From contig NZ_JAFVMH010000007.1 of the NCBI RefSeq assembly GCF_017377735.1, positions 62,001-126,000 of the forward strand: a stretch of DNA of 64,000 nucleotides. The letters run 5' to 3'. The stretch comes from Acetobacter garciniae. GTDB lineage: Bacteria; Pseudomonadota; Alphaproteobacteria; Acetobacterales; Acetobacteraceae. A program made the translations under genes and the position numbers. Each line of letters begins with the position of its first letter. Within the stretch, counting starts at the first letter, position 1. Below are positions 1 to 64,000 of the stretch, one piece after another. The notes beneath the pieces are model-generated. The model was not told where the DNA came from. It made no database searches and saw only the letters and a program-made list of their open reading frames with translations.

Positions 1-70
1 CCACGCGCCTGACCAGCAGCGCGACCCCGGCGGGCGACGGGCCGGGGGTTCGCACCCCACCCGCTGCCAG

Positions 71-117
71 CAAGAAACCCCGCCCGGCCCGCGCGTTCAT
101 GGCGGGGCCGGGCGGGG
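71..117 (-). terminator. Intrinsic-type terminator after rpsO
   Basis: A GC-only stem (CCCCGCCCGGCC at about 78-89 paired with GGCCGGGCGGGG at about 106-117, loop about 16 nt) is followed on the minus strand by a short T-rich run (TTTCTTG, 71-77). It lies just beyond the rpsO stop. If pnp follows outside the window, as is common, this stem could instead be a processing or attenuation site. Confidence 0.6.
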
Positions 118-128
118 GCGCGGGCTGA

Positions 129-398
129 TTAGCGACGCAGGCCCAGGCGGCCGATCAGCGTTTCGTAGCGGGTCTGGCTTTTACCACGCAGGTAATCCAG
201 CAGGCTGCGACGACGCCCGACCAGGATGAGCAGGCCACGACGGGAATGGAAATCCTTGGCGTGGGTTTTCAGGTGCTCGGTCAGGTTGTTGATCCGTTCG
301 GTCAGGATCGCGACCTGGACTTCGGGCGAGCCCGTGTCGGTTTCGTTGGTCTTGTATTCACCAATCAGCGCCGTGCGGCGTTCAGCGGCAATCGACAT
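129..398 (-). CDS. rpsO: 30S ribosomal protein S15
   Basis: This 89-residue protein is S15, a primary 16S rRNA-binding protein of the small-subunit platform. The sequence starts [12 protein letters not shown] and carries the family hallmarks [15 protein letters not shown] and HSRRGLL followed by [11 protein letters not shown] and a basic C-terminus. The length matches the family (about 89). The ATG at 398 is preferred over a GTG three bases upstream because GGAGA then sits 6 bases away. It lies 28 bp downstream of truB on the same strand, the classic truB-rpsO pair, so the two are probably co-transcribed. Confidence 0.97.
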
Positions 399-426
399 CA
401 CATGTCTCCATCAAAAAATGGTGCTG

Positions 427-1341
427 TCAGAGAATCCGCACCGGTTTCAGCCACCCGTCTTCCAGGCGGCCTATGCCCAGCACGCGCTCCCCTTCCATGA
501 CACGGACGGTCCCGGCCTCATCCGTCTGGGGGATACGCCCCATCAGACCGACAAGCCCGAGCGACTGCCCGTGGCGCAGAAGGACCGCTTCATCCTCGTT
601 CAGGGCCAGCGCCGGGATGTCGGCCAGCGCGGTCTCGACCGGAGACAAAAGGTCCGGGGAAGCAGGGGCCTTGTCGTCGTTTGGAGCGAGTTTGTCCAGC
701 ATAATCGCATCCGCCTCGGTAAATGGCCCCACGCGCAGGCGGCGCAGCACGGCAATGTGCCCCAGCGTGCCCGCGGCAAGGGCCACATCCCGCGCCAGTG
801 CGCGCATATACACGCCCTTGCCGGATTCCACCTCGAACACCGCCGTATCGGCATCGGGGCGGTCGATCAGTTCGAACCGGTCCACCCGGGCGGGGCGGGG
901 CGGCAGTTCGGGCGGGCGGCCGTCGCGCGCCATGTCATAGGCCCGCTCGCCCGCCACTTTCAGCGCCGAATACACAGGGGGCACCTGCATGATGTTGCCG
1001 GTCAAGGCGGGCAGGGCGGCACGAAGCTGCTCGTCCGTCGGGCGGGCATCCGTGGTGGCGGTGACGGCGCCATCGGCATCGTCACTGTCGCGGGCTTCGC
1101 CCATGCGCAGGGTGAAGCGGTACACCTTGGTGCCGTCCATGACATAAGGTACGGTCTTGGTGGCCGTGCCGAAGGCCAGCGGCAGAAGCCCCGTGGCCAG
1201 CGGGTCCAGCGTGCCGCCATGCCCCACCTTCTGCGCGTCGAAAACGCGCTTGGCGAACCCCACCACCTGGGTGGATGTCATGCCCGTGGGCTTGTCTATG
1301 ATAAGCCAGCCATTCAATGGCCGGCCGCGTCTGCGTCGCAT
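427..1341 (-). CDS. truB: tRNA pseudouridine(55) synthase TruB
   Basis: TruB isomerises U55 to pseudouridine in the T-loop of tRNAs. The protein (304 residues from this start) opens with GWLIIDKPTGMTSTQVV and has the catalytic motif GHGGTLDPLATG, with the nucleophilic Asp at about residue 46. A C-terminal region of about 60 residues (LLRHGQSLGLVGL to the end) fits the alphaproteobacterial TruB C-terminal domain. The ATG at 1341 is chosen because GGGAGA precedes it closely and homologs begin near RRGRPLNGW. The frame stays open to 1464, but that extension is low-complexity Gly/Thr/Arg sequence and probably not translated. rpsO follows after 28 bp. Confidence 0.95.
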   Translation of the reverse strand: MRRRRGRPLNGWLIIDKPTGMTSTQVVGFAKRVFDAQKVGHGGTLDPLATGLLPLAFGTATKTVPYVMDGTKVYRFTLRMGEARDSDDADGAVTATTDARPTDEQLRAALPALTGNIMQVPPVYSALKVAGERAYDMARDGRPPELPPRPARVDRFELIDRPDADTAVFEVESGKGVYMRALARDVALAAGTLGHIAVLRRLRVGPFTEADAIMLDKLAPNDDKAPASPDLLSPVETALADIPALALNEDEAVLLRHGQSLGLVGLMGRIPQTDEAGTVRVMEGERVLGIGRLEDGWLKPVRIL

Positions 1342-1912
1342 GCGCTCTCCCGTTCCCCGTGCTTCCTGCCCCGTGCCTCTTGCACCGTGTCCCGTGCCAG
1401 GCATCGGCACGCCTGTCCGGCCCTGTCCTGTATTCATTGACCTGCGGCGGCAAAGGCGTTGCATCTAGCCGAGCGCACGCCCGCCCGCAATGCCGCACGG
1501 CACCGAAAACACCCTCTTACACCGTACCCGCGCGCGCCCTGGCGTTTCATTGCCCTGCCCGTCCTGGTCCGATCACCATGGCGTCAACCCGCCGCAGGCA
1601 GGCGCATTTTCCCCGCACCATAGGCCGCCTGGCCCGCAGGGCTGGGCTGCCAAAATGGCCTGCCTGCACCGCCGGGCCGCGAATCTCCGCACTTTTTGGC
1701 CGGTTGGGCGGGGCCATGCGCGCGCGCAATAACGCAACGCTCGGGTCTAGCCAGCGCCACACCCATGCCTTAGTGTTACGGTTACGCCATGAACAGCCCC
1801 CTTGCCTTTCCGGCCCGCAGGCCGTCCTACCCCCTTGTCGCCGGTGCTGCTGCCCCCCGCGCGCCCCGCCTTGCGCGCGACATGCGGCGCACTACGCCCC
1901 GGGGCCCCCACC
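1342..1912. other. Intergenic region between truB and mlaE
   Basis: No convincing gene is seen. Next to truB there is a degenerate tandem of CCCCGTGCC-like units (about 1345-1410) that is open in the truB frame. The rest is GC-rich sequence between the divergent truB and mlaE genes and should hold both promoters. rbfA and infB, often upstream of truB, are absent. The mlaE frame extends upstream to a TTG at 1802, but that part is proline- and arginine-rich with no recognisable homology. Confidence 0.5.
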
Positions 1913-3043
1913 ATGCCGGCTGAAGCCCCAGCATGGTCCGTGCAGCCCGGCGCCCAGGGGCCAAGCCTGGTGCTGAGCGGAAGCTGGACCGTGCGCGGCG
2001 GGGGCATGACCCCTTTCGGGGCCGACGCATTGGGGAACGAACAGGGCCACGGCCACGCGCTGCGGGTTGACGCAGCCGGGCTGAAAGACTGGGATTCAGC
2101 ACTGATCTCCTTCCTGTGGGGGGCCAAGCAGGCGGCGGCCCATGCGGGGCTGGACTTCGACGGCACGGCCCTGCCCGCCCCGGCCCAGCGCCTGCTGGCC
2201 CTGCTGCCGCCCAACCCCGCCCAGAGCGCGCACCCCGAACGCCACCACCCCAATATTCTCGAACGCACGGGTGAAGCCACGCTGGTCGGGCTGGAAGAAA
2301 CCGGCATTCTCAGCGAAATGGCGCTGCAAAGCACGCGTGGCGCGCTGCTGGCCCTGCGGGGCAGGGGCTTCATGCGCCCCAAGGATTTGCTGAGCGACAT
2401 CTGGAATGCCGGGCCCAGCGCGCTGCTGATCGTGGGCGTGGTGAATTTCCTGCTCGGCGCCATTCTGGCCTTTGTAGGGCTGATCGAATTGCGCCGTTTC
2501 GCGGCCGAAATCTACGTGACCAACCTGGTGGGCATTGCCTGCGCGCGTGAAATTTCCGCCATCATGACCGCCATCATCATGGCCGGGCGCACGGGCGGGG
2601 CCTATGCCGCGCGCATATCCACCATGCTGGGGAACGAGGAACTGGACGCGCTCCAGGTGTTCGGCATTCCCATTTCCAGCTACATCCTGCTGCCCTCGGT
2701 GGTGTCGCTGTCGCTGATGATGCCCCTGCTTTACCTGTACGGCACGCTGATCGGCATTATCGGCGGGTTTGTCGTGGCCATGACCATGATGGACGTCTCG
2801 CCCATCGGGTACTGGATTTCCACCTTCGACGGGGTGGAACTCAAGGAATTCGTATTCGGGTTCATCAAGTCGTTCTTCTTCGCCAGCTTCATCGCCCTGG
2901 CGGCGTGCCGTGTCGGGCTCAAGGCCGGGCGCAGCGCGGCGGATGTGGGCATTGCCGCCACCCGCGCGGTGGTGATCGGCATCGTGGGCATTATCGCCAT
3001 GGATGCGGTCTTTGCCGTGCTGGCCAACGCGCTGGGGATCTGA
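1913..3043 (+). CDS. mlaE: MlaE-family permease with N-terminal STAS-like domain
   Basis: Inner-membrane permease of an MCE/Mla-type transporter that moves phospholipid between inner and outer membranes. Residues about 20-120 resemble a STAS domain (LVLSGSWTVRGGG..., LRVDAAGLKDWDSALISFLWG), the part supplied by the separate MlaB protein in E. coli. The rest is the MlaE permease: hydrophobic segments such as ALLIVGVVNFLLGAILAFVG, the conserved region ELRRFAAEIYVTNLVGIA and the EISAIMTAIIMAGRTGGAYAA loop, and several C-terminal helices. Start: ATG 1913 begins just before the STAS domain; a TTG at 1802 would add low-complexity residues. It is followed after 4 bp by mlaF, then mlaD and a lipoprotein gene in one operon. 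Confidence 0.92.
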   Translation: MPAEAPAWSVQPGAQGPSLVLSGSWTVRGGGMTPFGADALGNEQGHGHALRVDAAGLKDWDSALISFLWGAKQAAAHAGLDFDGTALPAPAQRLLALLPPNPAQSAHPERHHPNILERTGEATLVGLEETGILSEMALQSTRGALLALRGRGFMRPKDLLSDIWNAGPSALLIVGVVNFLLGAILAFVGLIELRRFAAEIYVTNLVGIACAREISAIMTAIIMAGRTGGAYAARISTMLGNEELDALQVFGIPISSYILLPSVVSLSLMMPLLYLYGTLIGIIGGFVVAMTMMDVSPIGYWISTFDGVELKEFVFGFIKSFFFASFIALAACRVGLKAGRSAADVGIAATRAVVIGIVGIIAMDAVFAVLANALGI

Positions 3044-3047
3044 TCGC

Positions 3048-3920
3048 ATGGCCGCACCCACACCCCCATCCGCCGGCCCCGCCAACCCGCAGGGCGCACC
3101 CACCCAGACCACCCCGCCGGCGGGTGAGACGCTGATCGCGGTGCGCGACGTCACCCTGGCCTTTGGCGAAAAGGTGATCCAGCGCAACGTGTCCTTCGAC
3201 CTCAAGCGCGGGTCCATTTTCGCGGTCATGGGCGGGTCGGGCTGCGGCAAGAGCACCCTGCTCAAGAGCATGATCGGCCTGCTGCGCCCCACCACCGGCC
3301 AGATCATGGTGGAGGGGGAAGATTACTGGGCGCAGGATGAACAGCGTCGCACCGAACTGAACCACCGCTTTGGCGTACTGTTCCAGAGCGGGGCCCTGTG
3401 GTCGTCCATGACGGTGGGCGAAAACGTGGCCCTGCCGCTTGAAATGTTCACCACCGAACCGCCCGATGTCATCCGCCGGCTGGTGGAGCTGAAACTGGGC
3501 TTTGTGGGCATGGAACAGGCGATAGACCTGTACCCGTCCGAAATTTCGGGCGGCATGCGCAAGCGCGCGGGCCTGGCGCGGGCCATTGCGCTGGACCCCG
3601 ATATCCTGTTTTTCGACGAACCTTCGGCCGGGCTCGACCCCATGTCGTCAGCCCGGCTGGACGACCTGATCCTGACCCTGCGCGACGGGCTGGGTGCGAC
3701 CATTGTCATTGTCAGCCACGAACTGCCCAGCCTGTTCGCCATTGCCGATGACGGCATTTTCCTGGATGCGGTCACCCACACACCCATTGCCCACGGCGCG
3801 CCCCGCACCCTGCGCGAAACCTGCGCCATACCCGAAGTGACGGCTTTCATGAACCGCTTATCCAGTATTCCCTCCTCCGGTCCCGCACCCGGTCAAACCC
3901 CCGGCAAGACAGAAGGCTGA
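3048..3920 (+). CDS. mlaF: Mla/MCE transporter ATP-binding protein
   Basis: ATPase of the Mla-type lipid transporter (290 residues). Visible motifs are Walker A (GGSGCGKST), the signature ISGGMRKRAGLARAIA, which has the MKR-type variant typical of MlaF/Ttg2A, Walker B (ILFFDEPSAGLDP) and the switch His in IVSHELPS. The N-terminal 25 residues are proline/threonine-rich. The ATG at 3048 lies 4 bp after the mlaE stop. The protein ends in a proline-rich tail and mlaD follows after 5 bp. Confidence 0.94.
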   Translation: MAAPTPPSAGPANPQGAPTQTTPPAGETLIAVRDVTLAFGEKVIQRNVSFDLKRGSIFAVMGGSGCGKSTLLKSMIGLLRPTTGQIMVEGEDYWAQDEQRRTELNHRFGVLFQSGALWSSMTVGENVALPLEMFTTEPPDVIRRLVELKLGFVGMEQAIDLYPSEISGGMRKRAGLARAIALDPDILFFDEPSAGLDPMSSARLDDLILTLRDGLGATIVIVSHELPSLFAIADDGIFLDAVTHTPIAHGAPRTLRETCAIPEVTAFMNRLSSIPSSGPAPGQTPGKTEG

Positions 3921-3925
3921 ACGGC

Positions 3926-4882
3926 ATGTCGGAAAGCACAAACCGCAAGACGCTGATCGGCGCCTTTGTCCTTCTGGGCGGGGGGCTTGCCCTGTTCATC
4001 GTCATGGCGTTCGGGCATATGCGCCTGTTCTCCCCTTCGCGCGAAGCGGCGGTGGTGTTCCAGAACTCCATCACCGGCCTGTCGGTGGGCGCACCCGTCA
4101 ATTTCCGCGGGGTCAAGGTGGGCACGGTCAAGTCCATCACGCTGCGTTTCGACCCCGAAGACCACAAGGCCTATATTCCCGTGGTGCTGACGCTTGAACC
4201 CGACCAGATCCATGTCGTCCGGGACGGCGTAGGCGGGGGCGAGATCAATATCCAGAGCCTGATCGCCAACGGCCTGCGCGCGGAACTGAACCTGCTCAGC
4301 TTCGTGACCGGGCAGTCCAATATCGAACTGGATTTCGACAAGACCGTGGTGCCGGTGCTGCACCCGCGCATTACCAACCTGCCTGAAATTCCGGTCCGGC
4401 TGTCCACGGTCGAAAAGCTCAAGGATACTCTGGGGCAACTGCCGATCAAGGATATCAGCCGCCATGCGGATGCGGCCCTGCTGTCGGTCACGGCCCTGAG
4501 CGACAGCCTGCGCACCGAACTGCCGCCGCTGGTCGAAAGTGTGAAGGCCACGTCCGATCATTCCCGCGTGACGGTGGATACCGCGACCACCGCCATCAAG
4601 GCGTTGCAGGAAAAGCTGAGTGTGACCCTGAACAAGATGGACACGCTGCTTGAAACCGGCAACACGCAGCTGAACGCACGGGGGGCGGACTTGCACGCCA
4701 CGCTGACATCGGCCACCAAGACGCTGGATTCCCTGCAGGACGTGCTGTCGCCCCGTTCGGTCGACCGGGCCAATCTGGATGCCGCCCTGCGCGATATTGC
4801 CGCCAGTGCCGCCGCCCTGCGCGGCTTTGCCTCCGACGTGGAAAGCAACCCGCAACTGCTGCTGATGGGACGCCGCCAATGA
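3926..4882 (+). CDS. mlaD: MCE-domain substrate-binding protein MlaD
   Basis: Membrane-anchored MCE protein that forms the periplasmic lipid-binding ring of the transporter (318 residues). An N-terminal transmembrane helix (TLIGAFVLLGGGLALFIVMA, about residues 9-28) is followed by one MCE domain (about 38-125: VFQNSITGLSVGAPVNFRGV, GTVKSITL) and a long helical region (about 170-310) predicted to form a tunnel, as in PqiB/YebT or the actinobacterial MCE proteins. It is longer than E. coli MlaD (183 residues). The stop overlaps the next gene by 4 bases (ATGA). Confidence 0.93.
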   Translation: MSESTNRKTLIGAFVLLGGGLALFIVMAFGHMRLFSPSREAAVVFQNSITGLSVGAPVNFRGVKVGTVKSITLRFDPEDHKAYIPVVLTLEPDQIHVVRDGVGGGEINIQSLIANGLRAELNLLSFVTGQSNIELDFDKTVVPVLHPRITNLPEIPVRLSTVEKLKDTLGQLPIKDISRHADAALLSVTALSDSLRTELPPLVESVKATSDHSRVTVDTATTAIKALQEKLSVTLNKMDTLLETGNTQLNARGADLHATLTSATKTLDSLQDVLSPRSVDRANLDAALRDIAASAAALRGFASDVESNPQLLLMGRRQ

Positions 4883-5553
4883 CCCGCCCCACTGCTACCC
4901 CTGCCGTGGCACACCCGTCGGGCAGGCTTTCTTCTGCCCCGCAGCACGCACCAATGGGGCGCGGGCGCATGCGGGGCATGGGACGGCTGGCCACGGTCCT
5001 GGCCGGGTGCGCCCTGCTGGCCGGGTGCGCCAGCCCGCCGCTGCGGCTGTACACGCTGGGCATGCCGGCCGACCAGGAAAGCCAGCGGCCACGCCTGTCC
5101 TCACGCGCCGCCACGATCGCCATCAGCCGTGCGGTCATTCCCGATTATCTCGATTCCCAGGACATGCTGGTGCGCCGGGGGGAAGAAATTGTCCGCAGTT
5201 CGCGTTCGCGCTGGGCCACGCGCCTGTCGCTGGGCATTACGGACCTGATTACCAACGAAATTTCAAGCTACCACCCCAACGAGCTGATAACCGACCAGCC
5301 GCTGACCGATGTCGCGACCATGCGCGTGCAGGTCAATATTTCGCGCTTTGACGTGGATGAAAACGGACAGGCCACGCTTGACGCCAACTGGGCGGTGCTG
5401 CCCAGCGACCCGAACAAGCCGCTGGTGCGCGACCGCGCGCAACTGCACGACACGGGCTCGGTCGGCACGGATGCCGATGTCGCGGCCCTGATGCGCCGGA
5501 TGGTCATCAAGCTGGCCGATCAGGTCAATACAAGCCTGCCCCAGGCGCGCTGA
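4879..5553 (+). CDS. PqiC-like ABC transport auxiliary lipoprotein
   Basis: Predicted outer-membrane lipoprotein of the ABC-type transport auxiliary family (PqiC/YmbA), which partners MCE proteins. The region around residues 37-50 (LATVLAGCALLAGCASPP) is a lipoprotein signal with two possible lipobox cysteines (44 and 50). Downstream are family features: RLYTLG, ATIAISRAVIPDYLDSQDMLVR and TMRVQVNISRFDVDENG. The ATG at 4879 overlaps mlaD as ATGA, implying coupling, but leaves about 33 residues ahead of the signal; internal ATGs at 4954 or 4978 would give a normal-length signal peptide. No MlaC or MlaB gene follows, so this transporter looks closer to the Pqi/Ttg2 form. Confidence 0.85.
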   Translation: MTRPTATPAVAHPSGRLSSAPQHAPMGRGRMRGMGRLATVLAGCALLAGCASPPLRLYTLGMPADQESQRPRLSSRAATIAISRAVIPDYLDSQDMLVRRGEEIVRSSRSRWATRLSLGITDLITNEISSYHPNELITDQPLTDVATMRVQVNISRFDVDENGQATLDANWAVLPSDPNKPLVRDRAQLHDTGSVGTDADVAALMRRMVIKLADQVNTSLPQAR

Positions 5554-5587
5554 ACGCGCTGTTTCGGACAGGCGCTGAAAAAACGGA

Positions 5588-5665
5588 AGTGTCCGGGTGT
5601 CGCCTTTTTTAAAAAAAGGCGACGTGCCCTGAAGCGTTTTGCAAAAAGCTCCGCCAGGAACTTTT
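5588..5665. repeat. Dispersed double-hairpin repeat, copy 1 (inverted)
   Basis: A stem GTCGCCTTTTTT / AAAAAAAGGCGAC (about 5599-5623) is followed by a degenerate second stem (GAAGCGTTTTGCAAAAAGCTCC). It is the reverse-complement form of the element also found at 6801, 42117, 52702 and 55221. It lies between the convergent pqiC-like and flavodoxin genes and should act as a bidirectional terminator. Confidence 0.75.
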
Positions 5666-5692
5666 ATTCGTCTTTACCAGAAGATTGTTGCG

Positions 5693-6247
5693 TCAGTCTG
5701 CCAGCTTGGCCGCGATTTCGGCCACGCGCTTGCCGTAAAGCTCGGCGGTGCGCAGGTCGCCCTTATGCACTTCCTCCACCGATGCATCGGAAGGTGAGCG
5801 CACCAGCAGGCCCATGGAGCCGCCAAGGTTGTTGATGTCATCTGCCGTCGCGGCCTTGGTGCTGGACGGCAGCAGGCCCAGGCTGACCCAGATCCCGCCA
5901 TGCTGGGAGGCCAGGGTCTGCAACGTGATCAGCGCCACCTGCTTGTCCCCGTTGGGGCTGGCCGAATTGGTGAAACCGCCGAAAACCTTGTCGGCCCAGC
6001 CGCTGCTGAACCAGATTTTGGATGTGGCATCAGCAAATTTTTTGAACTGCCAGCTGACATTGCCCATATAGGTGGGCGAGCCGAAAATAATGGCATCCGC
6101 ATCGTTCAGGGTCTGCCAGTCCGCATCCGTGATATCGCCATTCGCATCGATGGCGATCAACTGGGCCTGCGCCCCTTGTGCAACATGCTCCGCCACCACC
6201 TTGGTATGGCCGTAGCCTGAATGAAAAACGACTGCGACTTTCGTCAT
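5693..6247 (-). CDS. Flavodoxin-fold NAD(P)H:quinone oxidoreductase-like protein
   Basis: A 184-residue flavodoxin-like protein of the WrbA/NADPH-dependent FMN reductase group, likely a two-electron quinone or azo reductase. The N-terminus VAVVFHSGYGHTKVVAEHV is the FMN phosphate-binding loop; IIFGSPTYMGNVSWQFKKFAD and VFGGFTNSASPNGDKQ are the other flavin-contacting loops. The length matches WrbA (about 190-200). AAGGAC precedes the ATG at 6247 by a good distance. It is divergent from an HxlR regulator gene 127 bp away, a pairing usually seen with redox- or electrophile-responsive control. Confidence 0.9.
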   Translation of the reverse strand: MTKVAVVFHSGYGHTKVVAEHVAQGAQAQLIAIDANGDITDADWQTLNDADAIIFGSPTYMGNVSWQFKKFADATSKIWFSSGWADKVFGGFTNSASPNGDKQVALITLQTLASQHGGIWVSLGLLPSSTKAATADDINNLGGSMGLLVRSPSDASVEEVHKGDLRTAELYGKRVAEIAAKLAD

Positions 6248-6300
6248 GTTTTATGTCCTTGCCTTATGGGGCGCACGATACGCCGCAACAGTACCAGTTT

Positions 6301-6333
6301 CTGTTTGATACCAGGTGTCACTCTGTTTCATAC
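6301..6333. promoter_or_regulatory. Candidate HxlR operator (direct repeat)
   Basis: TGTTTGATAC (6302-6311) and TGTTTCATAC (6324-6333) are near-identical direct repeats 22 bp apart, about two helical turns, inside the 127-bp region between the divergent flavodoxin and HxlR genes. Their placement fits an autoregulatory operator, but no binding site is known from the sequence alone. Confidence 0.35.
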
Positions 6334-6374
6334 TCGGGACCACGCATACCAACAAGAAGGCACCCGAGCGAAAC

Positions 6375-6779
6375 ATGGTTACCCTGGAGAAACCGGCTGA
6401 CAGCCACGCCCATGGCCCGGCCTTCAACGTCTATGCCAGCGAATGCCCGGCCCGCATGGTGCTGGACCGCGTGGGCGACAAATGGGCGCTTCTGGTGCTG
6501 GACCGGCTGCGCCATGATGTGGTGCGGTTCAACGCGCTCAAGCGCGACATTCACGGGATTTCGCAAAAAGTCCTGTCGCAGGTTCTGAAAAACCTCGAAC
6601 GCGACGGGCTGGTCAGTCGCCAGGCCTTTGCCACCGTGCCGGTCACGGTGGAATATACGCTTACGCCGCTGGGCACGACCCTGACACAGGCCGTGGCGGG
6701 TCTGATCCATTGGGCGGAGAAAAACATGCCCGCCATCCAGGCCGCCCAAGCCGCGTACGACGCAAAACACACGCCCTGA
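6375..6779 (+). CDS. HxlR-family transcriptional regulator
   Basis: A 134-residue winged-helix DNA-binding regulator of the HxlR/YodB family. The core is recognisable: CPARMVLDRVGDKWALLVLD, RFNALKRDIHGISQKVLSQ, LKNLERDGLVSRQ and VEYTLTPLGTTL. A single Cys (about residue 26, in SECPARM) sits where redox-sensing members carry their sensing cysteine. The ATG at 6375 is chosen because homologs begin shortly before the HTH; the frame extends upstream to 6315 through the intergenic region. It is divergent from the flavodoxin gene, which it probably controls. Confidence 0.92.
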   Translation: MVTLEKPADSHAHGPAFNVYASECPARMVLDRVGDKWALLVLDRLRHDVVRFNALKRDIHGISQKVLSQVLKNLERDGLVSRQAFATVPVTVEYTLTPLGTTLTQAVAGLIHWAEKNMPAIQAAQAAYDAKHTP

Positions 6780-6800
6780 CACCCCCCGCCGCCAATAAAG

Positions 6801-6888
6801 AGATAAAAGTTTTTGGTGAAGCTTTTTTCAAAAAGTTTCAAGGAACATCACCTTTTTGAAAAAAGGCGACACCCAAAGACTTTTCTCT
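6801..6888. repeat. Dispersed double-hairpin repeat, copy 2
   Basis: It opens with AGTTTTTGGTGAAGC, has stem 1 (AGCTTTTTTCAAAAAGTTT), then stem 2 (CACCTTTTTGAAAAAAGGCGA), and ends ACACCCAAAGAC. The outer ends are themselves partly complementary. It separates the convergent hxlR-type gene and the GT4 gene, consistent with a shared terminator. Confidence 0.8.
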
Positions 6889-6912
6889 ATATATCCTTAC
6901 CCTTGCGCGTTT

Positions 6913-8139
6913 TCACGCCGTTCCGGCCACCAGGCGGGCAATCAGCCGTTCATAGGCGTCCAGCGTGGCGCGCAGGCACAGCGTGCGTTCGGCCATCTGG
7001 CGCGCGCCCCGGCCCAGGCGGCGGGCCAGGCGTGGGTTGGCCAGCATGTTCAGAACACCCTCCGCTATGCGGTGGGGGTCGAGAAAGGGCACGAGCAGGC
7101 CGGTCTTGCCATGGTCCAGAAATTCCTCGACCGGGGCGGTGGCGCTCCCCACAATGGTGCAGCCCATGGCCATGGCTTCCCGCAGGGACCAGGATGCCAC
7201 GAACGGGTAGGTCAAATAAACATGCACGTTCGAGCGCTGGAGCAGGCGTATGAAATCCGCATAGGCCAGCTTGCCCGCAAAATGCACGCGGGTCCGGTCC
7301 AGCCTTGAACCCAGTTCACGCAGCATGATTTCCCGCCAGGTGCCCGATGCCAGGGGCGCGCCGTAGCTGACACCATCGCCACCCACAATGACCACCTGCG
7401 TATCCGCCCGTTCGGCCAGCACCCGCACCAGCGCGCGCATGAACACATGGAAACCGCGATAGGGTTCCAGATCCCGCGCGACATAGGTCACAAGTTTCTG
7501 CCCCGGGGCGATCCGCACACCGCCCAGCGTAAAAACCCGGCGCGCCGCCATGGGGTCGGGTCGGCACAGGGTCAGGTCCACCCCTTCGCGCAGCACGGTC
7601 ATTTTATGTCCGGCCCAGGCGGGATAGGTGTTTTTCTGGAAATCTGTCGGTGTCTGGCCGTGGCCGGGCGCGTTGAGGGCAAGCAGGTTGATGGCGTTCT
7701 TGGCGCGAATGACCGGCAACATCTGCGGAGCAAGCGGAAATTCGGGGTCGAAATCCACATCGAACCCCGGCTGTGTATGATAAAAGAATTCCATATAGCC
7801 AAGAACCGGAACGCCGGGGAAAACATCTTCCATATTCAGCAACTCTCCCCACCCATGATGGCCGATGACGATATCGGGCACAAAGCCCAGCCGCCGCAGG
7901 GCGCGGGCGGTTTTTTCCACCTCCGCCGCGCGCACCAGCCCCCGCTCCAATTCCCGCGCGCCTGCGTGGCCAGTGCCTTCGTCCGCCTGCGGCATGCGGT
8001 ACAGCACGCGACGCACCCCGGCCATGGCATTGGGATTATCCTCGCTGATAAAAACAATCTCGTTACCTACGTCACGCGCGAGATGACGCAGCAGGTGCAG
8101 ATACTGTCCGGGAAAATTCTGGTGTATGAAAAGATATTT
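6913..8139 (-). CDS. GT4-family glycosyltransferase
   Basis: A retaining, nucleotide-sugar-dependent glycosyltransferase of the GT4 family. The N-terminal Rossmann half begins KYLFIHQNFPGQYLHLLRHL and contains VPVLGYMEFFYHT; the C-terminal half has VTYVARDLEPYRGFHVFMRA, VVIVGGDGVSYG and the sugar-nucleotide motif SWSLREAMAMGCTIVGS followed by PVEEFLDHGKTGLLV. The start is uncertain: a TTG at 8139 begins right at the fold, while a GTG at 8202 would add 21 residues without homology. It is the last gene of the type I secretion/glycosylation operon, 24-87 bp behind the preceding gene. The acceptor is unknown; the context suggests a secreted protein or surface glycan. Confidence 0.88.
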   Translation of the reverse strand, partial: KYLFIHQNFPGQYLHLLRHLARDVGNEIVFISEDNPNAMAGVRRVLYRMPQADEGTGHAGARELERGLVRAAEVEKTARALRRLGFVPDIVIGHHGWGELLNMEDVFPGVPVLGYMEFFYHTQPGFDVDFDPEFPLAPQMLPVIRAKNAINLLALNAPGHGQTPTDFQKNTYPAWAGHKMTVLREGVDLTLCRPDPMAARRVFTLGGVRIAPGQKLVTYVARDLEPYRGFHVFMRALVRVLAERADTQVVIVGGDGVSYGAPLASGTWREIMLRELGSRLDRTRVHFAGKLAYADFIRLLQRSNVHVYLTYPFVASWSLREAMAMGCTIVGSATAPVEEFLDHGKTGLLVPFLDPHRIAEGVLNMLANPRLARRLGRGARQMAERTLCLRATLDAYERLIARLVAGTA

Positions 8140-8226
8140 CAAGCCCACGCCCTGCACGCCCCATCCAGATCGGCCCGGGTCGCACGGCACTGTGCCTGAC
8201 ACGCGGCGCGGGGGGTGCGCGCCATA

Positions 8227-9921
8227 TCACGCCTGACCACGGCCCGCCCGCCGCCTTACGGCCGCGACACCAGCGCTGCCATCGGCTTTCCTGCCCCCTT
8301 TCCGGGCAGTGGCCCGTCTGGGCACATCCGGCGCGACGGCGGATGCTTCGGCTCCCCGATCGCTTCCGGTGGGTTTTCGAGATCCCTTTCCCGCGCGTGG
8401 TTTTTTCTCGATGCCAGCTTGTTCGGCAGACTGTTCGGCAGAGGGTTTTTGACGACGGTCCTTTGCTGTCGCATGGTTTACACGACCCGCTTTCGGGGCC
8501 CCGGCTTTCAAGGCGCGGGACTTTGCAACCCGCCTTTTCGCGGGTGCGCTTGCGGGCTCGCCAGTCGAGGGGGTTCCGACCGTCTGCGCACCTGCTGCCT
8601 GCGGGGACGATGCAATATCATCGCACAGCAAGGCTGCCAGATCGGCACTGGCGCCCTCTGTTGGCCCGGCATCGTCCAAAGTTGCGTCAGTCGAGATGGG
8701 CAGGATTTCCACCAGAAAAGCTTCCAGCGGCGCCAGGCTTTCGGATGCCACCGGCACGCCCGCATCGACCGGGCCCGCGCGCGTGCCATCCGTAAAACTG
8801 GCGCGCACACGGCACAGGAACCGGCGGGCTGCATCCCCTTTCAACCGCACCGCCAGCCCCAGAACCGGCAAGGCCATGCCCCGGCTGCCGCAGTAATCCC
8901 CCCCTTCCATCCAGGGCGAAAGCCAGCCTTTGCCCAGAACGGCCTGATATTCGATATCCGCCGCCCCCAGCAGGCCGGTGGGGAGAATGCCAAAGCCTTC
9001 CACCCAGACACGGCTCCCCGGCTCGCCCATCCACTGGCCCAGGGCACCCCGCACATCGCCCCGGCACTGGATATGCGCCCCCATTTCACCCCCGACCATC
9101 GCAGGGCCAGTCGCATCCATCCCCTGCGCGGGCTGCTCCTGCTCTTCCTCATGCGTGGTTCCGGGCGGCCCCGCGCGCATGGGTGCCGCCTGCGGGCCGG
9201 GGGGCAGAGGGGCTTGCGCATGGCCCCGCCGCCCATCCTGCGCGCGCCCCGCCCCCCTGCGGTGTTTGCGCCCGTGCTCCGCCGTATCCGGCCCGTGCCC
9301 CGTCGGCTCCGCGCCAGCAGGTTCCCGTCCTGCCCGGGCGGCTGCGTGCGGGGCCTGCTCTCCGCCTGAAGGAGGCAGGCTGGCGTGGTCCCCGCCCGCG
9401 TATTCATGAACCGCATGGTCATGGGCCTTGTGTTTCCCCTTGCGGTCATGCGCCGCGCGATGCCCCGCGCCATCCCTTTCCCAAGCAGCGGCAGTCTGCC
9501 CGTCTCCGCCCTCGGCCGCGTCGGGCAGGGGCCAGTCGGGTAGGGTCGTGGGGTCGGCCGTGTTCGCACTACCCAGTTGCAGCACCTGCAGGCGTGGCAA
9601 GGCGGGGGCGGGTTGTAGCCCGGCCTGGGCCGCGTGTTCCTGGTAGACGGTAATCATGATCTGGGCGGGGCCCTGGTTCACGCGCACAAGGGCGGCGTTG
9701 CTCTGCCCGCCCAGCCAGCCATCGGGCGCGAATGTTGCGATCTCCACCGCGCCGGGCTGGCAAAGCGGGGCGGGGCTGATGCGCACACCCGGCAGCCCGG
9801 AGCAGGCCGGCACCACCCGCCCCCCGGCACCCTGCGTAATGCAGAACAGCCCGGCGCCAAGGGTCATGAGATGGCCCGAGACTTTCAGATCCGTAACGCG
9901 CTGCTGGAGTGTCTGTGACAT
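8227..9921 (-). CDS. Hydrophobic-W-like domain protein with His-rich linker and basic tail
   Basis: Not assigned to a characterised family. Three parts of this 564-residue protein are visible. Residues about 1-120 form a folded, tryptophan- and glycine-containing region (APDGWLGGQSNAALVRV). Residues about 125-275 are a low-complexity linker rich in His, Ala, Gly and Pro (HDRKGKHKAHDHAVHEYAGG). Residues about 280-410 resemble the clostridial hydrophobic-W repeat domain (GSRVWVEGFGI, IEYQAVLGKGWLSPWMEGG, LGLAVRLKG). The last 100 residues are Lys/Arg/Ala-rich and histone H1-like (AKRRVAKSRALKAGAPKAGR). No signal peptide or membrane segment is seen. It lies between two glycosyltransferase genes, so a sugar-binding or acceptor role is possible, but that is inference. 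Confidence 0.7.
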   Translation of the reverse strand: MSQTLQQRVTDLKVSGHLMTLGAGLFCITQGAGGRVVPACSGLPGVRISPAPLCQPGAVEIATFAPDGWLGGQSNAALVRVNQGPAQIMITVYQEHAAQAGLQPAPALPRLQVLQLGSANTADPTTLPDWPLPDAAEGGDGQTAAAWERDGAGHRAAHDRKGKHKAHDHAVHEYAGGDHASLPPSGGEQAPHAAARAGREPAGAEPTGHGPDTAEHGRKHRRGAGRAQDGRRGHAQAPLPPGPQAAPMRAGPPGTTHEEEQEQPAQGMDATGPAMVGGEMGAHIQCRGDVRGALGQWMGEPGSRVWVEGFGILPTGLLGAADIEYQAVLGKGWLSPWMEGGDYCGSRGMALPVLGLAVRLKGDAARRFLCRVRASFTDGTRAGPVDAGVPVASESLAPLEAFLVEILPISTDATLDDAGPTEGASADLAALLCDDIASSPQAAGAQTVGTPSTGEPASAPAKRRVAKSRALKAGAPKAGRVNHATAKDRRQKPSAEQSAEQAGIEKKPRAGKGSRKPTGSDRGAEASAVAPDVPRRATARKGGRKADGSAGVAAVRRRAGRGQA

Positions 9922-9994
9922 GAACGGTCTTCCATCGCGGCTGGCCGAGAGACGGGGCGTTCGGCCTCATGCGTCTTTTCATAGCAGGGAAAAG

Positions 9995-12900
9995 CTAAAT
10001 GTTTTCTTGCCGGTTTTTCACTTTCTTCAATAAGATTTCGTTAAGTTTCGCAGCCCCCAGGCCCGGCGGCACCAGCGTGCCACCCCCCGTGGCACGGATA
10101 CGCAGCGCAGGCGTGCCGATATCGAACGCCAGCACATGCAGCCCAGCACGCCACAGCTCCGTCAGCGCGAAGCACCATGTTTCCGGCCAGATGGAGGGCA
10201 GCAAAGCGATATCGGCCCCCGCCGAGCGGATCAGCCGCACCGCATCCGCCGCCGCGTAAGGTCCTGTTACAAAAATACGCTCTGTCTGCATCAGTTTTTC
10301 ATCGTCGGGTGTGTGGCCCACCAGCACGAATTCAAGCGGCAGGTTCCGCCGCGCCGCATCCCGACCGGCCTGAAGCAGAACGCCATAGCCTTTTTCCACC
10401 CCGATGGCCCCGACCACGCAGACCCGCACCCGCCCACGACTTTCAGTGGTAGTGAAAAATCCACGTCCGGGGGAAACGTCATTTTTATTCGGTAATTTTC
10501 CCGAATTCTTTTCCCGCCCCGGTATCGTAGCGCGGATACGGGAGCGATCGCGCTCCAGCGGCCTTACGTGCAGCTTCAGCCCCGGGAAATGGCGATCGAA
10601 CCGGGCCGCGACATCGCCCGATGGCACCACGACACGCCGCGCGCCCGCAAGCAGGTTCCGCGCGCGGTCCAGATACGCCTGCCCGTCCAGCGCCCCGGCC
10701 ACCCGGCGGCCCATGCGCGCAAGGCAGGTATCGCACCCCGTAACACCCGGTTCGCCGCAATAACGCCCGCCGGGGCCCAGCAGGGTCACGCGCTGACACA
10801 GCCAGATATAGTCATGCACGAACACATCATACGGGCAGCCCAACCGGGCAGGCAGGGCCAGTGTGGCATCGGCATGGCCCGCGGGGTGGTGGATTTCGAC
10901 ATGGCGCACGCCTTCTGCCGCCAGCAGGCGGGCCAGCAGCCGTTCATCCGCCGCGCCGCGAAAGACCAGCGCCGGGTAGCGTTCGGGCGCGGGCCCTACC
11001 GCGCCATCTTCCAGCACACTGCCCTGCGGGCCGGGGCGCAGCACCAGCACCCGCACGCCCCGGCCCCGCCAATGCGCCACGCGCTGGCCCTCCACCCGCG
11101 CCACCCCGCCGCCTGCCGCATGGGTTATCAGCAGCACGGCGCCCGACTTGGCCGGGGTCTGGCCCATGGGTTGCGACAGAGCTTGCGAGGGCGAGGGTGG
11201 CGCATCGGGGTGGGGTGCCGGGGCAGCATGTGGCCCGCTGGCGCGCAGGCGCACAAGGTCGAACCGCCGCCGCCAGGGGTGCAGCGCATCGCGCGCCAGC
11301 CAGCGGGCGATCCGCGCATGGTAGCCGGGGTGCAGATGTTCCAGCACCATCTGGTTGCGCTGGCGCAGGCCCGCCCCGGCCCCGCCGAAGGACGCCCCGC
11401 CCGCATGGGCGACAAACGCCCCCACCGCCGCCATGTGCCACCACCCCCGTGCCGTGGCGCGCAGGCAGAAATCGTTTTCCTCGCCATAGCCCTGGGCAAA
11501 TACGTCTTCTCGCAAAAAGCCGGTGCGGGCCAGGCAGTCATGGCGGATATACATGCAGAACCCGTTGGCGGTCGGCACTTTTACCCCGTGCCCGGCATTG
11601 GCCGCCTGGGCCAAGCGCATCAGCCATCGGGTTTGCGCCAGATCGGGCATGGGGTTTTGCCCATCCTGCCCGGGATAGGAAAACAGACTGGCCTCGTTCG
11701 AAAACGGCGTGACCGTGCCTGTGCGGGGGGCCGCATAGGCCACATGGCGCAGTTCGGCCAGCCAGTTGCCCACCACCAGCGTATCGGCGTTCAGTACCAC
11801 CACATCATGCCCTGGCACTTCGCGCAGGCCCGTATTCACGGCAGCGGGAAAGCCAGCGTTGCAGGCCCGTTCGATAAGGGCGAACCCCGCCTGTGCGCAA
11901 AAATCGGCCACCGCCCGGCAGAATGCGGGATCGGGCGAGGCATCGTTGACCACCACCACCCGGGCGGGCCCATTGCCGGTTCGGGCGTGATCGAGCGAGG
12001 TGCCAAGACTTTGCAGGCAGGCGATCGTCCGGGCCCGATCGGCATAGACCGGCACCACAACCGCGAGGGGTGCCGGTGCCGGAATGCTGGCGGGCGGGCC
12101 AGCCTGATCGACCGATACATTGCACATGACAGGCTTGTACAGAACGCGTTTTCTTATATCCGGCGGCTGCACATGATGCTGTTTGTCCGGCACGGCCTTT
12201 CCGCCAGCGGCATTGCGCACCGCCCGCCCAGCCCCGGCCGGCGCGGGCGCATATGCGACAAGCCCTGCGGGATGCAGGGGACTTCCCGCCAGGTCGCGGC
12301 CATCGGGGCCGAGGATACGCACAAGCCCTGACCGCACGTGCCGGGGCAAGGCGGTACAGAGCAGGGAAATGGTCCGGCACCGGGCCAGCGGCCGGCCTGG
12401 GGGGGCGGTTTCATGAAAATCCCCTGCCCTGAAAGAAAGAACAGGCGTATTATCCCGCGCATCCAGCACGCATAATTCGGGCACGGTATCCGGGTCATGC
12501 GGCAGCCAGACCCAGCCATGCAGGCGGTATCCATCGCTTTCCACCAGCCCTTCGCACTGGCGCACCATGCCCATATTCAGCCCGGCTGGCGGGAACAGCG
12601 GCACCGTATCGACACTGACCCGCACCCGCCCGTCGCGGCTTGCCGGGCCGGGCAGGGCCATAGTGGGGTTTTCGTCCTTGCCTTGTGGGAATGGGCCGCA
12701 CCACTCAGGCGGGCAGAACCAGTGCCCATTATGGAAAATTGCCGGCTGTGTCTGGCCTTCGCATATCAGCAATGGTGGTGTGGTGGGCTGTGCGGGCAGG
12801 CCCAGCACAAGCCGGCCTTGCCCATTGGCCACCCCGCACCAACCCGGCAGGCCCGCCGCCCGCACCACGGCGGCCACAAGAACCGCGCTTTCGGGCGTGC

Positions 12901-13324
12901 AGGCATAATGGGCCAGCAGGTGTTCCACCGCACCCACCGCCCGGTCCAGCAAGCGACGACAAGCCTGCGCGCCCGCCGGGCCATTACGGCTTTGCGCCAG
13001 GCAGAGCGAGGCCAGAAGCACCCAGCCTTCGCGAAACTCGGCCTGGGTGAGCAGCTTTTCCACCAATGCGATGGCCCCGCTCCCCTGCCCCACCGCCTGG
13101 CGCGCCAGTGCAAGGGCGAAGACAACATGCGGTGTCTGCGGGGCCAGGCGATTGGCCCGTTCCAGCCAGTCCCACGCGCGCGCGGCCTCACCCGCCTGCC
13201 ATGCCACATTGCCACGGGCAAACGCCTGCTGCGCACTGGCGCTGGCCAGGCGCGCGCGGGCCCGGCTGGCGCGCAGGGTCAGAAAACCCACCTGTACCGC
13301 ATGGCTTTTACGGTTCCGGCCCAT
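9995..13324 (-). CDS. Bifunctional GT2-GT4 glycosyltransferase with TPR-like N-terminus
   Basis: A 1109-residue protein with two glycosyltransferase modules. Residues about 25-175 look like TPR helices (AFARGNVAWQAGEAARAWDW, NRLAPQTPHVVFALALARQA). A central domain with no known match follows (about 230-370). A GT2 module occupies about 415-690 (LAVVVPVYADRARTIACLQS, VVVNDASPD, VVLNADTLV, GYGEENDFCLRA). A GT4 module occupies about 725-1100, with a Cys cluster (RYCGEPGVTGCDTCLA) and the donor-site region GAIGVEKGYGVLLQAG and LPSIWPETWCFALTELW. The ATG at 13324 overlaps the Sel1 gene by 17 bp. Fusions like this often build surface glycans or glycosylate large secreted proteins. Confidence 0.88.
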   Translation of the reverse strand: MGRNRKSHAVQVGFLTLRASRARARLASASAQQAFARGNVAWQAGEAARAWDWLERANRLAPQTPHVVFALALARQAVGQGSGAIALVEKLLTQAEFREGWVLLASLCLAQSRNGPAGAQACRRLLDRAVGAVEHLLAHYACTPESAVLVAAVVRAAGLPGWCGVANGQGRLVLGLPAQPTTPPLLICEGQTQPAIFHNGHWFCPPEWCGPFPQGKDENPTMALPGPASRDGRVRVSVDTVPLFPPAGLNMGMVRQCEGLVESDGYRLHGWVWLPHDPDTVPELCVLDARDNTPVLSFRAGDFHETAPPGRPLARCRTISLLCTALPRHVRSGLVRILGPDGRDLAGSPLHPAGLVAYAPAPAGAGRAVRNAAGGKAVPDKQHHVQPPDIRKRVLYKPVMCNVSVDQAGPPASIPAPAPLAVVVPVYADRARTIACLQSLGTSLDHARTGNGPARVVVVNDASPDPAFCRAVADFCAQAGFALIERACNAGFPAAVNTGLREVPGHDVVVLNADTLVVGNWLAELRHVAYAAPRTGTVTPFSNEASLFSYPGQDGQNPMPDLAQTRWLMRLAQAANAGHGVKVPTANGFCMYIRHDCLARTGFLREDVFAQGYGEENDFCLRATARGWWHMAAVGAFVAHAGGASFGGAGAGLRQRNQMVLEHLHPGYHARIARWLARDALHPWRRRFDLVRLRASGPHAAPAPHPDAPPSPSQALSQPMGQTPAKSGAVLLITHAAGGGVARVEGQRVAHWRGRGVRVLVLRPGPQGSVLEDGAVGPAPERYPALVFRGAADERLLARLLAAEGVRHVEIHHPAGHADATLALPARLGCPYDVFVHDYIWLCQRVTLLGPGGRYCGEPGVTGCDTCLARMGRRVAGALDGQAYLDRARNLLAGARRVVVPSGDVAARFDRHFPGLKLHVRPLERDRSRIRATIPGREKNSGKLPNKNDVSPGRGFFTTTESRGRVRVCVVGAIGVEKGYGVLLQAGRDAARRNLPLEFVLVGHTPDDEKLMQTERIFVTGPYAAADAVRLIRSAGADIALLPSIWPETWCFALTELWRAGLHVLAFDIGTPALRIRATGGGTLVPPGLGAAKLNEILLKKVKNRQENI

Positions 13325-15692
13325 CGTCCATTCCCCCGCCGCGCACCAGCCGGTCCAGTTCCTGCGCGGCCAGGGCAATGTTCTGCGCCTGGGCCGCGCG
13401 GTACCAGTGCCGCGCGGCATCGGGGTCGGGCTTGCCACCCAGCCCCTGGGCCAGGTAGCGGGCCAGCATCAACTGGGCCAGCGCGTGCCCGCCTTGGGCT
13501 GCGCGCCTGAACCACTGCCGGGCGCGGGCGCGGTCCTGCGGCACGTCATGCCCCCCGCCATGCATGGCCCCGGCCGAAAACATGGCCGCGACCAGCCCGT
13601 TTTGCGCTGCTTTTTCGTACCAGTGCAGGGCCTGGGCATGATCGCGCGGGCCGCCTGTGCCCTCCACCAGCAGATGGGCATAGTCCAGCATGGCCCGGGC
13701 CATGCCCGCGCGCGCAGCGCTGGCCACCCATTGCCGCCCCCGCACAACGTCCCGCCCCGGATCCTGCGCCGCGCTGGTCGCGGCTGTTCCCCGGGCCGTT
13801 CCCGGGGCCGTTGGCTGGGCCGCTCCCTGGGGCGTTGCCCGTACCGTTTTCTGAACCGTTTCCCGGGCTGTTTCAGGGCTGGCCTCCTGAACCGCTTCCT
13901 GCCCCTTGTCCGGCACGACGCCGGGGGTGGTGGGGGGGCCCGCGGTCGTGTCGGGCAGCGGGTTGTGTCGCGCGCCGTCCGTCGCTCCATCAAGCAGCAG
14001 GCGGCCATAGGCGTATCGGGCGTTCACCACGTTGGGGGCCGCGCGCCTGAACCATTGCGCCGCCTGCGCCGTGTTATCGGGGCCCGCCATGCCGCGCGCC
14101 AGCCCAAGACCGAGGTTGAACGCGCCCAGCATGTCATCCGCCCCGGCCGCGTGGCTGTACGCCTGCATGATCCGGGGCCCGTGGACCTTGGGGGCCTCCC
14201 CGGCCTGCACCAGGTTGCCAAGCTCCGCCGCCGCCTGCGTGCTGCCCTGTTCCGCCGCGCGGGCCAGCCAGTGCGCGGCCGCTGTCTCGTCCCGGGGGGT
14301 GCCGATACCCTTCAGGGCCATAAGCCCCAGCGTGCGGCTGGCCGTGGCGTGCCCATGTTCGGACGCCAGACGATACCACGCTGCGGCCTCGGCCGGGTTG
14401 GGGGCCATGTCCAGCCCGCGCCCGCGCAGGTCGCCCAGCATGGCGGCGGCCTCGGCATCGCCTGCAAGGGCTGCGCGGCGCAGCCAGCTTTCCCCCGCCG
14501 TGACATTGCGCGCCACCCCGCGCCCGGCCAGCAGCGCCATGCCGTAGCGCGCCTGGGCGGGGCGCATGTTCTTTGCGGCGGCCTGGGCATAGCAGGCCAC
14601 GGCCAGCGTGCCATCATGCGCCACCCCCAGCCCGCGATCGTGCAGCAGGCCGAGCATATACAGGGCCGTGCCCAGCCCCGCATTGGCCGCCACGCGCAGG
14701 TGCTCCGCCGCCTGGGCAAAGGCCTGAGCCGTGGTTGCGGTGTCCAGCGCCGCCAGGGCCAGGCCCAGATGCCCCTGCGCGCAGCCTGCCTGCGCCGCCC
14801 GCCCGTACCACGCCAGCGCCTGTGCGGGATCACGCAACGGGGCGGGTGCGGTGGCCAGCACATAGCCGTACAGAGCCTGGGCCTGCACATGACCGGCCCG
14901 CGCCGCCTGCCCCGCCCAATGCGCGGCGGCCGCGTGATCGGGCGCGGCGGGGGCCGGGGGCGCGGTCTCGAACACGGACTGCGCCTGTATGGGGCCCTGG
15001 ATATGATCTTGCGTCTGGTCCTGTGCGATCTCCGCCTCCAGACGGGGCAGCAGGCCTTGCGGCAGGCCGCGCAGGCACAGGACCGCCAGGGTGAACCGGG
15101 CATCCGCCCAGCCATCGGCCGCCGCACGCAGGCACCAGCGCAGCCCCTCGGCCAGATCGGGCGGCACGCCCTGACCGGACAGATAGGCCTGGCCCACAAG
15201 AAACATGGCCTGCGCCACCCCCTGGGCGGCCAGGTCCGCGCTGGCGGCAAAGGCAGCGCAGGGGTCGCGTTCGCGCAGTTCGGCAATGGTTTGAAGGCGG
15301 GTTTGCAGGCGGGACTGCAAGCGGGCGCGCCGCCGTAGGGTGCGGCGGTCGGCCCCCGATGCGGCACCGGATACGCCAGCGGGTGCGGACCCGTGTTCGA
15401 CGCCCGGCTTGCCCCCATGACCGCCCTCATGACAGGCGCTGTGCGCGACACCCTGTTCAGCCCCGTGCCCGGTGCCGGACACGCGCGCCTGTGCCGGCCC
15501 ATGCTGTGACCCCCGGCCTTGCGCCCGTTCTGGCCCATGTTGCGGCCCGTGTTCTGGCCCATGCTCTGGCCCCTGTCGTGGCCCAGCGCCCGCCCGAATG
15601 GCCGAGCACGTATTTAGGCGCGTATCCGGGCGTGTTTCCACCCCCGCCGGGGTTGAGCGCCCACCGCGCAGCCGTGCGAATAGCGGGGCCAT
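13308..15692 (-). CDS. Sel1-repeat protein
   Basis: A 794-residue protein dominated by Sel1-like (SLR/TPR) repeats, which form a superhelical scaffold for protein-protein contacts. The repeats run from about residue 130 to the end, with the usual A-x-W-Y/L-R-x-A-A pattern (EAAAWYRLASEHGHATASRT, RARQWFRRAAQGGHALAQLM). The first 115 residues are low complexity, with tandem GPEH/GPQH units. A second insert (about 605-675) is a Thr/Ala/Gln-rich degenerate repeat splitting the SLR array. No signal peptide is apparent. Its start codon overlaps the HlyD stop (TGATG), so translation is coupled to the secretion genes, and it may scaffold the downstream glycosyltransferase. Confidence 0.88.
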   Translation of the reverse strand: MAPLFARLRGGRSTPAGVETRPDTRLNTCSAIRAGAGPRQGPEHGPEHGPQHGPERAQGRGSQHGPAQARVSGTGHGAEQGVAHSACHEGGHGGKPGVEHGSAPAGVSGAASGADRRTLRRRARLQSRLQTRLQTIAELRERDPCAAFAASADLAAQGVAQAMFLVGQAYLSGQGVPPDLAEGLRWCLRAAADGWADARFTLAVLCLRGLPQGLLPRLEAEIAQDQTQDHIQGPIQAQSVFETAPPAPAAPDHAAAAHWAGQAARAGHVQAQALYGYVLATAPAPLRDPAQALAWYGRAAQAGCAQGHLGLALAALDTATTAQAFAQAAEHLRVAANAGLGTALYMLGLLHDRGLGVAHDGTLAVACYAQAAAKNMRPAQARYGMALLAGRGVARNVTAGESWLRRAALAGDAEAAAMLGDLRGRGLDMAPNPAEAAAWYRLASEHGHATASRTLGLMALKGIGTPRDETAAAHWLARAAEQGSTQAAAELGNLVQAGEAPKVHGPRIMQAYSHAAGADDMLGAFNLGLGLARGMAGPDNTAQAAQWFRRAAPNVVNARYAYGRLLLDGATDGARHNPLPDTTAGPPTTPGVVPDKGQEAVQEASPETARETVQKTVRATPQGAAQPTAPGTARGTAATSAAQDPGRDVVRGRQWVASAARAGMARAMLDYAHLLVEGTGGPRDHAQALHWYEKAAQNGLVAAMFSAGAMHGGGHDVPQDRARARQWFRRAAQGGHALAQLMLARYLAQGLGGKPDPDAARHWYRAAQAQNIALAAQELDRLVRGGGMDDGPEP

Positions 15693-17140
15693 CAGGGTTC
15701 ACGCATGCCGGTTGTGGCCAGCGGCACGATGGCGTTGAGCAGGTATTGCATGATGGTGCGCTTACCCACATGGATATCGGCCGAAACCACCATGCCCGGC
15801 AGCGGGTGAAAAAAGCCGGGCACGCCGTGCAGCGTGTAGCGGTCTATGCGCAGCCGCACGCGGTAGAAGGCCTGGGCCGCGTTCTCGGGCGTCAGCTCGT
15901 TGCCTGGCCCGGCCCCGCCCGTGCCATCGGGGGTGAAGGCATCCGCGCTGATGGTGCGTACCGTGGCCTCCGCCCCGCCATATTGCTGGTAGGGAAAGGT
16001 CGCGAACTTGACCAGCGCGTGGTCCCCCAGCCGCACGAACCCGACATCGTGCCCGGACATGACGGCTTCGATCTCCAGCCCCTGGCCGGTGGGCACCAGC
16101 GTCATGACCGGCTGGGCAGGGGTGACGACGGAGCCCACCGACACCTTGCCCAGGTTCAGCACCACCGCGTCCTCATCCGCGCGGAGCAGGACCATGGTGT
16201 CATGCAGCACGGCCTTGCTGTAGGCGGCCTGCGCTTCTGACAGCCTGTGTTCGGCGGTGACAAGATCGCGATACACCTCGGCCTTCCAGTTCTGTTCGTA
16301 GCTGTCGCGCTCGGCTGTCTGGGCGGCCAGGCGCGAACGTGTGGAATCGGCCTGCTGGCGGGCCGCCACCTGCGCGCGTTCGACCTCCATCAGGTCGTTG
16401 CGCGCGGCCAGGGTGGACAGGCGGCTGCCCACCTGTTCCTTCTGCAACTGCTGGCGCATGCCCAGCACATCGGACATGACCCGCGCGCGCGCCGCGTACA
16501 GCGCCGCACTGGCCTGATAGCCCAGCAGGTCGCTTTGCAGGCTGGCGATCTGGTTGGCGTATTTGCCCACGCTCGCATCGTATTCCGCCTTGCGGCGCAA
16601 GAAGGCCTCGGCCTCGGTCAGGCTGGCGGGGTCGTTGGGGTCGGGGTGGTATTGGGCACCCGTGGCTTCGGCCTTCAGGCGGTTTGTCTCGGCCTGGTAC
16701 TGCGCGCGCTGGGCCCCCAGGTTCGCGCTATCCGCCCCGGCCTGCGTGGGGTCCAGCCGGGCCAGCACATCGCCCTTGTGCACGACATCGCCCGCCGTCA
16801 CCGTAATGGCGCGGATGATGGCGGTATCGAGCGGCTGCACCAGCAACGTGGCCTGGCTGGACACCAGCCTGCCCTGCGTGGACACCACGCGCGAAAGCGG
16901 GAACACCGTCATGCCCAGCAGCGAGCACGCCATAAGCCCGCCCACGATCCATACGATATGCCGCGCCGCCGGCGTGGGCGGCAGGTTGACCAGGGCCGCC
17001 GTGGGGGAATGGAATTCCAGCAGGGCCAGGGGCATGTCACCCGGTGCGAAGGGATCGTCCGCCGCACGCAGGAAGGTGTCGTCGGGCAGGATGTCGTCCT
17101 GCGGGGGCTGGTCGGGGGCTGGCAGGGCGGGCTGGGTCAT
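15692..17140 (-). CDS. HlyD-family type I secretion periplasmic adaptor
   Basis: A membrane fusion protein (482 residues) linking a type I ABC exporter to a TolC-like outer membrane channel. There is one transmembrane segment at about residues 60-82 (IVWIVGGLMACSLLGMTVF), a lipoyl/barrel-sandwich half (VSTQGRLVSSQATLLVQPLD, GDVVHKGDVLARLDPTQAG), a long coiled-coil hairpin (about 150-320) and the C-terminal beta domain (LEIEAVMSGHDVGFVRLG). The ATG at 17140 overlaps the ABC stop as ATGA. No TolC gene is present in the window, so the outer channel must be encoded elsewhere. Confidence 0.93.
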   Translation of the reverse strand: MTQPALPAPDQPPQDDILPDDTFLRAADDPFAPGDMPLALLEFHSPTAALVNLPPTPAARHIVWIVGGLMACSLLGMTVFPLSRVVSTQGRLVSSQATLLVQPLDTAIIRAITVTAGDVVHKGDVLARLDPTQAGADSANLGAQRAQYQAETNRLKAEATGAQYHPDPNDPASLTEAEAFLRRKAEYDASVGKYANQIASLQSDLLGYQASAALYAARARVMSDVLGMRQQLQKEQVGSRLSTLAARNDLMEVERAQVAARQQADSTRSRLAAQTAERDSYEQNWKAEVYRDLVTAEHRLSEAQAAYSKAVLHDTMVLLRADEDAVVLNLGKVSVGSVVTPAQPVMTLVPTGQGLEIEAVMSGHDVGFVRLGDHALVKFATFPYQQYGGAEATVRTISADAFTPDGTGGAGPGNELTPENAAQAFYRVRLRIDRYTLHGVPGFFHPLPGMVVSADIHVGKRTIMQYLLNAIVPLATTGMREP

Positions 17141-19512
17141 GGCTGGTCCTGCATGTGGCGGTTCTGCTGCATCCACAGGGCGCGGTAGATGGCGCAGCGT
17201 TGCAGCAGCACGCCATGCGGGGCGATATCGGCCACCCGCCCCTGATCCATGACGCAGATTTTGTCGCAGTTCACCAGCGAGGACAGCCGGTGCGAGACAA
17301 TGACCATGGTGCGCCCCTGCCCGATCCGTTCGAGATTGGCGTTGACCAGGGCCTCGCTTTCCGGATCGAGGGCGGAGGTCGCTTCATCCAGGATCATCAG
17401 CCTGGGGTCGGTAATGATCGCGCGCGCAATGGCCAGGCGCTGGCGCTGCCCGCCGGAGATATTGGTCGATCCCTCCTCGATGAACGTCTCGTAACCGCCG
17501 GGCATGCGTTCGATGAAATCCTCCGCCCCGGCCAGGCGGGCTGCGCGCACCACGTCTTCCAGCGTCAGGCCCGGGCGGCCTGCGGTAATGTTCTCGCGGA
17601 TGGTGCCGCGAAACAGGAAGTTGTCCTGCAACACCACCCCCAGCGAGCGGCGCAGATGGGTCAGGTTGATTTCACGCAGGTCCACCCCGTCCAGCCGGAG
17701 CGAGCCGCCATAAGCCCGGCTGACCCCCTGCAACAGCCGCGTGATGGTGGATTTGCCCGATCCCGACCGCCCCACCAGCCCCAGCATGGTGCCCGGCGGG
17801 ACGGCGAAGGTAATATCGTTCAGCGCCGGGCCGGCCGCCCCCGGATAGGTGAAGGTCACATGTTCGAACGACAGCGCGCCTTCAATACGCGGGCGCAGGC
17901 CGGTGGTCAGGGCCCGGGTTTCCGTCGGCTGGTTGAGGACCGACGCCGCTTCGGACAGGGAGGCCATGACCTCGTTCACCTCATCGAGCAGGCGGGCCAT
18001 GCCCACAAGGGGGGCGGCCACGCGCCCGCCCAGCATCATGAAGGCCACAAGTGCCCCCACCCCGGCGGCGGAGGGGGATTTGAGCGCCATATACGCCCCC
18101 ACAAGGATAATGCCCCGGTTTATGAACAGCTCCAGCGGGGTGGCCAGGGTCTGCGGCCAGTTGGCCATGCGGCCCACCCGCAGCTTCCAGCCAATGACGG
18201 TGGCCGTGGCCTGGTCCCAGAACTGGCGGCGGATAGGTTCGAGGGCCAGCGTCTTGAGCGTGCGGATACCGGCCACGCTTTCATACAGCACGGCGGCCCG
18301 CGCGCGTTCGGCCCCAAGCTGGGCCACCGTCATGCGCGATACCGGTTTCATGGCCACCACCACGATCAGCCCGATCAGGCTGGCCGCGGCCAGTGTCATC
18401 CACGCCAGCGCGGGGGACAGCACGAACAGGAACGGCAGCAGCACCACCAGCGTGAACAGGTCCAGCACGGTGGACATCAGCCGCCCGGTCAGGAAATCGC
18501 GCACCTTGTAGATGGCCATGATCCGGCCCAGCACGTTGCCCGCCTGCTGGCGTTCGAAATAATCCAGCGGCAGGGCCAGCAGCCGCGCGAACACATGCAG
18601 GGAAATGCGCGCATCGATCCGGGTTGTCAGCACCATGGACAATTCGCGCCGCCCGTAGCCCAGCAGCACTTCGTAGAACGAGATAATGACCAGCAGGCCC
18701 GAAATCGACACCAGCGTGGACATGGACCGGTAGCTGACCACCCGGTCGATCACCTGCATGACGATAAGGGGCGGGAAGATCTGCAACACGCTCAACGTCA
18801 GCGAGGCAATGCCGATATCGCGCAGCGAACGGCGTTCGCGCAGGACCATGCGCGCAAGCCAGGCCAGGCCGATGGGGGCGTCGGCCTCACTTTCGTCGCG
18901 GCGGCGCTTGATCAGTACGATCTCGCCCCCCCACAGGCGTTGCAGGCGCAACTGGTCCACCGGCACGGCGGGGGCCGTGTCGTCCTTGAGCGGATCGCGC
19001 AGCCAGACCACGTTCTGCGCGGGCTGGGTGTTGACCATGACCGCCGCCCCGCCATCGCGCAGCAGCAGCACGATGGGGGGTGAATTGCTCATTTTCACCA
19101 GGTCGCGCCACGAAATGCGCATGGCCCGCGCCACCGCCCCCTGCCCATCCAGCCACGCGACGAGTGAGGCGGGAGAGGGCGTGGCCTCTGCGGGGTCTGC
19201 GACAAAATCGTGAATATCGAGTTCCAGCCCGTGAAAGCGCGCAACGGCCAGAACGGCACGCAGCCGGATAAAGGCAGGCGCTGGCCGTGACCCCGCCCCC
19301 TCCTGCGCCGATCCCGGCGCGTGTTCGTGCGGCTGTTCGTGTGACGGCCCCTGCGACGCCCCGTGCGACGCCCCCCGTGCAGACCCCCCGCCCGGCCCCG
19401 ATGCCGCCCCCTGGGTGGATCCTTGCGCGGCCCCCTGCGCCTCGGGTACCGGGGCCTGCCGGCCTTTCCCGTCTGGCCCGTTGGGGCCTGGTGCATGTTC
19501 ACTGCCGTCCAC
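17137..19512 (-). CDS. Type I secretion ABC ATPase/permease with C39-like domain
   Basis: A HlyB-like exporter (791 residues). After a Gly/Ala/Gln/His low-complexity head (1-75), residues about 80-210 form a C39-like domain (LDIHDFVADPAEATPSPASL) without a catalytic Cys. That makes it a non-proteolytic docking domain of the kind used by RTX-type exporters rather than by bacteriocin exporters. Six transmembrane helices follow (about 225-510) and then the NBD: Walker A GRSGSGKST, signature ISGGQRQRLAIARA, Walker B LMILDEATSALDP and H-loop VSHRLSS. It starts at a GTG (19512) preceded by AAGGG. It is the first gene of a six-gene operon; no RTX-type substrate is encoded in the window. Confidence 0.92.
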   Translation of the reverse strand: MDGSEHAPGPNGPDGKGRQAPVPEAQGAAQGSTQGAASGPGGGSARGASHGASQGPSHEQPHEHAPGSAQEGAGSRPAPAFIRLRAVLAVARFHGLELDIHDFVADPAEATPSPASLVAWLDGQGAVARAMRISWRDLVKMSNSPPIVLLLRDGGAAVMVNTQPAQNVVWLRDPLKDDTAPAVPVDQLRLQRLWGGEIVLIKRRRDESEADAPIGLAWLARMVLRERRSLRDIGIASLTLSVLQIFPPLIVMQVIDRVVSYRSMSTLVSISGLLVIISFYEVLLGYGRRELSMVLTTRIDARISLHVFARLLALPLDYFERQQAGNVLGRIMAIYKVRDFLTGRLMSTVLDLFTLVVLLPFLFVLSPALAWMTLAAASLIGLIVVVAMKPVSRMTVAQLGAERARAAVLYESVAGIRTLKTLALEPIRRQFWDQATATVIGWKLRVGRMANWPQTLATPLELFINRGIILVGAYMALKSPSAAGVGALVAFMMLGGRVAAPLVGMARLLDEVNEVMASLSEAASVLNQPTETRALTTGLRPRIEGALSFEHVTFTYPGAAGPALNDITFAVPPGTMLGLVGRSGSGKSTITRLLQGVSRAYGGSLRLDGVDLREINLTHLRRSLGVVLQDNFLFRGTIRENITAGRPGLTLEDVVRAARLAGAEDFIERMPGGYETFIEEGSTNISGGQRQRLAIARAIITDPRLMILDEATSALDPESEALVNANLERIGQGRTMVIVSHRLSSLVNCDKICVMDQGRVADIAPHGVLLQRCAIYRALWMQQNRHMQDQP

Positions 19513-19853
19513 GCCGTGCCCTTATTGCTCTGGCCTGTCCCGGCTGAAGAACCCGCGCAGGAGAATGGCGGGGCGGGCGGGCCTTGTCCGGCTTGCCTTG
19601 CCCAAAGACCCGCCACCGGAAGGGCCGGGGCGCGTGGACAAGCCTCAGCCTCGAAAATGGGCGAAAAACGTAAAAATCCGATAAAAATCGGGCTTGCAGG
19701 GCGTGAAAGGGCAAATTTTATCCGCCCCCGCACGCGGCCGACGGCGGGAATAGGACCGCAAACGCATAACGGGAAGGGACCGCCTTGCCCGCGCAGGCCG
19801 GGGCCGGTGCGATGGGCGGGCAGGAATGCCTATGATGGAGAGGGGGGGAAAAT
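19513..19853. other. Promoter region of the secretion operon
   Basis: This 341-bp region lies upstream of the type I secretion ABC gene, with an AT-richer patch (about 19665-19725, including TTTTTATCGGATTTTTACG on the minus strand) inside otherwise GC-rich DNA. It probably carries the promoter of the operon. I see no gene and no recognised regulatory motif in it. Confidence 0.4.
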
Positions 19854-20360
19854 TCAGCCGCTGGCGGGGTGCAGGGTATAAAAAGCCGACAGGAAGACCG
19901 AAGCCCGCAACGCCTTGCGGATTGCCGCCACATGCTGCGCCGGGCAGATAACGGTCAGGCTGGTGAATGCAGGGCCCGTGCCACGCGCCTGGTTCTGGGC
20001 CTGCACCAGCAAAAACTGGTCCAGCCCGCCGCGCCCGGTGCAGCAGGCGCAGCCCCCGGGGTGGCCCGGTGTTACCGCATCCTCCGGCGCGTGCCAGTGC
20101 CAGACGGTGGCCCACCCCGCGGCCCAGCCCCCGGCCTGCGCCTGCTCCGGCACCTGCGCTGGCACCTGCCCAGGGGCCGCATCATGTCCCGCCTGCTGCG
20201 CGCCCGTCTCCGTTGCCGCCCCCCCGGCTGAAGGGGGCAGTGTCACGAACACCACGGCCCCCGTGCGGCGCAGGGCGGCATTATCGGGCGGGTGGGCGGC
20301 AACGGTCAGGGCAATGCGCCCGTCACGCATGGCTGATGGGGAAGGTGCTGAAAGCGCCAT
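19854..20360 (-). CDS. Hypothetical protein with a GCACC cysteine motif
   Basis: A 168-residue protein that I do not recognise with certainty. The middle (about 60-90) is Ala/Gln/Gly-rich. The C-terminal part has a conserved look: HPGGCACCTGRGGLDQFLLV followed by FTSLTVICPAQHVAAIRKAL. The GCxCC motif recalls the metal-binding Cys motif of G3E (CobW-type) GTPases, but there is no P-loop, so it is not such a GTPase. The ATG at 20360 is chosen because AAGGA lies 6 bases upstream. It sits 67 bp downstream of the LysR gene on the same strand and 341 bp ahead of the secretion operon. Confidence 0.6.
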   Translation of the reverse strand: MALSAPSPSAMRDGRIALTVAAHPPDNAALRRTGAVVFVTLPPSAGGAATETGAQQAGHDAAPGQVPAQVPEQAQAGGWAAGWATVWHWHAPEDAVTPGHPGGCACCTGRGGLDQFLLVQAQNQARGTGPAFTSLTVICPAQHVAAIRKALRASVFLSAFYTLHPASG

Positions 20361-20427
20361 GGATTTTCCTTGTCCTGAAAGCACGTATGACGGGTACGGG
20401 CGGCACGATGGTTAGCCCGAACGTGAC

Positions 20428-21429
20428 TTACGATCCTGCTGGCGGGACGACGGGTGGGGCCGCCAGCAAGCCTGGCCGCGGGCCGGAGACTGGCCCGACG
20501 GGTAAGGCGACTGGCGCGGCAGGCGGGGCCGACCCATCTTCGCGTTGGGCGATCCCGGCAAGCCAGTCGCGCACGGCGGCAACCGGGGTGCCGGGTGGTG
20601 GCGTGCCGGGGCAGACGACATAAAACCCGCCTTCCACCTGCAAGACCGTGTCGAACAGGCTTTGCAGGCGGCCATCGGCCAGGGAATCCGCGACCAGAAA
20701 CGGGTTGGCCAGGGCCACACCCTGCCCGCCTATGGCAGCATCGATCGCGAAGGACGTCTGGTTGAACACGATCCGCCGGGGCGAGAGAATGCTTTTTCCG
20801 GGAAAGGTTTTTTCCAAAAAGCGTGGCCAGAAATGATGTGCGTCATCCAGCAGCGCATAGGCGGCCAGGTCTTCCACACAGTGCGGGCGGCCCAGTTTTT
20901 CGATCAGCATGGGGCTGGCCACCGCCACGATCCGCTGCGCGAACAGCAGCCGGGCATCCAGCCCGGCTGCAAAGGGCGGGCTGGCCTGGCGCACCGCGAT
21001 ATCCACCCCGTCCGCCCCGAAACCGGCCAGTTTTTCGCTGGCGTGAATGCGCAGGGTCATGTCCGGGTAATGGGCCGTGAAATCCGGCAGGCGGGGGATC
21101 AGCCATTTGGCCGCGAATGTGGGGGTGACGCTGATCGTCACGGCCGCAGGGGCTGGCTGCAAACGCTCGGTCGCCGCTCCGATCAGTTCGAACGCGCGGC
21201 GGATGCTGATGGCGTAGCCCTGCGCGGCCTCGGTCAAGGCCAGTGTGCGGGGGTGGCGTTCGAACAGCCTGATCCCCAGTTCGGCCTCCAGCGCGCGGAT
21301 CTGCTGCGCCACGGCCCCCTGCGTCACCCCCAGTTCCTCCGCCGCCAGACGGAAATTGGGGTGCCGGGCCACGACATCGAAAACACGCAGCCCGTTCAGG
21401 GAAGGCAGTCTTCTGCTCCGCCGGGTCAT
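20428..21429 (-). CDS. LysR-family regulator (GcvA-like)
   Basis: A LysR-type regulator (333 residues). The N-terminal winged HTH is typical of the GcvA branch: LPSLNGLRVFDVVARHPNFR, AAEELGVTQGAVAQQIRALE and LFERHPRTLALTEAAQGYA. The effector domain follows (AVTISVTPTFAAKWLIPRLP, GVDIAVR). The last 40 residues are an unusual Pro/Ala/Val-rich tail beyond the normal LysR length. It is divergent from an SDR gene 156 bp away, the usual arrangement for a LysR regulator and its target. Confidence 0.93.
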   Translation of the reverse strand: MTRRSRRLPSLNGLRVFDVVARHPNFRLAAEELGVTQGAVAQQIRALEAELGIRLFERHPRTLALTEAAQGYAISIRRAFELIGAATERLQPAPAAVTISVTPTFAAKWLIPRLPDFTAHYPDMTLRIHASEKLAGFGADGVDIAVRQASPPFAAGLDARLLFAQRIVAVASPMLIEKLGRPHCVEDLAAYALLDDAHHFWPRFLEKTFPGKSILSPRRIVFNQTSFAIDAAIGGQGVALANPFLVADSLADGRLQSLFDTVLQVEGGFYVVCPGTPPPGTPVAAVRDWLAGIAQREDGSAPPAAPVALPVGPVSGPRPGLLAAPPVVPPAGS

Positions 21430-21585
21430 GATACCTCCCTACTGGCCACCCGCCGGGCCCAGACTTGCCGATAGTTTTTCTACTGCATGCGGCCTGATAA
21501 ACTGGTTCGTCACCCCGCCGCAGGGCGTTTATAAAGGAGCGTGCAAGGGGGTCATTCCCCATAGTCAGCAAGGCAGGATAAAGCA

Positions 21586-22290
21586 ATGTCAGTAGAAAAA
21601 GTAGCCCTTGTTACCGCCGGTGGCAGCGGCATGGGGGCGGCGGCCGCGCGCAGGCTGCACCAGGACGGCTACCGCGTGGGCATTCTGTCGTCCTCCGGCA
21701 AGGGCGAGACCCTGGCCCGCGAACTGGGCGGGTTCGGGGTTACGGGGTCCAACCAGTCGGGCGATGACCTGCAACGCCTGGTGGATGGCGCGCTGGAACG
21801 CTGGGGCCGAATCGACGTGCTGGTGAACAGTGCCGGGCACGGTCCGCGCAAGCCCATCCTGGAACTGACGGATGAGGACTGGCACAAGGGCATGGAGGTG
21901 TATTTCCTCAACGTCGTGCGGGCCACGCGGCTTGTCGTGCCCACCATGGCCCAGCAGAAATCGGGCGTGATCATCAACATCTCCACCGCCTGGACGTTCG
22001 AGCCCACGGCCATGTTCCCCACCTCCACCGTGTTTCGCGCGGGTCTTGCCTCCTTCACCAAGATTTTTGTCGATACCTATGCGGGCGAGAATATCCGCAT
22101 GAACAACGTGCTGCCCGGCTGGATCGACAGCCTGCCCGCAACGGAGGAACGCCGCGACAGCGTGCCCCTGCGCCGCTACGGCACCAGCGAAGAAATTGCC
22201 GCGACCATCGCCTTCCTGGCATCAGACGGGGCGGCGTATATCACGGGGCAGAACATCCGCGTGGATGGCGGCGTCACCCGCGCGGTCTGA
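21586..22290 (+). CDS. SDR-family protein with atypical active site
   Basis: A 234-residue Rossmann-fold short-chain dehydrogenase/reductase. The cofactor motif is TAGGSGMGAAAARRL, followed by DVLVNSAG and the C-terminal AYITGQNIRVDGG. The region that normally holds the YxxxK catalytic pair reads FPTSTVFRAGLASFTK. Aligning AGL with the usual K-A-x-L places Ser where Tyr is expected and Arg where Lys is expected. The NIST Ser upstream (about residue 130) is retained. I recall a widespread proteobacterial SDR subfamily with this FPTSxVFRAGL motif, so it is probably not a mutation. It is divergent from the LysR gene; the substrate is unknown. Confidence 0.88.
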   Translation: MSVEKVALVTAGGSGMGAAAARRLHQDGYRVGILSSSGKGETLARELGGFGVTGSNQSGDDLQRLVDGALERWGRIDVLVNSAGHGPRKPILELTDEDWHKGMEVYFLNVVRATRLVVPTMAQQKSGVIINISTAWTFEPTAMFPTSTVFRAGLASFTKIFVDTYAGENIRMNNVLPGWIDSLPATEERRDSVPLRRYGTSEEIAATIAFLASDGAAYITGQNIRVDGGVTRAV

Positions 22291-22455
22291 CGCACGGCGC
22301 ACACGGGCAGGCCGACACGCACAACGCACGGCCTGCCCGCCCGGCTTTTGCCCGCGCGTTGACGCGGTGCACCATCGCCCCTAGAACTCCGCGTTTCGAA
22401 CCGGCAAAGCCCGCACAGGCGCAGCCTTATTCCGCGCCGGAGGCGCCGCTTGACC

Positions 22456-23754
22456 ATGTCCCCCACTTTTGCAGACCTTTCCCTGGCCCCGTCCCTGCTC
22501 AGCGCCCTGGCGGAGGAAGGCTATGCAAGCCCCACCCCCATCCAGGCGCAGTCCATCCCGCTGCTGCTGGAAGGGCGCGACCTGCTGGGCATGGCCCAGA
22601 CCGGCACGGGCAAGACCGCGTCTTTCGCGCTGCCGCTGCTGCACCGCCTTGCCGCGACCCCGCGGCCCGCGCCCAGGAACGGTGCGCGCGTGCTGGTGCT
22701 GGCCCCCACGCGCGAACTGGTTTCGCAGATCGCGGATGGGTTCAACAGCTTCGGCCGCTATCTCAAGCCCCGGGTCACGACGATTTTCGGCGGTGTCAGC
22801 CAGGTCAACCAGGTCAATGCGCTCAAGGCCGGGGTGGACATTATCGTGGCGGCCCCCGGGCGGCTGCTGGACCTGGTCGAGCAGGGGCTGTGCGACCTGT
22901 CGCAGCTTGAAGCCCTGGTGCTGGACGAAGCCGACCAGATGCTGGACATGGGCTTTGCCAAGCCGATCGAACGGATTGTCGCCACATTGCCCCGCGACCG
23001 CCATACCGTGCTGTTTTCGGCAACCATGCCCAAATCCATTGCGGCCCTGGCCGAAAACCTGCTGCGCGATCCGGCGAAAGTCGAAATTGCCCCGCCCTCC
23101 ACCACTGTCGAACGGATCGAGCAGTCGGTCATGTTTGTCGATGCAGCCAACAAGAAAGAAGCCCTGCTGGAACTGCTGCGCACACCGGGCATGGGCCAGG
23201 CCGTGGTCTTCACGTTGCAAAAGAACATCGCCAACGAAGTCTGCGCCTTCATTACCGAGGCAGGCATTACGGCCGAAGCCCTGCATGGCAACAAATCGCA
23301 GGGCCAGCGCGAACGCGCGCTGGACGCCTTTCGGTCCGGGGCCGCACAGGTACTGGTGGCGACCGATATCGCCGCACGCGGCATAGATGTCGATACGGTC
23401 ACGCATGTTTTCAACCATGACCTGCCCAGCCTGCCCGAAAGCTATGTCCACCGCATAGGCCGCACGGGCCGCGCCGGCCGCAGCGGCTTTGCCATCACGC
23501 TATGCGATGCCGAACAGAGGGCCTGGCTGCATGATGTGGAACGCGAAATCGGGCGCAGCCTGATCGTGCAGGACGACCACCCCTGGCATTCGGAAGCGGC
23601 GCGGACTTCGACCATGCGCCCACCCGTGCTGGGCGGCGGGCCGGTCAAGCAGGTCAAGCCGCAGAAAAAGCGCGAACGCAAGGTCTGGACCGAAGAAGAA
23701 AAGAACGCCGCCCGGGCCGCCGCCCAGCACGGCCTGATGCAAAAATCGATCTGA
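22456..23754 (+). CDS. DEAD-box RNA helicase (RhlE-like)
   Basis: ATP-dependent RNA helicase of 432 residues. All motifs are visible: Q motif (SPTPIQAQSIP), I (AQTGTGKT), Ia (PTRELV), Ib (APGR), II (DEAD), III (SAT), V (ARGIDV) and VI (HRIGRTGRAG). The C-terminus is short and basic (KQVKPQKKRERKVW), as in RhlE-type enzymes acting in ribosome assembly or RNA decay. ATG 22456 is preferred over the TTG two codons upstream. It ends 14 bp from the convergent esterase gene. Confidence 0.95.
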   Translation: MSPTFADLSLAPSLLSALAEEGYASPTPIQAQSIPLLLEGRDLLGMAQTGTGKTASFALPLLHRLAATPRPAPRNGARVLVLAPTRELVSQIADGFNSFGRYLKPRVTTIFGGVSQVNQVNALKAGVDIIVAAPGRLLDLVEQGLCDLSQLEALVLDEADQMLDMGFAKPIERIVATLPRDRHTVLFSATMPKSIAALAENLLRDPAKVEIAPPSTTVERIEQSVMFVDAANKKEALLELLRTPGMGQAVVFTLQKNIANEVCAFITEAGITAEALHGNKSQGQRERALDAFRSGAAQVLVATDIAARGIDVDTVTHVFNHDLPSLPESYVHRIGRTGRAGRSGFAITLCDAEQRAWLHDVEREIGRSLIVQDDHPWHSEAARTSTMRPPVLGGGPVKQVKPQKKRERKVWTEEEKNAARAAAQHGLMQKSI

Positions 23755-23768
23755 CAGAACCGCGCGTG

Positions 23769-24713
23769 TCACATCAGGCGACGCACAGCCTCCACCACGT
23801 CGCGGTGGACACGCTCGGCAAGGGAGGACGGCAACAGGTCAAAGCCGTGCACCGCATTTGCATAGACGATCAGGTCGGTCGGCACACCCGCTTTCCACAG
23901 ACGGTGCGCAAATGTTACGTCTTCATCGCGAAACAGGTCCAGCGTACCGGTCATTATGAATGTTGCCGGCAACCCTGACAGGTCGCGCATGAAGGCGGGG
24001 GACAGATAGCCAAATCGCGGGTCGTCGGTTGGCAGGTCCGCGCGCACGGCGGACCATGCATGCCGGTTCTGGGCGCGCGTCCATACGAATTCCCCTGTGG
24101 TCGGATCGTCAGAAGGGGCGTCTGGCCCGCCGGTTCGCAGATCGAGCATGGGGTAAATCAGAACCTGGGCGCGCAGGGGTATCCTGCCGCGATCGCGGGC
24201 CAGAAGCGCTGTGGCAGCCGCCAGGCAACCGCCGCCACTATCGCCCATGACCATGATACGACCGGGATCGACCCCCAGTTCGCCCGCGCAGCCATGCAGC
24301 CACACCAGGGCGGCGTAGACATCTTCCAGCCCGCCGGGAAAAGGTGTCTCCGGTGCAAGCCGATAATCGACCGAGACGATCAGCGTGCCTGTTTCCGATG
24401 CCAGCCGCTCAAGTGCGCCGGCCTGCATGTCCGGTGTGCCGGCAATCATCCCGCCGCCATGGACATAGAGAATGGCGGACGTTGTCTGCTTGCTTGCGGG
24501 GGGTCGAAACAGGATGACACGCACAGCAGGCACCCCGTCCGGACCGGGGATCGACCGCTCCTCATACCTGACCGATGCGGATTTCAGGAGAGCCGTCGTC
24601 CCCTCGACCAGGTCGCGGCGGAAGTCCATCAGATCACCCTGCTCCGGATCGAAGGATGGAAACAGAGCCACCATGTCGCGCTGCTCTGCGTCGACCAAAC
24701 CAAGCGTAGTCAT
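23769..24713 (-). CDS. Alpha/beta hydrolase, HSL-type esterase
   Basis: A carboxylesterase of the hormone-sensitive-lipase family (about 314 residues). The oxyanion-hole motif HGGG (LYVHGGGMIAG), the nucleophile elbow GDSGGG, the acid in TGTLDLFRDE and the His in NAVHGFD are all present, completing the Ser-Asp-His triad. The start may be the ATG at 24713 (GGAGA 8 bases upstream) or one five codons earlier at 24728. There is no signal peptide, so it is likely cytoplasmic and acts on short-chain esters. It stands alone between the helicase gene and a strong terminator. Confidence 0.93.
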   Translation of the reverse strand: MTTLGLVDAEQRDMVALFPSFDPEQGDLMDFRRDLVEGTTALLKSASVRYEERSIPGPDGVPAVRVILFRPPASKQTTSAILYVHGGGMIAGTPDMQAGALERLASETGTLIVSVDYRLAPETPFPGGLEDVYAALVWLHGCAGELGVDPGRIMVMGDSGGGCLAAATALLARDRGRIPLRAQVLIYPMLDLRTGGPDAPSDDPTTGEFVWTRAQNRHAWSAVRADLPTDDPRFGYLSPAFMRDLSGLPATFIMTGTLDLFRDEDVTFAHRLWKAGVPTDLIVYANAVHGFDLLPSSLAERVHRDVVEAVRRLM

Positions 24714-24981
24714 GGGAGAACTCTCCATCTCTCTTGCGGATCAACACGATCATAAAGAGCCGTGGACCGGGGCGACAGGCCCCCCAACAACAATTTGAAT
24801 TGTTCCCTGTTTTTAAAAAATCCGCATGTTTCTTCGAGCACTGCGGGAAAGCGAAAACCCCATGCCCGAGCGGGACGCAAATGATGGCCCGCCTTCCCTG
24901 CCCCCCATTTCAGCCCGTTCGAAAAGGGCGTGATCGCAAAGGGTGGGGTAGCGCGTCTTTCCAACAGGGCATGGCGCTGAC

Positions 24982-25027
24982 AAAAAAACCCTGTTCCAGC
25001 CGGAGATTTTCTCCTTTTGGAACAGGG
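24982..25027 (-). terminator. Intrinsic terminator after encapsulin
   Basis: A perfect 10-bp stem (CCCTGTTCCA 24989-24998 / TGGAACAGGG 25018-25027) with a nested GGAG/CTCC pair is followed on the minus strand by seven Ts (24982-24988). This is a textbook Rho-independent terminator for the peroxidase-encapsulin operon. The rest of 24729-25059 holds no gene and must contain the esterase promoter. Confidence 0.92.
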
Positions 25028-25059
25028 CCGGTCATGTGGTATTGCCTCGGGGCCGGGTG

Positions 25060-25863
25060 TCAGGCGGGTGGGGTGAGCAGGACCGCGGCTTCGGCCGTCA
25101 GAAGCTGGAAGGTGAAGCTTTCCTGGATATAAAGCTCCACGCTGTCCGCCGTGTGGCTGGTATAGCCGATGGAGAAATCCTGCCCGATATCAAGCTCGAA
25201 GTCGCCACCCCGGGTGGACAGCACGAAGCCGCCTTCGATGGCTGGCGCCCAGATCACCTTGCCTTCGATCATGCGTTCGATATGGCGGTAGACGGGGTAG
25301 CCGTCTTCACTGCCGCCGCTGACCGCCTTGAACGCATCCGTGCCCAGCACGACCGTGTAGGGACCGTTCACACCCGCCAGACGCAGTTCGTTCAGGGCCG
25401 TGGCGATCACGCCGGGGTAGCCCTTGGGCTCGGCCGTCAGGGCCAGGGCGGGGTTGGACGAACCCGGCCCAATGCCCTGGATGCCCGCCTGCGCGTAGCC
25501 GTGGAACACGGCCCGGTCTTCGGCAAAGGCGATGGTCTTGGCGGCTTCCTTCACCGGGTCCCAGTCGGAATCCTGCGCACCGCGTTCGACATCGTCGATC
25601 GCTTCGCGCGTGAGGGTGAAGGGCACGCGCAGTTCCACCAGGCTGAGCACCTTGCGCTGCACCGCCTGCACGCCCGCCCCCGGGCTTTCAAGCCTGTGGA
25701 CATGGCCGGTATTGATGGCGGAGCAGGCATAGCCCTGGGCCTCGGGCACATCGACCACGCGGCGCGCGCCAAGGTGGCGCTTGAGCGTGCGGGACGCTTC
25801 CTCCTCGATCTGTGCCCAGGCGGCAGCGGAAATCGGCGCAAGTTCCCGGTGGAGATTGTTCAT
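25060..25863 (-). CDS. Family 1 encapsulin shell protein
   Basis: An HK97-fold shell protein (267 residues) that self-assembles into a protein nanocompartment. It has the family 1 (linocin M18-like) pattern: NNLHRELAPISAAAWAQIEE at the N-terminus (where the cargo peptide docks), RTLKRHLGARRVVDV, VELRVPFTLTREAIDDVERG, EDRAVFHGY and the C-terminal YIQESFTFQLLTAEAAVLL. Length matches the family (about 265). The ATG at 25863 lies 1 bp after the DyP stop. Together with the preceding DyP peroxidase it forms a cargo-shell operon ending at the terminator. Confidence 0.95.
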   Translation of the reverse strand: MNNLHRELAPISAAAWAQIEEEASRTLKRHLGARRVVDVPEAQGYACSAINTGHVHRLESPGAGVQAVQRKVLSLVELRVPFTLTREAIDDVERGAQDSDWDPVKEAAKTIAFAEDRAVFHGYAQAGIQGIGPGSSNPALALTAEPKGYPGVIATALNELRLAGVNGPYTVVLGTDAFKAVSGGSEDGYPVYRHIERMIEGKVIWAPAIEGGFVLSTRGGDFELDIGQDFSIGYTSHTADSVELYIQESFTFQLLTAEAAVLLTPPA

Positions 25864-25864
25864 G

Positions 25865-26956
25865 TCAGACCTCATTCTTCAGTGAGCCGATACCAAGTGA
25901 AGACCCCTTGGCCGATGCGGGCCGGGCATCGGGTGCGGGGGCTGGCGCGGGTTGGGGTGTCGCGTCCGCCACGACAGCCTGCTCAACCGCGATATTATCC
26001 AAAAACGTGCCGGTGGGCACGAAGAACAGGCACCCCGTGACCGCCCGGCTGACATCGAGCAGCCGGTCGTAATTACCCGGCGGGTTGCCGATGAACATGT
26101 TGTCCAGCATTTTTTCCGTGCGGCTGGGGGACTTGGCATAGCCGATGAAAAACGTGCCGAATTCGCCCTTGCTGATATCGCCGAACGGCATGTTGGCGCG
26201 CAGGATCTGCAACTGTTCGCCGTTTTCTTCAATATTGGTCAGCACGTTATGGGCGTAGCTGGGCTTGGCCGCGTCATCCAGTTCGATATCGGACAGCTTC
26301 TTGCGGCCGACGATCTTTTCCTGCACCTCCACGGGAATAAGGTCCCATTTCTTCAGATCATGCAGGTATTTCTGGATGATCACGTAGCTGCCACCGGCAA
26401 ACGTCGCATCCTCATCCCCGATCAGGGTGGCGTCGGCCGCGTCCTGGTCGACCGGGTTTTCCGTGCCGTCGACAAAGCCCAGCAGGTCGCGTTCGTCGAA
26501 ATACTTGAAGCCGTGCACCTCGTCCGTCACGCTGGCCACACCTTCCAGGCGCGAGACGATCTGGGCTGCCAGTTCGAAGCACAGATCCATGCGTGCGGCA
26601 CGGATATGGAACAGCAGGTCGCCCGGGGTGGAGGGCGCATGGTGCACGCCCTTGATTTCGCGGAACGGGTGCAGTTCGCGCGGGCGCGGCTGGCCCAGAA
26701 CCCGGTCCCATGCGGCCGATCCTATGCCCATGACGCAGGATAACTGCCCGTCAGGCACCCGGAAGCCCACCCCCCGCACCAGGGATGACAGATCCGCGCA
26801 CAGCCCGCGCACCGTGGCGGCTGTTTCTTCCTCCGGCGCAGCGGCCTGGCCGGTCGTGTCATGAACCGCGCCATCCTTCAGGGTCAGGACCAGGAAGATC
26901 GCGGCGTGTGTCAGCCTGGCATCAACGGGTTGCGAATGCGCTGCGGGCAACACCAC
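25865..26956 (-). CDS. DyP-type peroxidase, encapsulin cargo
   Basis: A heme-dependent dye-decolorising peroxidase (about 363 residues). The distal motif GFVDGTENP carries the catalytic Asp, and a candidate proximal His is in KPSYAHNVL. Conserved sequence includes GGSYVIIQKYLHDL. The C-terminus is a Pro/Ala-rich linker (about 320-350) ending in SLGIGSLKNEV, which matches the known encapsulin-loading peptide (SLxIGSLK). This is strong evidence that it is packaged inside the adjacent shell. The start lies within GTG-GTG-TTG (26956-26948): GGAGA abuts the first, so the second GTG or the TTG is more likely. Confidence 0.95.
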   Translation of the reverse strand: MVLPAAHSQPVDARLTHAAIFLVLTLKDGAVHDTTGQAAAPEEETAATVRGLCADLSSLVRGVGFRVPDGQLSCVMGIGSAAWDRVLGQPRPRELHPFREIKGVHHAPSTPGDLLFHIRAARMDLCFELAAQIVSRLEGVASVTDEVHGFKYFDERDLLGFVDGTENPVDQDAADATLIGDEDATFAGGSYVIIQKYLHDLKKWDLIPVEVQEKIVGRKKLSDIELDDAAKPSYAHNVLTNIEENGEQLQILRANMPFGDISKGEFGTFFIGYAKSPSRTEKMLDNMFIGNPPGNYDRLLDVSRAVTGCLFFVPTGTFLDNIAVEQAVVADATPQPAPAPAPDARPASAKGSSLGIGSLKNEV

Positions 26957-27396
26957 TCTCCTTCATATAATGGACACGAAACTTCAGTGCAGGCCCATCC
27001 GGGCTCTGGGCGAAGGTGGCATTCTTTTGCCGATTGATCCACCCCCCGCCACAAGGGCAGGCGCAACACAGGGTTGAAAACGCCCCGCCGCGCAGGCCCC
27101 GTGCGGGTGGGGCGCGCCACATCCACGCCGCGCAGTTGTGGACAGCAACACCACTCTCTGGAATAAGGAAGGCCGCGCTGGCCCGTTCGTGCCCCCTGTG
27201 CTGTCCGCAAGGTGTTTGTCGCACGCCCCCTTGGTCTGCCCCCTGGCATGGCCCGGGACGCTGCCACGAACGCGCCCCTGCGAACCAGTCCCCCGGGGTG
27301 GTGCGGGTTGCGCGCCCGATCCGGGTTGCGGCCGGCAGCATGCGTGCGCTGGCCGGGGCCTTGTCCTTACCCCCTTTTGTCTGGTTCCGTACTGTC
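26957..27396. other. Divergent promoter region, DyP and metH
   Basis: This 440-bp region lies between the divergent DyP and metH genes. The metH frame happens to stay open through it, but the translated sequence has no methionine synthase homology. I looked for cobalamin, SAM and SAH riboswitch signatures and found none that I could support. The last 100 bases before metH are GC-rich with no clear Shine-Dalgarno sequence. Confidence 0.4.
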
Positions 27397-30300
27397 ATGT
27401 CCACTCGCCCCGCCCTTCTCGATGCCCTGCGTGACCAGGTCCTGCTTTGCGACGGAGGCATGGGCTCGCGTATCCAGATGCTGGACCTGGACGTGCAGCG
27501 CGACTACTGGGGGCAGGAAAACTGCACCGAGATCCTGACCCTGTCGCGCCCCGAACTGATCCGCGAAATCCATCGCGGGTATTTCGAAGCCGGGGCCGAC
27601 ATGGTGGAAACCAACACCTTCGGCGCATCCCCCATCACGCTGGGTGAATTCGGGCTGACGGATCGTGCGCGTGAAATCAACCGCAATTCCGCCCTTCTGG
27701 CGCGCGAAGCCGCGGACAGCTTTGCCGATGGCCGGCACCGCTACGTGGTGGGGTCCATGGGGCCGGGCACCAAGCTGCCGTCTTTGGGCAATATCGATTA
27801 CGACACGCTGGAAGCCGCCCTGGCCGAACAGACACGCGGCCTGATCGAAGGCGGGGTGGATGCGGTGCTGATCGAAACCTGCCAGGACACGCTGCAGATC
27901 AAGGCGGCGGTGAACGGGGTCAAGATCGCCCGGGCGGAAGCCGGCGTGGCGCTGCCCGTTTTCGTGCAGGTTACGGTGGAAACCACGGGCACGCTGCTGG
28001 TGGGGCCCGATATTGCCGCGGCCGCCACGGTCATTCACGCGCTGGATGTGGACCTGATGGGCCTGAACTGCGCCACCGGCCCGCAGGAAATGGCCGAGCA
28101 TGTGCGCTGGCTGGCCGAAAACTGGCCGCGCCTGATTTCCGTGCAGCCCAATGCGGGCCTGCCAGAACTGGTGGACGGCAAGACCAGCTACCCCCTGACG
28201 CCCGACGAAATGGCCACCTGGGTGGAACGCTTCATCCGTGAAGACGGGCTGAACCTGATCGGCGGGTGCTGCGGCACCTCCACCCCGCATATCGCAGCGC
28301 TTGACGCCATGCTGCGCCGTCGCGCGCAGGATACCGGCCGCATCCGCCCCGCCCCCGTGGCGCGCAGCGTGCATTGGGTGCCCGCCGTGGCCAGCCTGTA
28401 CAGCCAGGTGCCGCTGCGCCAGGAAAACGCCTATTTCTCGATCGGGGAGCGCTGCAACGCCAACGGGTCCAAGAAATGGCGCGAATTGCAGGAAAGCCAC
28501 GACTGGGATGGCTGCGTGGCCCTGGGGCGCGACCAGTTGCGCGAAGGCTCGAACGCGCTGGATATCTGCACCGCCTTTGTCGGCCGCGACGAACGCGCGG
28601 AAATGGACGAGGTGGTGACCCGCTTCACCTCCTCGGTCAATGCGCCGCTGGTGATCGATTCGACCGAAACCCCGGTGATCGAGGCCGCCCTGAAGCTGCA
28701 TGGCGGCAAGCCGATCATCAACTCCATCAACTTCGAGGATGGCGAAGGCCCGGCCCACGACCGGCTGGTGCTGGCGCGCAAGTTCGGGGCCGCCGTGGTG
28801 GCGCTGACGATCGATGAAGTAGGCATGGCCCGCAAGCCCGAAGACAAGCTGCGCATTGCCGCGCGGCTGGTGGACTTTGCCTGCACCAGGCACGGCCTGG
28901 CCCAGTCGGACCTGATGATCGACCCGCTGACCTTCACCATCGCCACCGGAGCGGAGGACGACCGCAAGCTGGGCCAGTGGACGCTGGAGGGTATTCGCAT
29001 GATCCGCGACGCCTTCCCCGATATCCAGATCGTGCTGGGGCTGTCCAATATCTCCTTCGGGCTGAACCCGGCAGCCCGCGCGGTGCTGAACTCGGTCTAT
29101 CTGGACCACGCGGTCAAGGCGGGCATGACGGCGGCTATCGTCCATGTCTCCAAGATCCGCCCGCTGCACCTGATCGCGCCGGAAGAGGTCAAGGTGGCCG
29201 AAGACCTGATCTTCGACCGCCGGGCGGAAGGCTACGATCCGCTGCAAACCCTGCTGGCCATGTTCGCGGACCGCAAGGCGTCCGAAGCCGTTGCCCGCAA
29301 GCGCGCAGAAACCGCGCCCGAACGCCTGAAGGACCGTATTGTCGATGGCGACCGCAAGGGGCTGGAAGCCGACCTTGAGGAAGCCATGCAGACCATGGCG
29401 CCCATCGACATCATCAACACCGTGCTGCTGGACGGCATGAAGGTGGTGGGGGAGCTGTTCGGCGCGGGCAAGATGCAGTTGCCCTTCGTGTTGCAGTCGG
29501 CCGAGACCATGAAGGCCGCCGTCGCCTGGCTGGAACCGCATATGGAACGGGTGGAAGGCCAGCAGCGCGGCACCATCGTGCTGGCCACGGTCAAGGGCGA
29601 CGTGCACGATATCGGCAAGAACCTGGTGGATATCATCCTGACCAATAACGGCTACCGGGTGGTGAACCTTGGCATCAAGGTGCCGGTGGCCGACATGATC
29701 GAGGCCGCCCGCCGCGAAAAGGCAGATGCCATCGGCATGTCCGGCCTGTTGGTGAAGTCCACCGTGGTCATGCGCGAAAACCTTGAGGAAATCTCCCGCG
29801 CGGGGCTTGAAACCCCCGTGCTGCTGGGCGGTGCGGCCCTGACCCGCAACTACGTGGAAGAAGACTGCGTGGCCGCCTACGCCCCCACGGGGCGCGTGGC
29901 CTATGCGCGTGACGCGTTCGATGGCCTGACGCTGATGGACCAGATCGCGCAGAGCGGGTTCGACGGCTATCTGGCCGCCATCCAGAAACGGCGCGAAGGC
30001 AAGGCGTCGCGCCGCAATGCCCGCACGCCCGAAGCCGCTGAAACACGCGGTTACGCGCCGGTGGATGTGGCCGAGGTACGCGCCCGCCGCGCAAGGCTGA
30101 ACGCGGACGAACAGCCCCCCACCCCACCGTTCTGGGGTGCGCGCGTACTGGAAGCAACACCCGAGGCGGTGCTGCCCTTCCTGAACGAGCGCGCGCTGTA
30201 CCAGTTCCAGTGGGGTTTTCGTAAACAGGGTCGCTCGCTCGATGATTTTCTGATCTGGGCCCGGCAGGAACTGCGCCCCATCCTCAAGCGCATGCTCGAC

Positions 30301-30903
30301 CTGGCCAAGCAGGACAATATCCTGACCCCACGTGCCAGCTACGGCTACTGGAAAGCCGCGGGCGATGGCAACGACCTGGTCCTGTTCGAACAGGACGGCG
30401 TGACCGAGGCCGCACGCTTCGCCCTGCCGCGCCAGCCCCGCGCGGATGGGGACTGCATTGCCGATTTCGTGCGCGACATCAACGACCCCGAGCGTGACGT
30501 GGTGGGGCTACAGGTGGTCACGGTCGGGCAGAAAGCCTCCGACATCGCGCGCGACTGGTTCGAGGAAAACCGTTACCAGGACTATCTGTACCTGCACGGC
30601 CTGTCGGTGGAAATGGCCGAGGCCATGGCCGAATACACGCATAAACGTATCCGTGCGGAACTGGGCTTTGCGGGCGAAGACGCGCGCGAACTCGACGCCC
30701 TTCTGCAACAGGGTTATCGCGGGTCGCGCTATTCCTTCGGCTACCCCGCCTGCCCCCGGCTGGAAGACCAGGCCCCCCTGCTACGCCTGCTCGACGCCGA
30801 ACGCATTGGCGTATCCCTGACCGATGGCGACCAGTTGCACCCCGAACAGTCCACCTCCGCACTGGTCATCCTGAACAGGCACGCGAAGTACTTCACCATC
30901 TGA
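27397..30903 (+). CDS. metH: Cobalamin-dependent methionine synthase
   Basis: MetH transfers a methyl group from 5-methyltetrahydrofolate to homocysteine through B12. The protein (1168 residues; E. coli 1227) has all four modules. The homocysteine module is at about 1-325 (CDGGMGSRIQ, zinc Cys in GLNCATG and IGGCCGTS). The folate module is at about 345-610 (FSIGERCNANGSKKW, PLVIDSTE). The B12 module is at about 640-880, with the cobalt-ligating His in DVHDIGKNLV. The C-terminal AdoMet reactivation module is at about 890-1168 (RASYGYWKA, GYPACPRLEDQ). The start at ATG 27397 places MSTRPALLDALRDQ at the N-terminus; the upstream open frame is spurious. It is transcribed alone. Confidence 0.97.
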   Translation: MSTRPALLDALRDQVLLCDGGMGSRIQMLDLDVQRDYWGQENCTEILTLSRPELIREIHRGYFEAGADMVETNTFGASPITLGEFGLTDRAREINRNSALLAREAADSFADGRHRYVVGSMGPGTKLPSLGNIDYDTLEAALAEQTRGLIEGGVDAVLIETCQDTLQIKAAVNGVKIARAEAGVALPVFVQVTVETTGTLLVGPDIAAAATVIHALDVDLMGLNCATGPQEMAEHVRWLAENWPRLISVQPNAGLPELVDGKTSYPLTPDEMATWVERFIREDGLNLIGGCCGTSTPHIAALDAMLRRRAQDTGRIRPAPVARSVHWVPAVASLYSQVPLRQENAYFSIGERCNANGSKKWRELQESHDWDGCVALGRDQLREGSNALDICTAFVGRDERAEMDEVVTRFTSSVNAPLVIDSTETPVIEAALKLHGGKPIINSINFEDGEGPAHDRLVLARKFGAAVVALTIDEVGMARKPEDKLRIAARLVDFACTRHGLAQSDLMIDPLTFTIATGAEDDRKLGQWTLEGIRMIRDAFPDIQIVLGLSNISFGLNPAARAVLNSVYLDHAVKAGMTAAIVHVSKIRPLHLIAPEEVKVAEDLIFDRRAEGYDPLQTLLAMFADRKASEAVARKRAETAPERLKDRIVDGDRKGLEADLEEAMQTMAPIDIINTVLLDGMKVVGELFGAGKMQLPFVLQSAETMKAAVAWLEPHMERVEGQQRGTIVLATVKGDVHDIGKNLVDIILTNNGYRVVNLGIKVPVADMIEAARREKADAIGMSGLLVKSTVVMRENLEEISRAGLETPVLLGGAALTRNYVEEDCVAAYAPTGRVAYARDAFDGLTLMDQIAQSGFDGYLAAIQKRREGKASRRNARTPEAAETRGYAPVDVAEVRARRARLNADEQPPTPPFWGARVLEATPEAVLPFLNERALYQFQWGFRKQGRSLDDFLIWARQELRPILKRMLDLAKQDNILTPRASYGYWKAAGDGNDLVLFEQDGVTEAARFALPRQPRADGDCIADFVRDINDPERDVVGLQVVTVGQKASDIARDWFEENRYQDYLYLHGLSVEMAEAMAEYTHKRIRAELGFAGEDARELDALLQQGYRGSRYSFGYPACPRLEDQAPLLRLLDAERIGVSLTDGDQLHPEQSTSALVILNRHAKYFTI

Positions 30904-30910
30904 CCCCGCC

Positions 30911-30938
30911 AGCCCCCGCCCGCAACCGTGCGGGGGCT
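30911..30938 (+). terminator. Hairpin after metH
   Basis: A perfect 9-bp stem (AGCCCCCGC 30911-30919 / GCGGGGGCT 30930-30938) begins 7 bp after the metH stop. There is no following T-run, so it may be a weak or Rho-assisted terminator or a 3'-protective stem. Confidence 0.5.
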
Positions 30939-31022
30939 GCGAGCTGGAGGGTTCGAAGAACCCCTGGTTTTGATGGGTCCTCTATGATTCCATCTCTCAT
31001 CTTGTGATGAAGGATGGACGGA

Positions 31023-31310
31023 ATGAAGCCCTGGTTTCTTTGATGTTGAAGAGCGTCTTGCTCGTCTGAGCGGGCTTGGTGACCAACTGGAAGCGTTTTC
31101 CCAGACTGTGGATTTTGAGCTGTTCCGTCCTGACCGGGACAAGGCTCTGGCGTATTCAAATAGAAGCAAAGGCGGTCGTCCACCCATTTTGCTTCGGTTC
31201 TGATGTTTAAAATCCTGGTGATCCAGATGCTGAATAATCTGTCCGATGAACGGACGGACTACCTGATCAATGATCGCCTCTCTTTCCGGCTATGCAGTTG
31301 CTCTCGCCAG
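31023..31310 (+). pseudogene. Decayed IS5-family transposase fragment
   Basis: The N-terminal part of an IS5-type transposase is recognisable in two different frames. From 31039 it reads FDVEERLARLSGLGDQLEAF and FRPDRDKALAYS...KGGRPP; from 31203 it continues in another frame as MFKILVIQMLNNLSDERTDY, then LINDRLSFR. A base change after the ATG at 31023 and another near 31185-31200 break the frame, and homology is lost by about 31310. The catalytic core and right end are missing. The preceding stretch (about 30944-31022, with GGGTTCGAAGAACCC) may be the left end of the IS. The scar marks the left edge of the AT-rich island. Confidence 0.75.
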
Positions 31311-31354
31311 AAGCCGGGGGCGCGTCACTTGAGCCGATATGAACAACGCCACTA

Positions 31355-31597
31355 TCATTTCACTTTTCTTATTTCTTTTGCACAGAAATAATATATTCCA
31401 CCATGCGGCAACGCGATGCCAAAGCGATGAACTTCATCGGGAGCAAGTCCATCGTCCTCAGGACCTGCGTCCAATTTTATATCCTCTATTACGCCAATAT
31501 AATCCAGATCATAATTATAAGGCCAACCGGTGTGAATACGGACCGTATCACCTACCGAAAACGGATTTATGGCCTTTCCTTTTCTAAAAACTCTCAT
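31355..31597 (-). CDS. Hypothetical small protein
   Basis: An 80-residue protein that I do not recognise. The pattern FSVGDTVRIHTGWPYNYDLD, then YIGVIEDIKLDAG, and HGGIYYFCAKEIRKVK suggests a small SH3/KOW-like beta-barrel. It lies in the AT-rich island just after the IS remnant and opposite to it. An AGGAGG occurs 24 bases upstream of the ATG, too far for ideal spacing, so the start is unsure. No partner gene is visible. Confidence 0.45.
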   Translation of the reverse strand: MRVFRKGKAINPFSVGDTVRIHTGWPYNYDLDYIGVIEDIKLDAGPEDDGLAPDEVHRFGIALPHGGIYYFCAKEIRKVK

Positions 31598-32364
31598 TTT
31601 ACTGAGATCATTTCTGGTTTACCTCCTGAATAAATATGAAAAATACACATTGCCGCAACTCTCCCTTCTGTTTGGTTCACTTTCGAATGGGTCTTGGCAT
31701 TTGACAAAGATCCTGAGCCGAGTGACAGCAACACCATTATCGACGGCAGATGTTGCCGTGATATCCCGTGCATTCATGTCAGTCAGCACTATCCCTCAAA
31801 GAAGAGTTTTGAGTCGTATAGAACTAAATATCAAAACATACAACTTTTTTGGCCGGGATAATACTGAGATATTTGTCTCATTTATGTCTTCTTTTCTTTT
31901 TTGTTTTCAAATTGTCTTTTTTTTCTAAGATCTGATTGTCTTGTTTCTGATGGGGGGATATCAAAGGTTATGTTCATTTTACTCTCATAGAGCCCATTTC
32001 ATCACTCCGCGGCTGGAGTGTTCCGTTCTGTTGAAGTCTGTCATGCCGTGAAAGATGTCTCGCAGGTGCCTGCGGGGTGCGGCCAATAGGGAGTATGAAT
32101 GCGTGGGTTGTGGTGACATCACTTATGATTATCGAACATAATATGGTCACATAGACGACATACATCGCCGATCCGAAAACACAGAGCAGGAGGCGTTGGA
32201 GGTCGGGTTATTGTGGATGCGTGCGACAATATCCCTATTGACTGGCGTATCTTACTTGGACGGGAAGTCTCTGTGGCCAGTCTCTATTGTTAATTCTTGG
32301 TACCGAAGTGACAAATAGCCTGAAAAATCCCGAGTAAAGGCACAATCAAGGATACGTTGGGGTG
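31598..32364. other. AT-rich intergenic segment of the island
   Basis: This 767-bp segment is AT-rich DNA with several long T or A runs. Short open frames on both strands have no recognisable product and no good ribosome-binding sites. It may contain further decayed mobile DNA and must contain the promoter of the two-component operon that follows. Confidence 0.4.
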
Positions 32365-33090
32365 ATGGCAGCAGATACTGGAATGGCGCGCGTTCTGATT
32401 GTCGAAGACGACGAAATAACACGCAATTTATACGAAGCCGTTTTGGTTGGCGCAGGGTTCGCAACCGAGGCCGTCGGCTCTCTTGCAGACTTGCAGGCGC
32501 GGATTAACCAAGAACGCTTCGATGTCATTCTTCTTGACCTCCGGTTGCCTGATGGCAATGCACTTAAACTGGTATCAAAGCTCCGATCCACGACATCAGC
32601 TGGCATCATCGTCGTGACATCCAGTAGCGAAGCCGCCGATCGTCTGAAGGGCCTGGAAAGTGGTGCCGATGAATATGTTGAGAAGCCTCTTCATCCACGC
32701 GAACTGATTGCCCGCGTCCGAAATCTGGCTACAAGACTGCATGAAATTGTTAGACCGGTTCCAGGTAGCCCTGTTCATTGTTTTGAAGGTTGGACGGTTG
32801 ATTTGGAGGCCCGAAATATCTGTTTAGAGACGGGTGCGAAGATTCATCTGACTGAAAATGAATTCCGGCTACTAGACATCTTGATCCGCAGCGCTCCCAA
32901 GCCGGTGTCTCGCGACCGTCTCCTTGCAGGGCTTCGACACGATGGCACCGTCACTGCACGGGCTGTAGATAAAGCTATCTACCGTATACGATCTAAACTT
33001 CAACGGATACGGGGCGTGATGCCTTTGATCGAAACGGCGCATGGCTTGGGCTACCGCCTTGTAGATAAGCAGATGAATAGTACGGACTAA
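32365..33090 (+). CDS. OmpR-family response regulator (TorR-like)
   Basis: A two-component response regulator (241 residues). The receiver domain (about 8-120) has the acidic pair in LIVEDDEIT, the phospho-acceptor Asp in VILLDLRLPDG and the conserved Lys in YVEKPLHPREL. The C-terminal winged helix (about 135-235) is of the OmpR/PhoB type (IHLTENEFRLLDILI, VDKAIYRIRSKLQRI, TAHGLGYRLV). ATG 32365 is used; ATG 32383 (MARVLIV) is also possible. The hybrid kinase follows after about 90 bp in the same direction. Codon use is clearly less GC-rich than in the flanking core genes. Confidence 0.93.
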   Translation: MAADTGMARVLIVEDDEITRNLYEAVLVGAGFATEAVGSLADLQARINQERFDVILLDLRLPDGNALKLVSKLRSTTSAGIIVVTSSSEAADRLKGLESGADEYVEKPLHPRELIARVRNLATRLHEIVRPVPGSPVHCFEGWTVDLEARNICLETGAKIHLTENEFRLLDILIRSAPKPVSRDRLLAGLRHDGTVTARAVDKAIYRIRSKLQRIRGVMPLIETAHGLGYRLVDKQMNSTD

Positions 33091-33181
33091 CTTTCCCCAT
33101 CCAGATGCTGGCGAGGTGGAGAGCAGATGTCCCTTTTTTAGGACAGGATTGGTCCCGAGCAATTGGGAAAAAGGAGCCTTC

Positions 33182-35830
33182 GTGTTTGATCATGCTATAA
33201 ATGCGGTTGCTTTCGCTGTCATCGACCCGAATGGACTTATTCTCTATTGTAGCCCACGTTTTGCACGCGTCATGAATCCGCGACCGGGGCAAACGGCTAT
33301 TGCGTCCCACATCGGAAGTTGGCTTGAACCCGTATCGGATAACAGCACGTCTTCATGGTTTACCGGTGATACCATTGAGGAAGGAACTTTGCGGCTCAGA
33401 CAAAATGGACGCCCGATCCATTACCGACTGGACCCTATGAAAAACAGAGACCGACCGGCTGGTGCCGTGGTTTTTCTCGGTGACGATGCTTTTGGTTTAG
33501 ACTTGGTCCATGCGAGAGCCTTTCATCTTAATCCTGGACTTTCTGCGGTTTCGGTCCTGGAAACGGGTGAACATCTGGATGTGAACCCCGCGTGGCTCAA
33601 CGCGATGGATTATCAACGCACTGACGTAATCGGCAAGACTGCCCGCGAGATGAATATCTGGGAACACGATGCGTTTCGTTCTGAGGTCGTGGGGCAACTG
33701 ACCGAGCACGGGCGCGTCGAAAACCTTGAAGGACGAATGCGGACACGCACCGGAGAACTACGGGATATTATCGTCAGTGCGGAACTCGTTGCCTATTCGG
33801 GCCGAAAACTGGCCTTCTTTGCATCGCATGATATTACGGAGGTTAAAAAGATACAGGCAGATCTCGAAACCTTGAACCGGCAGCTGGAAGCACGGGTAAA
33901 CGAGAGAACTGTAGAGCTTGAAACAAAGAATGAGCAACTCATCAGCGCTGTGACACAAGCTGAAGCTGCCAACGAGGCCAAAAGCCAGTTTCTGGCAATG
34001 ATGAGCCATGAACTCCGGACGCCGCTGAATGCGGTAATCAACATGGCGGAGCTTCTGATGGAACCAGGCAATGAACACGGCTACCAGCATTATGCTACCA
34101 ATATCGTCAGTTCTGCGCGGGCCCTTGCTGCCATTGTAGATGATACTCTCGACTTCTCTCGAATTGAAGCCGGTCATCTCAAAATTATACCATCCGTGGT
34201 TGATGTCGGTAGAGTCGTCGAGGAGGTCGTTCGAAGCTTAGCGCCACTGGGGCATAGCAAAGGGCTCGACATAGTTCTCGCCGTCGCAAAGAATGTTCCC
34301 AAGACCGTAGTTGTCGACCCCGTCCGCCTGCGCCAGATTCTGTTCAACCTGGTCGGCAACGCCATTAAATATACCGCAACTGGCTGGGTTCAAGTGGATG
34401 TCGATCTTGTAAATGCGCAAGGCGATTGCGAACTGGTTCTGGTGGTGACCGATACAGGAATTGGTATTGAGCCAGCGGATCAGCAACGAATCTTTGGCAG
34501 ATTTTCTCGTCTTGAAGACGGAGCCGACGGGGCGACAAACGGTACTGGTCTCGGATTAAGTATCGCACTTGGCATCGCGCAGGCGATGGGTGGATCGATC
34601 ACAGTGAGCGGACAGAGAAATTACGGCAGCGTGTTCCGTCTTACTCTCCCCGTCATGAACTGCAGCGCGCCTGTTCCGGCTACCGTGGCGACCAATATAG
34701 CTATAGTGGGACCAGCTAGCAGAACACGCCAAGTATTACAAACCGCGTGCGTTGCCGACGGGATGCAACTTCATGTTATCGAAAGAATTGAGACCGGAAA
34801 ACTGCCGCAATCTGGTTCCGTGGACATTGCCATAGTCGTAGCACCTCTCGATGAGGTTGGGCCCTCGGTGGAAGAGTGGTGTCGCTTCGCTCGTAACCAA
34901 TGTCGTCATGTCGTATTGTTGGCCCCCATTGGGAGAAACATCAATAATGTGGAAGCACTTATATCCGAAGGCGTGCATGTGGAGACTTACCCCATAGGAA
35001 GGGCCAGCTTGATGGCCGCCCTCGACCTCAAGGATATGACTTTGCGCTCGGATGCGAAAACGGGGAGAGATACGCTTACCGGCAGCAATATCCTGATTGT
35101 CGACGATGTTAAAGAAAATCGATTGGTCGCCGAATGGGGGTTGAAAGCATCAGGGGCTAACGTCACTGCAGTTCATGATGGAGAGGCCGCCATCTCTGTT
35201 GCGGCACAGGGCGGGTTTGATCTTCTACTTCTGGATCTCCGTATGCCTGGTCTGGATGGATACGAGACCGCCAAAAGAATTCGGGCAACCGAAGGAAAGG
35301 CCGGTGACGTCCCCATTGTTGTGGTTTCTGCCAATGTAGCGCCTGATCCGTCAAGAATGGCAGCGGCGGGGATCAACGGCTTTCTTGCAAAGCCTTTCAC
35401 ACCAGCGGCCTTGCGGTCGATAGCTGACCGTTTCCGAAAGAAACCGTACCCTCTGCATCTTTCCGACAGGATAGATCGTCCGTCCCTGATTTTGGACAGA
35501 GAGTTCTTGAATGCTCAACTGGGTTATGCGGGGTCTGAAGCTGTAAAGAGCGCCATTCATACTTTTAAGACCTCGCTTGAACAGCGCTTGACTACCATTG
35601 AGGCCGCAACGGATGGCAATATACAGGCAGACGGGGTGCACCAACTGGCCGGAGCAGCGGTGGCGCTGGGTTTGCTAAAACTTGCCAAACTTTGTCGACA
35701 AGAAGAAAACGCAATACGTGACCAGGGTATTGCTTCCCCTAAGAGATCTCACAGATTGCAAGCGATTCGCGCGTCGGCCATAGCGGCCCTCCACGCCCTT
35801 TTGCATTATCAAAGAGATATGCCGGTCTGA
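33182..35830 (+). CDS. Hybrid sensor histidine kinase (TorS/ArcB-like)
   Basis: A multi-step phosphorelay kinase of 882 residues. PAS-like sensing regions (about 5-220; VIDPNGLILYCS and SVLETGEHLDVNPAWLNAMD) precede a coiled coil. HisKA follows with the phospho-acceptor His276 in MMSHELRTPLNAV, then HATPase (LVGNAIKYTATGWV, TDTGIGIEP, GTGLGLSIA), a receiver domain with Asp685 (LLLLDLRMPGLDGYE) and a C-terminal Hpt with His820 (VHQLAGAAVALGLLKL). The start GTG 33182 has AAGGAG 5 bases upstream; another GTG at 33116 lacks one. No transmembrane helix is evident, suggesting cytoplasmic sensing. The pair with the upstream regulator is complete, but no neighbouring target gene is obvious. Confidence 0.92.
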   Translation: MFDHAINAVAFAVIDPNGLILYCSPRFARVMNPRPGQTAIASHIGSWLEPVSDNSTSSWFTGDTIEEGTLRLRQNGRPIHYRLDPMKNRDRPAGAVVFLGDDAFGLDLVHARAFHLNPGLSAVSVLETGEHLDVNPAWLNAMDYQRTDVIGKTAREMNIWEHDAFRSEVVGQLTEHGRVENLEGRMRTRTGELRDIIVSAELVAYSGRKLAFFASHDITEVKKIQADLETLNRQLEARVNERTVELETKNEQLISAVTQAEAANEAKSQFLAMMSHELRTPLNAVINMAELLMEPGNEHGYQHYATNIVSSARALAAIVDDTLDFSRIEAGHLKIIPSVVDVGRVVEEVVRSLAPLGHSKGLDIVLAVAKNVPKTVVVDPVRLRQILFNLVGNAIKYTATGWVQVDVDLVNAQGDCELVLVVTDTGIGIEPADQQRIFGRFSRLEDGADGATNGTGLGLSIALGIAQAMGGSITVSGQRNYGSVFRLTLPVMNCSAPVPATVATNIAIVGPASRTRQVLQTACVADGMQLHVIERIETGKLPQSGSVDIAIVVAPLDEVGPSVEEWCRFARNQCRHVVLLAPIGRNINNVEALISEGVHVETYPIGRASLMAALDLKDMTLRSDAKTGRDTLTGSNILIVDDVKENRLVAEWGLKASGANVTAVHDGEAAISVAAQGGFDLLLLDLRMPGLDGYETAKRIRATEGKAGDVPIVVVSANVAPDPSRMAAAGINGFLAKPFTPAALRSIADRFRKKPYPLHLSDRIDRPSLILDREFLNAQLGYAGSEAVKSAIHTFKTSLEQRLTTIEAATDGNIQADGVHQLAGAAVALGLLKLAKLCRQEENAIRDQGIASPKRSHRLQAIRASAIAALHALLHYQRDMPV

Positions 35831-36003
35831 CTTAGTTTTCTAGCCTGTGCCTAGCATTCCGGCGGGAGAGAAAACCATTTGTGTGGTGTGATATCTGCCG
35901 ATCCATTCTTCGGAAGAGATGGGCCTCATCTTTATCGTTGCAATGAATATCAACCGTTACGACCAAGAAACTATATTACCGCAGTGGCCAGGGTGGTATA
36001 TTC

Positions 36004-36222
36004 ATGTTCTCTTTTATTTTCCCCACAATAGCGGTAGAGTTTATTCCTATTGTCGTCGCAATATTGTCAATAGTATTTTTTGATAGAATTAACATTCTGG
36101 CGATACTCGCGGTACAAATTATGTTATTATTTTACTTAAGCGATATTTTTGATATCGGCGTCTACATTTCGGAAAAAATGTTACAAATCGAATACGCTCA
36201 CTATATTTTCGATATTGGATAG
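36004..36222 (+). CDS. Small hydrophobic ORF
   Basis: A 72-residue open frame rich in Ile, Phe, Leu and Val (IAVEFIPIVVAILSIVFFD, AILAVQIMLLFYLSDIFDI) that would span the membrane twice. It is AT-rich, follows the kinase gene by 170 bp and has only a weak ribosome-binding site. It could be a small membrane protein or chance coding in AT-rich DNA. The rest of 35831-36615 shows no supported gene; GC content rises back to the genomic level at about 36430. Confidence 0.3.
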   Translation: MFSFIFPTIAVEFIPIVVAILSIVFFDRINILAILAVQIMLLFYLSDIFDIGVYISEKMLQIEYAHYIFDIG

Positions 36223-36615
36223 CTCTACAAAGGACGAAGATTGTAATATTAGTAAACTCAAAATATGCAATGTCGTTAGGGTAAGAATCTCAGTTTGTTG
36301 AGCAAACTTACAATTGTTTCCCTTGCCGGAAACACAGACCATCGCCCCTTATCTTCTATTGCTGTTTGGTATTCTAGAGATCAACCAAATTCTGGTGACG
36401 GCCAAACAGAGAAAGGTGGGACCGAAGATAACCCTGCCACGCCGCGTGAAAGACCCCATGACAGCGCGCATACCCTCTGCTTCGGGAAGGTTAGGCACAG
36501 GACATTGACCCACGGCGAAAAAGCAACGCATCATGCAACGATGGTCTTGTCCCGCCCACCCGCGCACTGGTCTGCTGCCCGCGCCACCCACAAACAGGGG
36601 ACGGGGAAGGTAAAC

Positions 36616-37143
36616 GTGCGGAAAAAAGCCCCCGCGAGCAAAACGCAAGCCCGCACTGCCGAGCAGGCGGCCACGCCACGGGCCACCACCGTGCAAGCCG
36701 CAGCGGCGAACAACAGCACCCGCGCCTTATCTTCGGGCAGGCAGGTGGGCAGGCAGCCTGCCTCTGGCGGCAATCCGGGCGTTCCCGCCACGGCACCCAG
36801 CACTGCCGCATCGCGTTCCGAAAACCCGGCGGACGGGGTGGAGAGTGTCGATATCGCCCTTTTGCGCCTGAGCCAGAAAGTGGGCCTGCACGCCACGAAC
36901 TGCACGGCGGCGCTGATCGCCAACCGGCGGGACGACATCATCCGCGAAAGCGCTTCGTTCCTGAAGGCCCTGGAACAGCTCTGGGCGCATGAGACGGTGG
37001 ACCCCGCCGATATCTGGACCGAACTGCTGCGCCGCCTGGAAGTGGCCGAACTGCTGCACCAGCTCAACCAGCCGCCGCACCGCAAGAAACGCAGCGGCAA
37101 GGTACCCAGGCCATGGCGCATTACCACCAGCAAGCTGCCCTGA
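36616..37143 (+). CDS. Degenerate HisE-like (MazG-superfamily) protein
   Basis: A 175-residue protein. The first 75 residues are a low-complexity Ala/Lys/Thr/Ser linker. Residues about 78-145 resemble phosphoribosyl-ATP pyrophosphohydrolase (HisE): ALLRLSQKVGLHATNCTAAL, RRDDIIRESASFLKALEQLW and DPADIWTELLRR follow the KIAEKVGEEAVE, ELVRESADLLYHLLVLW and DVWAELARR blocks of HisE. The metal-binding acidic residues of the first block (GEExxE) are replaced by HATNC, and the second block keeps only RES, so catalysis is unlikely. The GTG at 36616 has an AAGG 6 bases upstream. A basic tail follows. It precedes cvpA-purF by about 150 bp. Confidence 0.65.
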   Translation: MRKKAPASKTQARTAEQAATPRATTVQAAAANNSTRALSSGRQVGRQPASGGNPGVPATAPSTAASRSENPADGVESVDIALLRLSQKVGLHATNCTAALIANRRDDIIRESASFLKALEQLWAHETVDPADIWTELLRRLEVAELLHQLNQPPHRKKRSGKVPRPWRITTSKLP

Positions 37144-37299
37144 TCGGCCGCCGACCAGGCGCTATCCGCACATCCGAGCGCCGTAATGGCGGGCGCATGA
37201 CCCGACAGGGGCCAGCCAGACGGGTGGACGGCAGGCGTGCGGACGAGGCTGCGTAATTTTTTTCTTTCCTTCGGCCGGTCCGGGCTATAAGGCGCAGCT

Positions 37300-37824
37300 A
37301 TGGCGCCGCTTGATGGTATTTCCCTGGCCATTATGGCCTGTTCCGTTGCCCATGGGTTCTGGCGGGGCTTTACGCGCCTTGCCCTGGGGCTGAGCATGTG
37401 GGTGCTGGCCTTCATGGCGGCATTGCGTTTTCACACAGTCCTGATGGGGGTGGTGGGGCGGTATGTCTCATCCCCGCTGGTTGCCCAGGTGGTGGCCTTC
37501 GTGCTGGTGCTGCTGGGCGTGGTGCTGGCGGGGGGTCTTGTCTCAGCCATGATCGTGCGCGTGATCCGCGCAACCCCGCTGGACGGGCCGGACCGCCTGC
37601 TGGGCGCCGCATTCGGGGTGGTGCGCGGCGCGCTGTTCGTGGTGGTGGGGTTCCTGGTGGCCCAGTGGGTTCTGCAACCGCAGGATCTGCAGGCCCTGGT
37701 GGACGGAAGCAGACTCACTCCCTATATCCAGTCTGGTGTCGCCCAGGTTCAGCCCTATCTGCCCGATTTTGACGTGAAAAGGGTTGCGCCAAAGCCCTCA
37801 ACAGGCCATGACGCCAGCTTGTAA
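37300..37824 (+). CDS. cvpA: CvpA-family inner membrane protein
   Basis: A 174-residue protein with four predicted transmembrane helices (for example LVAQVVAFVLVLLGVVLAGG and GVVRGALFVVVGFLVAQWVL). It is a member of the CvpA family, implicated in envelope homeostasis and colicin V production in E. coli. The opening DGISLAIMACSVAHGFWRGF matches the family signature D-x-x-x-x-x-x-x-x-x-x-G-x-x-R/K-G. It sits 47 bp upstream of purF, the widely conserved cvpA-purF order, so the two probably form one transcript. Confidence 0.9.
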   Translation: MAPLDGISLAIMACSVAHGFWRGFTRLALGLSMWVLAFMAALRFHTVLMGVVGRYVSSPLVAQVVAFVLVLLGVVLAGGLVSAMIVRVIRATPLDGPDRLLGAAFGVVRGALFVVVGFLVAQWVLQPQDLQALVDGSRLTPYIQSGVAQVQPYLPDFDVKRVAPKPSTGHDASL

Positions 37825-37871
37825 TCTCCTTACGGCCCTAGCCAGCCCATTGCGGAGGCCCCTGCTCAGCT

Positions 37872-39428
37872 ATGTTGCTTCATTCCCGTCTGCCCGGAAC
37901 CCCATCTGCAACCCCGCCTGACGCCCTGGCCGGAACACCGGTCGACCCCTCGGCTGAAACGCTGACAGGACTGCCCGCCCCCTTTTCGGCGGATGATGAC
38001 CACCCGCATGAGGAATGCGCCGTATTCGGCGTATGGAACGCGCGCGACGCCGCCGCCCTGACAACGCTTGGCCTGCACGCCCTGCAACATCGCGGGCAGG
38101 AAGCGGCAGGCATTGTCTCCTTCGATACGGAGGAGGAGCGTTTTTGTTCCCACCGTGGGCTGGGCCTGGTCAGCGATGTGTTCAGCGACCCGCGTGTGAT
38201 GGCAAGCCTGCACGGCACGCGCGCCATCGGCCACAACCGCTACGCCACCACCGGAGCCACGCAGCTCCGCAACGTGCAGCCCCTGTTCGCGGAATTCGCC
38301 TTTGGCGGGCTGGCGGTGGCCCATAACGGCAACCTGACCAACAGCGCCATGCTGCGCCGCGAACTGATCCGCCGGGGCTGCCTGTTCCAGTCCACCATGG
38401 ACACGGAAGTGTTCGTCCACCTGATCGCCATTTCGCTTTACGCCACGGTGGAAGACCGGCTGATGGACGCGCTCAAGCGCGTGACCGGGGCCTATTCCCT
38501 GGTCGTGCTGTCGCAGGAAGGGCTGATCGGCGTGCGCGACCCCATGGGCGTGCGCCCGCTGGTGCTTGGCCGCCTGCCCGGTGAAGACGGCAAGGAAGGG
38601 GCCTGGGTTCTGGCGTCGGAAACATGCGGGCTCGATATCATCGGGGCCGAATTCGTGCGCGACGTGGAACCGGGCGAGCTTGTCATCATCAACGACAGCG
38701 GCATTCGCTCCCTCCGCCCGTTCGGGGACACCAAGCCCCATTTCTGCGTGTTCGAATACATCTACTTCGCCCGCCCCGACTCCATTCTGGAAGGGCTGCC
38801 GGTCTATAACGTGCGCAAGCAGATCGGCCGCGAACTGGCCCAGGAAAGCCATGTCGATGCCGATGTGGTGGTGCCGGTGCCCGATTCCGGCGTGCCATCG
38901 GCCATCGGCTATGCCGAAGCCAGCGGCATTCCGTTCGAACTGGGCATTATCCGCAACCACTACGTGGGCCGCACCTTTATCGAACCCACCGACCAGATCC
39001 GCCATCTGGGCGTGAAAATGAAACACTCGCCCAACCGCCCCACGCTGGACGGCAAACGCGTGATCCTGGTGGACGATTCCATCGTGCGCGGCACCACGTC
39101 GCGCAAGATCGTGGACATGGTGCGCGCCGCCGGGGCGACGGAGGTGCATATGCGCATTTCCTCCCCCCCCACCAAGCATTCCTGCTTTTACGGCATCGAC
39201 ACGCCCGAACGCAGCAAGTTGCTGGCCGCCCAGCACGACCTGAAAACCATGGCCGAACTGATCGGCGTGGACAGCCTGGCCTTTATCTCTCTCGACGGGC
39301 TGTACCGCGCCATGGGTCATGAAAGCCGCGAAGGCTGCCGCGAACGCTATTGCGACGCCTGCTTTACCGGCGACTACCCCATCCCCCTGGTCGACCACGA
39401 CGCGGAATACGGCCCCGGCACGGCCTGA
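37872..39428 (+). CDS. purF: Amidophosphoribosyltransferase
   Basis: PurF makes phosphoribosylamine from PRPP and glutamine, the first step of purine synthesis (518 residues). The glutaminase nucleophile is Cys49 in HEECAVFGVW, so a 48-residue propeptide must be removed, much longer than the 11 residues in Bacillus. HNGNLTN and the PRPP loop VILVDDSIVRGTTS are clear. Cysteines in SCFYGID and YCDACFTGDYP match the 4Fe-4S ligands of the Bacillus-type enzyme. The start may lie further downstream, since the first 40 residues are low-complexity and GGAGG is 13 bases from this ATG. Confidence 0.96.
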   Translation: MLLHSRLPGTPSATPPDALAGTPVDPSAETLTGLPAPFSADDDHPHEECAVFGVWNARDAAALTTLGLHALQHRGQEAAGIVSFDTEEERFCSHRGLGLVSDVFSDPRVMASLHGTRAIGHNRYATTGATQLRNVQPLFAEFAFGGLAVAHNGNLTNSAMLRRELIRRGCLFQSTMDTEVFVHLIAISLYATVEDRLMDALKRVTGAYSLVVLSQEGLIGVRDPMGVRPLVLGRLPGEDGKEGAWVLASETCGLDIIGAEFVRDVEPGELVIINDSGIRSLRPFGDTKPHFCVFEYIYFARPDSILEGLPVYNVRKQIGRELAQESHVDADVVVPVPDSGVPSAIGYAEASGIPFELGIIRNHYVGRTFIEPTDQIRHLGVKMKHSPNRPTLDGKRVILVDDSIVRGTTSRKIVDMVRAAGATEVHMRISSPPTKHSCFYGIDTPERSKLLAAQHDLKTMAELIGVDSLAFISLDGLYRAMGHESREGCRERYCDACFTGDYPIPLVDHDAEYGPGTA

Positions 39429-39438
39429 TACCCTCCGG

Positions 39439-39459
39439 CCGGGGGCCATTCGCCCCCGG
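39439..39459. terminator. Hairpin between purF and the flavoprotein gene
   Basis: A perfect 8-bp stem CCGGGGGC / GCCCCCGG with a 5-nt loop lies 10 bp after purF, between convergent genes. It has no T-run; it is probably a bidirectional or Rho-assisted terminator. Confidence 0.6.
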
Positions 39460-39512
39460 AGTCACCGGACCGCAAAAGCCGCACAGCTACACGAAACGGC
39501 CGGCAGCGAATA

Positions 39513-41129
39513 TTAGCCTTTTTTGCCCTGGCCAAGAATGGTACCAGCGCAGATAAACCCCCAGGTCATGTTGGGGCCGATTGTGGTTCCCGCACCGACC
39601 GCTCGAGTTCCGATTGGATTGGCCATGGCAAGGCCCGCTGCATAAAGCCCTTCCAAAACAGAACCATCCGTACGCAGAACCTGCCCAGATGCGTTGGTAC
39701 GTGCGCCCCCTTTTGTACCCAGAATAGATCTGTTCAGGCGAAAAGCCAGATAAGGCCCTTTTTCGATTTTACCCAGCGTATTATTCGACCCATGAGATTT
39801 GTACGTATCCCATGTGCCTGTGCCACGCCCGAAATCGCGATCAACGCCCTCGTCACAGAATGTGTTGAAGCGTTTGACTGTATCGGCCAATGCCTGGGGG
39901 GATAAACCGATCTTGCCAGCCAGGTCTTCAAGCGTATCGGCCCGAACTGTCCAGCGTTTGTCGTAGGACGCATACCACCGAAAGGGTAATGAACGGCCTA
40001 AAAAGCGTATATCCGCGATCAACCACGCAGGCAGATGAACCGGTTCACCCGTCTCTGGATCACGCTGGTCAAGTATTTCTCCAATATTAAAATCATATTC
40101 GCTCAGAAAACGACGCCCGTCACGATTGACGATAATTGAATGTGGCTCGGCCTGGTACGTGACCGGCAAACCGTGCGACCTTCCTTCGTAACGCGTTGGC
40201 AGACAGGGATAGATATTAGCCTGATCCATGCGCGCCAATAGGGCACCCGCCTCCGACGCCATTTTCTGGCCATCCCCTTCATTCGTGCGGGGGCTGCCTA
40301 TGCGATCAACCGGACCGGGAAAAAATTCCTTGCGCATCATCGTGTCCCATTCGAATCCGCCAGTGGCAAGAACGACGCCCCGGCGCGCAGCAATCACGCG
40401 CTTGCTGCCGTCATGCTCCACTTCAACGGCCGTCACCCGCCCGCTCTTGTCAGACACGAGGCGACATGCCCGTGTCCGAAGCAGGAATGTGCAGCGTAAA
40501 TCCAGGCAACCCTTTATCAACCCTGCCATCAGGGCCGTGCCCTGCCCGCCACTTCGCGTAAGCCAGCGTCGCGCAAGCTGTGGCAACAGCCGCAGCCCTG
40601 TGCGGATTGGATGATGGTACGGATCGTGTCGCACCATTTCATCGTAATCGAAAAGCGTCACCAGGGTGGAGTCACGTAACGAACGCGAAAAACGTCCCAG
40701 TATGCGACGGCTCAGGACTTTCGGGGTGACCATCCGGCCTACAGACTTACCGCCGGGGCTTTCGGGAAACGGATCAGGTTCATCAACCAGTTTGAAACGG
40801 AGCGGAGTATGGGCTTCGACAAATTTCAGCATCTGCGGGGCGGCATAAGCAAAAGCGCGCCAAAGCGGGGCCTCATCACTCTCCCATCCAGCGGGGGAAA
40901 CGGCGTGCAAATAGGTCAGCGCTTCCTCGCTGCTGTCCTGAACACCCGCTTTTGCAGCGATATGGTTGGCTGGCACCCATGTCCCGGCCCCGGACATGGC
41001 ACTTGTGCCCCCTAATCGCGCGGTTTTTTCAACAACGAGAACCTTCAGCCCGCCTTGGGCCGCACGCAGCGCCGCAGTCATGCCAGCGGCACCGGAACCC
41101 AGTACGACGACATCGTACGTTTCATCCAT
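39513..41129 (-). CDS. FAD-dependent dehydrogenase, KstD/fumarate-reductase-like
   Basis: A 538-residue flavoprotein of the fumarate reductase/3-ketosteroid delta-1-dehydrogenase superfamily. The FAD-binding motif is VVLGSGAAGMTAALRAAQGG followed by VVEKTARLGGTSAMSGAG. The C-terminal FAD loop reads YAAGLAMANPIGTRAVGAGT. It probably inserts or removes a C=C bond next to a carbonyl, but the substrate is not evident; steroid chemistry is not implied by neighbours. The ATG at 41129 follows GGAGG closely. It is divergent from the GntR gene, and the shared 16-bp motif lies 25 bp upstream of its start. Confidence 0.88.
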   Translation of the reverse strand: MDETYDVVVLGSGAAGMTAALRAAQGGLKVLVVEKTARLGGTSAMSGAGTWVPANHIAAKAGVQDSSEEALTYLHAVSPAGWESDEAPLWRAFAYAAPQMLKFVEAHTPLRFKLVDEPDPFPESPGGKSVGRMVTPKVLSRRILGRFSRSLRDSTLVTLFDYDEMVRHDPYHHPIRTGLRLLPQLARRWLTRSGGQGTALMAGLIKGCLDLRCTFLLRTRACRLVSDKSGRVTAVEVEHDGSKRVIAARRGVVLATGGFEWDTMMRKEFFPGPVDRIGSPRTNEGDGQKMASEAGALLARMDQANIYPCLPTRYEGRSHGLPVTYQAEPHSIIVNRDGRRFLSEYDFNIGEILDQRDPETGEPVHLPAWLIADIRFLGRSLPFRWYASYDKRWTVRADTLEDLAGKIGLSPQALADTVKRFNTFCDEGVDRDFGRGTGTWDTYKSHGSNNTLGKIEKGPYLAFRLNRSILGTKGGARTNASGQVLRTDGSVLEGLYAAGLAMANPIGTRAVGAGTTIGPNMTWGFICAGTILGQGKKG

Positions 41130-41153
41130 AATAAGGCCTCCACGAGGATATTT

Positions 41154-41169
41154 GTTATATGGTATATCG
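41154..41169. promoter_or_regulatory. Candidate GntR operator, site 1
   Basis: GTTATATGGTATATCG lies 25 bp upstream of the flavoprotein start. It differs by one base from GTTATATGTTATATCG at 47646, upstream of the E1 alpha gene. The core ATAT-N3-ATAT is palindromic. Related AT-rich words (GATATAAG, TTATATCC) occur at about 41300-41326, near the GntR start. Confidence 0.5.
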
Positions 41170-41358
41170 TTTATGCCCATAATCAAAGATGGCATGCATC
41201 CTTTTGATGCCTCTGCCTTAAACGGCGGAAATCAGCGTTTTTAGCCGCGGAAATCCACAATGTTCGACGCGACCGTTTGTGGCAATTGTTCGACTTTGAT
41301 ATAAGAATGCTATACGCAATTATATCCAAGTCACCGTATTATCTTTGGGAATCTTTCT

Positions 41359-42033
41359 ATGTCTGACGCCTTGGCTAGCTTCGTGCCGTTTGAACGGGTG
41401 GAAACACTTGGCACACGCGTGCGCGAACAACTACGTCGAGCCATAATGGTGGGACTTTTCAAACCGGGCGAAAAACTGACATTACGTGCAATCGCATCGG
41501 CACTGGGGGTCAGCCTGACACCGGCGCGGGAGGCTTTGCTCAATCTCGGTGCGGACGGAACACTGGATATCGGCCCCAAGGGGTCCATTCACATCCCCGT
41601 TCTGGACAGGGAGAAGCTGCGTGAACTGCTTAAGGTTCGTCTTTCGCTGGAAAGCCTGGCAGCGCGGGAAGCAATCCACAAACTGACGTCTGAAGATATT
41701 ATCGAGATCAGCGCGATTAACGACCAGCTGATCGAAGCGAATCAAGCCAAGAACTACCGTGAACTGATTGACCTGAACTGGTCTTTTCACTTCACCATAT
41801 ACAACGCGGCGCAAATGCCGTTCCTTGTCCGTATGATCGAAAGCTGCTGGTTGCGCGCGGGATCATACCTGAACGTGATTTATCCCGACTTTGCATCCAG
41901 CGACAAAGGCATCCTTAATCATATTGCAATTCTTCGCGCCATTCGCGAACATGATGCGGATGCGCTTGCCAATGCTCTGATGCATGACATTGAAACATCG
42001 GCAGAAGCGCTTTACGCGCAACTGGAATCCTGA
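41359..42033 (+). CDS. GntR-family regulator with FCD domain
   Basis: A 224-residue FadR-type (FCD) GntR regulator. The winged HTH is at about 10-75 (RVREQLRRAIMVGLFKPGEK, LRAIASALGVSLTPAREAL). The all-helical FCD ligand domain spans about 85-215, with the metal-binding pattern DLNWSFHFTIYNAA and ILNHIAILRAIREHDADAL. Such regulators sense small organic acids and often control the catabolic genes beside them. It is divergent from the flavoprotein gene and lies 3' to 3' against the MFS gene across a dispersed repeat. It is the only regulator in the 39.5-52.7 kb block and so is its likely controller. Confidence 0.93.
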   Translation: MSDALASFVPFERVETLGTRVREQLRRAIMVGLFKPGEKLTLRAIASALGVSLTPAREALLNLGADGTLDIGPKGSIHIPVLDREKLRELLKVRLSLESLAAREAIHKLTSEDIIEISAINDQLIEANQAKNYRELIDLNWSFHFTIYNAAQMPFLVRMIESCWLRAGSYLNVIYPDFASSDKGILNHIAILRAIREHDADALANALMHDIETSAEALYAQLES

Positions 42034-42116
42034 CTCCGGATAACGATCCACACGCCCCAGAACAGGGCCCGAAGACCGTTTCAACTCGATCCACGAAATA
42101 TCAACGCATTCTATAA

Positions 42117-42196
42117 AAATTTTTGGTGAAAATTTTTATAGATCTTGAGGGACCGTCACCTTTTCAAAAAAAAGGCGACACCCAAAAACCTTTATC
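42117..42196. repeat. Dispersed double-hairpin repeat, copy 3
   Basis: It reads TTTTTGGTGAAAATTTTTATAG, then GTCACCTTTTCAAAAAAAAGGCGACACCCAAAAACC in outline. Stem 2 (GTCACCTTTT / AAAAGGCGAC) is conserved; stem 1 is degenerate. The following bases up to about 42232 (TTGATCATGG, TGTTTTGAAACAGT) also resemble those after copy 4. It lies between the convergent gntR-type and MFS genes. Confidence 0.75.
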
Positions 42197-42229
42197 GCTC
42201 TTGATCATGGATTGTTTTGAAACAGTTTC

Positions 42230-43474
42230 TCAGTCCGTCGCTGAAACCAGAAACTGGCGGATGGGCAGGCAGGAAACGATAGCGCCAGCCAGCAGAAACA
42301 GTGCCGCGACACTAAACGCCGCCTGGAAACCGGAATTGGCTGCGACAAGATACCCTGTGGCAACCGGCGCTGTCGCCCCAAGCGCGCTGCTAACCGTTAT
42401 AATCACACCACAGACTGACCCTGTCAGATCATGAACGGGAGTCAGATCGCCGATCAGCGCGACACTTTCCCCGTAAGACACGACAATCATCGCCATCCCG
42501 AAACTGACAATAGCCAAACAGAGGGAAAGATTGTCGATAAAGGGCACGAGCCAGATAACCATGGCACCCGCTAGGGAAAGCGCGACCAGATAGCGCCGTC
42601 CCCCATGCCCAAAATCGCGCAGTCGCCCCAGAAAATAGAAAAGCCGCCCCAGTCCGATGGAAATGAACACGGAAACAAAATAGCAAAGAGAGAAATAATT
42701 ACCCGATTGCGCTGCGGTAATATGGAACGTGTCGATCAGATAAAGCGGCAACCAGGACAGCATGAGAAAGGTGGCGTAATTTGCAACGCATTGCGGAATG
42801 GCGACGGCCCAGAATACCGGCTTTGTGACCACATGCAGCACAGCAAGGCTTGAACCCTTCCGTCGTACGGGCGGTGTCGCCACGCCCGGCTGCCGATAAA
42901 GCAGCAGCCAGATCCCTGCCCAGGCCAACCCGGCCAGCCCCAGAACGAAAAAAGCCATGCGCCACCCCCAGCGGCCGATAAGCCAACTGCCTAGCACGGC
43001 ACCCGCAGCAAGACCTCCCTGAATGCCGCTCATGGAAAGGGTCAGCGCAAAACCGCGTTCGGACGGGGGAGCCCAGTCCTTGACCGCCCTGCTCCCCAAG
43101 CTGAACGTGGGGGATTCACCGGCCCCCAGAATAACGCGCGACAGCAGGAACTGCGGAATGCTGCGCATGACGCCACCCATTACCATCGCAACCGACCACA
43201 AGGCTGCCGAACAGGCCCCCACCCAACGGGGCCCGACACGATCGACAAGCAGTGCTGAGGGAAAATTCAGCAATGAATAAGACCATAGAAAGCTCGACAG
43301 AACCCAGCCTGCCTGCTCCGTACTTAAGCTGAATTCCTGGCATAGTTCGGGCATCGCTACGGACAGCACGGAGCGATCGGCATAATTTGTAAGGCTCATG
43401 ACAAAAAGCAGAAGGTATATGACGTAACGATACTGGCTGGGCCGATCCGCCTGGGGCCTGTCGAGAAGGGACAT
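42230..43474 (-). CDS. MFS transporter, anion:cation symporter type
   Basis: A 414-residue major facilitator protein with 12 predicted helices. The N-terminus YVIYLLLFVMSLTNYADRSV, the loop LLVDRVGPRWVGAC and the WGWRMAFFVLG segment fit the ACS (anion:cation symporter) family, which imports sugar acids, tartrate, phthalate and similar carboxylates. The ATG at 43474 follows GGAGAA. It lies downstream of the DAO oxidase gene on the same strand (57 bp), and the TonB receptor gene is upstream of that. The three would carry a carboxylate-like substrate inward and begin its oxidation. Confidence 0.9.
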   Translation of the reverse strand: MSLLDRPQADRPSQYRYVIYLLLFVMSLTNYADRSVLSVAMPELCQEFSLSTEQAGWVLSSFLWSYSLLNFPSALLVDRVGPRWVGACSAALWSVAMVMGGVMRSIPQFLLSRVILGAGESPTFSLGSRAVKDWAPPSERGFALTLSMSGIQGGLAAGAVLGSWLIGRWGWRMAFFVLGLAGLAWAGIWLLLYRQPGVATPPVRRKGSSLAVLHVVTKPVFWAVAIPQCVANYATFLMLSWLPLYLIDTFHITAAQSGNYFSLCYFVSVFISIGLGRLFYFLGRLRDFGHGGRRYLVALSLAGAMVIWLVPFIDNLSLCLAIVSFGMAMIVVSYGESVALIGDLTPVHDLTGSVCGVIITVSSALGATAPVATGYLVAANSGFQAAFSVAALFLLAGAIVSCLPIRQFLVSATD

Positions 43475-43531
43475 GCGTGGTTCTCCGTGGGTCCGTCAGT
43501 ACCCGGTATAGGAAAAGATCGTGCTATCGCG

Positions 43532-44836
43532 TCATGATTTCTTCATGGCGTCAATACGGTCCTGCACCGCATGCAGCGGATGCATATAGCGACCATACTG
43601 GACACCCATGGCATGAAACGGCACGGTCCGCAGGCCTGTCATCGGCACAGGCAGGTCACGTTCGGCGGTTTTCCCCAACATCAGATCTGCTGTCATGGCA
43701 CCCCACTGCACGCTGAGGGCGACCCCACGCCCCGAATAGATCCCCGAAAAATGAAGTCCCGGCCCAAGGGCCATCATGCGTGGAAAACGGTCTGGCACCA
43801 CGGCAAAAATACCCTCCCAATAGCGGTCGGCCACGGAAAGGGGCAGGCCAGGGAAAATCTCTCGCAGCCTGGCTGCCACGTCACGCAGGCCACGATTGGC
43901 GGCGTCATGCCACAAGGTATGAAGGCCGACCATGGCCAGCCCACCCGTCGAATCATAACGAAAGGCCCGGATAATGCGGCTGGTGTCGGAAACGCCTTCA
44001 CGCCCCGGCAAAACGCGGGCCTGCCAGTTTTCATCGAGCGGGCCGGTGGAGACCTGATAGACATGCAGGGGCACAGAAACTTTCCGGATTCCGGGCCAAA
44101 AGGAGGATTGCGGAATATTTGCGGTTATCAGAACCTGGCGGGCCGTCACCTTTCCCCCCGGGCAGGCCAGTTGCCACCGCCCCCCTTCGCGTCGAATGTC
44201 GGTCACGGCCGAGTCCTGATAAATATGGGCACCGGCTTGTACTGCTGCGCGCGCCATACCTTGGCAAAACGCATAAGGGTTCAGATACCCGCCACTTTTT
44301 GCCCGCCATCCACCGTAAAAGGAGGTCGATCCTATGCAGGCGGACATGGCGTCACGCTCAAGCCAGTCCACATCGTAGCCAAGCTGATTCCATTGTCCGT
44401 AAAATGTGCGCAGTCGCGGTACGACCGATGGCGCATGGGCCGCCTGAACCCAGCCGCGTTGGACAAAATCGCAATCGATTGCGTGCTCACGGATGATATC
44501 CGCCACGTGCTGGGCGGCACGCCCCACCATCCGGTTGAAAATGCCACCGCGATGGCTCCCGAAAATCCGCTCGATTTCCATGGGCGAATTCCGCGAATGA
44601 TGAGGAATGACCTGCCCGTTATTTCTGCCCGAAGCCCCTTGGCCTATACGCCCCGCATCAAGCACAACGACTTTCTCGCCCGTTTTTGCAAAGCGAAGAG
44701 CCGCAGCAAGACCAGTCAAGCCCCCCCCCACCACCACGACATCGGCTTCCAGATCGTCACGCACCTCCGATACGGGGCATTCGGGTTCTTTCGAAATAAG
44801 GCGCCAGTGGAACGTGGCAGGAAGCGCGAACATCAT
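43532..44836 (-). CDS. DAO-type FAD-dependent oxidoreductase
   Basis: A 434-residue FAD oxidase of the DAO family, closest in look to gamma-glutamylputrescine oxidase (PuuB). The dinucleotide motif is VVVGGGLTGLAAALRFAKTG followed by VVVLDAGRIGQGASGRNNGQ, with the DAO signature NPYAFCQGMARAAVQAGAH and the C-terminal HFSGIYSGRGVALSVQWGAM. Such enzymes oxidise secondary amines or amino acids. It lies between the TonB receptor and MFS genes, and all three run on the minus strand with short gaps (76 and 57 bp). Confidence 0.88.
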   Translation of the reverse strand: MMFALPATFHWRLISKEPECPVSEVRDDLEADVVVVGGGLTGLAAALRFAKTGEKVVVLDAGRIGQGASGRNNGQVIPHHSRNSPMEIERIFGSHRGGIFNRMVGRAAQHVADIIREHAIDCDFVQRGWVQAAHAPSVVPRLRTFYGQWNQLGYDVDWLERDAMSACIGSTSFYGGWRAKSGGYLNPYAFCQGMARAAVQAGAHIYQDSAVTDIRREGGRWQLACPGGKVTARQVLITANIPQSSFWPGIRKVSVPLHVYQVSTGPLDENWQARVLPGREGVSDTSRIIRAFRYDSTGGLAMVGLHTLWHDAANRGLRDVAARLREIFPGLPLSVADRYWEGIFAVVPDRFPRMMALGPGLHFSGIYSGRGVALSVQWGAMTADLMLGKTAERDLPVPMTGLRTVPFHAMGVQYGRYMHPLHAVQDRIDAMKKS

Positions 44837-44912
44837 CTTGAAACCTCTTTATCCGAACACCCCCCGCAGGGCGCACGGCCCTGGGGAGACGACAGGCAAA
44901 CAATAAGGAGCG

Positions 44913-47372
44913 TCAGAACTGGGCGGCAATGGATCCAAAGAACATGCGCGGCGCCCCGATCATGAAGGACTGGTAGCTGTAAGCCCCTGTGGAGAGAGAC
45001 AGTGGATTACCCCCCTCACCCATGGTGGAGATCCAGTGGGAGCCAGTCAGGTTGGAAATATTGAGCGACACCTTCAGGTCATTGAGATAGCTGGAAAGGT
45101 TATTGAAATCGTAGCTGGCGCCGAAATTGGACATCCAGTAACCAGGAGCCTTCAGATCTCCGACGTAGCTGAAGTTACGGGCACCTGTATAAGACCCGTC
45201 AATATAGGCTTCCACCTGCTTCCAGTGAAAAGACAGCCGTGCTTTGTACATGAAGCGGGGATAGTTGATAACCTGCTGATTCTTGAGATGGTAGACAATA
45301 CCCTGCTGGGTTATGTTCTGGTCGTAAACAGCGTGATTATAACTGATGCTATTGTACAGAGAGAGGTATTTCGTCGGCCGGATCGTCAAGGCGGCATCGA
45401 CCCCGTTCATGGTCACGCCGCCAACATTCGCGACAGCCGAGACCGGGTTGATGACCGAACCCGCCGTGATCTGCTGCAAGCGATTGAAAAAGTTTGTACG
45501 ATAGGCATAGACACTGGCATCAAGCAGTTTGTCGCTGAAACGGTAACCGATGGCATAGGTCCAGTCCGTTTCCGGCTTCAGCTTCGCCGCCGACGCGTTA
45601 TAGGCCGATTGCAGGACCGAAAAAGGAGACGCGCAAAGCTTGTATCCACATTCGGCGTAAGAATGCACGTTTTCAGAAATGTCTATGAACAGTTCGTGAT
45701 GAGTCAGGAATTTATAATCAAGACCGATATGCGGCAGGAAAGGCTTGGAAATGGTCTGGCCCACACCGCTGGCAATGGGATCGCTCGATCCGTAATAGGC
45801 CGCATCAAGATACCCGTTTCCCACACGTGTCGTATTCAACATCGACTTGAAGCCGAAATGCAGGGAAAGATCCGACGTGACGTGATACGTGTCGCTGAAA
45901 AACCCGGTAAACGTATTGGTATTGTACGTTTGCGAGAAGATTTTTGCAAAGGGGTTGGTGAAATGCCCCAGATCGTTCAGGATACCGCCTGACAGGACGC
46001 CGTTGACCAAAGACGGTTCCGCATAGGCGTACATCGGTGAAACATAATGATTGTTTTCGTACCAGACACCGACGGAAAGATCATTATGTGCGATTTTGTA
46101 CGTCATGGACGATAAAATGCCAAATCGGCGTATTTCAGGCTCTTTCACCAGATCGCTGAGCGGGGATCCTGTCGGTGATCCAAAATAGGGCGAAACCCAT
46201 GTTGTCTGGTTCTGCTGATTATGTCCATACACAGTCGTGACCCAACGCAGGTGATCAGTCAACGCCAGGTTCGCGGTCAAGCCGCCCAGCAAGTCGACAT
46301 TGTTGGTACCGCCGGCGTAATAAGCCGCATCCAGCGGGTCTGACAGACGGGAGATGGACGGGGAATAGGAACCATTCGCAGCATTGACCGCAGTCTGGTA
46401 ACCCGAAAGACGCCCATTATTGTAATAATTCTGGTTGGGCCCGATTTTATCCAGCATTTCGAAGGAATAATCGTCATATGAATGCATATGAAGATCGCTC
46501 CAGTTAAAGAACATGCTGATCTTGCTGGCCTCGCCAACCGGCTGCACCAGTTTGGCGTTGACCTGTTGCAGAAACTGCTGCCCCCACCCTTTCCACAACT
46601 TGGTATCGTTACGCATGTAGGAGGCATAAAATTTCGTGCCACTTTCGTTCAGTTTACCGGAATCGAAGCGAATGAACGTGTGGTACATATTATAGCTGCC
46701 GAATGTCTGGGCAATTTTACCGCCCATCTTATCCTGCGGATCGGACGATACGTATTGAATCGACCCGCCCAGGTTATTTGTCGCCGCGACATCTTCCGCC
46801 CCCGCAGATTGCGACACGTCAAGGCGTGCAACGTTTTCTGACGAAATTGCCTGGAGGGGATTAAGACCATTGTAATTACGATACGTCATTTCCCCCAGCG
46901 GTATGCCATCCAGCGTCATGCCAATTTCCTGCTGCTGGAAACCATGCATATAAAGCTGCGACGTATAGTTATCCAACCCCTGCGCGTCGGCCGACTGGAA
47001 CATGACACCCGGCATTTCACCCAGGACTTTCATGGGATTGGTACCGGGCACTTCCCGCGCAATCATCTGGGCCCCGACGGATAGCATTGTGCCATGGGGT
47101 TTGCGCGTTGTCGCAACCGTCAGTTCTTCCACGTTTTTTGACTTCAGCGCACCGGACGCCCTGGCCCGTGCCGGCGCCGCATCCGGTTTGACACCAACAT
47201 GACTTTTCGCGCTTGCGCGCGATACGGTGCTTTTCTGACCCTGCGGCAAGGCATGCACCTGTGCTGCGGCAGGCTGCGCCGCAACAACGAGGACTCCAAT
47301 GCATGAACCTGCGGCAAGCAACCTTCGCTGCATTGCTCCTGTCATTCCACACATGATCCGCGACATGTTCAT
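44913..47372 (-). CDS. TonB-dependent outer membrane receptor
   Basis: An 819-residue outer-membrane receptor with an N-terminal signal peptide (MQRRLLAAGSCIGVLVVAAQ then PAAAQ). The plug domain (about 85-210) has NPMKVLGEMPGVMFQSADAQ, GMTLDGIPLG and NNLGGSIQYVSSDP. A 22-strand barrel follows, ending in the aromatic terminus FGSIAAQF. The TonB box is probably the VEELTVATTRK region. It imports a large or scarce substrate; there is no siderophore gene nearby, so a carbon source fits the context better. ATG 47372 is used; a TTG two codons earlier is possible. It is divergent from the E1 alpha gene. Confidence 0.93.
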   Translation of the reverse strand: MNMSRIMCGMTGAMQRRLLAAGSCIGVLVVAAQPAAAQVHALPQGQKSTVSRASAKSHVGVKPDAAPARARASGALKSKNVEELTVATTRKPHGTMLSVGAQMIAREVPGTNPMKVLGEMPGVMFQSADAQGLDNYTSQLYMHGFQQQEIGMTLDGIPLGEMTYRNYNGLNPLQAISSENVARLDVSQSAGAEDVAATNNLGGSIQYVSSDPQDKMGGKIAQTFGSYNMYHTFIRFDSGKLNESGTKFYASYMRNDTKLWKGWGQQFLQQVNAKLVQPVGEASKISMFFNWSDLHMHSYDDYSFEMLDKIGPNQNYYNNGRLSGYQTAVNAANGSYSPSISRLSDPLDAAYYAGGTNNVDLLGGLTANLALTDHLRWVTTVYGHNQQNQTTWVSPYFGSPTGSPLSDLVKEPEIRRFGILSSMTYKIAHNDLSVGVWYENNHYVSPMYAYAEPSLVNGVLSGGILNDLGHFTNPFAKIFSQTYNTNTFTGFFSDTYHVTSDLSLHFGFKSMLNTTRVGNGYLDAAYYGSSDPIASGVGQTISKPFLPHIGLDYKFLTHHELFIDISENVHSYAECGYKLCASPFSVLQSAYNASAAKLKPETDWTYAIGYRFSDKLLDASVYAYRTNFFNRLQQITAGSVINPVSAVANVGGVTMNGVDAALTIRPTKYLSLYNSISYNHAVYDQNITQQGIVYHLKNQQVINYPRFMYKARLSFHWKQVEAYIDGSYTGARNFSYVGDLKAPGYWMSNFGASYDFNNLSSYLNDLKVSLNISNLTGSHWISTMGEGGNPLSLSTGAYSYQSFMIGAPRMFFGSIAAQF

Positions 47373-47772
47373 TCCCAATTTCTCAAAGGGTTAAAAAGAA
47401 AACCGGTTCGTACTGCCACTGCCGCGCCTGGCTGCGCTCCGATAGCTCGGGCCTTTCACAACACATACCGCTATAACAGAGAACATATAACGCTCGGAAC
47501 GATGAGATTGTTATTCCGATATGTCAATGAAGTTTTTCTTCGATCGGCGAGAAACCCTATATTTTGTGCTGTAAACAGCGCAGAAACTGCCCATATGCGT
47601 CCCGCTGGACATAAGCCGTGCCGAAGGGACAAACTTTCCTTGACAGTTATATGTTATATCGATTAGCATCCAATATCATCGGCGTATTGGAAGATTGTCG
47701 ACCGTGCCTGCGTCTTGGTCGCTCCCATTCATGGAACTTTCTTCCAATCGCTCAGGTAAAGGATCGACGATA
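47373..47772. other. Divergent promoter region, TonB receptor and E1 alpha
   Basis: A 400-bp, AT-richer region between divergent genes. It contains AACATATAAC (47482-47491), the reverse complement of the first ten bases of the motif at 47646. The two sites could bind the GntR protein in opposite orientation and so control both transcription units. Confidence 0.45.
47646..47661. promoter_or_regulatory. Candidate GntR operator, site 2
   Basis: GTTATATGTTATATCG lies 112 bp upstream of the E1 alpha start and differs by one base from the 41154 site. It is separated from it by 6.5 kb of other genes, so the match is unlikely to be a local duplication. Confidence 0.5.
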
Positions 47773-48741
47773 ATGACTGTCCTATCGGTCGACGAACGCG
47801 TGGTCATGCACAAGCGTATGCTGCTCGTTCGTCTTCTTGAAGAAGAACTCGGTACATTGCACAAAGCGGGAAAGACTCGGGGGCCCATTCATCGCTGCGA
47901 CGGCCAGGAAGCAGTGGGGATCGGTGCCACGGCGGCTCTTCTACCAAGCGATTTCATAACCACCACCCATAGGGGGCATGCCCATTACATTGGCAAGGGT
48001 CTCGATATTTATGGCGTATTCGCGGAAATCATGGGCAAGGCCGACGGATGCTGCGGCGGGCGCGCGGGGCATATGCTCATTGGCGATCTCGAGGCGGGCG
48101 TGATTGGTGGCAACGCCATTGTTGGGGCCAGCATTCCCGCCGCAAGTGGTATTGCACTTTCTGCGCAGATCAAAAAAACCTCTGATGTTTCGATGTGTTT
48201 CTTCGGTGATGGCGCAGCCCAGACAGGGATCTGCCACGAATCCATGAATATTGCCGGGCTGTGGAAACTGCCGGTTGTTTTTGTGCTTGAGCACAACCAG
48301 TACGGTCTGACCGTGCACCAGAGTGTCCAATCCCCCGTGGCCGATCTCAGCCTGCGCGCGCGCGGCTACGCCATGCCCGGCGTGATTGTGGATGGTAACG
48401 ATGTGGCGGCAGTCTATCAGGCCGCGGTAGAGGCCGTCGCCAGAGCCCGGAAAGGCGACGGACCGACCATGATTGAGGCCAAGACCTATCGTGTGGAGGG
48501 CTTTTCCACCTCCGACATGGGCGGCTATCAGGACGCCGAAGAAATTGCCCGATGGAAAAAACGCGATCCCTTGCAGATCAGTTACGACGCGTTACTGCCG
48601 TTGATCGGCGCCCCCGCCCTGCAAGCCATGGCGGATGACGCTGCCCGGGAAATGGCCAGCGTGACACAGAAGGTGCTGGCGGCACCTCTCCCCGAATTCG
48701 AACTTTTCACGCCTTCTTCACCCTATGTCGAGGTTCTGTGA
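47773..48741 (+). CDS. Thiamine-dependent dehydrogenase E1 alpha subunit (AcoA-like)
   Basis: Alpha subunit (322 residues) of a heterotetrameric thiamine-diphosphate E1, in the acetoin/pyruvate dehydrogenase group. The ThDP motif GDGAAQTGICHESMNIAGLW and RGHAHYIGKG are clear, together with GRAGHMLIGD and NQYGLTVH. It probably cleaves a 2-oxo acid or 1,2-diketone-type substrate and passes an acyl group to a lipoyl protein. The phosphorylation loop of mitochondrial PDH is absent. ATG 47773 has AAAGGA upstream. The E1 beta gene follows after 1 bp. Confidence 0.92.
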   Translation: MTVLSVDERVVMHKRMLLVRLLEEELGTLHKAGKTRGPIHRCDGQEAVGIGATAALLPSDFITTTHRGHAHYIGKGLDIYGVFAEIMGKADGCCGGRAGHMLIGDLEAGVIGGNAIVGASIPAASGIALSAQIKKTSDVSMCFFGDGAAQTGICHESMNIAGLWKLPVVFVLEHNQYGLTVHQSVQSPVADLSLRARGYAMPGVIVDGNDVAAVYQAAVEAVARARKGDGPTMIEAKTYRVEGFSTSDMGGYQDAEEIARWKKRDPLQISYDALLPLIGAPALQAMADDAAREMASVTQKVLAAPLPEFELFTPSSPYVEVL

Positions 48742-48742
48742 T

Positions 48743-49717
48743 ATGACCATGATGCGCTACGCAGAAGCTCTGAACCAGGCTTTGCGCGAAGAAATGCACC
48801 GTGATCCATCAGTTTTCCTGTTCGGAGAAGACATTGCCCGCTACGGCGGCGTGTTCAAGGTCACACGGGGGCTTATGGACGAATTCGGCGCATCGCGTGT
48901 GCGCGACACGCCCATTTCGGAACAGACACTTGCGGCAATGGCTGTTACCGCCGCCATGACCGGCACGCGCCCCGTCCTTGAAATCATGTATGCGGACTTC
49001 GTGCCACTTGTCCTGGATGCGCTGATCAACCAGGCGGCGATTTATGAATATCTCTGGCAGGGTGTCCAGATGCCGTTCGTCCTGCGTACGCAAGGCGGCG
49101 GCGGTGCCGGAGCGGGCGCGCAACATTCCAAGGCGCTGGATTCCCTTGTCGCGCATATTCCGGGCATAAAGGTGGTCGCCCCTGTCACCCCGGCCGATGC
49201 CAAAGGCCTGCTGAAGGCCGCAATCCGGGACAGCCAGCCGGTTGTCATGCTCGAACATAAACTTCTGTATAACCAGCGGGCCGAAGTGCCGGACGATCTG
49301 GATTTCACGGTCGAGATCGGCAAGGCGCGCACTGTCGTGGAAGGGCGCGATGTTTCCATTTTTGCAACGTCACGCATGGTGCTCGAAAGCCAGAAAGCCG
49401 CTGAACTGCTGGCCAGGGACGGCATTTCGGCAGAAGTGATCGACCTGCGCACCCTGCGACCGCTGGATCTGCCCGCCATCAAGGCGTCCATCGCCAAGAC
49501 GCATAATGCCGTTGTCGTCAACGAGGGATGGCGTTTTTGCGGCTACGCGGCGGAGCTGTCCGCCACCATCATGGACCATGCCTTTCACGAGCTTGATTCG
49601 CCGGTCGCGCGCGTGACACTGCCCGATATGCCAGTGCCCTACAGTGAACCTCTTGAGACGGCAGTACTGCCGAACGCGGAAAAAATCGCTGCGGCGGCAC
49701 GTCTTACCCTCTCCTGA
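48743..49717 (+). CDS. Thiamine-dependent dehydrogenase E1 beta subunit (AcoB-like)
   Basis: Beta subunit (324 residues) of the same E1. It has the family features MRYAEALNQALREEM, VFLFGEDIARYGGVF, RVRDTPISEQTLAAMAV, EIMYADFVPLVLDALINQAA and PFVLRTQGGGGAGAGAQHS. The C-terminal transketolase domain contains VIDLRTLRPLDLPAI. The ATG at 48743 lies 1 bp after the E1 alpha stop. Sequence alone does not separate acetoin dehydrogenase from other 2-oxo acid dehydrogenases; the downstream hydrolase-type E2 favours an acetoin-like substrate. Confidence 0.92.
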   Translation: MTMMRYAEALNQALREEMHRDPSVFLFGEDIARYGGVFKVTRGLMDEFGASRVRDTPISEQTLAAMAVTAAMTGTRPVLEIMYADFVPLVLDALINQAAIYEYLWQGVQMPFVLRTQGGGGAGAGAQHSKALDSLVAHIPGIKVVAPVTPADAKGLLKAAIRDSQPVVMLEHKLLYNQRAEVPDDLDFTVEIGKARTVVEGRDVSIFATSRMVLESQKAAELLARDGISAEVIDLRTLRPLDLPAIKASIAKTHNAVVVNEGWRFCGYAAELSATIMDHAFHELDSPVARVTLPDMPVPYSEPLETAVLPNAEKIAAAARLTLS

Positions 49718-49737
49718 CCCTGCTGGAATAACAAATC

Positions 49738-51042
49738 ATGTCCGTTACAGAGATAACTGTCACAGGTGCCGGCGGAGAATATATGGAGGCGGTCGTCGTA
49801 CGCGCCTGGCACAAGAAACCGGGCGAGCCCGTGGCACAGGGCGAAACCGTTGTCACGATCGAGACCGCGAAGGCCGCAACCGATATCGAAGCCCCTGCAA
49901 GCGGTGTTCTGGCTGAAATTCGCGTTCCCACGGATGATGAAGTCCCGATCGGCGCGGTTCTGGGCATTATTGCCGATACAATGGCTGAACCGCCGAAACA
50001 GGCCGATGCACCTGCCATCCCTGCCAGCGAACAGCCTCGCTGCCCTGAACCTTCACCCGAAGCCGCTCCTGCTGCCCCGGCCCCGCCATCCTCCCCGCTG
50101 ACATCCGCTCCGGTCCGGGTACCGTGCTCCCCCCTTGCGCGGCGCATCGCCGCCGCCGCCGGGGTGAAACTGGCCGATATTCCCTGTCCTGCCCGCGGTC
50201 GTATCCGGGCGGCGGATGTGCAGGCCTTTCTGGCGACCCGCAAGAACACAAGCGCCGCACCCTTGCCGCCGGGCCAGGCCGGATCGGGGCACATGCCATA
50301 TGCGACCCAACCCGAAGCGGCCCCGCTTGTGGTATTCATTCACGGATTTGGCGGGGACAGGCACGGCTGGAACCCGCTCCTGCGTTGCCTGGACGGCAGT
50401 TTCAGAACACTTACCCTTGAACTGCCCGGCCATGGCAGCAACAAAGCCAGCCCTTCGGCCTATGATATCGGCGGGCTGGCAGATTCTATTGCCGGTCTTC
50501 TCACACAGCAGGACAAAGGGGCGATCCATCTTGTCGGCCACTCGCTCGGCGGGGCGGTCGCGATCCTGCTTGCCGCAGACCCCAGACTGGACGTACGGTC
50601 CCTGACATTGCTGGCCCCTGTCGGACTTGGGCCCGAAATCGACGGGGCGTTCATCAACGGGTTTGTCGCCGCCCGGCAGGCCGCGAGCATCGCCCCGTGG
50701 TTGCGACGCCTGGTGCACGATCCTTCCCTTGTGACGGACGCATTCGTGAACGCCACGGTCAGGGCCCGCACCGACAGTACCGTGTGTGAGATACAGCAGC
50801 ACATCGCGTCGGCTCTTTTCCCCGACGGCACACAGGCAAACGACCTGCGCGCCACGTTGCACAGGCTTGCCGTACCCACCAAGGTCATATGGGGCGAAAG
50901 CGATCGTATCATTCCCGTCCAGCACGCCCGGAACGCTGGCCCCATGGCTGCTGTACATTTCCTGCCCGATACCGGTCATTTGCCGCATCTGGAGACACCC
51001 GCCATGGTGGCGCACCTGCTGCGCCAGATCGTACGGTCATGA
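49738..51042 (+). CDS. Lipoyl-domain/alpha-beta hydrolase fusion (AcoC-like E2)
   Basis: A 434-residue protein fusing three parts: an N-terminal lipoyl domain (about 1-80, lipoylated Lys in IETAKAATDIEAP), a peripheral-subunit-binding domain (about 125-165, CSPLARRIAAAAGVKLADIP) and an alpha/beta hydrolase (about 190-434). The hydrolase has the oxyanion motif HGFGGDRHGW, nucleophile elbow GHSLGG, acid in WGESDRI and His in DTGHLPH. The normal E2 acyltransferase domain is absent. This is the architecture of AcoC of acetoin dehydrogenase systems. No E3 (lipoamide dehydrogenase) gene is in the block, so a housekeeping E3 must serve. The SDR gene overlaps its stop by 4 bases. Confidence 0.92.
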   Translation: MSVTEITVTGAGGEYMEAVVVRAWHKKPGEPVAQGETVVTIETAKAATDIEAPASGVLAEIRVPTDDEVPIGAVLGIIADTMAEPPKQADAPAIPASEQPRCPEPSPEAAPAAPAPPSSPLTSAPVRVPCSPLARRIAAAAGVKLADIPCPARGRIRAADVQAFLATRKNTSAAPLPPGQAGSGHMPYATQPEAAPLVVFIHGFGGDRHGWNPLLRCLDGSFRTLTLELPGHGSNKASPSAYDIGGLADSIAGLLTQQDKGAIHLVGHSLGGAVAILLAADPRLDVRSLTLLAPVGLGPEIDGAFINGFVAARQAASIAPWLRRLVHDPSLVTDAFVNATVRARTDSTVCEIQQHIASALFPDGTQANDLRATLHRLAVPTKVIWGESDRIIPVQHARNAGPMAAVHFLPDTGHLPHLETPAMVAHLLRQIVRS

Positions 51043-51758
51043 CCAGGCCGTTGCGTGTCGTCGTCAGCGGCGCCAGTGCGGGCATAGGCCGGGCAAGCGT
51101 AAGCTGCCTGGCGCGGGCGGGGTTCGACGTGCTGGCCTGCGCACGGGATGAAGCGGCACTCGCAACCCTGGCCAGCGAAACGGGGAGCCGCTACGCCAAA
51201 CTGGACATCAGGGATGCGGCTGCGACAGATACCCTTCTGTGCACAGAACATGCGGACATACTGGTTCACGCAGCCGGCATTCTGGGGGAGGCCGCCGCGC
51301 TGTATGACCTGTCGCCCCAGGCTGTTTCGGACGTGATCGAAACCAACATGACGGGAACGATCAACCTGCTTCGCGCCTGCCTGCCATCCATGCTGGCCCG
51401 GCAGTGCGGAACGATTGTCCTGCTGGGATCGATCTGCGCGGACACACCTGGAACGGGGCCCACGCTCTACGCCGCGACCAAGGCTGCGACACAGGCGATT
51501 GCTGCCAACCTGCGGTATGACCTGCGTGATCGCGATATCCGTGTCAGCGAAATTCGACTGGGGCGGGTGCAAACGGGCATTCACGCCCAGTTGGGCACGC
51601 ATTCGAATTTTTACGACGGCTTCCGTTGCCTGAATGCAGACGATATAGCGGATACGATTCTGCACATCATCCGTGCGCCCGCCCATGTCGATTTCCCGAT
51701 TGTGGAAATCATGCCGACCCGACAGGTGCGCGGCGGCGCCTATTTCGCAAAGGGATGA
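51039..51758 (+). CDS. Short-chain dehydrogenase/reductase
   Basis: A 239-residue classical SDR. The cofactor motif is VVSGASAGIGRASVSCLARA; DILVHAAGIL, the catalytic Ser in VLLGSICADTPG and the YxxxK pair in LYAATKAATQAI are intact. The C-terminus resembles the YdfG-type SDRs (RLGRVQTGIHAQLG, IVEIMPTRQ). It starts at the ATG overlapping the previous stop (ATGA), so it is translationally coupled to the E2-like gene. It may reduce a diketone or oxidise a hydroxyketone, supplying the E1 substrate. Confidence 0.9.
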   Translation: MTRPLRVVVSGASAGIGRASVSCLARAGFDVLACARDEAALATLASETGSRYAKLDIRDAAATDTLLCTEHADILVHAAGILGEAAALYDLSPQAVSDVIETNMTGTINLLRACLPSMLARQCGTIVLLGSICADTPGTGPTLYAATKAATQAIAANLRYDLRDRDIRVSEIRLGRVQTGIHAQLGTHSNFYDGFRCLNADDIADTILHIIRAPAHVDFPIVEIMPTRQVRGGAYFAKG

Positions 51759-51764
51759 CACTTC

Positions 51765-52664
51765 ATGCCATCGATCTATTTCCGCCTGGATGACACACGG
51801 CACGAAATCGAACTCTTTACGGATCGTGCACCCCGTACACTAGGCAAGCTGCTGGCAACACTGCCCGCAAAACTGGATATTCACTGTGCCAAGATCGCCG
51901 GGCAACATATTTTCTGGCACGCACCGCTGGTGGAAGATGCAGAACAGGATGCCGATATCCTGACATTAAAACCCGGCTCCTTTCTTTACTGGCCGGAACG
52001 CCAGTTCCTGGAACTGATCTATGGTGAATTGCAAGCCGAAGATGCGCGTGTCACTCTTCTGGGCCAACTCCGGGGCGATATTGGCTGGCTACGCACCTAT
52101 GGCCAACAGGTTATCGCCCAGCATGGGCACCGGGTTCTGGACGCATGGCTGGAAGCAGACGAAAACACCGCCCTGTCCACGCCCGCGCTGCCTGTTGCCC
52201 TCTCGCTTCAGAAATTGCAGACCGCACGAAAGGCGATCTGGCAGGCCCCGCCCGTCGAATTTATGGAACTGGCCCAACGCGAGGGACTCATGCTCCCCTT
52301 CGGCCCGCTGGCAATGGCGGAAGGAGAGTTTCGTAAACTCCATGAACTCCTTTGGCGTCTCCGTGTCGAGTGGCAGAAGCTATCGCCGGGCGAAGGCACG
52401 ACAATACTCCGCTTCCTTATCGACGCGTTCAACGCCCGGATTGCAGGATTTTGCCATTTGCATGAAAGTGCCGCAGTGCTGGAAGAGGCCAGGCAGCACG
52501 CAGCGGAGATGGATATTTTCCCCCTTCTGCTGGATGAGCTGATCTTGTATTGCGGTCGGGCCGCCGCGTGGCTGGATACCTTTATTCCGTGGAACGATCT
52601 GAACGAAGTGACACGGACCATCCTGACTGCCCGAAAAGCCACGGACCGCAGCCTGCTGTCATGA
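51765..52664 (+). CDS. DUF3830-like protein with helical C-terminal extension
   Basis: A 299-residue protein. Residues about 1-130 resemble the cyclophilin-like DUF3830 family: IYFRLDDTRHEIELFTDRAP, TLPAKLDIHCAKIAGQHIFW, LKPGSFLYWPERQFLELIYG. DUF3830 proteins are of unknown function and are often found in catabolic clusters for cyclic compounds. Residues about 150-299 are helical with no match that I recognise. It is 6 bp behind the SDR gene and ends the operon at a dispersed repeat. A role in handling the pathway substrate is likely but unproven. Confidence 0.65.
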   Translation: MPSIYFRLDDTRHEIELFTDRAPRTLGKLLATLPAKLDIHCAKIAGQHIFWHAPLVEDAEQDADILTLKPGSFLYWPERQFLELIYGELQAEDARVTLLGQLRGDIGWLRTYGQQVIAQHGHRVLDAWLEADENTALSTPALPVALSLQKLQTARKAIWQAPPVEFMELAQREGLMLPFGPLAMAEGEFRKLHELLWRLRVEWQKLSPGEGTTILRFLIDAFNARIAGFCHLHESAAVLEEARQHAAEMDIFPLLLDELILYCGRAAAWLDTFIPWNDLNEVTRTILTARKATDRSLLS

Positions 52665-52701
52665 TGCTTTAAAAAGCCTGCCCAAGAAATATCATGCCAA
52701 C

Positions 52702-52790
52702 AGATAAAATTTTTTGGCGAAGCTTTTTCCAAAAGGCTTCTGCAAACGTCACCTTTTTGAAAAAAGGCGACACCCAAAAACATTGATCCT
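52702..52790. repeat. Dispersed double-hairpin repeat, copy 4
   Basis: It opens with AGATAAAATTTTTTGGCGAAGC, has stem 1 (AGCTTTTTCCAAAAGGCTT) and stem 2 (GTCACCTTTTTGAAAAAAGGCGAC), and ends CACCCAAAAAC. Similarity to copy 3 continues to about 52820 (TTGATCAATG, TGTTTTGAAACAGTC). It lies between the convergent DUF3830-like and ABC exporter genes. Confidence 0.8.
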
Positions 52791-52822
52791 TATTGATCAA
52801 TGCGGTGTTTTGAAACAGTCTT

Positions 52823-54802
52823 TTACTGATAGCCTTCTGCCTGCAACGCAAACAGTTCGGCATAGCGACCGTGCATGGCAAGAAGTTGCTCATGCGTGCC
52901 GGTTTCAAGCACTTTGCCGTGTTCCAGCACCACAATGCGATCGGCGGTCCTGACGGTGGAGAAGCGGTGCGAAATGACAAGCGCTGCCTTGCCATGCCGC
53001 AGGGCACGCATGCGTTCGAAGACATCGGCTTCGGCCCGGGCATCGAGGGCGGAGGTGGGTTCATCCAGGATCAGCAGATCGGCATCGCGCATATAGGCCC
53101 GCGATATGGCGATTTTCTGCCATTCACCGCCGGACAGGTCGCGCCCCTTGGCCACCCGCTTGCCCAAGGGCTGCTCGTACCCCATGGGCAGCTTGCCCAC
53201 CACGCCGTCGGCCAGTCCTTCGCGCGCGGCGGCCTTGATCCGGGCGGTATCCGCCAGGGCCGATATCCGCCCCACGGCAATGTTTTCGGATGCGGTCAGG
53301 CTGTAGCGCACGAAATCCTGAAAAATCACGCCGATATGTGCGCGCAGGTCGTGCAGGTCCATGTCGCGCAAGGAGACACCATCGACCGTGATCTCACCCT
53401 CATCCGGTTCGTAAAGACGGGTCAGCAGTTTGACGATCGTTGTCTTGCCCGCCCCGTTTTCGCCCACCAGGGCGATGGTTTCACCCGCGTGGATCGTCAG
53501 GTCCAGATGGCGGACAGCCCATATATCCGTTCCCGGATAGCGAAAGCCCACACCCTGAAAACGGATACCCTCGCGAATGGGCGAGGGGAAGGGCCGCGCA
53601 AGTGCAGGGGAGCGGATAACCGGGCGCAGGTCCAGGAATGCGTAGAAATCGTCCAGATATTGCGCCTGGGCGGCGGTCTGGGTGATGCCCAGCAGCAGGC
53701 TGGACAAAAGCCCATGCAGGCGCAGGAATGAACCGGACAGAAAGGTCAGATCCCCGACCGAAAGACGGCCATGCACCGTGTCCCACACGATCACGACATA
53801 AACGCCATAATACGCCGCCGACCCGATTGCCGCGAACACGCTGCTCCAGACAAAGCGACGCGTGGCCAGCTTGCGGTTCTGGTCCAGCACCGTGGCCGCG
53901 GCACTGCGAAAACGCCCGACAAGGAAGTCGCCCAGCCCGAACAGCTTGAGTTCCTTGGCATGTTCGGCACTGGCGCCGACATAGCGCAGATACTCCATTT
54001 CACGCCGTTCGGCGGTCTTGGTGCGGGCCAGGCGATAGGCCCGGGCGTTGAAATGGGCCTCCCCCGCCGCGGAAGGCAGCAGGGCCACCACCAGCAGAAG
54101 CACCATCCACGGGGCAAAGACCGTAACGCCGATGGCAAGCATGAGCGCTGTCACCGCTGTCTGCGCGATGTTGAAAAGCTGCACCAGCAGGTTGTTCCGG
54201 CCCGAAGCCTGCCGGCGGGCGCGTTCGAGCAGGTCCTGCAACGCGCTGGATTCGAACTGCTGGAGGTCGAGTGTCGCGGCATGTTCCATGAGGGCAAGGC
54301 TGACGGCATTGACATAGCGTTCGTTCAGCAGGCCATCGACCAGGGCCACGCCGCGCGATGTCAGGTCGAACAGGATGATCAGCCCGAATTCCGCGCCAAG
54401 CAGGCCTTGCAGCCGCCCCGCACCCCCTTGTGTCACCCATTCCATCACGGAGGCGGAGGGCCCGGCAACATGGCTGAGATGGATGACCTCATCAACGATC
54501 AGCTTGGCGACATACAGCGCCACGGCGGGCTGGACAGCCTGCACCAGCCGCAGGACCGCGCTGGCCAGTGTCAGCGACGGGCTGCACGCCCAAAGCTGGC
54601 CAAACATGCGCGGAAGATGCCCGTACACACCAAACCGCCGGATCAGGCTTGCCGCCCAGGCCGATTGTGGCCGGCTTTCACGCTCCCCATCGGGGTGGGC
54701 GGGCTCCGCCCCGGGCGGGGATTCAGGATTATCGTCCAAGTCCGGTTTCCATCGTAACACTATGCCAAAAGGCGGGACATTCCCTGCCCTGCGCCCTTTC
54801 AT
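52823..54802 (-). CDS. ABC exporter, fused permease and ATPase
   Basis: A 659-residue homodimeric ABC exporter. After a charged 55-residue head there are six transmembrane helices (about 60-370) and an NBD: Walker A GENGAGKTT, Q-loop GVIFQDFVRYSL, signature LSGGEWQKIAISRA, Walker B LLILDEPTSALDA and H-loop ISHRFSTVR. The signature variant LSGGEWQK is typical of lantibiotic- and multidrug-type exporters. It has no peptidase domain and no partner genes, so the substrate is unknown. It is transcribed alone, ending at the dispersed repeat. Confidence 0.92.
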   Translation of the reverse strand: MKGRRAGNVPPFGIVLRWKPDLDDNPESPPGAEPAHPDGERESRPQSAWAASLIRRFGVYGHLPRMFGQLWACSPSLTLASAVLRLVQAVQPAVALYVAKLIVDEVIHLSHVAGPSASVMEWVTQGGAGRLQGLLGAEFGLIILFDLTSRGVALVDGLLNERYVNAVSLALMEHAATLDLQQFESSALQDLLERARRQASGRNNLLVQLFNIAQTAVTALMLAIGVTVFAPWMVLLLVVALLPSAAGEAHFNARAYRLARTKTAERREMEYLRYVGASAEHAKELKLFGLGDFLVGRFRSAAATVLDQNRKLATRRFVWSSVFAAIGSAAYYGVYVVIVWDTVHGRLSVGDLTFLSGSFLRLHGLLSSLLLGITQTAAQAQYLDDFYAFLDLRPVIRSPALARPFPSPIREGIRFQGVGFRYPGTDIWAVRHLDLTIHAGETIALVGENGAGKTTIVKLLTRLYEPDEGEITVDGVSLRDMDLHDLRAHIGVIFQDFVRYSLTASENIAVGRISALADTARIKAAAREGLADGVVGKLPMGYEQPLGKRVAKGRDLSGGEWQKIAISRAYMRDADLLILDEPTSALDARAEADVFERMRALRHGKAALVISHRFSTVRTADRIVVLEHGKVLETGTHEQLLAMHGRYAELFALQAEGYQ

Positions 54803-54931
54803 AGCATGGGTCAGTCAACGCTGTCCGCGCGCGCATGCTTGCGGCGGGTATGCGACGGCCATTAGCTCATTCATGGGTTCGTGGGGCACACCTGGCGTGG
54901 CCGTGACCGGTGCGCTTATGTGCGCAGGGCT

Positions 54932-55174
54932 TCATCGCGCTCGTTCATAAAAAGAACATGGCGGACAAAGCTGGCTGTGTTCGATACGTTTTTTCAAACC
55001 GTCGGGGCGAGCAGATTGTAAAACCAAAATATCTGCGCCATCGGAACGAAAACCTGCGCCCCAATCACATGGGAGTCGTGTTTTTCCATCATCCCGAGAA
55101 ACTTCAAGATTATAAAATTCGATGTAATAGGGCAGATCATTTGGCGATATATTTTCCACCCGCAAGCATCGCAA
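54932..55174 (-). CDS. Hypothetical small ORF
   Basis: An 80-residue open frame (VENISPNDLPYYIEFYNLEV, LPCDWGAGFRSDGADILVLQ) with protein-like composition but no family that I recognise. It would need a TTG start at 55174, 17 bp from a pentanucleotide microsatellite, and has no clear ribosome-binding site. It may be a fragment of a longer decayed gene. The surrounding 54803-55311 region otherwise holds only the microsatellite and a dispersed repeat. Confidence 0.3.
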   Translation of the reverse strand: MRCLRVENISPNDLPYYIEFYNLEVSRDDGKTRLPCDWGAGFRSDGADILVLQSARPDGLKKRIEHSQLCPPCSFYERAR

Positions 55175-55190
55175 GGCGCCTGGTTAAGAA

Positions 55191-55220
55191 GAGAAGAGAA
55201 GAGAAGAGAAGAGAAGAGAA
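55191..55220. repeat. Pentanucleotide microsatellite (GAGAA)6
   Basis: Six perfect copies of GAGAA run directly into the start of dispersed repeat copy 5. On the minus strand this is TTCTC repeated just upstream of the small ORF at 54932-55174. Repeats of this size can change length by slipped-strand replication. Confidence 0.9.
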
Positions 55221-55300
55221 GTTTTTGGTGAAGCTTTTTTCAAAAAGCTTCAAAGAATGTCACTTTTTTGAAAAAAGGCGACACCCAAAAACTTTTCTCT
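55221..55300. repeat. Dispersed double-hairpin repeat, copy 5
   Basis: The best-preserved copy: GTTTTTGGTG, stem 1 AAGCTTTTTTCAAAAAGCTT, stem 2 GTCACTTTTTTGAAAAAAGGCGAC, end ACCCAAAAAC. It begins at the end of the GAGAA microsatellite and lies 12 bp downstream of the transporter stop, so it probably terminates the beta-keto acid operon. Confidence 0.85.
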
Positions 55301-55311
55301 CTTAACCGTCC

Positions 55312-56688
55312 CTACCCCAGCAGGAACACGCAAACCGAGCAGGCAACCAGCGAAATGACAAAGGTGACGGATGTGAAGGCCATCACGCGCTGGATGCCGA
55401 TGCCTGCAATCGCGACAATAGGCACGGCCCAGAACGGCTGGAGCATGTTTGCCACATTTTCCGCAATGGCCACACCCATGATCACATGCGGGATGGACGC
55501 ATGCAGGCTGAGTGCGGCAGGCACCACGAACGGCCCCTGCACGGCCCAGTGCCCACCAGCACTTGGCACCAGAAATGTGATGAGCAGGGAACTGACAAAG
55601 CTCCAGAACGGCAGCGTATGGGCCGATGCCACATGCACGAAGAACAGGGAGATCACGCCGGCAAGCCCCGTTGCCGTCATGATACCCATTATACCACCAT
55701 AAAAGGGAAATTGCAGAAGAATCGGACCTGTTTGCGCAATGGCCTCCCGCACCGCATTCACATAGGCGATCGGGCGCTTTTGCAAAAGCAGCCCCACGAT
55801 CAGAAAGGTGAGAATCAGGCTGTCGATATCGAAACCGAAGCCCTTGTCGCGCCAGTGCAGCACCAGGGCCGCCAGCGCGAACAGGGCGATCAGCACAGAC
55901 AGAACGGGCGAATATTCCGCCGCCAGCCGGGGGGACCACCGTGCCGGGGGCGCGGTGCGGGGTTGCTCATCCTCATGCCGGTCCAGATAGACAGACTGCC
56001 CCGGGGCAGGGCAGAACCGTGGAAAGACCAGGGCCGAGACAATGACCGTGATCGCCGTGGGCACAAGTGTAAAAGCCGAAAACAATGTTGCCCGCAAAGG
56101 CACCATCTGGCCGGTCATCTGTTCGACAATGTTCATGGGATTGCCATGTGACGCCTGCGAAAGGGCGATGGAGCTGGACAGCCCGCTATTGCAGATCCAC
56201 CATGCCGAATAGCCGCAGGCGACCAGCCAGGCGTAATCGACCCGCATATGCCGCGCGATTTCGCGGGCCACGAACGCGCCGACCACCAGCCCGAGTCCCC
56301 AGTTGAGCCATGTGGACGCGCCGACCAGCACATAGATCATCAGCACCGCCTGGGCCGGGGTCCTGACCCAGGAGACCATGCGGCTGAGCAGGCGTTTCAT
56401 GGGGGCCGCCGCCGCAACCGCGTGGCCTGTCACCAGGATCAGCATCATCTGGAACGCGAAGGCGACAATCTTGAAAGCACCCCCATACCATGCCCCCAGA
56501 ATGTCAGCAGGCGTTCCGTGCGGGGCAAAGCCCATGGCAAGGGCCGCCGTAACGAATGTCAGCAACAGGGCGATGGCGAACGGATCGGGCATGTAGCGAT
56601 CGAAAAAAACCACGCAGAATTCGACAACCGCGCGTTGGAATGCGTTTTGTCCTGCCAGTTCGTATGGGATTTTTTTAACGTTGGACAT
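55312..56688 (-). CDS. AtoE-family short-chain fatty acid transporter
   Basis: A 458-residue membrane protein of the AtoE family, which imports short-chain fatty acids and probably short keto acids. It has about 11-12 hydrophobic helices and family segments such as FFDRYMPDPFAIALLLTFVT, GASTWLNWGLGLVVGAFVAR and LVPSAGGHWAVQGPFVVPAA. ATG 56688 (MSNVKKIPYEL) is chosen because homologs start here; an upstream ATG at 56724 adds 12 residues. It is the last gene of the operon with BKACE, the thiolase and the CoA-transferase, so the imported acid is likely a beta-keto acid or its precursor. Confidence 0.9.
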   Translation of the reverse strand: MSNVKKIPYELAGQNAFQRAVVEFCVVFFDRYMPDPFAIALLLTFVTAALAMGFAPHGTPADILGAWYGGAFKIVAFAFQMMLILVTGHAVAAAAPMKRLLSRMVSWVRTPAQAVLMIYVLVGASTWLNWGLGLVVGAFVAREIARHMRVDYAWLVACGYSAWWICNSGLSSSIALSQASHGNPMNIVEQMTGQMVPLRATLFSAFTLVPTAITVIVSALVFPRFCPAPGQSVYLDRHEDEQPRTAPPARWSPRLAAEYSPVLSVLIALFALAALVLHWRDKGFGFDIDSLILTFLIVGLLLQKRPIAYVNAVREAIAQTGPILLQFPFYGGIMGIMTATGLAGVISLFFVHVASAHTLPFWSFVSSLLITFLVPSAGGHWAVQGPFVVPAALSLHASIPHVIMGVAIAENVANMLQPFWAVPIVAIAGIGIQRVMAFTSVTFVISLVACSVCVFLLG

Positions 56689-56763
56689 TGTTCGAGATCC
56701 CGTTATCGGATGGGTGAACAGCACCCCCCAGGAAAGCGAAATAAAGAAAAACCCTGGCCCGCC

Positions 56764-57705
56764 TTAGCGGCCGATTTCCGATACGGCCTCCTGCTGCATA
56801 GCGTGCTGCCCCGTTCCTGCCGCTGGCTCAGCCACGGGCCGCAGCCCCAGCATCTGCCGTGCCTGGGCGGGTGTTGCCGGTGCGCGCCCCGCCGCTGCCA
56901 GCCGTTCGCACGCGATCTGCACCAGTTCGGCATTGCCCCGGGCCAGCCGGTCGCGCGTGATGCGGATATTGTCTTCAAGCCCGGTTCGCACGGCATCGGC
57001 CTTGCGCGCCAGCGCCCAGTCCATGACCGGGGTCTGGAACTGGCCGATCCCCGCTGCGGTCCATGTCGCGTCTGGCAGGATGCGCTGTTTTTCGGCCAGC
57101 AGGATGTCCAGCAGGTGTTCATCCGCCGGCATGGCGTTCTTGACCCCCAGCACGAACTGCACATGGGGCCTGGGGCCCATAAGCCCTGCATCGATCAGGC
57201 GGCGCGCGCCATGAATGTGCGAAAGATCGAAAATCTCGATTTCAGGGGCGACATCGTACGTCTTCATGGACGAGGCCAGCGATGTCACCAGGGCTGCGCC
57301 GTTTTCGTAGACAATGGTCGGGAAATTGACTGATCCGGTCGAAAGGGATGCCATATCGGGCCGCAGGTACAGCGCGCTGCCCCGCTGCGACGGATCGCGC
57401 CCCCGCCCGCCGGTGGAAAACTGGACGATCATGCCCGGGCAGTGCCGCTGCACGCCTTCCTGCACCGCTGCGAACAAGGCCGGATCGGAGGACGGTGTTT
57501 CATCGGCGTTGCGCACATGGATATGCACCAGTGTGGCCCCGGCCTCGAACGCCTGATGGGTGGATTCGATCTGTTCCGACGGGGTGACGGGCAGGGTCGG
57601 ATTGTCGGACTTGCGGGGGACCGAGCCCGTAATGGCTACGGCGATCACACAGGGGGCACCGCCATGCGGCGGAACAATATCGGGGCTGACAATACTGGAA
57701 CACAT
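56764..57705 (-). CDS. Beta-keto acid cleavage enzyme (BKACE, DUF849)
   Basis: A zinc-dependent TIM-barrel enzyme (313 residues) of the BKACE family. Members condense a beta-keto acid with acetyl-CoA and release acetoacetate plus a new acyl-CoA; the founding member is Kce of lysine fermentation. The zinc ligands are visible in LVHIHVRNADETPSSDP, with the conserved N-terminal AVAITGSVPRKSDNPTLPVT and the substrate region VQFSTGGRGRDPSQR. The ATG at 57705 lies 30 bp behind a hairpin after the thiolase gene. Adjacent CoA-transferase and thiolase genes can use the acetoacetate produced. Confidence 0.9.
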   Translation of the reverse strand: MCSSIVSPDIVPPHGGAPCVIAVAITGSVPRKSDNPTLPVTPSEQIESTHQAFEAGATLVHIHVRNADETPSSDPALFAAVQEGVQRHCPGMIVQFSTGGRGRDPSQRGSALYLRPDMASLSTGSVNFPTIVYENGAALVTSLASSMKTYDVAPEIEIFDLSHIHGARRLIDAGLMGPRPHVQFVLGVKNAMPADEHLLDILLAEKQRILPDATWTAAGIGQFQTPVMDWALARKADAVRTGLEDNIRITRDRLARGNAELVQIACERLAAAGRAPATPAQARQMLGLRPVAEPAAGTGQHAMQQEAVSEIGR

Positions 57706-57736
57706 GGGGGTTTTTCCCTTCTTTCTTGTTATGGAC

Positions 57737-57807
57737 CGGGCCCTGCCTGCCGGATGCAACCCGTGCCTGGGGCGTGGGTTCCCGGTCCGGGCGGCAAGGC
57801 CCGGTGT
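57737..57807 (-). other. Intercistronic hairpin
   Basis: ACCGGGCC (57737-57744) pairs with GGCCCGGT (57800-57807), with partly complementary inner arms. It spans the gap between the thiolase stop and the BKACE start. It has no T-run, so it is more likely a processing or partial-termination element that lowers BKACE-transporter expression than a full terminator. Confidence 0.4.
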
Positions 57808-59012
57808 CAGACGCGTTCGAGCAGAAGTGCGATACCCTGGCCCACGCCAATGCACATGGTGGCAATCGCGCGGCCCAGACCCAGAGAGTCCAGCGCATTG
57901 ACCGCCGTCAGCGCCAGCCGCGCCCCCGACATGCCAAGCGGGTGGCCCAGTGCAATCGCCCCGCCATGCGGGTTGACGTGCGGGGCGTCGTCAGGCAGCC
58001 CCAAGGCGCGCAGAACGGCCAGAGACTGGCTGGCAAAGGCTTCGTTCAGTTCGATCAGGTCGATATCCGCCAGGCCAAGACCCGTGCGCGCCAGCAGTTT
58101 TTGCACGGCAGGGGCGGGCCCCATGCCCATGATCGCGGGTTCGACCCCGGCGGTGGCCATGGCGACAATCCGCGCACGCGGGGTCAGGCCATGGCGGCGT
58201 GCGCCTTCCTCGCTGGCCAGGAGCAGGGCCGCCGCACCGTCATTCACCCCCGATGCGTTGCCCGCCGTCACGGTACCGCCTTCCTTGCGAAAAGGGGCGC
58301 GCAGCTTTGCCAGGGTTTCCAGCGTGGTGTCAGGCCGGGGGTGCTCGTCCCGGGCTACTGTCGTCTCGCCCTTTCTGGTGGGGATGGTGACGGGCGTGAT
58401 CTCACGCGCGAAAAAACCGTTCTCCTGCGCGCGCTTTGTCCGCTGCTGCGACGTGTAGGCGAAAAGATCCTGGTCCTTGCGCGAAATCTGGAAACGCTCG
58501 GCCACGTTCTCGGCCGTTTCGGGCATGGTATCGACCCCCCATTGCGCCTTCATGGCGGGGTTGACGAAGCGCCAGCCAATGGTGGTGTCCTGCAATTCCG
58601 CCTGGCGGCAGAAAGCTTCGGGCGCCTTGCCCATGACAAAGGGGGCGCGGGTCATGCTTTCGACCCCGCCCGCCAGCAGCAGGTCGCCCTCACCCGTGCG
58701 GATCATGCGGGCCGCCGTGCCCACCGCATCCAGCCCCGACCCGCACAGGCGATTGAGCGTGGAGGCAGGCGTTCCGACCGGATAACCCGCCAGCAGCACG
58801 GCCATGCGCGCAACGTCGCGGTTATCTTCCCCCGCCTGGTTGGCGCAGCCCATGTAGCAGTCGTCCAGCGCGTCCCAGTCCACGCCGGCATTGCGTTCGC
58901 GCAGGGTGCGCAGCGGGTGGGCGGCCAGGTCGTCGGCGCGCACATCTTTCAGCGCCCCGCCGAAACGGCCGATGGGCGTGCGGGTGAAATCGCAGATGAA
59001 GGCTTCAGCCAT
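57807..59012 (-). CDS. Thiolase (3-oxoadipyl-CoA/acetyl-CoA acyltransferase)
   Basis: A 401-residue thiolase. The acyl-accepting Cys is in TLNRLCGSGLDAV, the second catalytic Cys in CIGVGQG and the catalytic His in NPHGGAIALGHPLG. The opening AFICDFTRTPIGRFGGAL and the DDCYMGCANQAGEDNRDVAR loop are close to PcaF. The ATG at 59012 overlaps the CoA-transferase beta stop by 8 bp. It would split a 3-oxoacyl-CoA into acetyl-CoA and a shorter acyl-CoA; whether the natural substrate is 3-oxoadipyl-CoA or acetoacetyl-CoA cannot be told here. Confidence 0.93.
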   Translation of the reverse strand: MAEAFICDFTRTPIGRFGGALKDVRADDLAAHPLRTLRERNAGVDWDALDDCYMGCANQAGEDNRDVARMAVLLAGYPVGTPASTLNRLCGSGLDAVGTAARMIRTGEGDLLLAGGVESMTRAPFVMGKAPEAFCRQAELQDTTIGWRFVNPAMKAQWGVDTMPETAENVAERFQISRKDQDLFAYTSQQRTKRAQENGFFAREITPVTIPTRKGETTVARDEHPRPDTTLETLAKLRAPFRKEGGTVTAGNASGVNDGAAALLLASEEGARRHGLTPRARIVAMATAGVEPAIMGMGPAPAVQKLLARTGLGLADIDLIELNEAFASQSLAVLRALGLPDDAPHVNPHGGAIALGHPLGMSGARLALTAVNALDSLGLGRAIATMCIGVGQGIALLLERV

Positions 59013-59667
59013 GGGTGGTCTCCAGCATCCGCAACCGCGCACCCGTGCGGTTCTGGAGCGTTTCGAAATCCAGGCCGGGCACGATCTCGACCACCTCGAA
59101 ACCCTGCGGCGTGACATCGATGACCGCGAGATTGGTATAGATGCGCGTCACCACCCCCGATGCGGTCAGCGGGTAGGTGCAATGTTCGACCAGTTTTGGC
59201 GCGCCATCGCGGGTGGTGTGTTCGGTTACGACCCAGATATGCCTGGCACCCACGGCCAGATCCATCGCCCCACCCACCGCCGGGGCCGCGTCCGCCGCCG
59301 ATGTGGCCCAGTTCGCAAGATCGCCATTCTGCGCCACTTCGAACGCGCCCAGCACGCATAGATCGATATGCCCGCCGCGGATCATGGCAAAGCTGTCGGC
59401 ATGGTGGAAAAGGGACGCCCCCTTGAGCAGGGTGACATGCTGCTTGCCGGCATTGATCATCCACGGGTCGATCGCATCGGGCGCGGGGGCGGGGCCCATG
59501 CCCAGCAGCCCGTTTTCCGAATGCAGGACGATCTCGCGGTCGGGGGGCAGGTAATCAGCCACCAGCGTGGGAATGCCGATCCCCAGGTTGCAGTACCAGC
59601 CTTCGGGAATGTCGCGGGCCACGCGCTGGGCCATCTGCTGGCGGGTCAACGGCTGAAATTCGCTCAT
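59005..59667 (-). CDS. 3-oxoacid CoA-transferase subunit B (PcaJ/ScoB-like)
   Basis: Beta subunit (220 residues) of a class I CoA-transferase. The catalytic Glu lies in HSENGLLGMGPAP. GWYCNLGIGIPTLVADYLPP, FAMIRGGHIDLCVLGAFEV and GGAMDLAVGARH are typical. With the alpha subunit it activates a 3-oxo acid using succinyl-CoA as donor. ATG 59667 is 10 bp after the alpha subunit stop, giving a coupled pair. Confidence 0.93.
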   Translation of the reverse strand: MSEFQPLTRQQMAQRVARDIPEGWYCNLGIGIPTLVADYLPPDREIVLHSENGLLGMGPAPAPDAIDPWMINAGKQHVTLLKGASLFHHADSFAMIRGGHIDLCVLGAFEVAQNGDLANWATSAADAAPAVGGAMDLAVGARHIWVVTEHTTRDGAPKLVEHCTYPLTASGVVTRIYTNLAVIDVTPQGFEVVEIVPGLDFETLQNRTGARLRMLETTHG

Positions 59668-59677
59668 GGTCTTCTCC

Positions 59678-60367
59678 TTACCGGTCCGCCATGGCGGGTA
59701 CGGGCTGCGGAACGTGAACGACACGGGTGACGTAAATGCCGGGCGTGACAATGCATTCGGGATCGAGTTCGCCCAGTTCGGCAAGTTCGCATGTCTGGAC
59801 AACGGTCAGCGGCGCGGCCGTTGCCATGACGGCGTTGAAGTTGCGCCCGCTGCCCCGGTAGATGCAGTTGCCCCACCTGTCCGCGCGCCATGCCTCGATC
59901 AATGCGACATCGGCGGGCAGCCAGCGTTCGAGCAGATAGGTCTTGTCCCCGAAGCGGCGCGTTTCCTTGCCTTCGGCAATTTTCGTGCCCACACCCGTTG
60001 GCGTGTAGAAAGCGGGAATACCCGCCCCCGCCGCGCGGATACGTTCGGCCAGCGTGCCCTGGGGCACGATTTCCAGCTCCAGCCTGCCCGCCCGGAACAG
60101 GTCTTCGAACACGACCGAACCGGCCGAGCGCGGAAAGGAGCAGATGATCTTTCGCACCCGCCCCGCTTCCATCAGCCGGGCCAGCCCCACATGCCCGCTG
60201 CCCGCATTGTTGGCGATGATCACGAGATCCCGCGCCCCCTGTTCGATCAGCCCTTCGATCAGCGCGTCCGGCTGCCCGACGGCGCCAAACCCCCCGACCA
60301 TGACGGTTGCCCCGTCCCTGATCCCGTGCAGCGCCATGGCGATATCACGCACGCGCTTGTCGATCAT
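59678..60367 (-). CDS. 3-oxoacid CoA-transferase subunit A (PcaI/ScoA-like)
   Basis: Alpha subunit (229 residues) of the same CoA-transferase. The glycine-rich CoA-binding loop is VMVGGFGAVGQPDALIEGLI, followed by LVIIANNAGSGHVGLARLM and AFYTPTGVGTKIAEGKETR. It is the first gene of the operon. An IclR gene lies upstream, and a palindromic operator sits 33 bp before its start. Confidence 0.93.
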   Translation of the reverse strand: MIDKRVRDIAMALHGIRDGATVMVGGFGAVGQPDALIEGLIEQGARDLVIIANNAGSGHVGLARLMEAGRVRKIICSFPRSAGSVVFEDLFRAGRLELEIVPQGTLAERIRAAGAGIPAFYTPTGVGTKIAEGKETRRFGDKTYLLERWLPADVALIEAWRADRWGNCIYRGSGRNFNAVMATAAPLTVVQTCELAELGELDPECIVTPGIYVTRVVHVPQPVPAMADR

Positions 60368-60399
60368 TCTGCCCCTCCTTGCCGGATTTGTTGTGCGCT

Positions 60400-60421
60400 T
60401 GGCGCACTATCATGCGCCAAA
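60400..60421. promoter_or_regulatory. Palindromic operator upstream of the CoA-transferase operon
   Basis: A perfect inverted repeat of 8-bp arms, TTGGCGCA (60400-60407) and TGCGCCAA (60414-60421), with a 6-bp spacer, lies 33-54 bp before the first structural gene. The overlapping TGTGCGCTTGGCGCAC adds further dyad symmetry. Position and symmetry fit the binding site of the IclR regulator encoded next to it. Confidence 0.65.
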
Positions 60422-60532
60422 CGAACATACGCCCAGGCAGAGGGGCCTGCGCAAGACAAAACAGCACGCCGCTGCATCGCTTTTGCGCGAGGTGGTGCGT
60501 GCCCTGATCGGGAAGGTGGAAAAAGGCGGCGT

Positions 60533-61318
60533 TCAGCCAGCCAGGTCGCGCCCGGCAAAGGCCGGGGCAAGAAGGGCTGCGGCTTCGCGCAGGGCGGGCA
60601 GCAGGGTGCCGGTCAGCGTTTCGATACTGGTGCGCTGACTTTGCGTGCCGATATTCAGGGCCGCGGCAACCGTGCCATCGGGCCGGACGACCGGAACGGC
60701 AAGCGAGCGCAGGCCCAGTTCCAGTTCTTCATCCAGAATGCAGTAGCCATCGGCCCCGACACGATCGAGCACCGCCATAAGCGATACCCGGTCCGTCAGC
60801 GTTCTTGGCGTGCGTGGGTTCAGCACGGCGGGCACATGGGCTTGCCGTTCGGCCACGGGCAGGCTGGCCAGCAGCACGCGCCCCATGGACGTGCACCACG
60901 CAGGCAGCCGGGACCCCGCCCCCAGGTTGAGCGAGACGATGCGCCGGGCTTCGGAACGGACAAGATAGACGATATCCGATTCGACCAGCGTGGCCAGGGA
61001 AAAGCTTTCATCGAAACGGCGGCTCAGATCGTCCAGCACCGGCTGTGTCGTGCGCACGATCGGGGCGGAGGCCAGCGGCGCGGCCAGGGCAAGCACCTTT
61101 GGCGTCAGGCGGAACAGACGCCCATCCGTGATCAGGTAGCCCTTGGCGACAAGGGTCAGGAGCGAGCGGCGCGCACTGGCGCGCGTGGTACCCGTCCGGC
61201 GTGCGGCTTCGGCCAGCGTCAGGCCGGCGGGTTCGTTGGCGCAGGCCATGAGGATATCGAGGCCGCGCGCCAGGGCGTCCACATAGTCACGGTCGGTTAC
61301 GGGGCGTGACGTGCTCAT
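60533..61318 (-). CDS. IclR-family regulator (PcaR-like)
   Basis: A 261-residue IclR-type regulator of the PcaR/PobR branch. The N-terminal winged HTH (YVDALARGLDILMACANEPA, LAEAARRTGTTRASARRSLL) is followed by an effector domain (SFSLATLVESDIVYLVRSEA, LPAWCTSMGRVLLAS, GYCILDEELELGLRSLAVPV). PcaR-type proteins activate beta-ketoadipate genes in response to 3-oxoadipate. ATG 61318 is the start before MSTSRPVTDRDYV. It lies directly upstream of the CoA-transferase operon on the same strand, separated by the operator region. Confidence 0.93.
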   Translation of the reverse strand: MSTSRPVTDRDYVDALARGLDILMACANEPAGLTLAEAARRTGTTRASARRSLLTLVAKGYLITDGRLFRLTPKVLALAAPLASAPIVRTTQPVLDDLSRRFDESFSLATLVESDIVYLVRSEARRIVSLNLGAGSRLPAWCTSMGRVLLASLPVAERQAHVPAVLNPRTPRTLTDRVSLMAVLDRVGADGYCILDEELELGLRSLAVPVVRPDGTVAAALNIGTQSQRTSIETLTGTLLPALREAAALLAPAFAGRDLAG

Positions 61319-61473
61319 GACCCTTATGTTGCATGGGCCCTGCCCCATTGCCAAGCAGGCCGTGCCCTGCCTGTGCCCCTTCGCCTGCCCTGCCCCTTCC
61401 CGTGCCCGTACGTTGCCCGGTTGGTATTCCGCCATGGCGTGATAAGGTTCGCCCAAAACAGGAGAACCACGCC

Positions 61474-62154
61474 GTGCCCGAGGATCTGTTCCATACCTAC
61501 CGGCCCGATACGGGTCACGGCCTGCGGCACGATCCGTTCAATGCGATTGTCGGCCCGCGCCCGATCGGATGGATTTCGACCACCGGCGCAAACGGGCGCG
61601 ACAATCTTGCCCCCTACAGCTTTTTCAACGCCTTCAACTACAAGCCGCCGGTGATCGGGTTTTCGTCCATCGGGTGGAAGGACACGGTCCGCAATATTCA
61701 GGAAACGGGCGAATTCGTCTGGAACCTTGTAACGCAGCCGCTGGTGGAGCGCATGAACATGTCATCGGCCGCATTTGCGCCCGAAATCGACGAGTTCGAG
61801 ATCGCACGACTGGCCAAGGCGCCATCCGTCGCGGTCCGCCCGCCCCGGGTCGCGGCCAGCGCCGTGCAGTTCGAATGCCGCCTGACACAGATCATCCGCC
61901 TGAATGCGGCATCGGGCGAGGATTTATCGACCTGGCTGACCCTGGGCGAGGTCGTATTCGTCCATATCCGCCGCGACCTGGTGCAGGGTGGCGTCTATCA
62001 GACGGGCAAGCCCCATCCGGTCCTGCGCGCAGGCGGTGCGGGCTGGTACAGCATGGTAACCCCGCAAACCATGTTCGAACTCGACCGCCCCCCCTCGGTG
62101 GAGACAGCACTGGCCATGGCCGCGCAACTGGCCCCAACGCCGCTGGGCCCGTAA
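61474..62154 (+). CDS. Flavin reductase-like FMN-binding protein
   Basis: A 226-residue split-barrel FMN-binding protein of the flavin reductase/DIM6-NTAB group. Family motifs are VGPRPIGWISTTGANGRDNL, APYSFFNAFNYKPPVIGFSS and NIQETGEFVWNLV. It starts at a GTG (61474) with AGGAG 9 bases upstream. It is divergent from the IclR gene (155 bp), and the promoter region carries C-rich TGCCC repeats. It may reduce flavin for a monooxygenase, but no such partner is in the window. Confidence 0.88.
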   Translation: MPEDLFHTYRPDTGHGLRHDPFNAIVGPRPIGWISTTGANGRDNLAPYSFFNAFNYKPPVIGFSSIGWKDTVRNIQETGEFVWNLVTQPLVERMNMSSAAFAPEIDEFEIARLAKAPSVAVRPPRVAASAVQFECRLTQIIRLNAASGEDLSTWLTLGEVVFVHIRRDLVQGGVYQTGKPHPVLRAGGAGWYSMVTPQTMFELDRPPSVETALAMAAQLAPTPLGP

Positions 62155-62250
62155 AGGCGCCCGGGCTGTCCGGGACATGGGACGTCCGTCCGGCAGGATC
62201 GCTGGCACTTATGCGCTTTGCGGCGTTTCAGGGCCGCCGGGTATAAGACA

Positions 62251-64000
62251 TTAGGGAAAGATAATATGGCCAGCGCCGCGCCGGGTCTGCCCCGCCAGGG
62301 CCAGGGCCAGGGCGACCGCCCAGCCGATCACGGTCCAGCCCAGCAGAAGGTTGAGCGCCAGCACCGTGCCTTTTTTGACGATATCGCGGCGACAGGCCAC
62401 GGCAAACGGTGCGAAATAGACACATAGCCCCAGGGCGCCGGCCATAAGCAGCAAGCCCTGCCTGAACGCTGCATGCGCATTTGCGCTGGAGGCCACAGGT
62501 GGCGGGGTGGTGGGCGCCTGTGCTGTCGTATCCAGCCCGCTATCGGGTACGCTCCCTGCCCCGCCCCCTGCACTGGAGCTGGTGGACGCATCTGGGGTGG
62601 CCTGCGCGGGTGTTGTATCGGCGGGCGTGCCGGGTGCCCCGTTCCGGCTATCGTCAGGCTCCGCATTCGCCGCGGCAACCTGCCCTGCGGGCTGTGCGCC
62701 ATCCCCCGTATTCTGTGGCTGGGCATCGCCCGGGGCTGCACCATCGGCCAGTGTTTCGGATGGCGGGGGCAGTGGCATAGGGGCGGAAAGCAGAAGCGCT
62801 GCTTCGGTATCGGACAGCAGGCCATCGGCCCGCGGGCTTTGCCTGATCCGCTGCCATGTCATGATCGCGTGGCGGGTGGGTGCGCTGTAAACGCCGTCTT
62901 CCACCATATTGGCGGGCAGGTAGCCCAGGGCCACCAGCTTGTGCTGCACGGCGATATGCGTATCCAGCGGGCGGGCCGATTCCTCCCGCGCGGGGCCGCT
63001 CAGCCTTCTGCGGTAGCTCTCGGCCAGCCGGTCCATGGCGGCGGCGTAGCAGGGCACGGCATTGGGGGGCATGCTCTGGTTGGCCTGACCGGGAAGGGGC
63101 AGGCCGCAGCGCTGATACGCCGCGTTTTCACTGGCCAGCACCTCCTGCGTCAGGCCGCTGAGCGCCCCGGCCCCCATTGTCTGGCGCAGGGCATAATAGA
63201 CCTGATCGAACATGAGTTCATGCCGCGCGGCCTCGCTGCTCTGGCACAACATGGTGGCGATGGCATCGTTCCAGGGGGGCAGCTTGCAGGAAAAATCGGG
63301 CCAGTAGCGGGGGGGCGCGTGGCCGGTATCGGGGGTGGGCCCGGGGCCCCGCGAAGCATCGGCGGCCATGTTCGCAGCGGACGCACCACCGGCAGGTGCG
63401 TTCGGGGTGGCCATAGCCGGGGCAGGCGCGCCCGGCGCTCCGGCCGCCTGGCTCTGCGCCGCGTCGTTCTGGCCGGGCTGTGCGGGTGGCAGCACCATGG
63501 GCAGCGTTGCGGCCTGTTCGGGGGTCAGGTAATGGCCCGCGACCAGAAAACCCGCCAGGGCCTGTGGAAAAGGCAAAGGCTGGCGTTCCTTTTCCGGGCA
63601 GGGCTCGGGCCCGGCATCGCCTGCTGCCGCACGCAGGTCGCACAGGGACATGCCGAACATGGGCCGGGGCTGTTCGGCATGGTCGAGCATGTCGCGCCAG
63701 CCCTGCGGCAACTGGCCCAGATTGGCGCGCGTGGCCACCATATAGGCCAGAAAGCCGTTGGGGTCGGCCCGCCCGCCCTGCACCCAGTTCGCCCGCTGCG
63801 CCATCAGATCCTGCGCCACGAAAGAACTGTAGAGCGGATCGCGGGTGACGGTCTGCAACGCCCCGTCATGATAGCGTTGCAGCACCAGCGGGGCGTAGGA
63901 ATTGGAATACGGCGCAAAACGGTAGAAAAACGACTGGTCCAGCCCCACCAGTTCAGCCGTGCCGTCATGGGCGATATCCACCACCCGGGGCGGGCTGTCA
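62251..64000 (-). CDS. Multidomain protein with superinfection-immunity-like C-terminus (5' truncated)
   Basis: The frame is open to the window edge, so the N-terminus is missing. Visible parts, counted from GTG 63984: residues about 215-325 have an LprI-like pattern with spaced cysteines (DFSCKLPPWNDAIATMLCQS, AAYQRCGLPLPG). Residues about 340-405 resemble a peptidoglycan-binding domain (QHKLVALGYLPANMVEDGVY). A Pro/Ala/Thr-rich linker follows. The last 65 residues form two membrane helices matching the T4 superinfection-immunity (Imm) family (CVYFAPFAVACRRDIVKKGT, LNLLLGWTVIGWAVALALAL). A role at the cell envelope is likely; actual phage exclusion is only a possibility. Confidence 0.65.
   Translation of the reverse strand, partial: DSPPRVVDIAHDGTAELVGLDQSFFYRFAPYSNSYAPLVLQRYHDGALQTVTRDPLYSSFVAQDLMAQRANWVQGGRADPNGFLAYMVATRANLGQLPQGWRDMLDHAEQPRPMFGMSLCDLRAAAGDAGPEPCPEKERQPLPFPQALAGFLVAGHYLTPEQAATLPMVLPPAQPGQNDAAQSQAAGAPGAPAPAMATPNAPAGGASAANMAADASRGPGPTPDTGHAPPRYWPDFSCKLPPWNDAIATMLCQSSEAARHELMFDQVYYALRQTMGAGALSGLTQEVLASENAAYQRCGLPLPGQANQSMPPNAVPCYAAAMDRLAESYRRRLSGPAREESARPLDTHIAVQHKLVALGYLPANMVEDGVYSAPTRHAIMTWQRIRQSPRADGLLSDTEAALLLSAPMPLPPPSETLADGAAPGDAQPQNTGDGAQPAGQVAAANAEPDDSRNGAPGTPADTTPAQATPDASTSSSAGGGAGSVPDSGLDTTAQAPTTPPPVASSANAHAAFRQGLLLMAGALGLCVYFAPFAVACRRDIVKKGTVLALNLLLGWTVIGWAVALALALAGQTRRGAGHIIFP

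Follow-up and report, generated by a model that had tools for sequence, protein, structure and literature searches.

A gene set pairing an acetoin-dehydrogenase-like core with a McbB-fold protein in Acetobacter garciniae: a candidate catabolic module for a nitrogen-containing compound

The locus and its genes

We analysed a 64-kb stretch of the Acetobacter garciniae genome, hereafter the window, in which ten ORFs occupy positions 39513 to 52664. The block is bordered by purF on one side and by an ABC exporter on the other, as the sequence-only reading had it. The gene families assigned in that reading were matched in Pfam or NCBIfam for nine of the ten proteins, the exception being the last one, for which the DUF3830 signature scores below its cut-off. 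The start codons of the KstD-like, E1 alpha and SDR genes were corrected to 41129 (most likely), 47773 and 51039, respectively. The KstD-like ORF is open to 41195, and a GGAGG sequence precedes the probable true start. The genes and features are the following:

39513..41129, minus strand, KstD-like flavoprotein (Pfam FAD_binding_2, 225.7 bits)
41154..41173, no strand assigned, putative GntR operator GTTATATGGTATATCGTTTA in the KstD leader, 18/20 identical to the site at 47646
41359..42033, plus strand, GntR family regulator of the FCD subfamily (Pfam GntR (HTH) and FCD)
42230..43474, minus strand, MFS carrier (Pfam MFS_1), closest to the anion:cation symporter group (2A0114)
43532..44836, minus strand, DAO-family FAD amine/imino-acid oxidase (Pfam DAO)
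44913..47378, minus strand, TonB-dependent receptor (Pfam plug and barrel)
47646..47665, no strand assigned, putative GntR operator GTTATATGTTATATCGATTA inside the E1 alpha promoter, between TTGACA (47640) and TAGCAT (ends 47669)
47773..48741, plus strand, E1 alpha, ThDP-dependent dehydrogenase (Pfam E1_dh)
48725..49717, plus strand, E1 beta (Pfam Transket_pyr/C)
49738..51042, plus strand, E2 with a lipoyl domain, an E3-binding domain and an alpha/beta hydrolase (Pfam Biotin_lipoyl, E3_binding, Abhydrolase)
51039..51758, plus strand, SDR oxidoreductase (Pfam adh_short)
51765..52664, plus strand, two-domain 'DUF3830-like' protein sharing the McbB (Pictet-Spenglerase) fold (predicted structure model, fold search)

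The ten genes have GC3 values of 0.56-0.70, compared with 0.76 for cvpA and 0.81 for purF upstream and 0.74 for the ABC exporter downstream, in agreement with the earlier observation that the block is less GC-rich than its neighbours. Together with the grouping of its E1 beta with proteins of Hyphomicrobiales (see below), this contrast in composition supports the proposal that the block was acquired horizontally. It seems that a bacterium of the acetic-acid type has gained a set of genes also carried by soil and marine relatives.

Conservation of the gene set

We collected 79 loci from relatives using the McbB-fold gene alone as a marker, in an alignment-based profile scan of genome contigs; a preceding contig scan with the single McbB-fold sequence had returned no relative. 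Their ORFs were predicted with a script and clustered into BLAST communities. The labels of neighbours were assigned partly by eye from the sequences, and only some were checked by Pfam or NCBIfam. Nearly all loci are from Alphaproteobacteria, and they are not independent, as many come from related species. Because the flanks span at most 10 kb, all locus counts are lower bounds and absences can represent truncation.

The string E1 alpha-E1 beta-E2-SDR-McbB-fold, often accompanied by DAO, KstD-like and GntR genes, is conserved in distant Alphaproteobacteria. All three E1 alpha, E1 beta and E2 genes are present in 60/79 loci and the two E1 genes in 63/79; the E1 pair is found without E2 in L027, L036 and L090, and the reverse is seen in L048, L068 and L086. 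The E1 beta of L090 is a distant paralogue. The SDR family of the block occurs in 55 of the 79 loci, the DAO family in 45, KstD in 32 and GntR-related regulators (42-71% identity where listed) in 26, while the McbB-fold gene lacks an E1 beta partner in 16, several of which are on short contigs. Near-identical sets, comprising DAO, E1 alpha, E1 beta, E2, SDR, McbB-fold, GntR and KstD genes, are found in L025 and L035. At E<=1e-20, none of the ten proteins was detected in eight control loci, the purF flanks of congeners. Given this co-occurrence among the 79 loci versus none in the controls, the grouping is beyond chance, and the core of the block is co-conserved, as predicted from the sequence.

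The TonB receptor and the MFS carrier had also been counted as pathway members, and this part of the proposal is not supported, since they lie outside of the conserved module (0/79 loci; for the MFS carrier, no homologue at E<=1e-15). The receptor belongs to a family with at least nine copies in the A. garciniae genome (E<=1e-60, 9 of 29 candidates scored) and is found in 23/100 genomes of the bacterial family. The MFS carrier scores 143.8 bits with TIGR00893, below the cut-off of 395. Both look as though they were recruited locally.

The DAO oxidase and its neighbours in relatives

The gene set probably serves to break down a nitrogen-containing compound. The NCBIfam model nearest to the DAO protein is the L-pipecolate oxidase AmaA, yet its score is under the cut-off (236.8 versus 600 bits). 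An imine-type enzyme (RidA, two ProC types, cyclodeaminase or AspDH-like) is encoded in 66/79 loci; the ProC-like and cyclodeaminase/pyrroline-2-carboxylate-reductase-like proteins score below their respective cut-offs. Amino-acid-type ABC importers are annotated in plasmid loci and were read by eye in others. Along with the proline racemases of L027 and L174, these resemblances hint at an imino acid. Against it, L027 is the only one of the 79 loci with a proline racemase, L174 has no E1-E2 genes, and the ten genes of the window include none for RidA, ProC, cyclodeaminase or racemase. Importers also vary among loci, some of which carry TRAP or other carriers (read by eye), so that not every locus has to serve an amino acid.

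These neighbours are also compatible with a route that starts from an ordinary or a D-amino acid and runs through a 2-oxoacid dehydrogenase: DAO deaminates the amino acid and E1-E2 decarboxylates the 2-oxoacid, the McbB-fold and KstD-like proteins being accessory. Some relatives have DadA-like, RidA and Asp/Glu-racemase genes nearby, which fits this scheme, as do the amino-acid-type ABC importers of some loci, the TPP_enzyme_N gene next to the McbB-fold gene in L014, and the best NCBIfam model of E1 alpha, which is that of PDH E1 alpha (274.5 bits, below the cut-off of 393.85). Nevertheless, the scheme leaves the joint retention of the KstD-like, SDR and McbB-fold genes unexplained, and an E2 of the hydrolase type is characteristic of enzymes that cleave acyloins rather than of 2-oxoacid dehydrogenases. 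We regard this alternative as the strongest competitor, with perhaps one chance in four.

The E1-E2 core is distinct from acetoin dehydrogenase

The acetoin-dehydrogenase-like core proposed for the block was confirmed, but it forms a subfamily separate from AcoABC. E1 alpha is 62-68% identical to four module E1 alpha proteins versus 38-39% to two AcoA-type proteins, and E1 beta is 79-87% identical to four module E1 beta proteins, compared with 46% to two AcoB-type proteins and 47% to the organism's own PDH. The E1 beta proteins from other loci with E2 relatives reach only 42-47% identity to that of the block (20 of the 23 loci, those where E1 beta was found), and no McbB-fold gene was seen in the approximately 4 kb examined in each of these 23 loci. 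In a tree built from 23 of the 27 picked loci, four having been removed by a length filter, the block's E1 beta groups with Hyphomicrobiales, apart from AcoB. The lipoyl Lys and the Ser-Asp-His residues of E2 are kept in all seven sequences compared, and its E3-binding segment is missing from both AcoC-type comparators. Two lipoamide dehydrogenases scoring above cut-off are encoded elsewhere in the genome as E3 candidates.

The AcoABC operon of Paracoccus denitrificans (L123) similarly codes for E1 alpha, E1 beta, an E2 with an alpha/beta-hydrolase domain and an adjoining SDR. It differs from the block by its E1 beta and by the absence of the E3-binding domain, and it has NAD-kinase-type, sigma-54 regulator and butanediol dehydrogenase genes where the block has DAO, KstD, McbB-fold and GntR genes. 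The E1, E2 and SDR proteins might still constitute an acetoin/2,3-butanediol system, with DAO, KstD and the receptor as unrelated neighbours: E2 passes the cut-off of the NCBIfam acetoin-dehydrogenase E2 model NF011457 (327.4 versus 307), E1 alpha retains the THRGH loop seen in both AcoA-type proteins, and the Paracoccus aco operon itself contains an SDR and a butanediol dehydrogenase. However, acoX, AcoR and butanediol dehydrogenase, all present in L123, have no counterpart among the ten genes by Pfam and NCBIfam, and the DAO, KstD, GntR and McbB-fold genes travel with E1-E2. As both the E1 subfamily and the neighbourhood differ, a plain acetoin system was dropped as unlikely. Cleavage of a 1,2-dicarbonyl by E1-E2 is possible, and a 2-oxoacid is an equally good candidate for the E1 substrate.

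The KstD-like flavoprotein

The initial description of this protein as KstD-like holds for the family, given its FAD_binding_2 domain and its PDB relatives, the best of which is the 3-oxosteroid 1-dehydrogenase 7p18, but not for the active site. Catalysis by steroid dehydrogenases relies on Tyr119, Tyr318 and Tyr487; the window protein has Pro, Tyr and Ala, respectively, at the equivalent positions, and thus lacks two of the three tyrosines and has GTRAVGAGTT there instead. In an alignment of 24 rows longer than 480 residues (10 truncated rows dropped), Pro occupies the first position in 23/24 rows and Ala the third in 21/22 ungapped rows. Because these residues differ, breakdown of a steroid-like or cyclohexanone compound initiated by a ketosteroid dehydrogenase was dropped as highly improbable: 3-ketosteroid dehydrogenases are the best PDB relatives (239 bits) and 4-oxocyclohexanecarboxylate dehydrogenase is among the NCBIfam matches (309.5 bits), but the NCBIfam cut-offs are unmet (387.5 versus 788, and 309.5 versus 1000) and no oxygenase or ring-cleavage family is represented among the ten genes. 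KstD-like orthologues (55-60% identity) are found in six other genomes of the bacterial family that lack the core, and therefore this gene is separable from the module.

The McbB-fold protein

The DUF3830-like label given to the last protein corresponds to a weak resemblance (20.2 bits, for a gathering cut-off of 26), and structure comparison led us to change it. DUF3830 is matched at E<=0.01 by 13 of the 36 members of the family profile alignment A3, window protein included. The predicted model matches the whole two-domain fold of McbB, cyclophilin-like plus helical, over 274 aligned residues (Foldseek). Besides McbB and KslB, the 50 matches listed are chiefly cyclophilin-like proteins, aligned on the first domain. 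Unlike the shared fold, the sequences show no significant profile match: identity with McbB is 19%, McbB is absent from the profile A3 search up to E 10, and the KslB entry 9k0a appears at E 1.4 only. The gene context of the block looks catabolic, in contrast with the alkaloid biosynthesis in which McbB and KslB take part, and the predicted fold of alkaloid-making enzymes beside breakdown genes is unusual. In L014, the McbB-fold gene also adjoins the TPP_enzyme_N gene.

Putative regulation by GntR

Whether the genes have independent promoters was approached by sequence, and the outcome favours shared control, with matching operator-like sites before the E1 alpha and KstD genes. A first search for motifs shared by the GntR and E1 alpha promoters, starting at 41196, had yielded nothing, the KstD leader being just outside its range. 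The TTGACA/TAGCAT pair is the best promoter-like match upstream of E1 alpha. None of 1000 dinucleotide shuffles of both regions reached 18 identities (largest, 17), in a test region chosen after the fact, as the KstD leader was added once a pattern search pointed to it. An operator motif was derived from 12/22 loci and found in seven of the other ten, three of these being close relatives. The putative E1 alpha operator of the window fits the relatives' consensus at only 8/10 positions and the KstD-leader site at fewer, and L025 and L035, the most similar gene sets, have no such site before E1 alpha. These patterns support a link between the block and GntR, and the operator-like sites would provide a ready handle for testing the pathway substrate.

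Proposed pathway

We propose, with a probability of roughly 60%, that the block was gained by horizontal transfer, is under GntR control and serves the catabolism of an amine or (cyclic) imino acid that bears a carboxylate. The substrate would enter through the TonB receptor and the MFS carrier encoded locally, and DAO would oxidize its C-N bond to an imine or a carbonyl. The KstD-like flavoprotein might introduce or remove a C=C bond in an acidic intermediate, a hydroxyl might be oxidized by the SDR, and the McbB-fold protein might act on an imine/iminium intermediate to form or break a C-C bond. Finally, E1-E2 and a housekeeping E3 would convert the resulting 2-oxoacid or 1,2-diketone/acyloin to an acyl-CoA for central metabolism.

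A more daring version of the imino-acid proposal, which we consider doubtful, is that the McbB-fold protein acts as a Pictet-Spenglerase in catabolism and that the module degrades Pictet-Spengler-type cyclic imino acids, such as tetrahydro-beta-carboline-3-carboxylates or spinacine-/cucumopine-like condensates. The iminium C-C bond would be cleaved or remodelled, with the imino-acid end going to DAO, imine reductases and racemases and the carbonyl fragment to acyl-CoA via E1-E2. The fold would thereby gain a degradative role, the named solved structures matched here, McbB and KslB, being from alkaloid synthesis. A cucumopine-catabolic region is described on pAtAg67 (PMC10745273). Using tblastn, we found the McbB-fold gene in seven plasmid records; none of the four plasmids looked at is named Ti or Ri, and cucumopine catabolism proper was dropped. 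Mycosporine and calystegine catabolism, considered from the literature, and rhizopine were dropped as well.

The association of this ThDP-lipoyl complex subfamily with a protein of the Pictet-Spenglerase fold is a recurring pair (60/79 loci), and in the open-licence literature, with subscription journals mostly outside that scope, we found no paper on DUF3830 or on the gene combination. Knowing the substrate would assign functions to about ten enzyme families in one go and would reveal whether degradation is another use of the McbB fold.

A large rhizobial form of the gene set, that of Neorhizobium sp. NCHU2750 (L011), shares the KstD, SDR, E1 alpha, E1 beta, E2, McbB-fold, GntR and DAO genes with the block, its GntR being different. 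It additionally codes for a B12-domain protein, a cupin, AspDH-like, hydrolase, NIPSNAP, 3HCDH-like and ProC-like proteins, and it has liv ABC genes. The B12 protein, modelled from the relative L058, has a predicted mutase-type fold, with matches that include methylmalonyl-CoA mutase, glutamate mutase and ornithine aminomutase.

Organization of the block

All ten ORFs that the sequence-only reading had placed at 39513-52664, between purF and ABC exporter genes, were found at those coordinates, and Pfam/NCBIfam searches returned the families that it had given. The list of parts was corrected for the transporters and the KstD-like protein, as described below, and for the last gene: the 'DUF3830-like' product is predicted by modelling to have a fold like that of the Pictet-Spenglerase McbB. 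The genes are ordered as follows.

KstD-like flavoprotein gene (-), start probably better placed at 41129 on sequence grounds
GntR regulator gene (+)
MFS carrier, DAO oxidase and TonB receptor genes (-)
E1a, E1b, E2, SDR and McbB-fold genes (+), the last at 51765..52664

Neighbouring genes of the plus-strand group of five overlap or are spaced by at most about 20 bases, and we therefore read them as one operon.

Conservation of the module

A profile search of genome contigs, built on an alignment of the last protein, yielded 90 relatives, and 79 loci were kept with flanks of up to 10 kb; many come from related species. E1a and E1b are both encoded in 63 of these loci and E2 also in 63, with all three together in 60, which argues for co-conservation of the genes rather than for scattered homologues, the outcome held beforehand to speak against a single pathway. 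The SDR family is present in 55/79 loci, DAO in 45, KstD in 32 and a GntR of the window type in 26. Single stretches of Pararhizobium polonicum (L025) and Brucella gallinifaecis (L035) encode DAO, E1a, E1b, E2, SDR, the McbB-fold protein, GntR and KstD. Loci L018-L024 harbour the same string of five genes plus GntR, and all seven also have a DadA-like and a cyclodeaminase-like gene (families tested for L021). None of the ten block proteins was found in eight control loci flanking purF. The receptor and the MFS carrier had been counted as parts of the pathway; with homologues in 0/79 loci at E<=1e-15, these transporters are local.

Among 25 loci collected with E2, that of the window and one other encode both an E1b at 79-100% identity and a McbB-fold protein. 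The other 23 gave no McbB-fold match within the about 4 kb examined, and E1b is at 42-47% in the 20 of them where it was found.

The E1-E2 complex

Identity of the block's E1a is 62-68% with four module members vs 38-39% with two AcoA-type proteins. E1b shares 79-87% identity with four module members, 46% with two AcoB-type proteins and 47% with its counterpart in the pyruvate dehydrogenase of the same genome. Lipoyl, E3-binding and hydrolase parts were detected by Pfam in the window E2, and its lipoyl lysine and Ser-Asp-His set are invariant across seven sequences; the E3-binding stretch is absent from two AcoC-type comparators. When the A. garciniae genome was searched with a Paracoccus AcoC, the block E2 ranked first (34%), just ahead of a hydrolase at C1:87060 (33%) that aligned over the hydrolase part only. 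As two lipoamide dehydrogenases are encoded elsewhere in the genome, E3 is presumably shared.

Probable acquisition

A sample of 289 alphaproteobacterial genomes contained six with a match to the last gene (its own, three strong and two weak matches). Among 200 genomes of the family, only its own had one; the three other same-genus genomes of that sample gave none. The comparison with eight congeners showed, in 8/8, that nucleotide similarity to the window ends with the stop codon of purF (39428-39429). Over the 5-11 kb compared past this point per congener, the sole match is a short repeat in one of them, and none of the ten block proteins was found in these stretches. The block genes have a GC3 of 0.56-0.70, lower than that of their neighbours cvpA (0.76), purF (0.81) and the ABC exporter (0.74). 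In the tree, E1b of the block groups with six other sequences, five from Hyphomicrobiales and one from a betaproteobacterial MAG (support 95/95), its immediate fork being less supported (86/90). The TonB receptor differs in that it belongs to a paralogous family of its own lineage: this genome encodes at least nine members at E<=1e-60, the closest paralogue being 66% identical, and members occur in 23/100 family genomes. By sequence, the two checks set beforehand, co-conservation and a shared promoter response, both support the main proposal: a single acquired pathway, regulated as a unit and built on an Aco-like core.

The acquired stretch may extend past 52664. Directly 3' of the block lie the ABC exporter (52823-54802), for which the matches listed from 20 further genomes of the genus do not exceed 41% identity, and a short-chain fatty acid transporter (55312-56724). 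An interspersed repeat with the core GGCGACACCCAAAAACNTT occurs at 6865-6883, 42168-42207, 52708-52784 and 55219-55295; three of these four copies are in or beside the block, and two also match one congener. A second low-GC stretch (31000-36860, GC about 0.44-0.53) encodes, as read by eye, a response regulator and a hybrid sensor kinase; it is unmatched in 7/8 congeners, and the DNA on both its sides matches.

Putative regulation

Two operator-like sites were identified.

47646, putative operator GTTATATGTTATATCGATTA, within the block's top promoter-like match
41154, putative operator GTTATATGGTATATCGTTTA, in the KstD leader

They agree at 18/20 positions, a value reached in 0/1000 shuffles of both regions, the KstD region having been chosen after the site had been seen. 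This likeness suggests a shared GntR response rather than independent promoters. The motif TGTTATAACA, derived from 12 of the 22 loci with a window-type GntR, precedes E1a, with 9 or 10 of its 10 positions matched, in 17 of those 22, in 0/38 loci with the other GntR and in 1/7 with neither. It is present in 7/10 loci outside the derivation set, of which L019, L020 and L023 are from Ancylobacter, as are two of the 12. The background was 29/1300 random 350-base windows from window-type loci, some of which may overlap real sites. As counterpoints, the window site fits the consensus of its relatives at only 8 of 10 positions, and no such site precedes E1a in L025 and L035, where E1a follows DAO.

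Flavoproteins and proposed pathway

The KstD-like protein does have ketosteroid dehydrogenases as its nearest solved relatives, but it is probably no steroid enzyme: in its subfamily the Tyr119 position is Pro in 23/24 rows and that of Tyr487 is Ala in 21/22 ungapped rows. Arginine adjoins the changed positions, which suggests an acidic substrate. KstD orthologues (55-60%) occur in six other genomes of the family, all without the McbB-fold gene. These six loci served in the control comparison and contain KstD by construction; among them, DAO is found in L174, which groups KstD, DAO, GntR and a proline racemase with no E1-E2. The flavoprotein pair can thus stand alone, and this grouping is a further hint that the substrate is a cyclic imino acid. 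DAO itself is nearest to the pipecolate oxidase model, with a score under its cut-off. Compared with the earlier proposal, amines or imino acids become the favoured substrate class.

What the analysis shows is confined to gene content, a predicted fold, subfamily membership and operator-like sites; we infer each of the reactions that follow. The substrate would be imported via the local receptor and MFS carrier, and DAO would yield an imine or carbonyl. The KstD-like protein and the SDR might adjust C=C and C-OH, and an imine or iminium would be the target of the McbB-fold protein, with acyl-CoA delivered by E1-E2.

Variants of the module

In L014 (9228-10787), L015 and L089, from some alphaproteobacteria, the McbB-fold gene adjoins a ThDP-decarboxylase N-terminal-like gene in place of E1-E2 (assigned by Pfam for L014 only); the contigs of L014 and L069 are equally long. 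The L052 contig (Oceanobacillus sp. HTM 045), labelled Bacillota, carries a module of alphaproteobacterial type according to the tree and, as read by eye, a TRAP importer; contamination, mislabelling or transfer might account for it. A conserved protein, about 190 residues long, in which WHxHxxxPxC-like motifs recur, is encoded in L030 (11292-11864) and 17 further loci, 15 of these 18 also having DAO and 15 RidA; the two members tested gave no Pfam match. Lastly, the large version of the module includes a protein made as one chain of about 579 residues, encoded in L011 (6726-8465) and found in 34/79 loci. Its sole Pfam match is a B12-binding domain (DVHEHG motif), and its model shows an AdoCbl-mutase-type fold; it is apparently an uncharacterized mutase.
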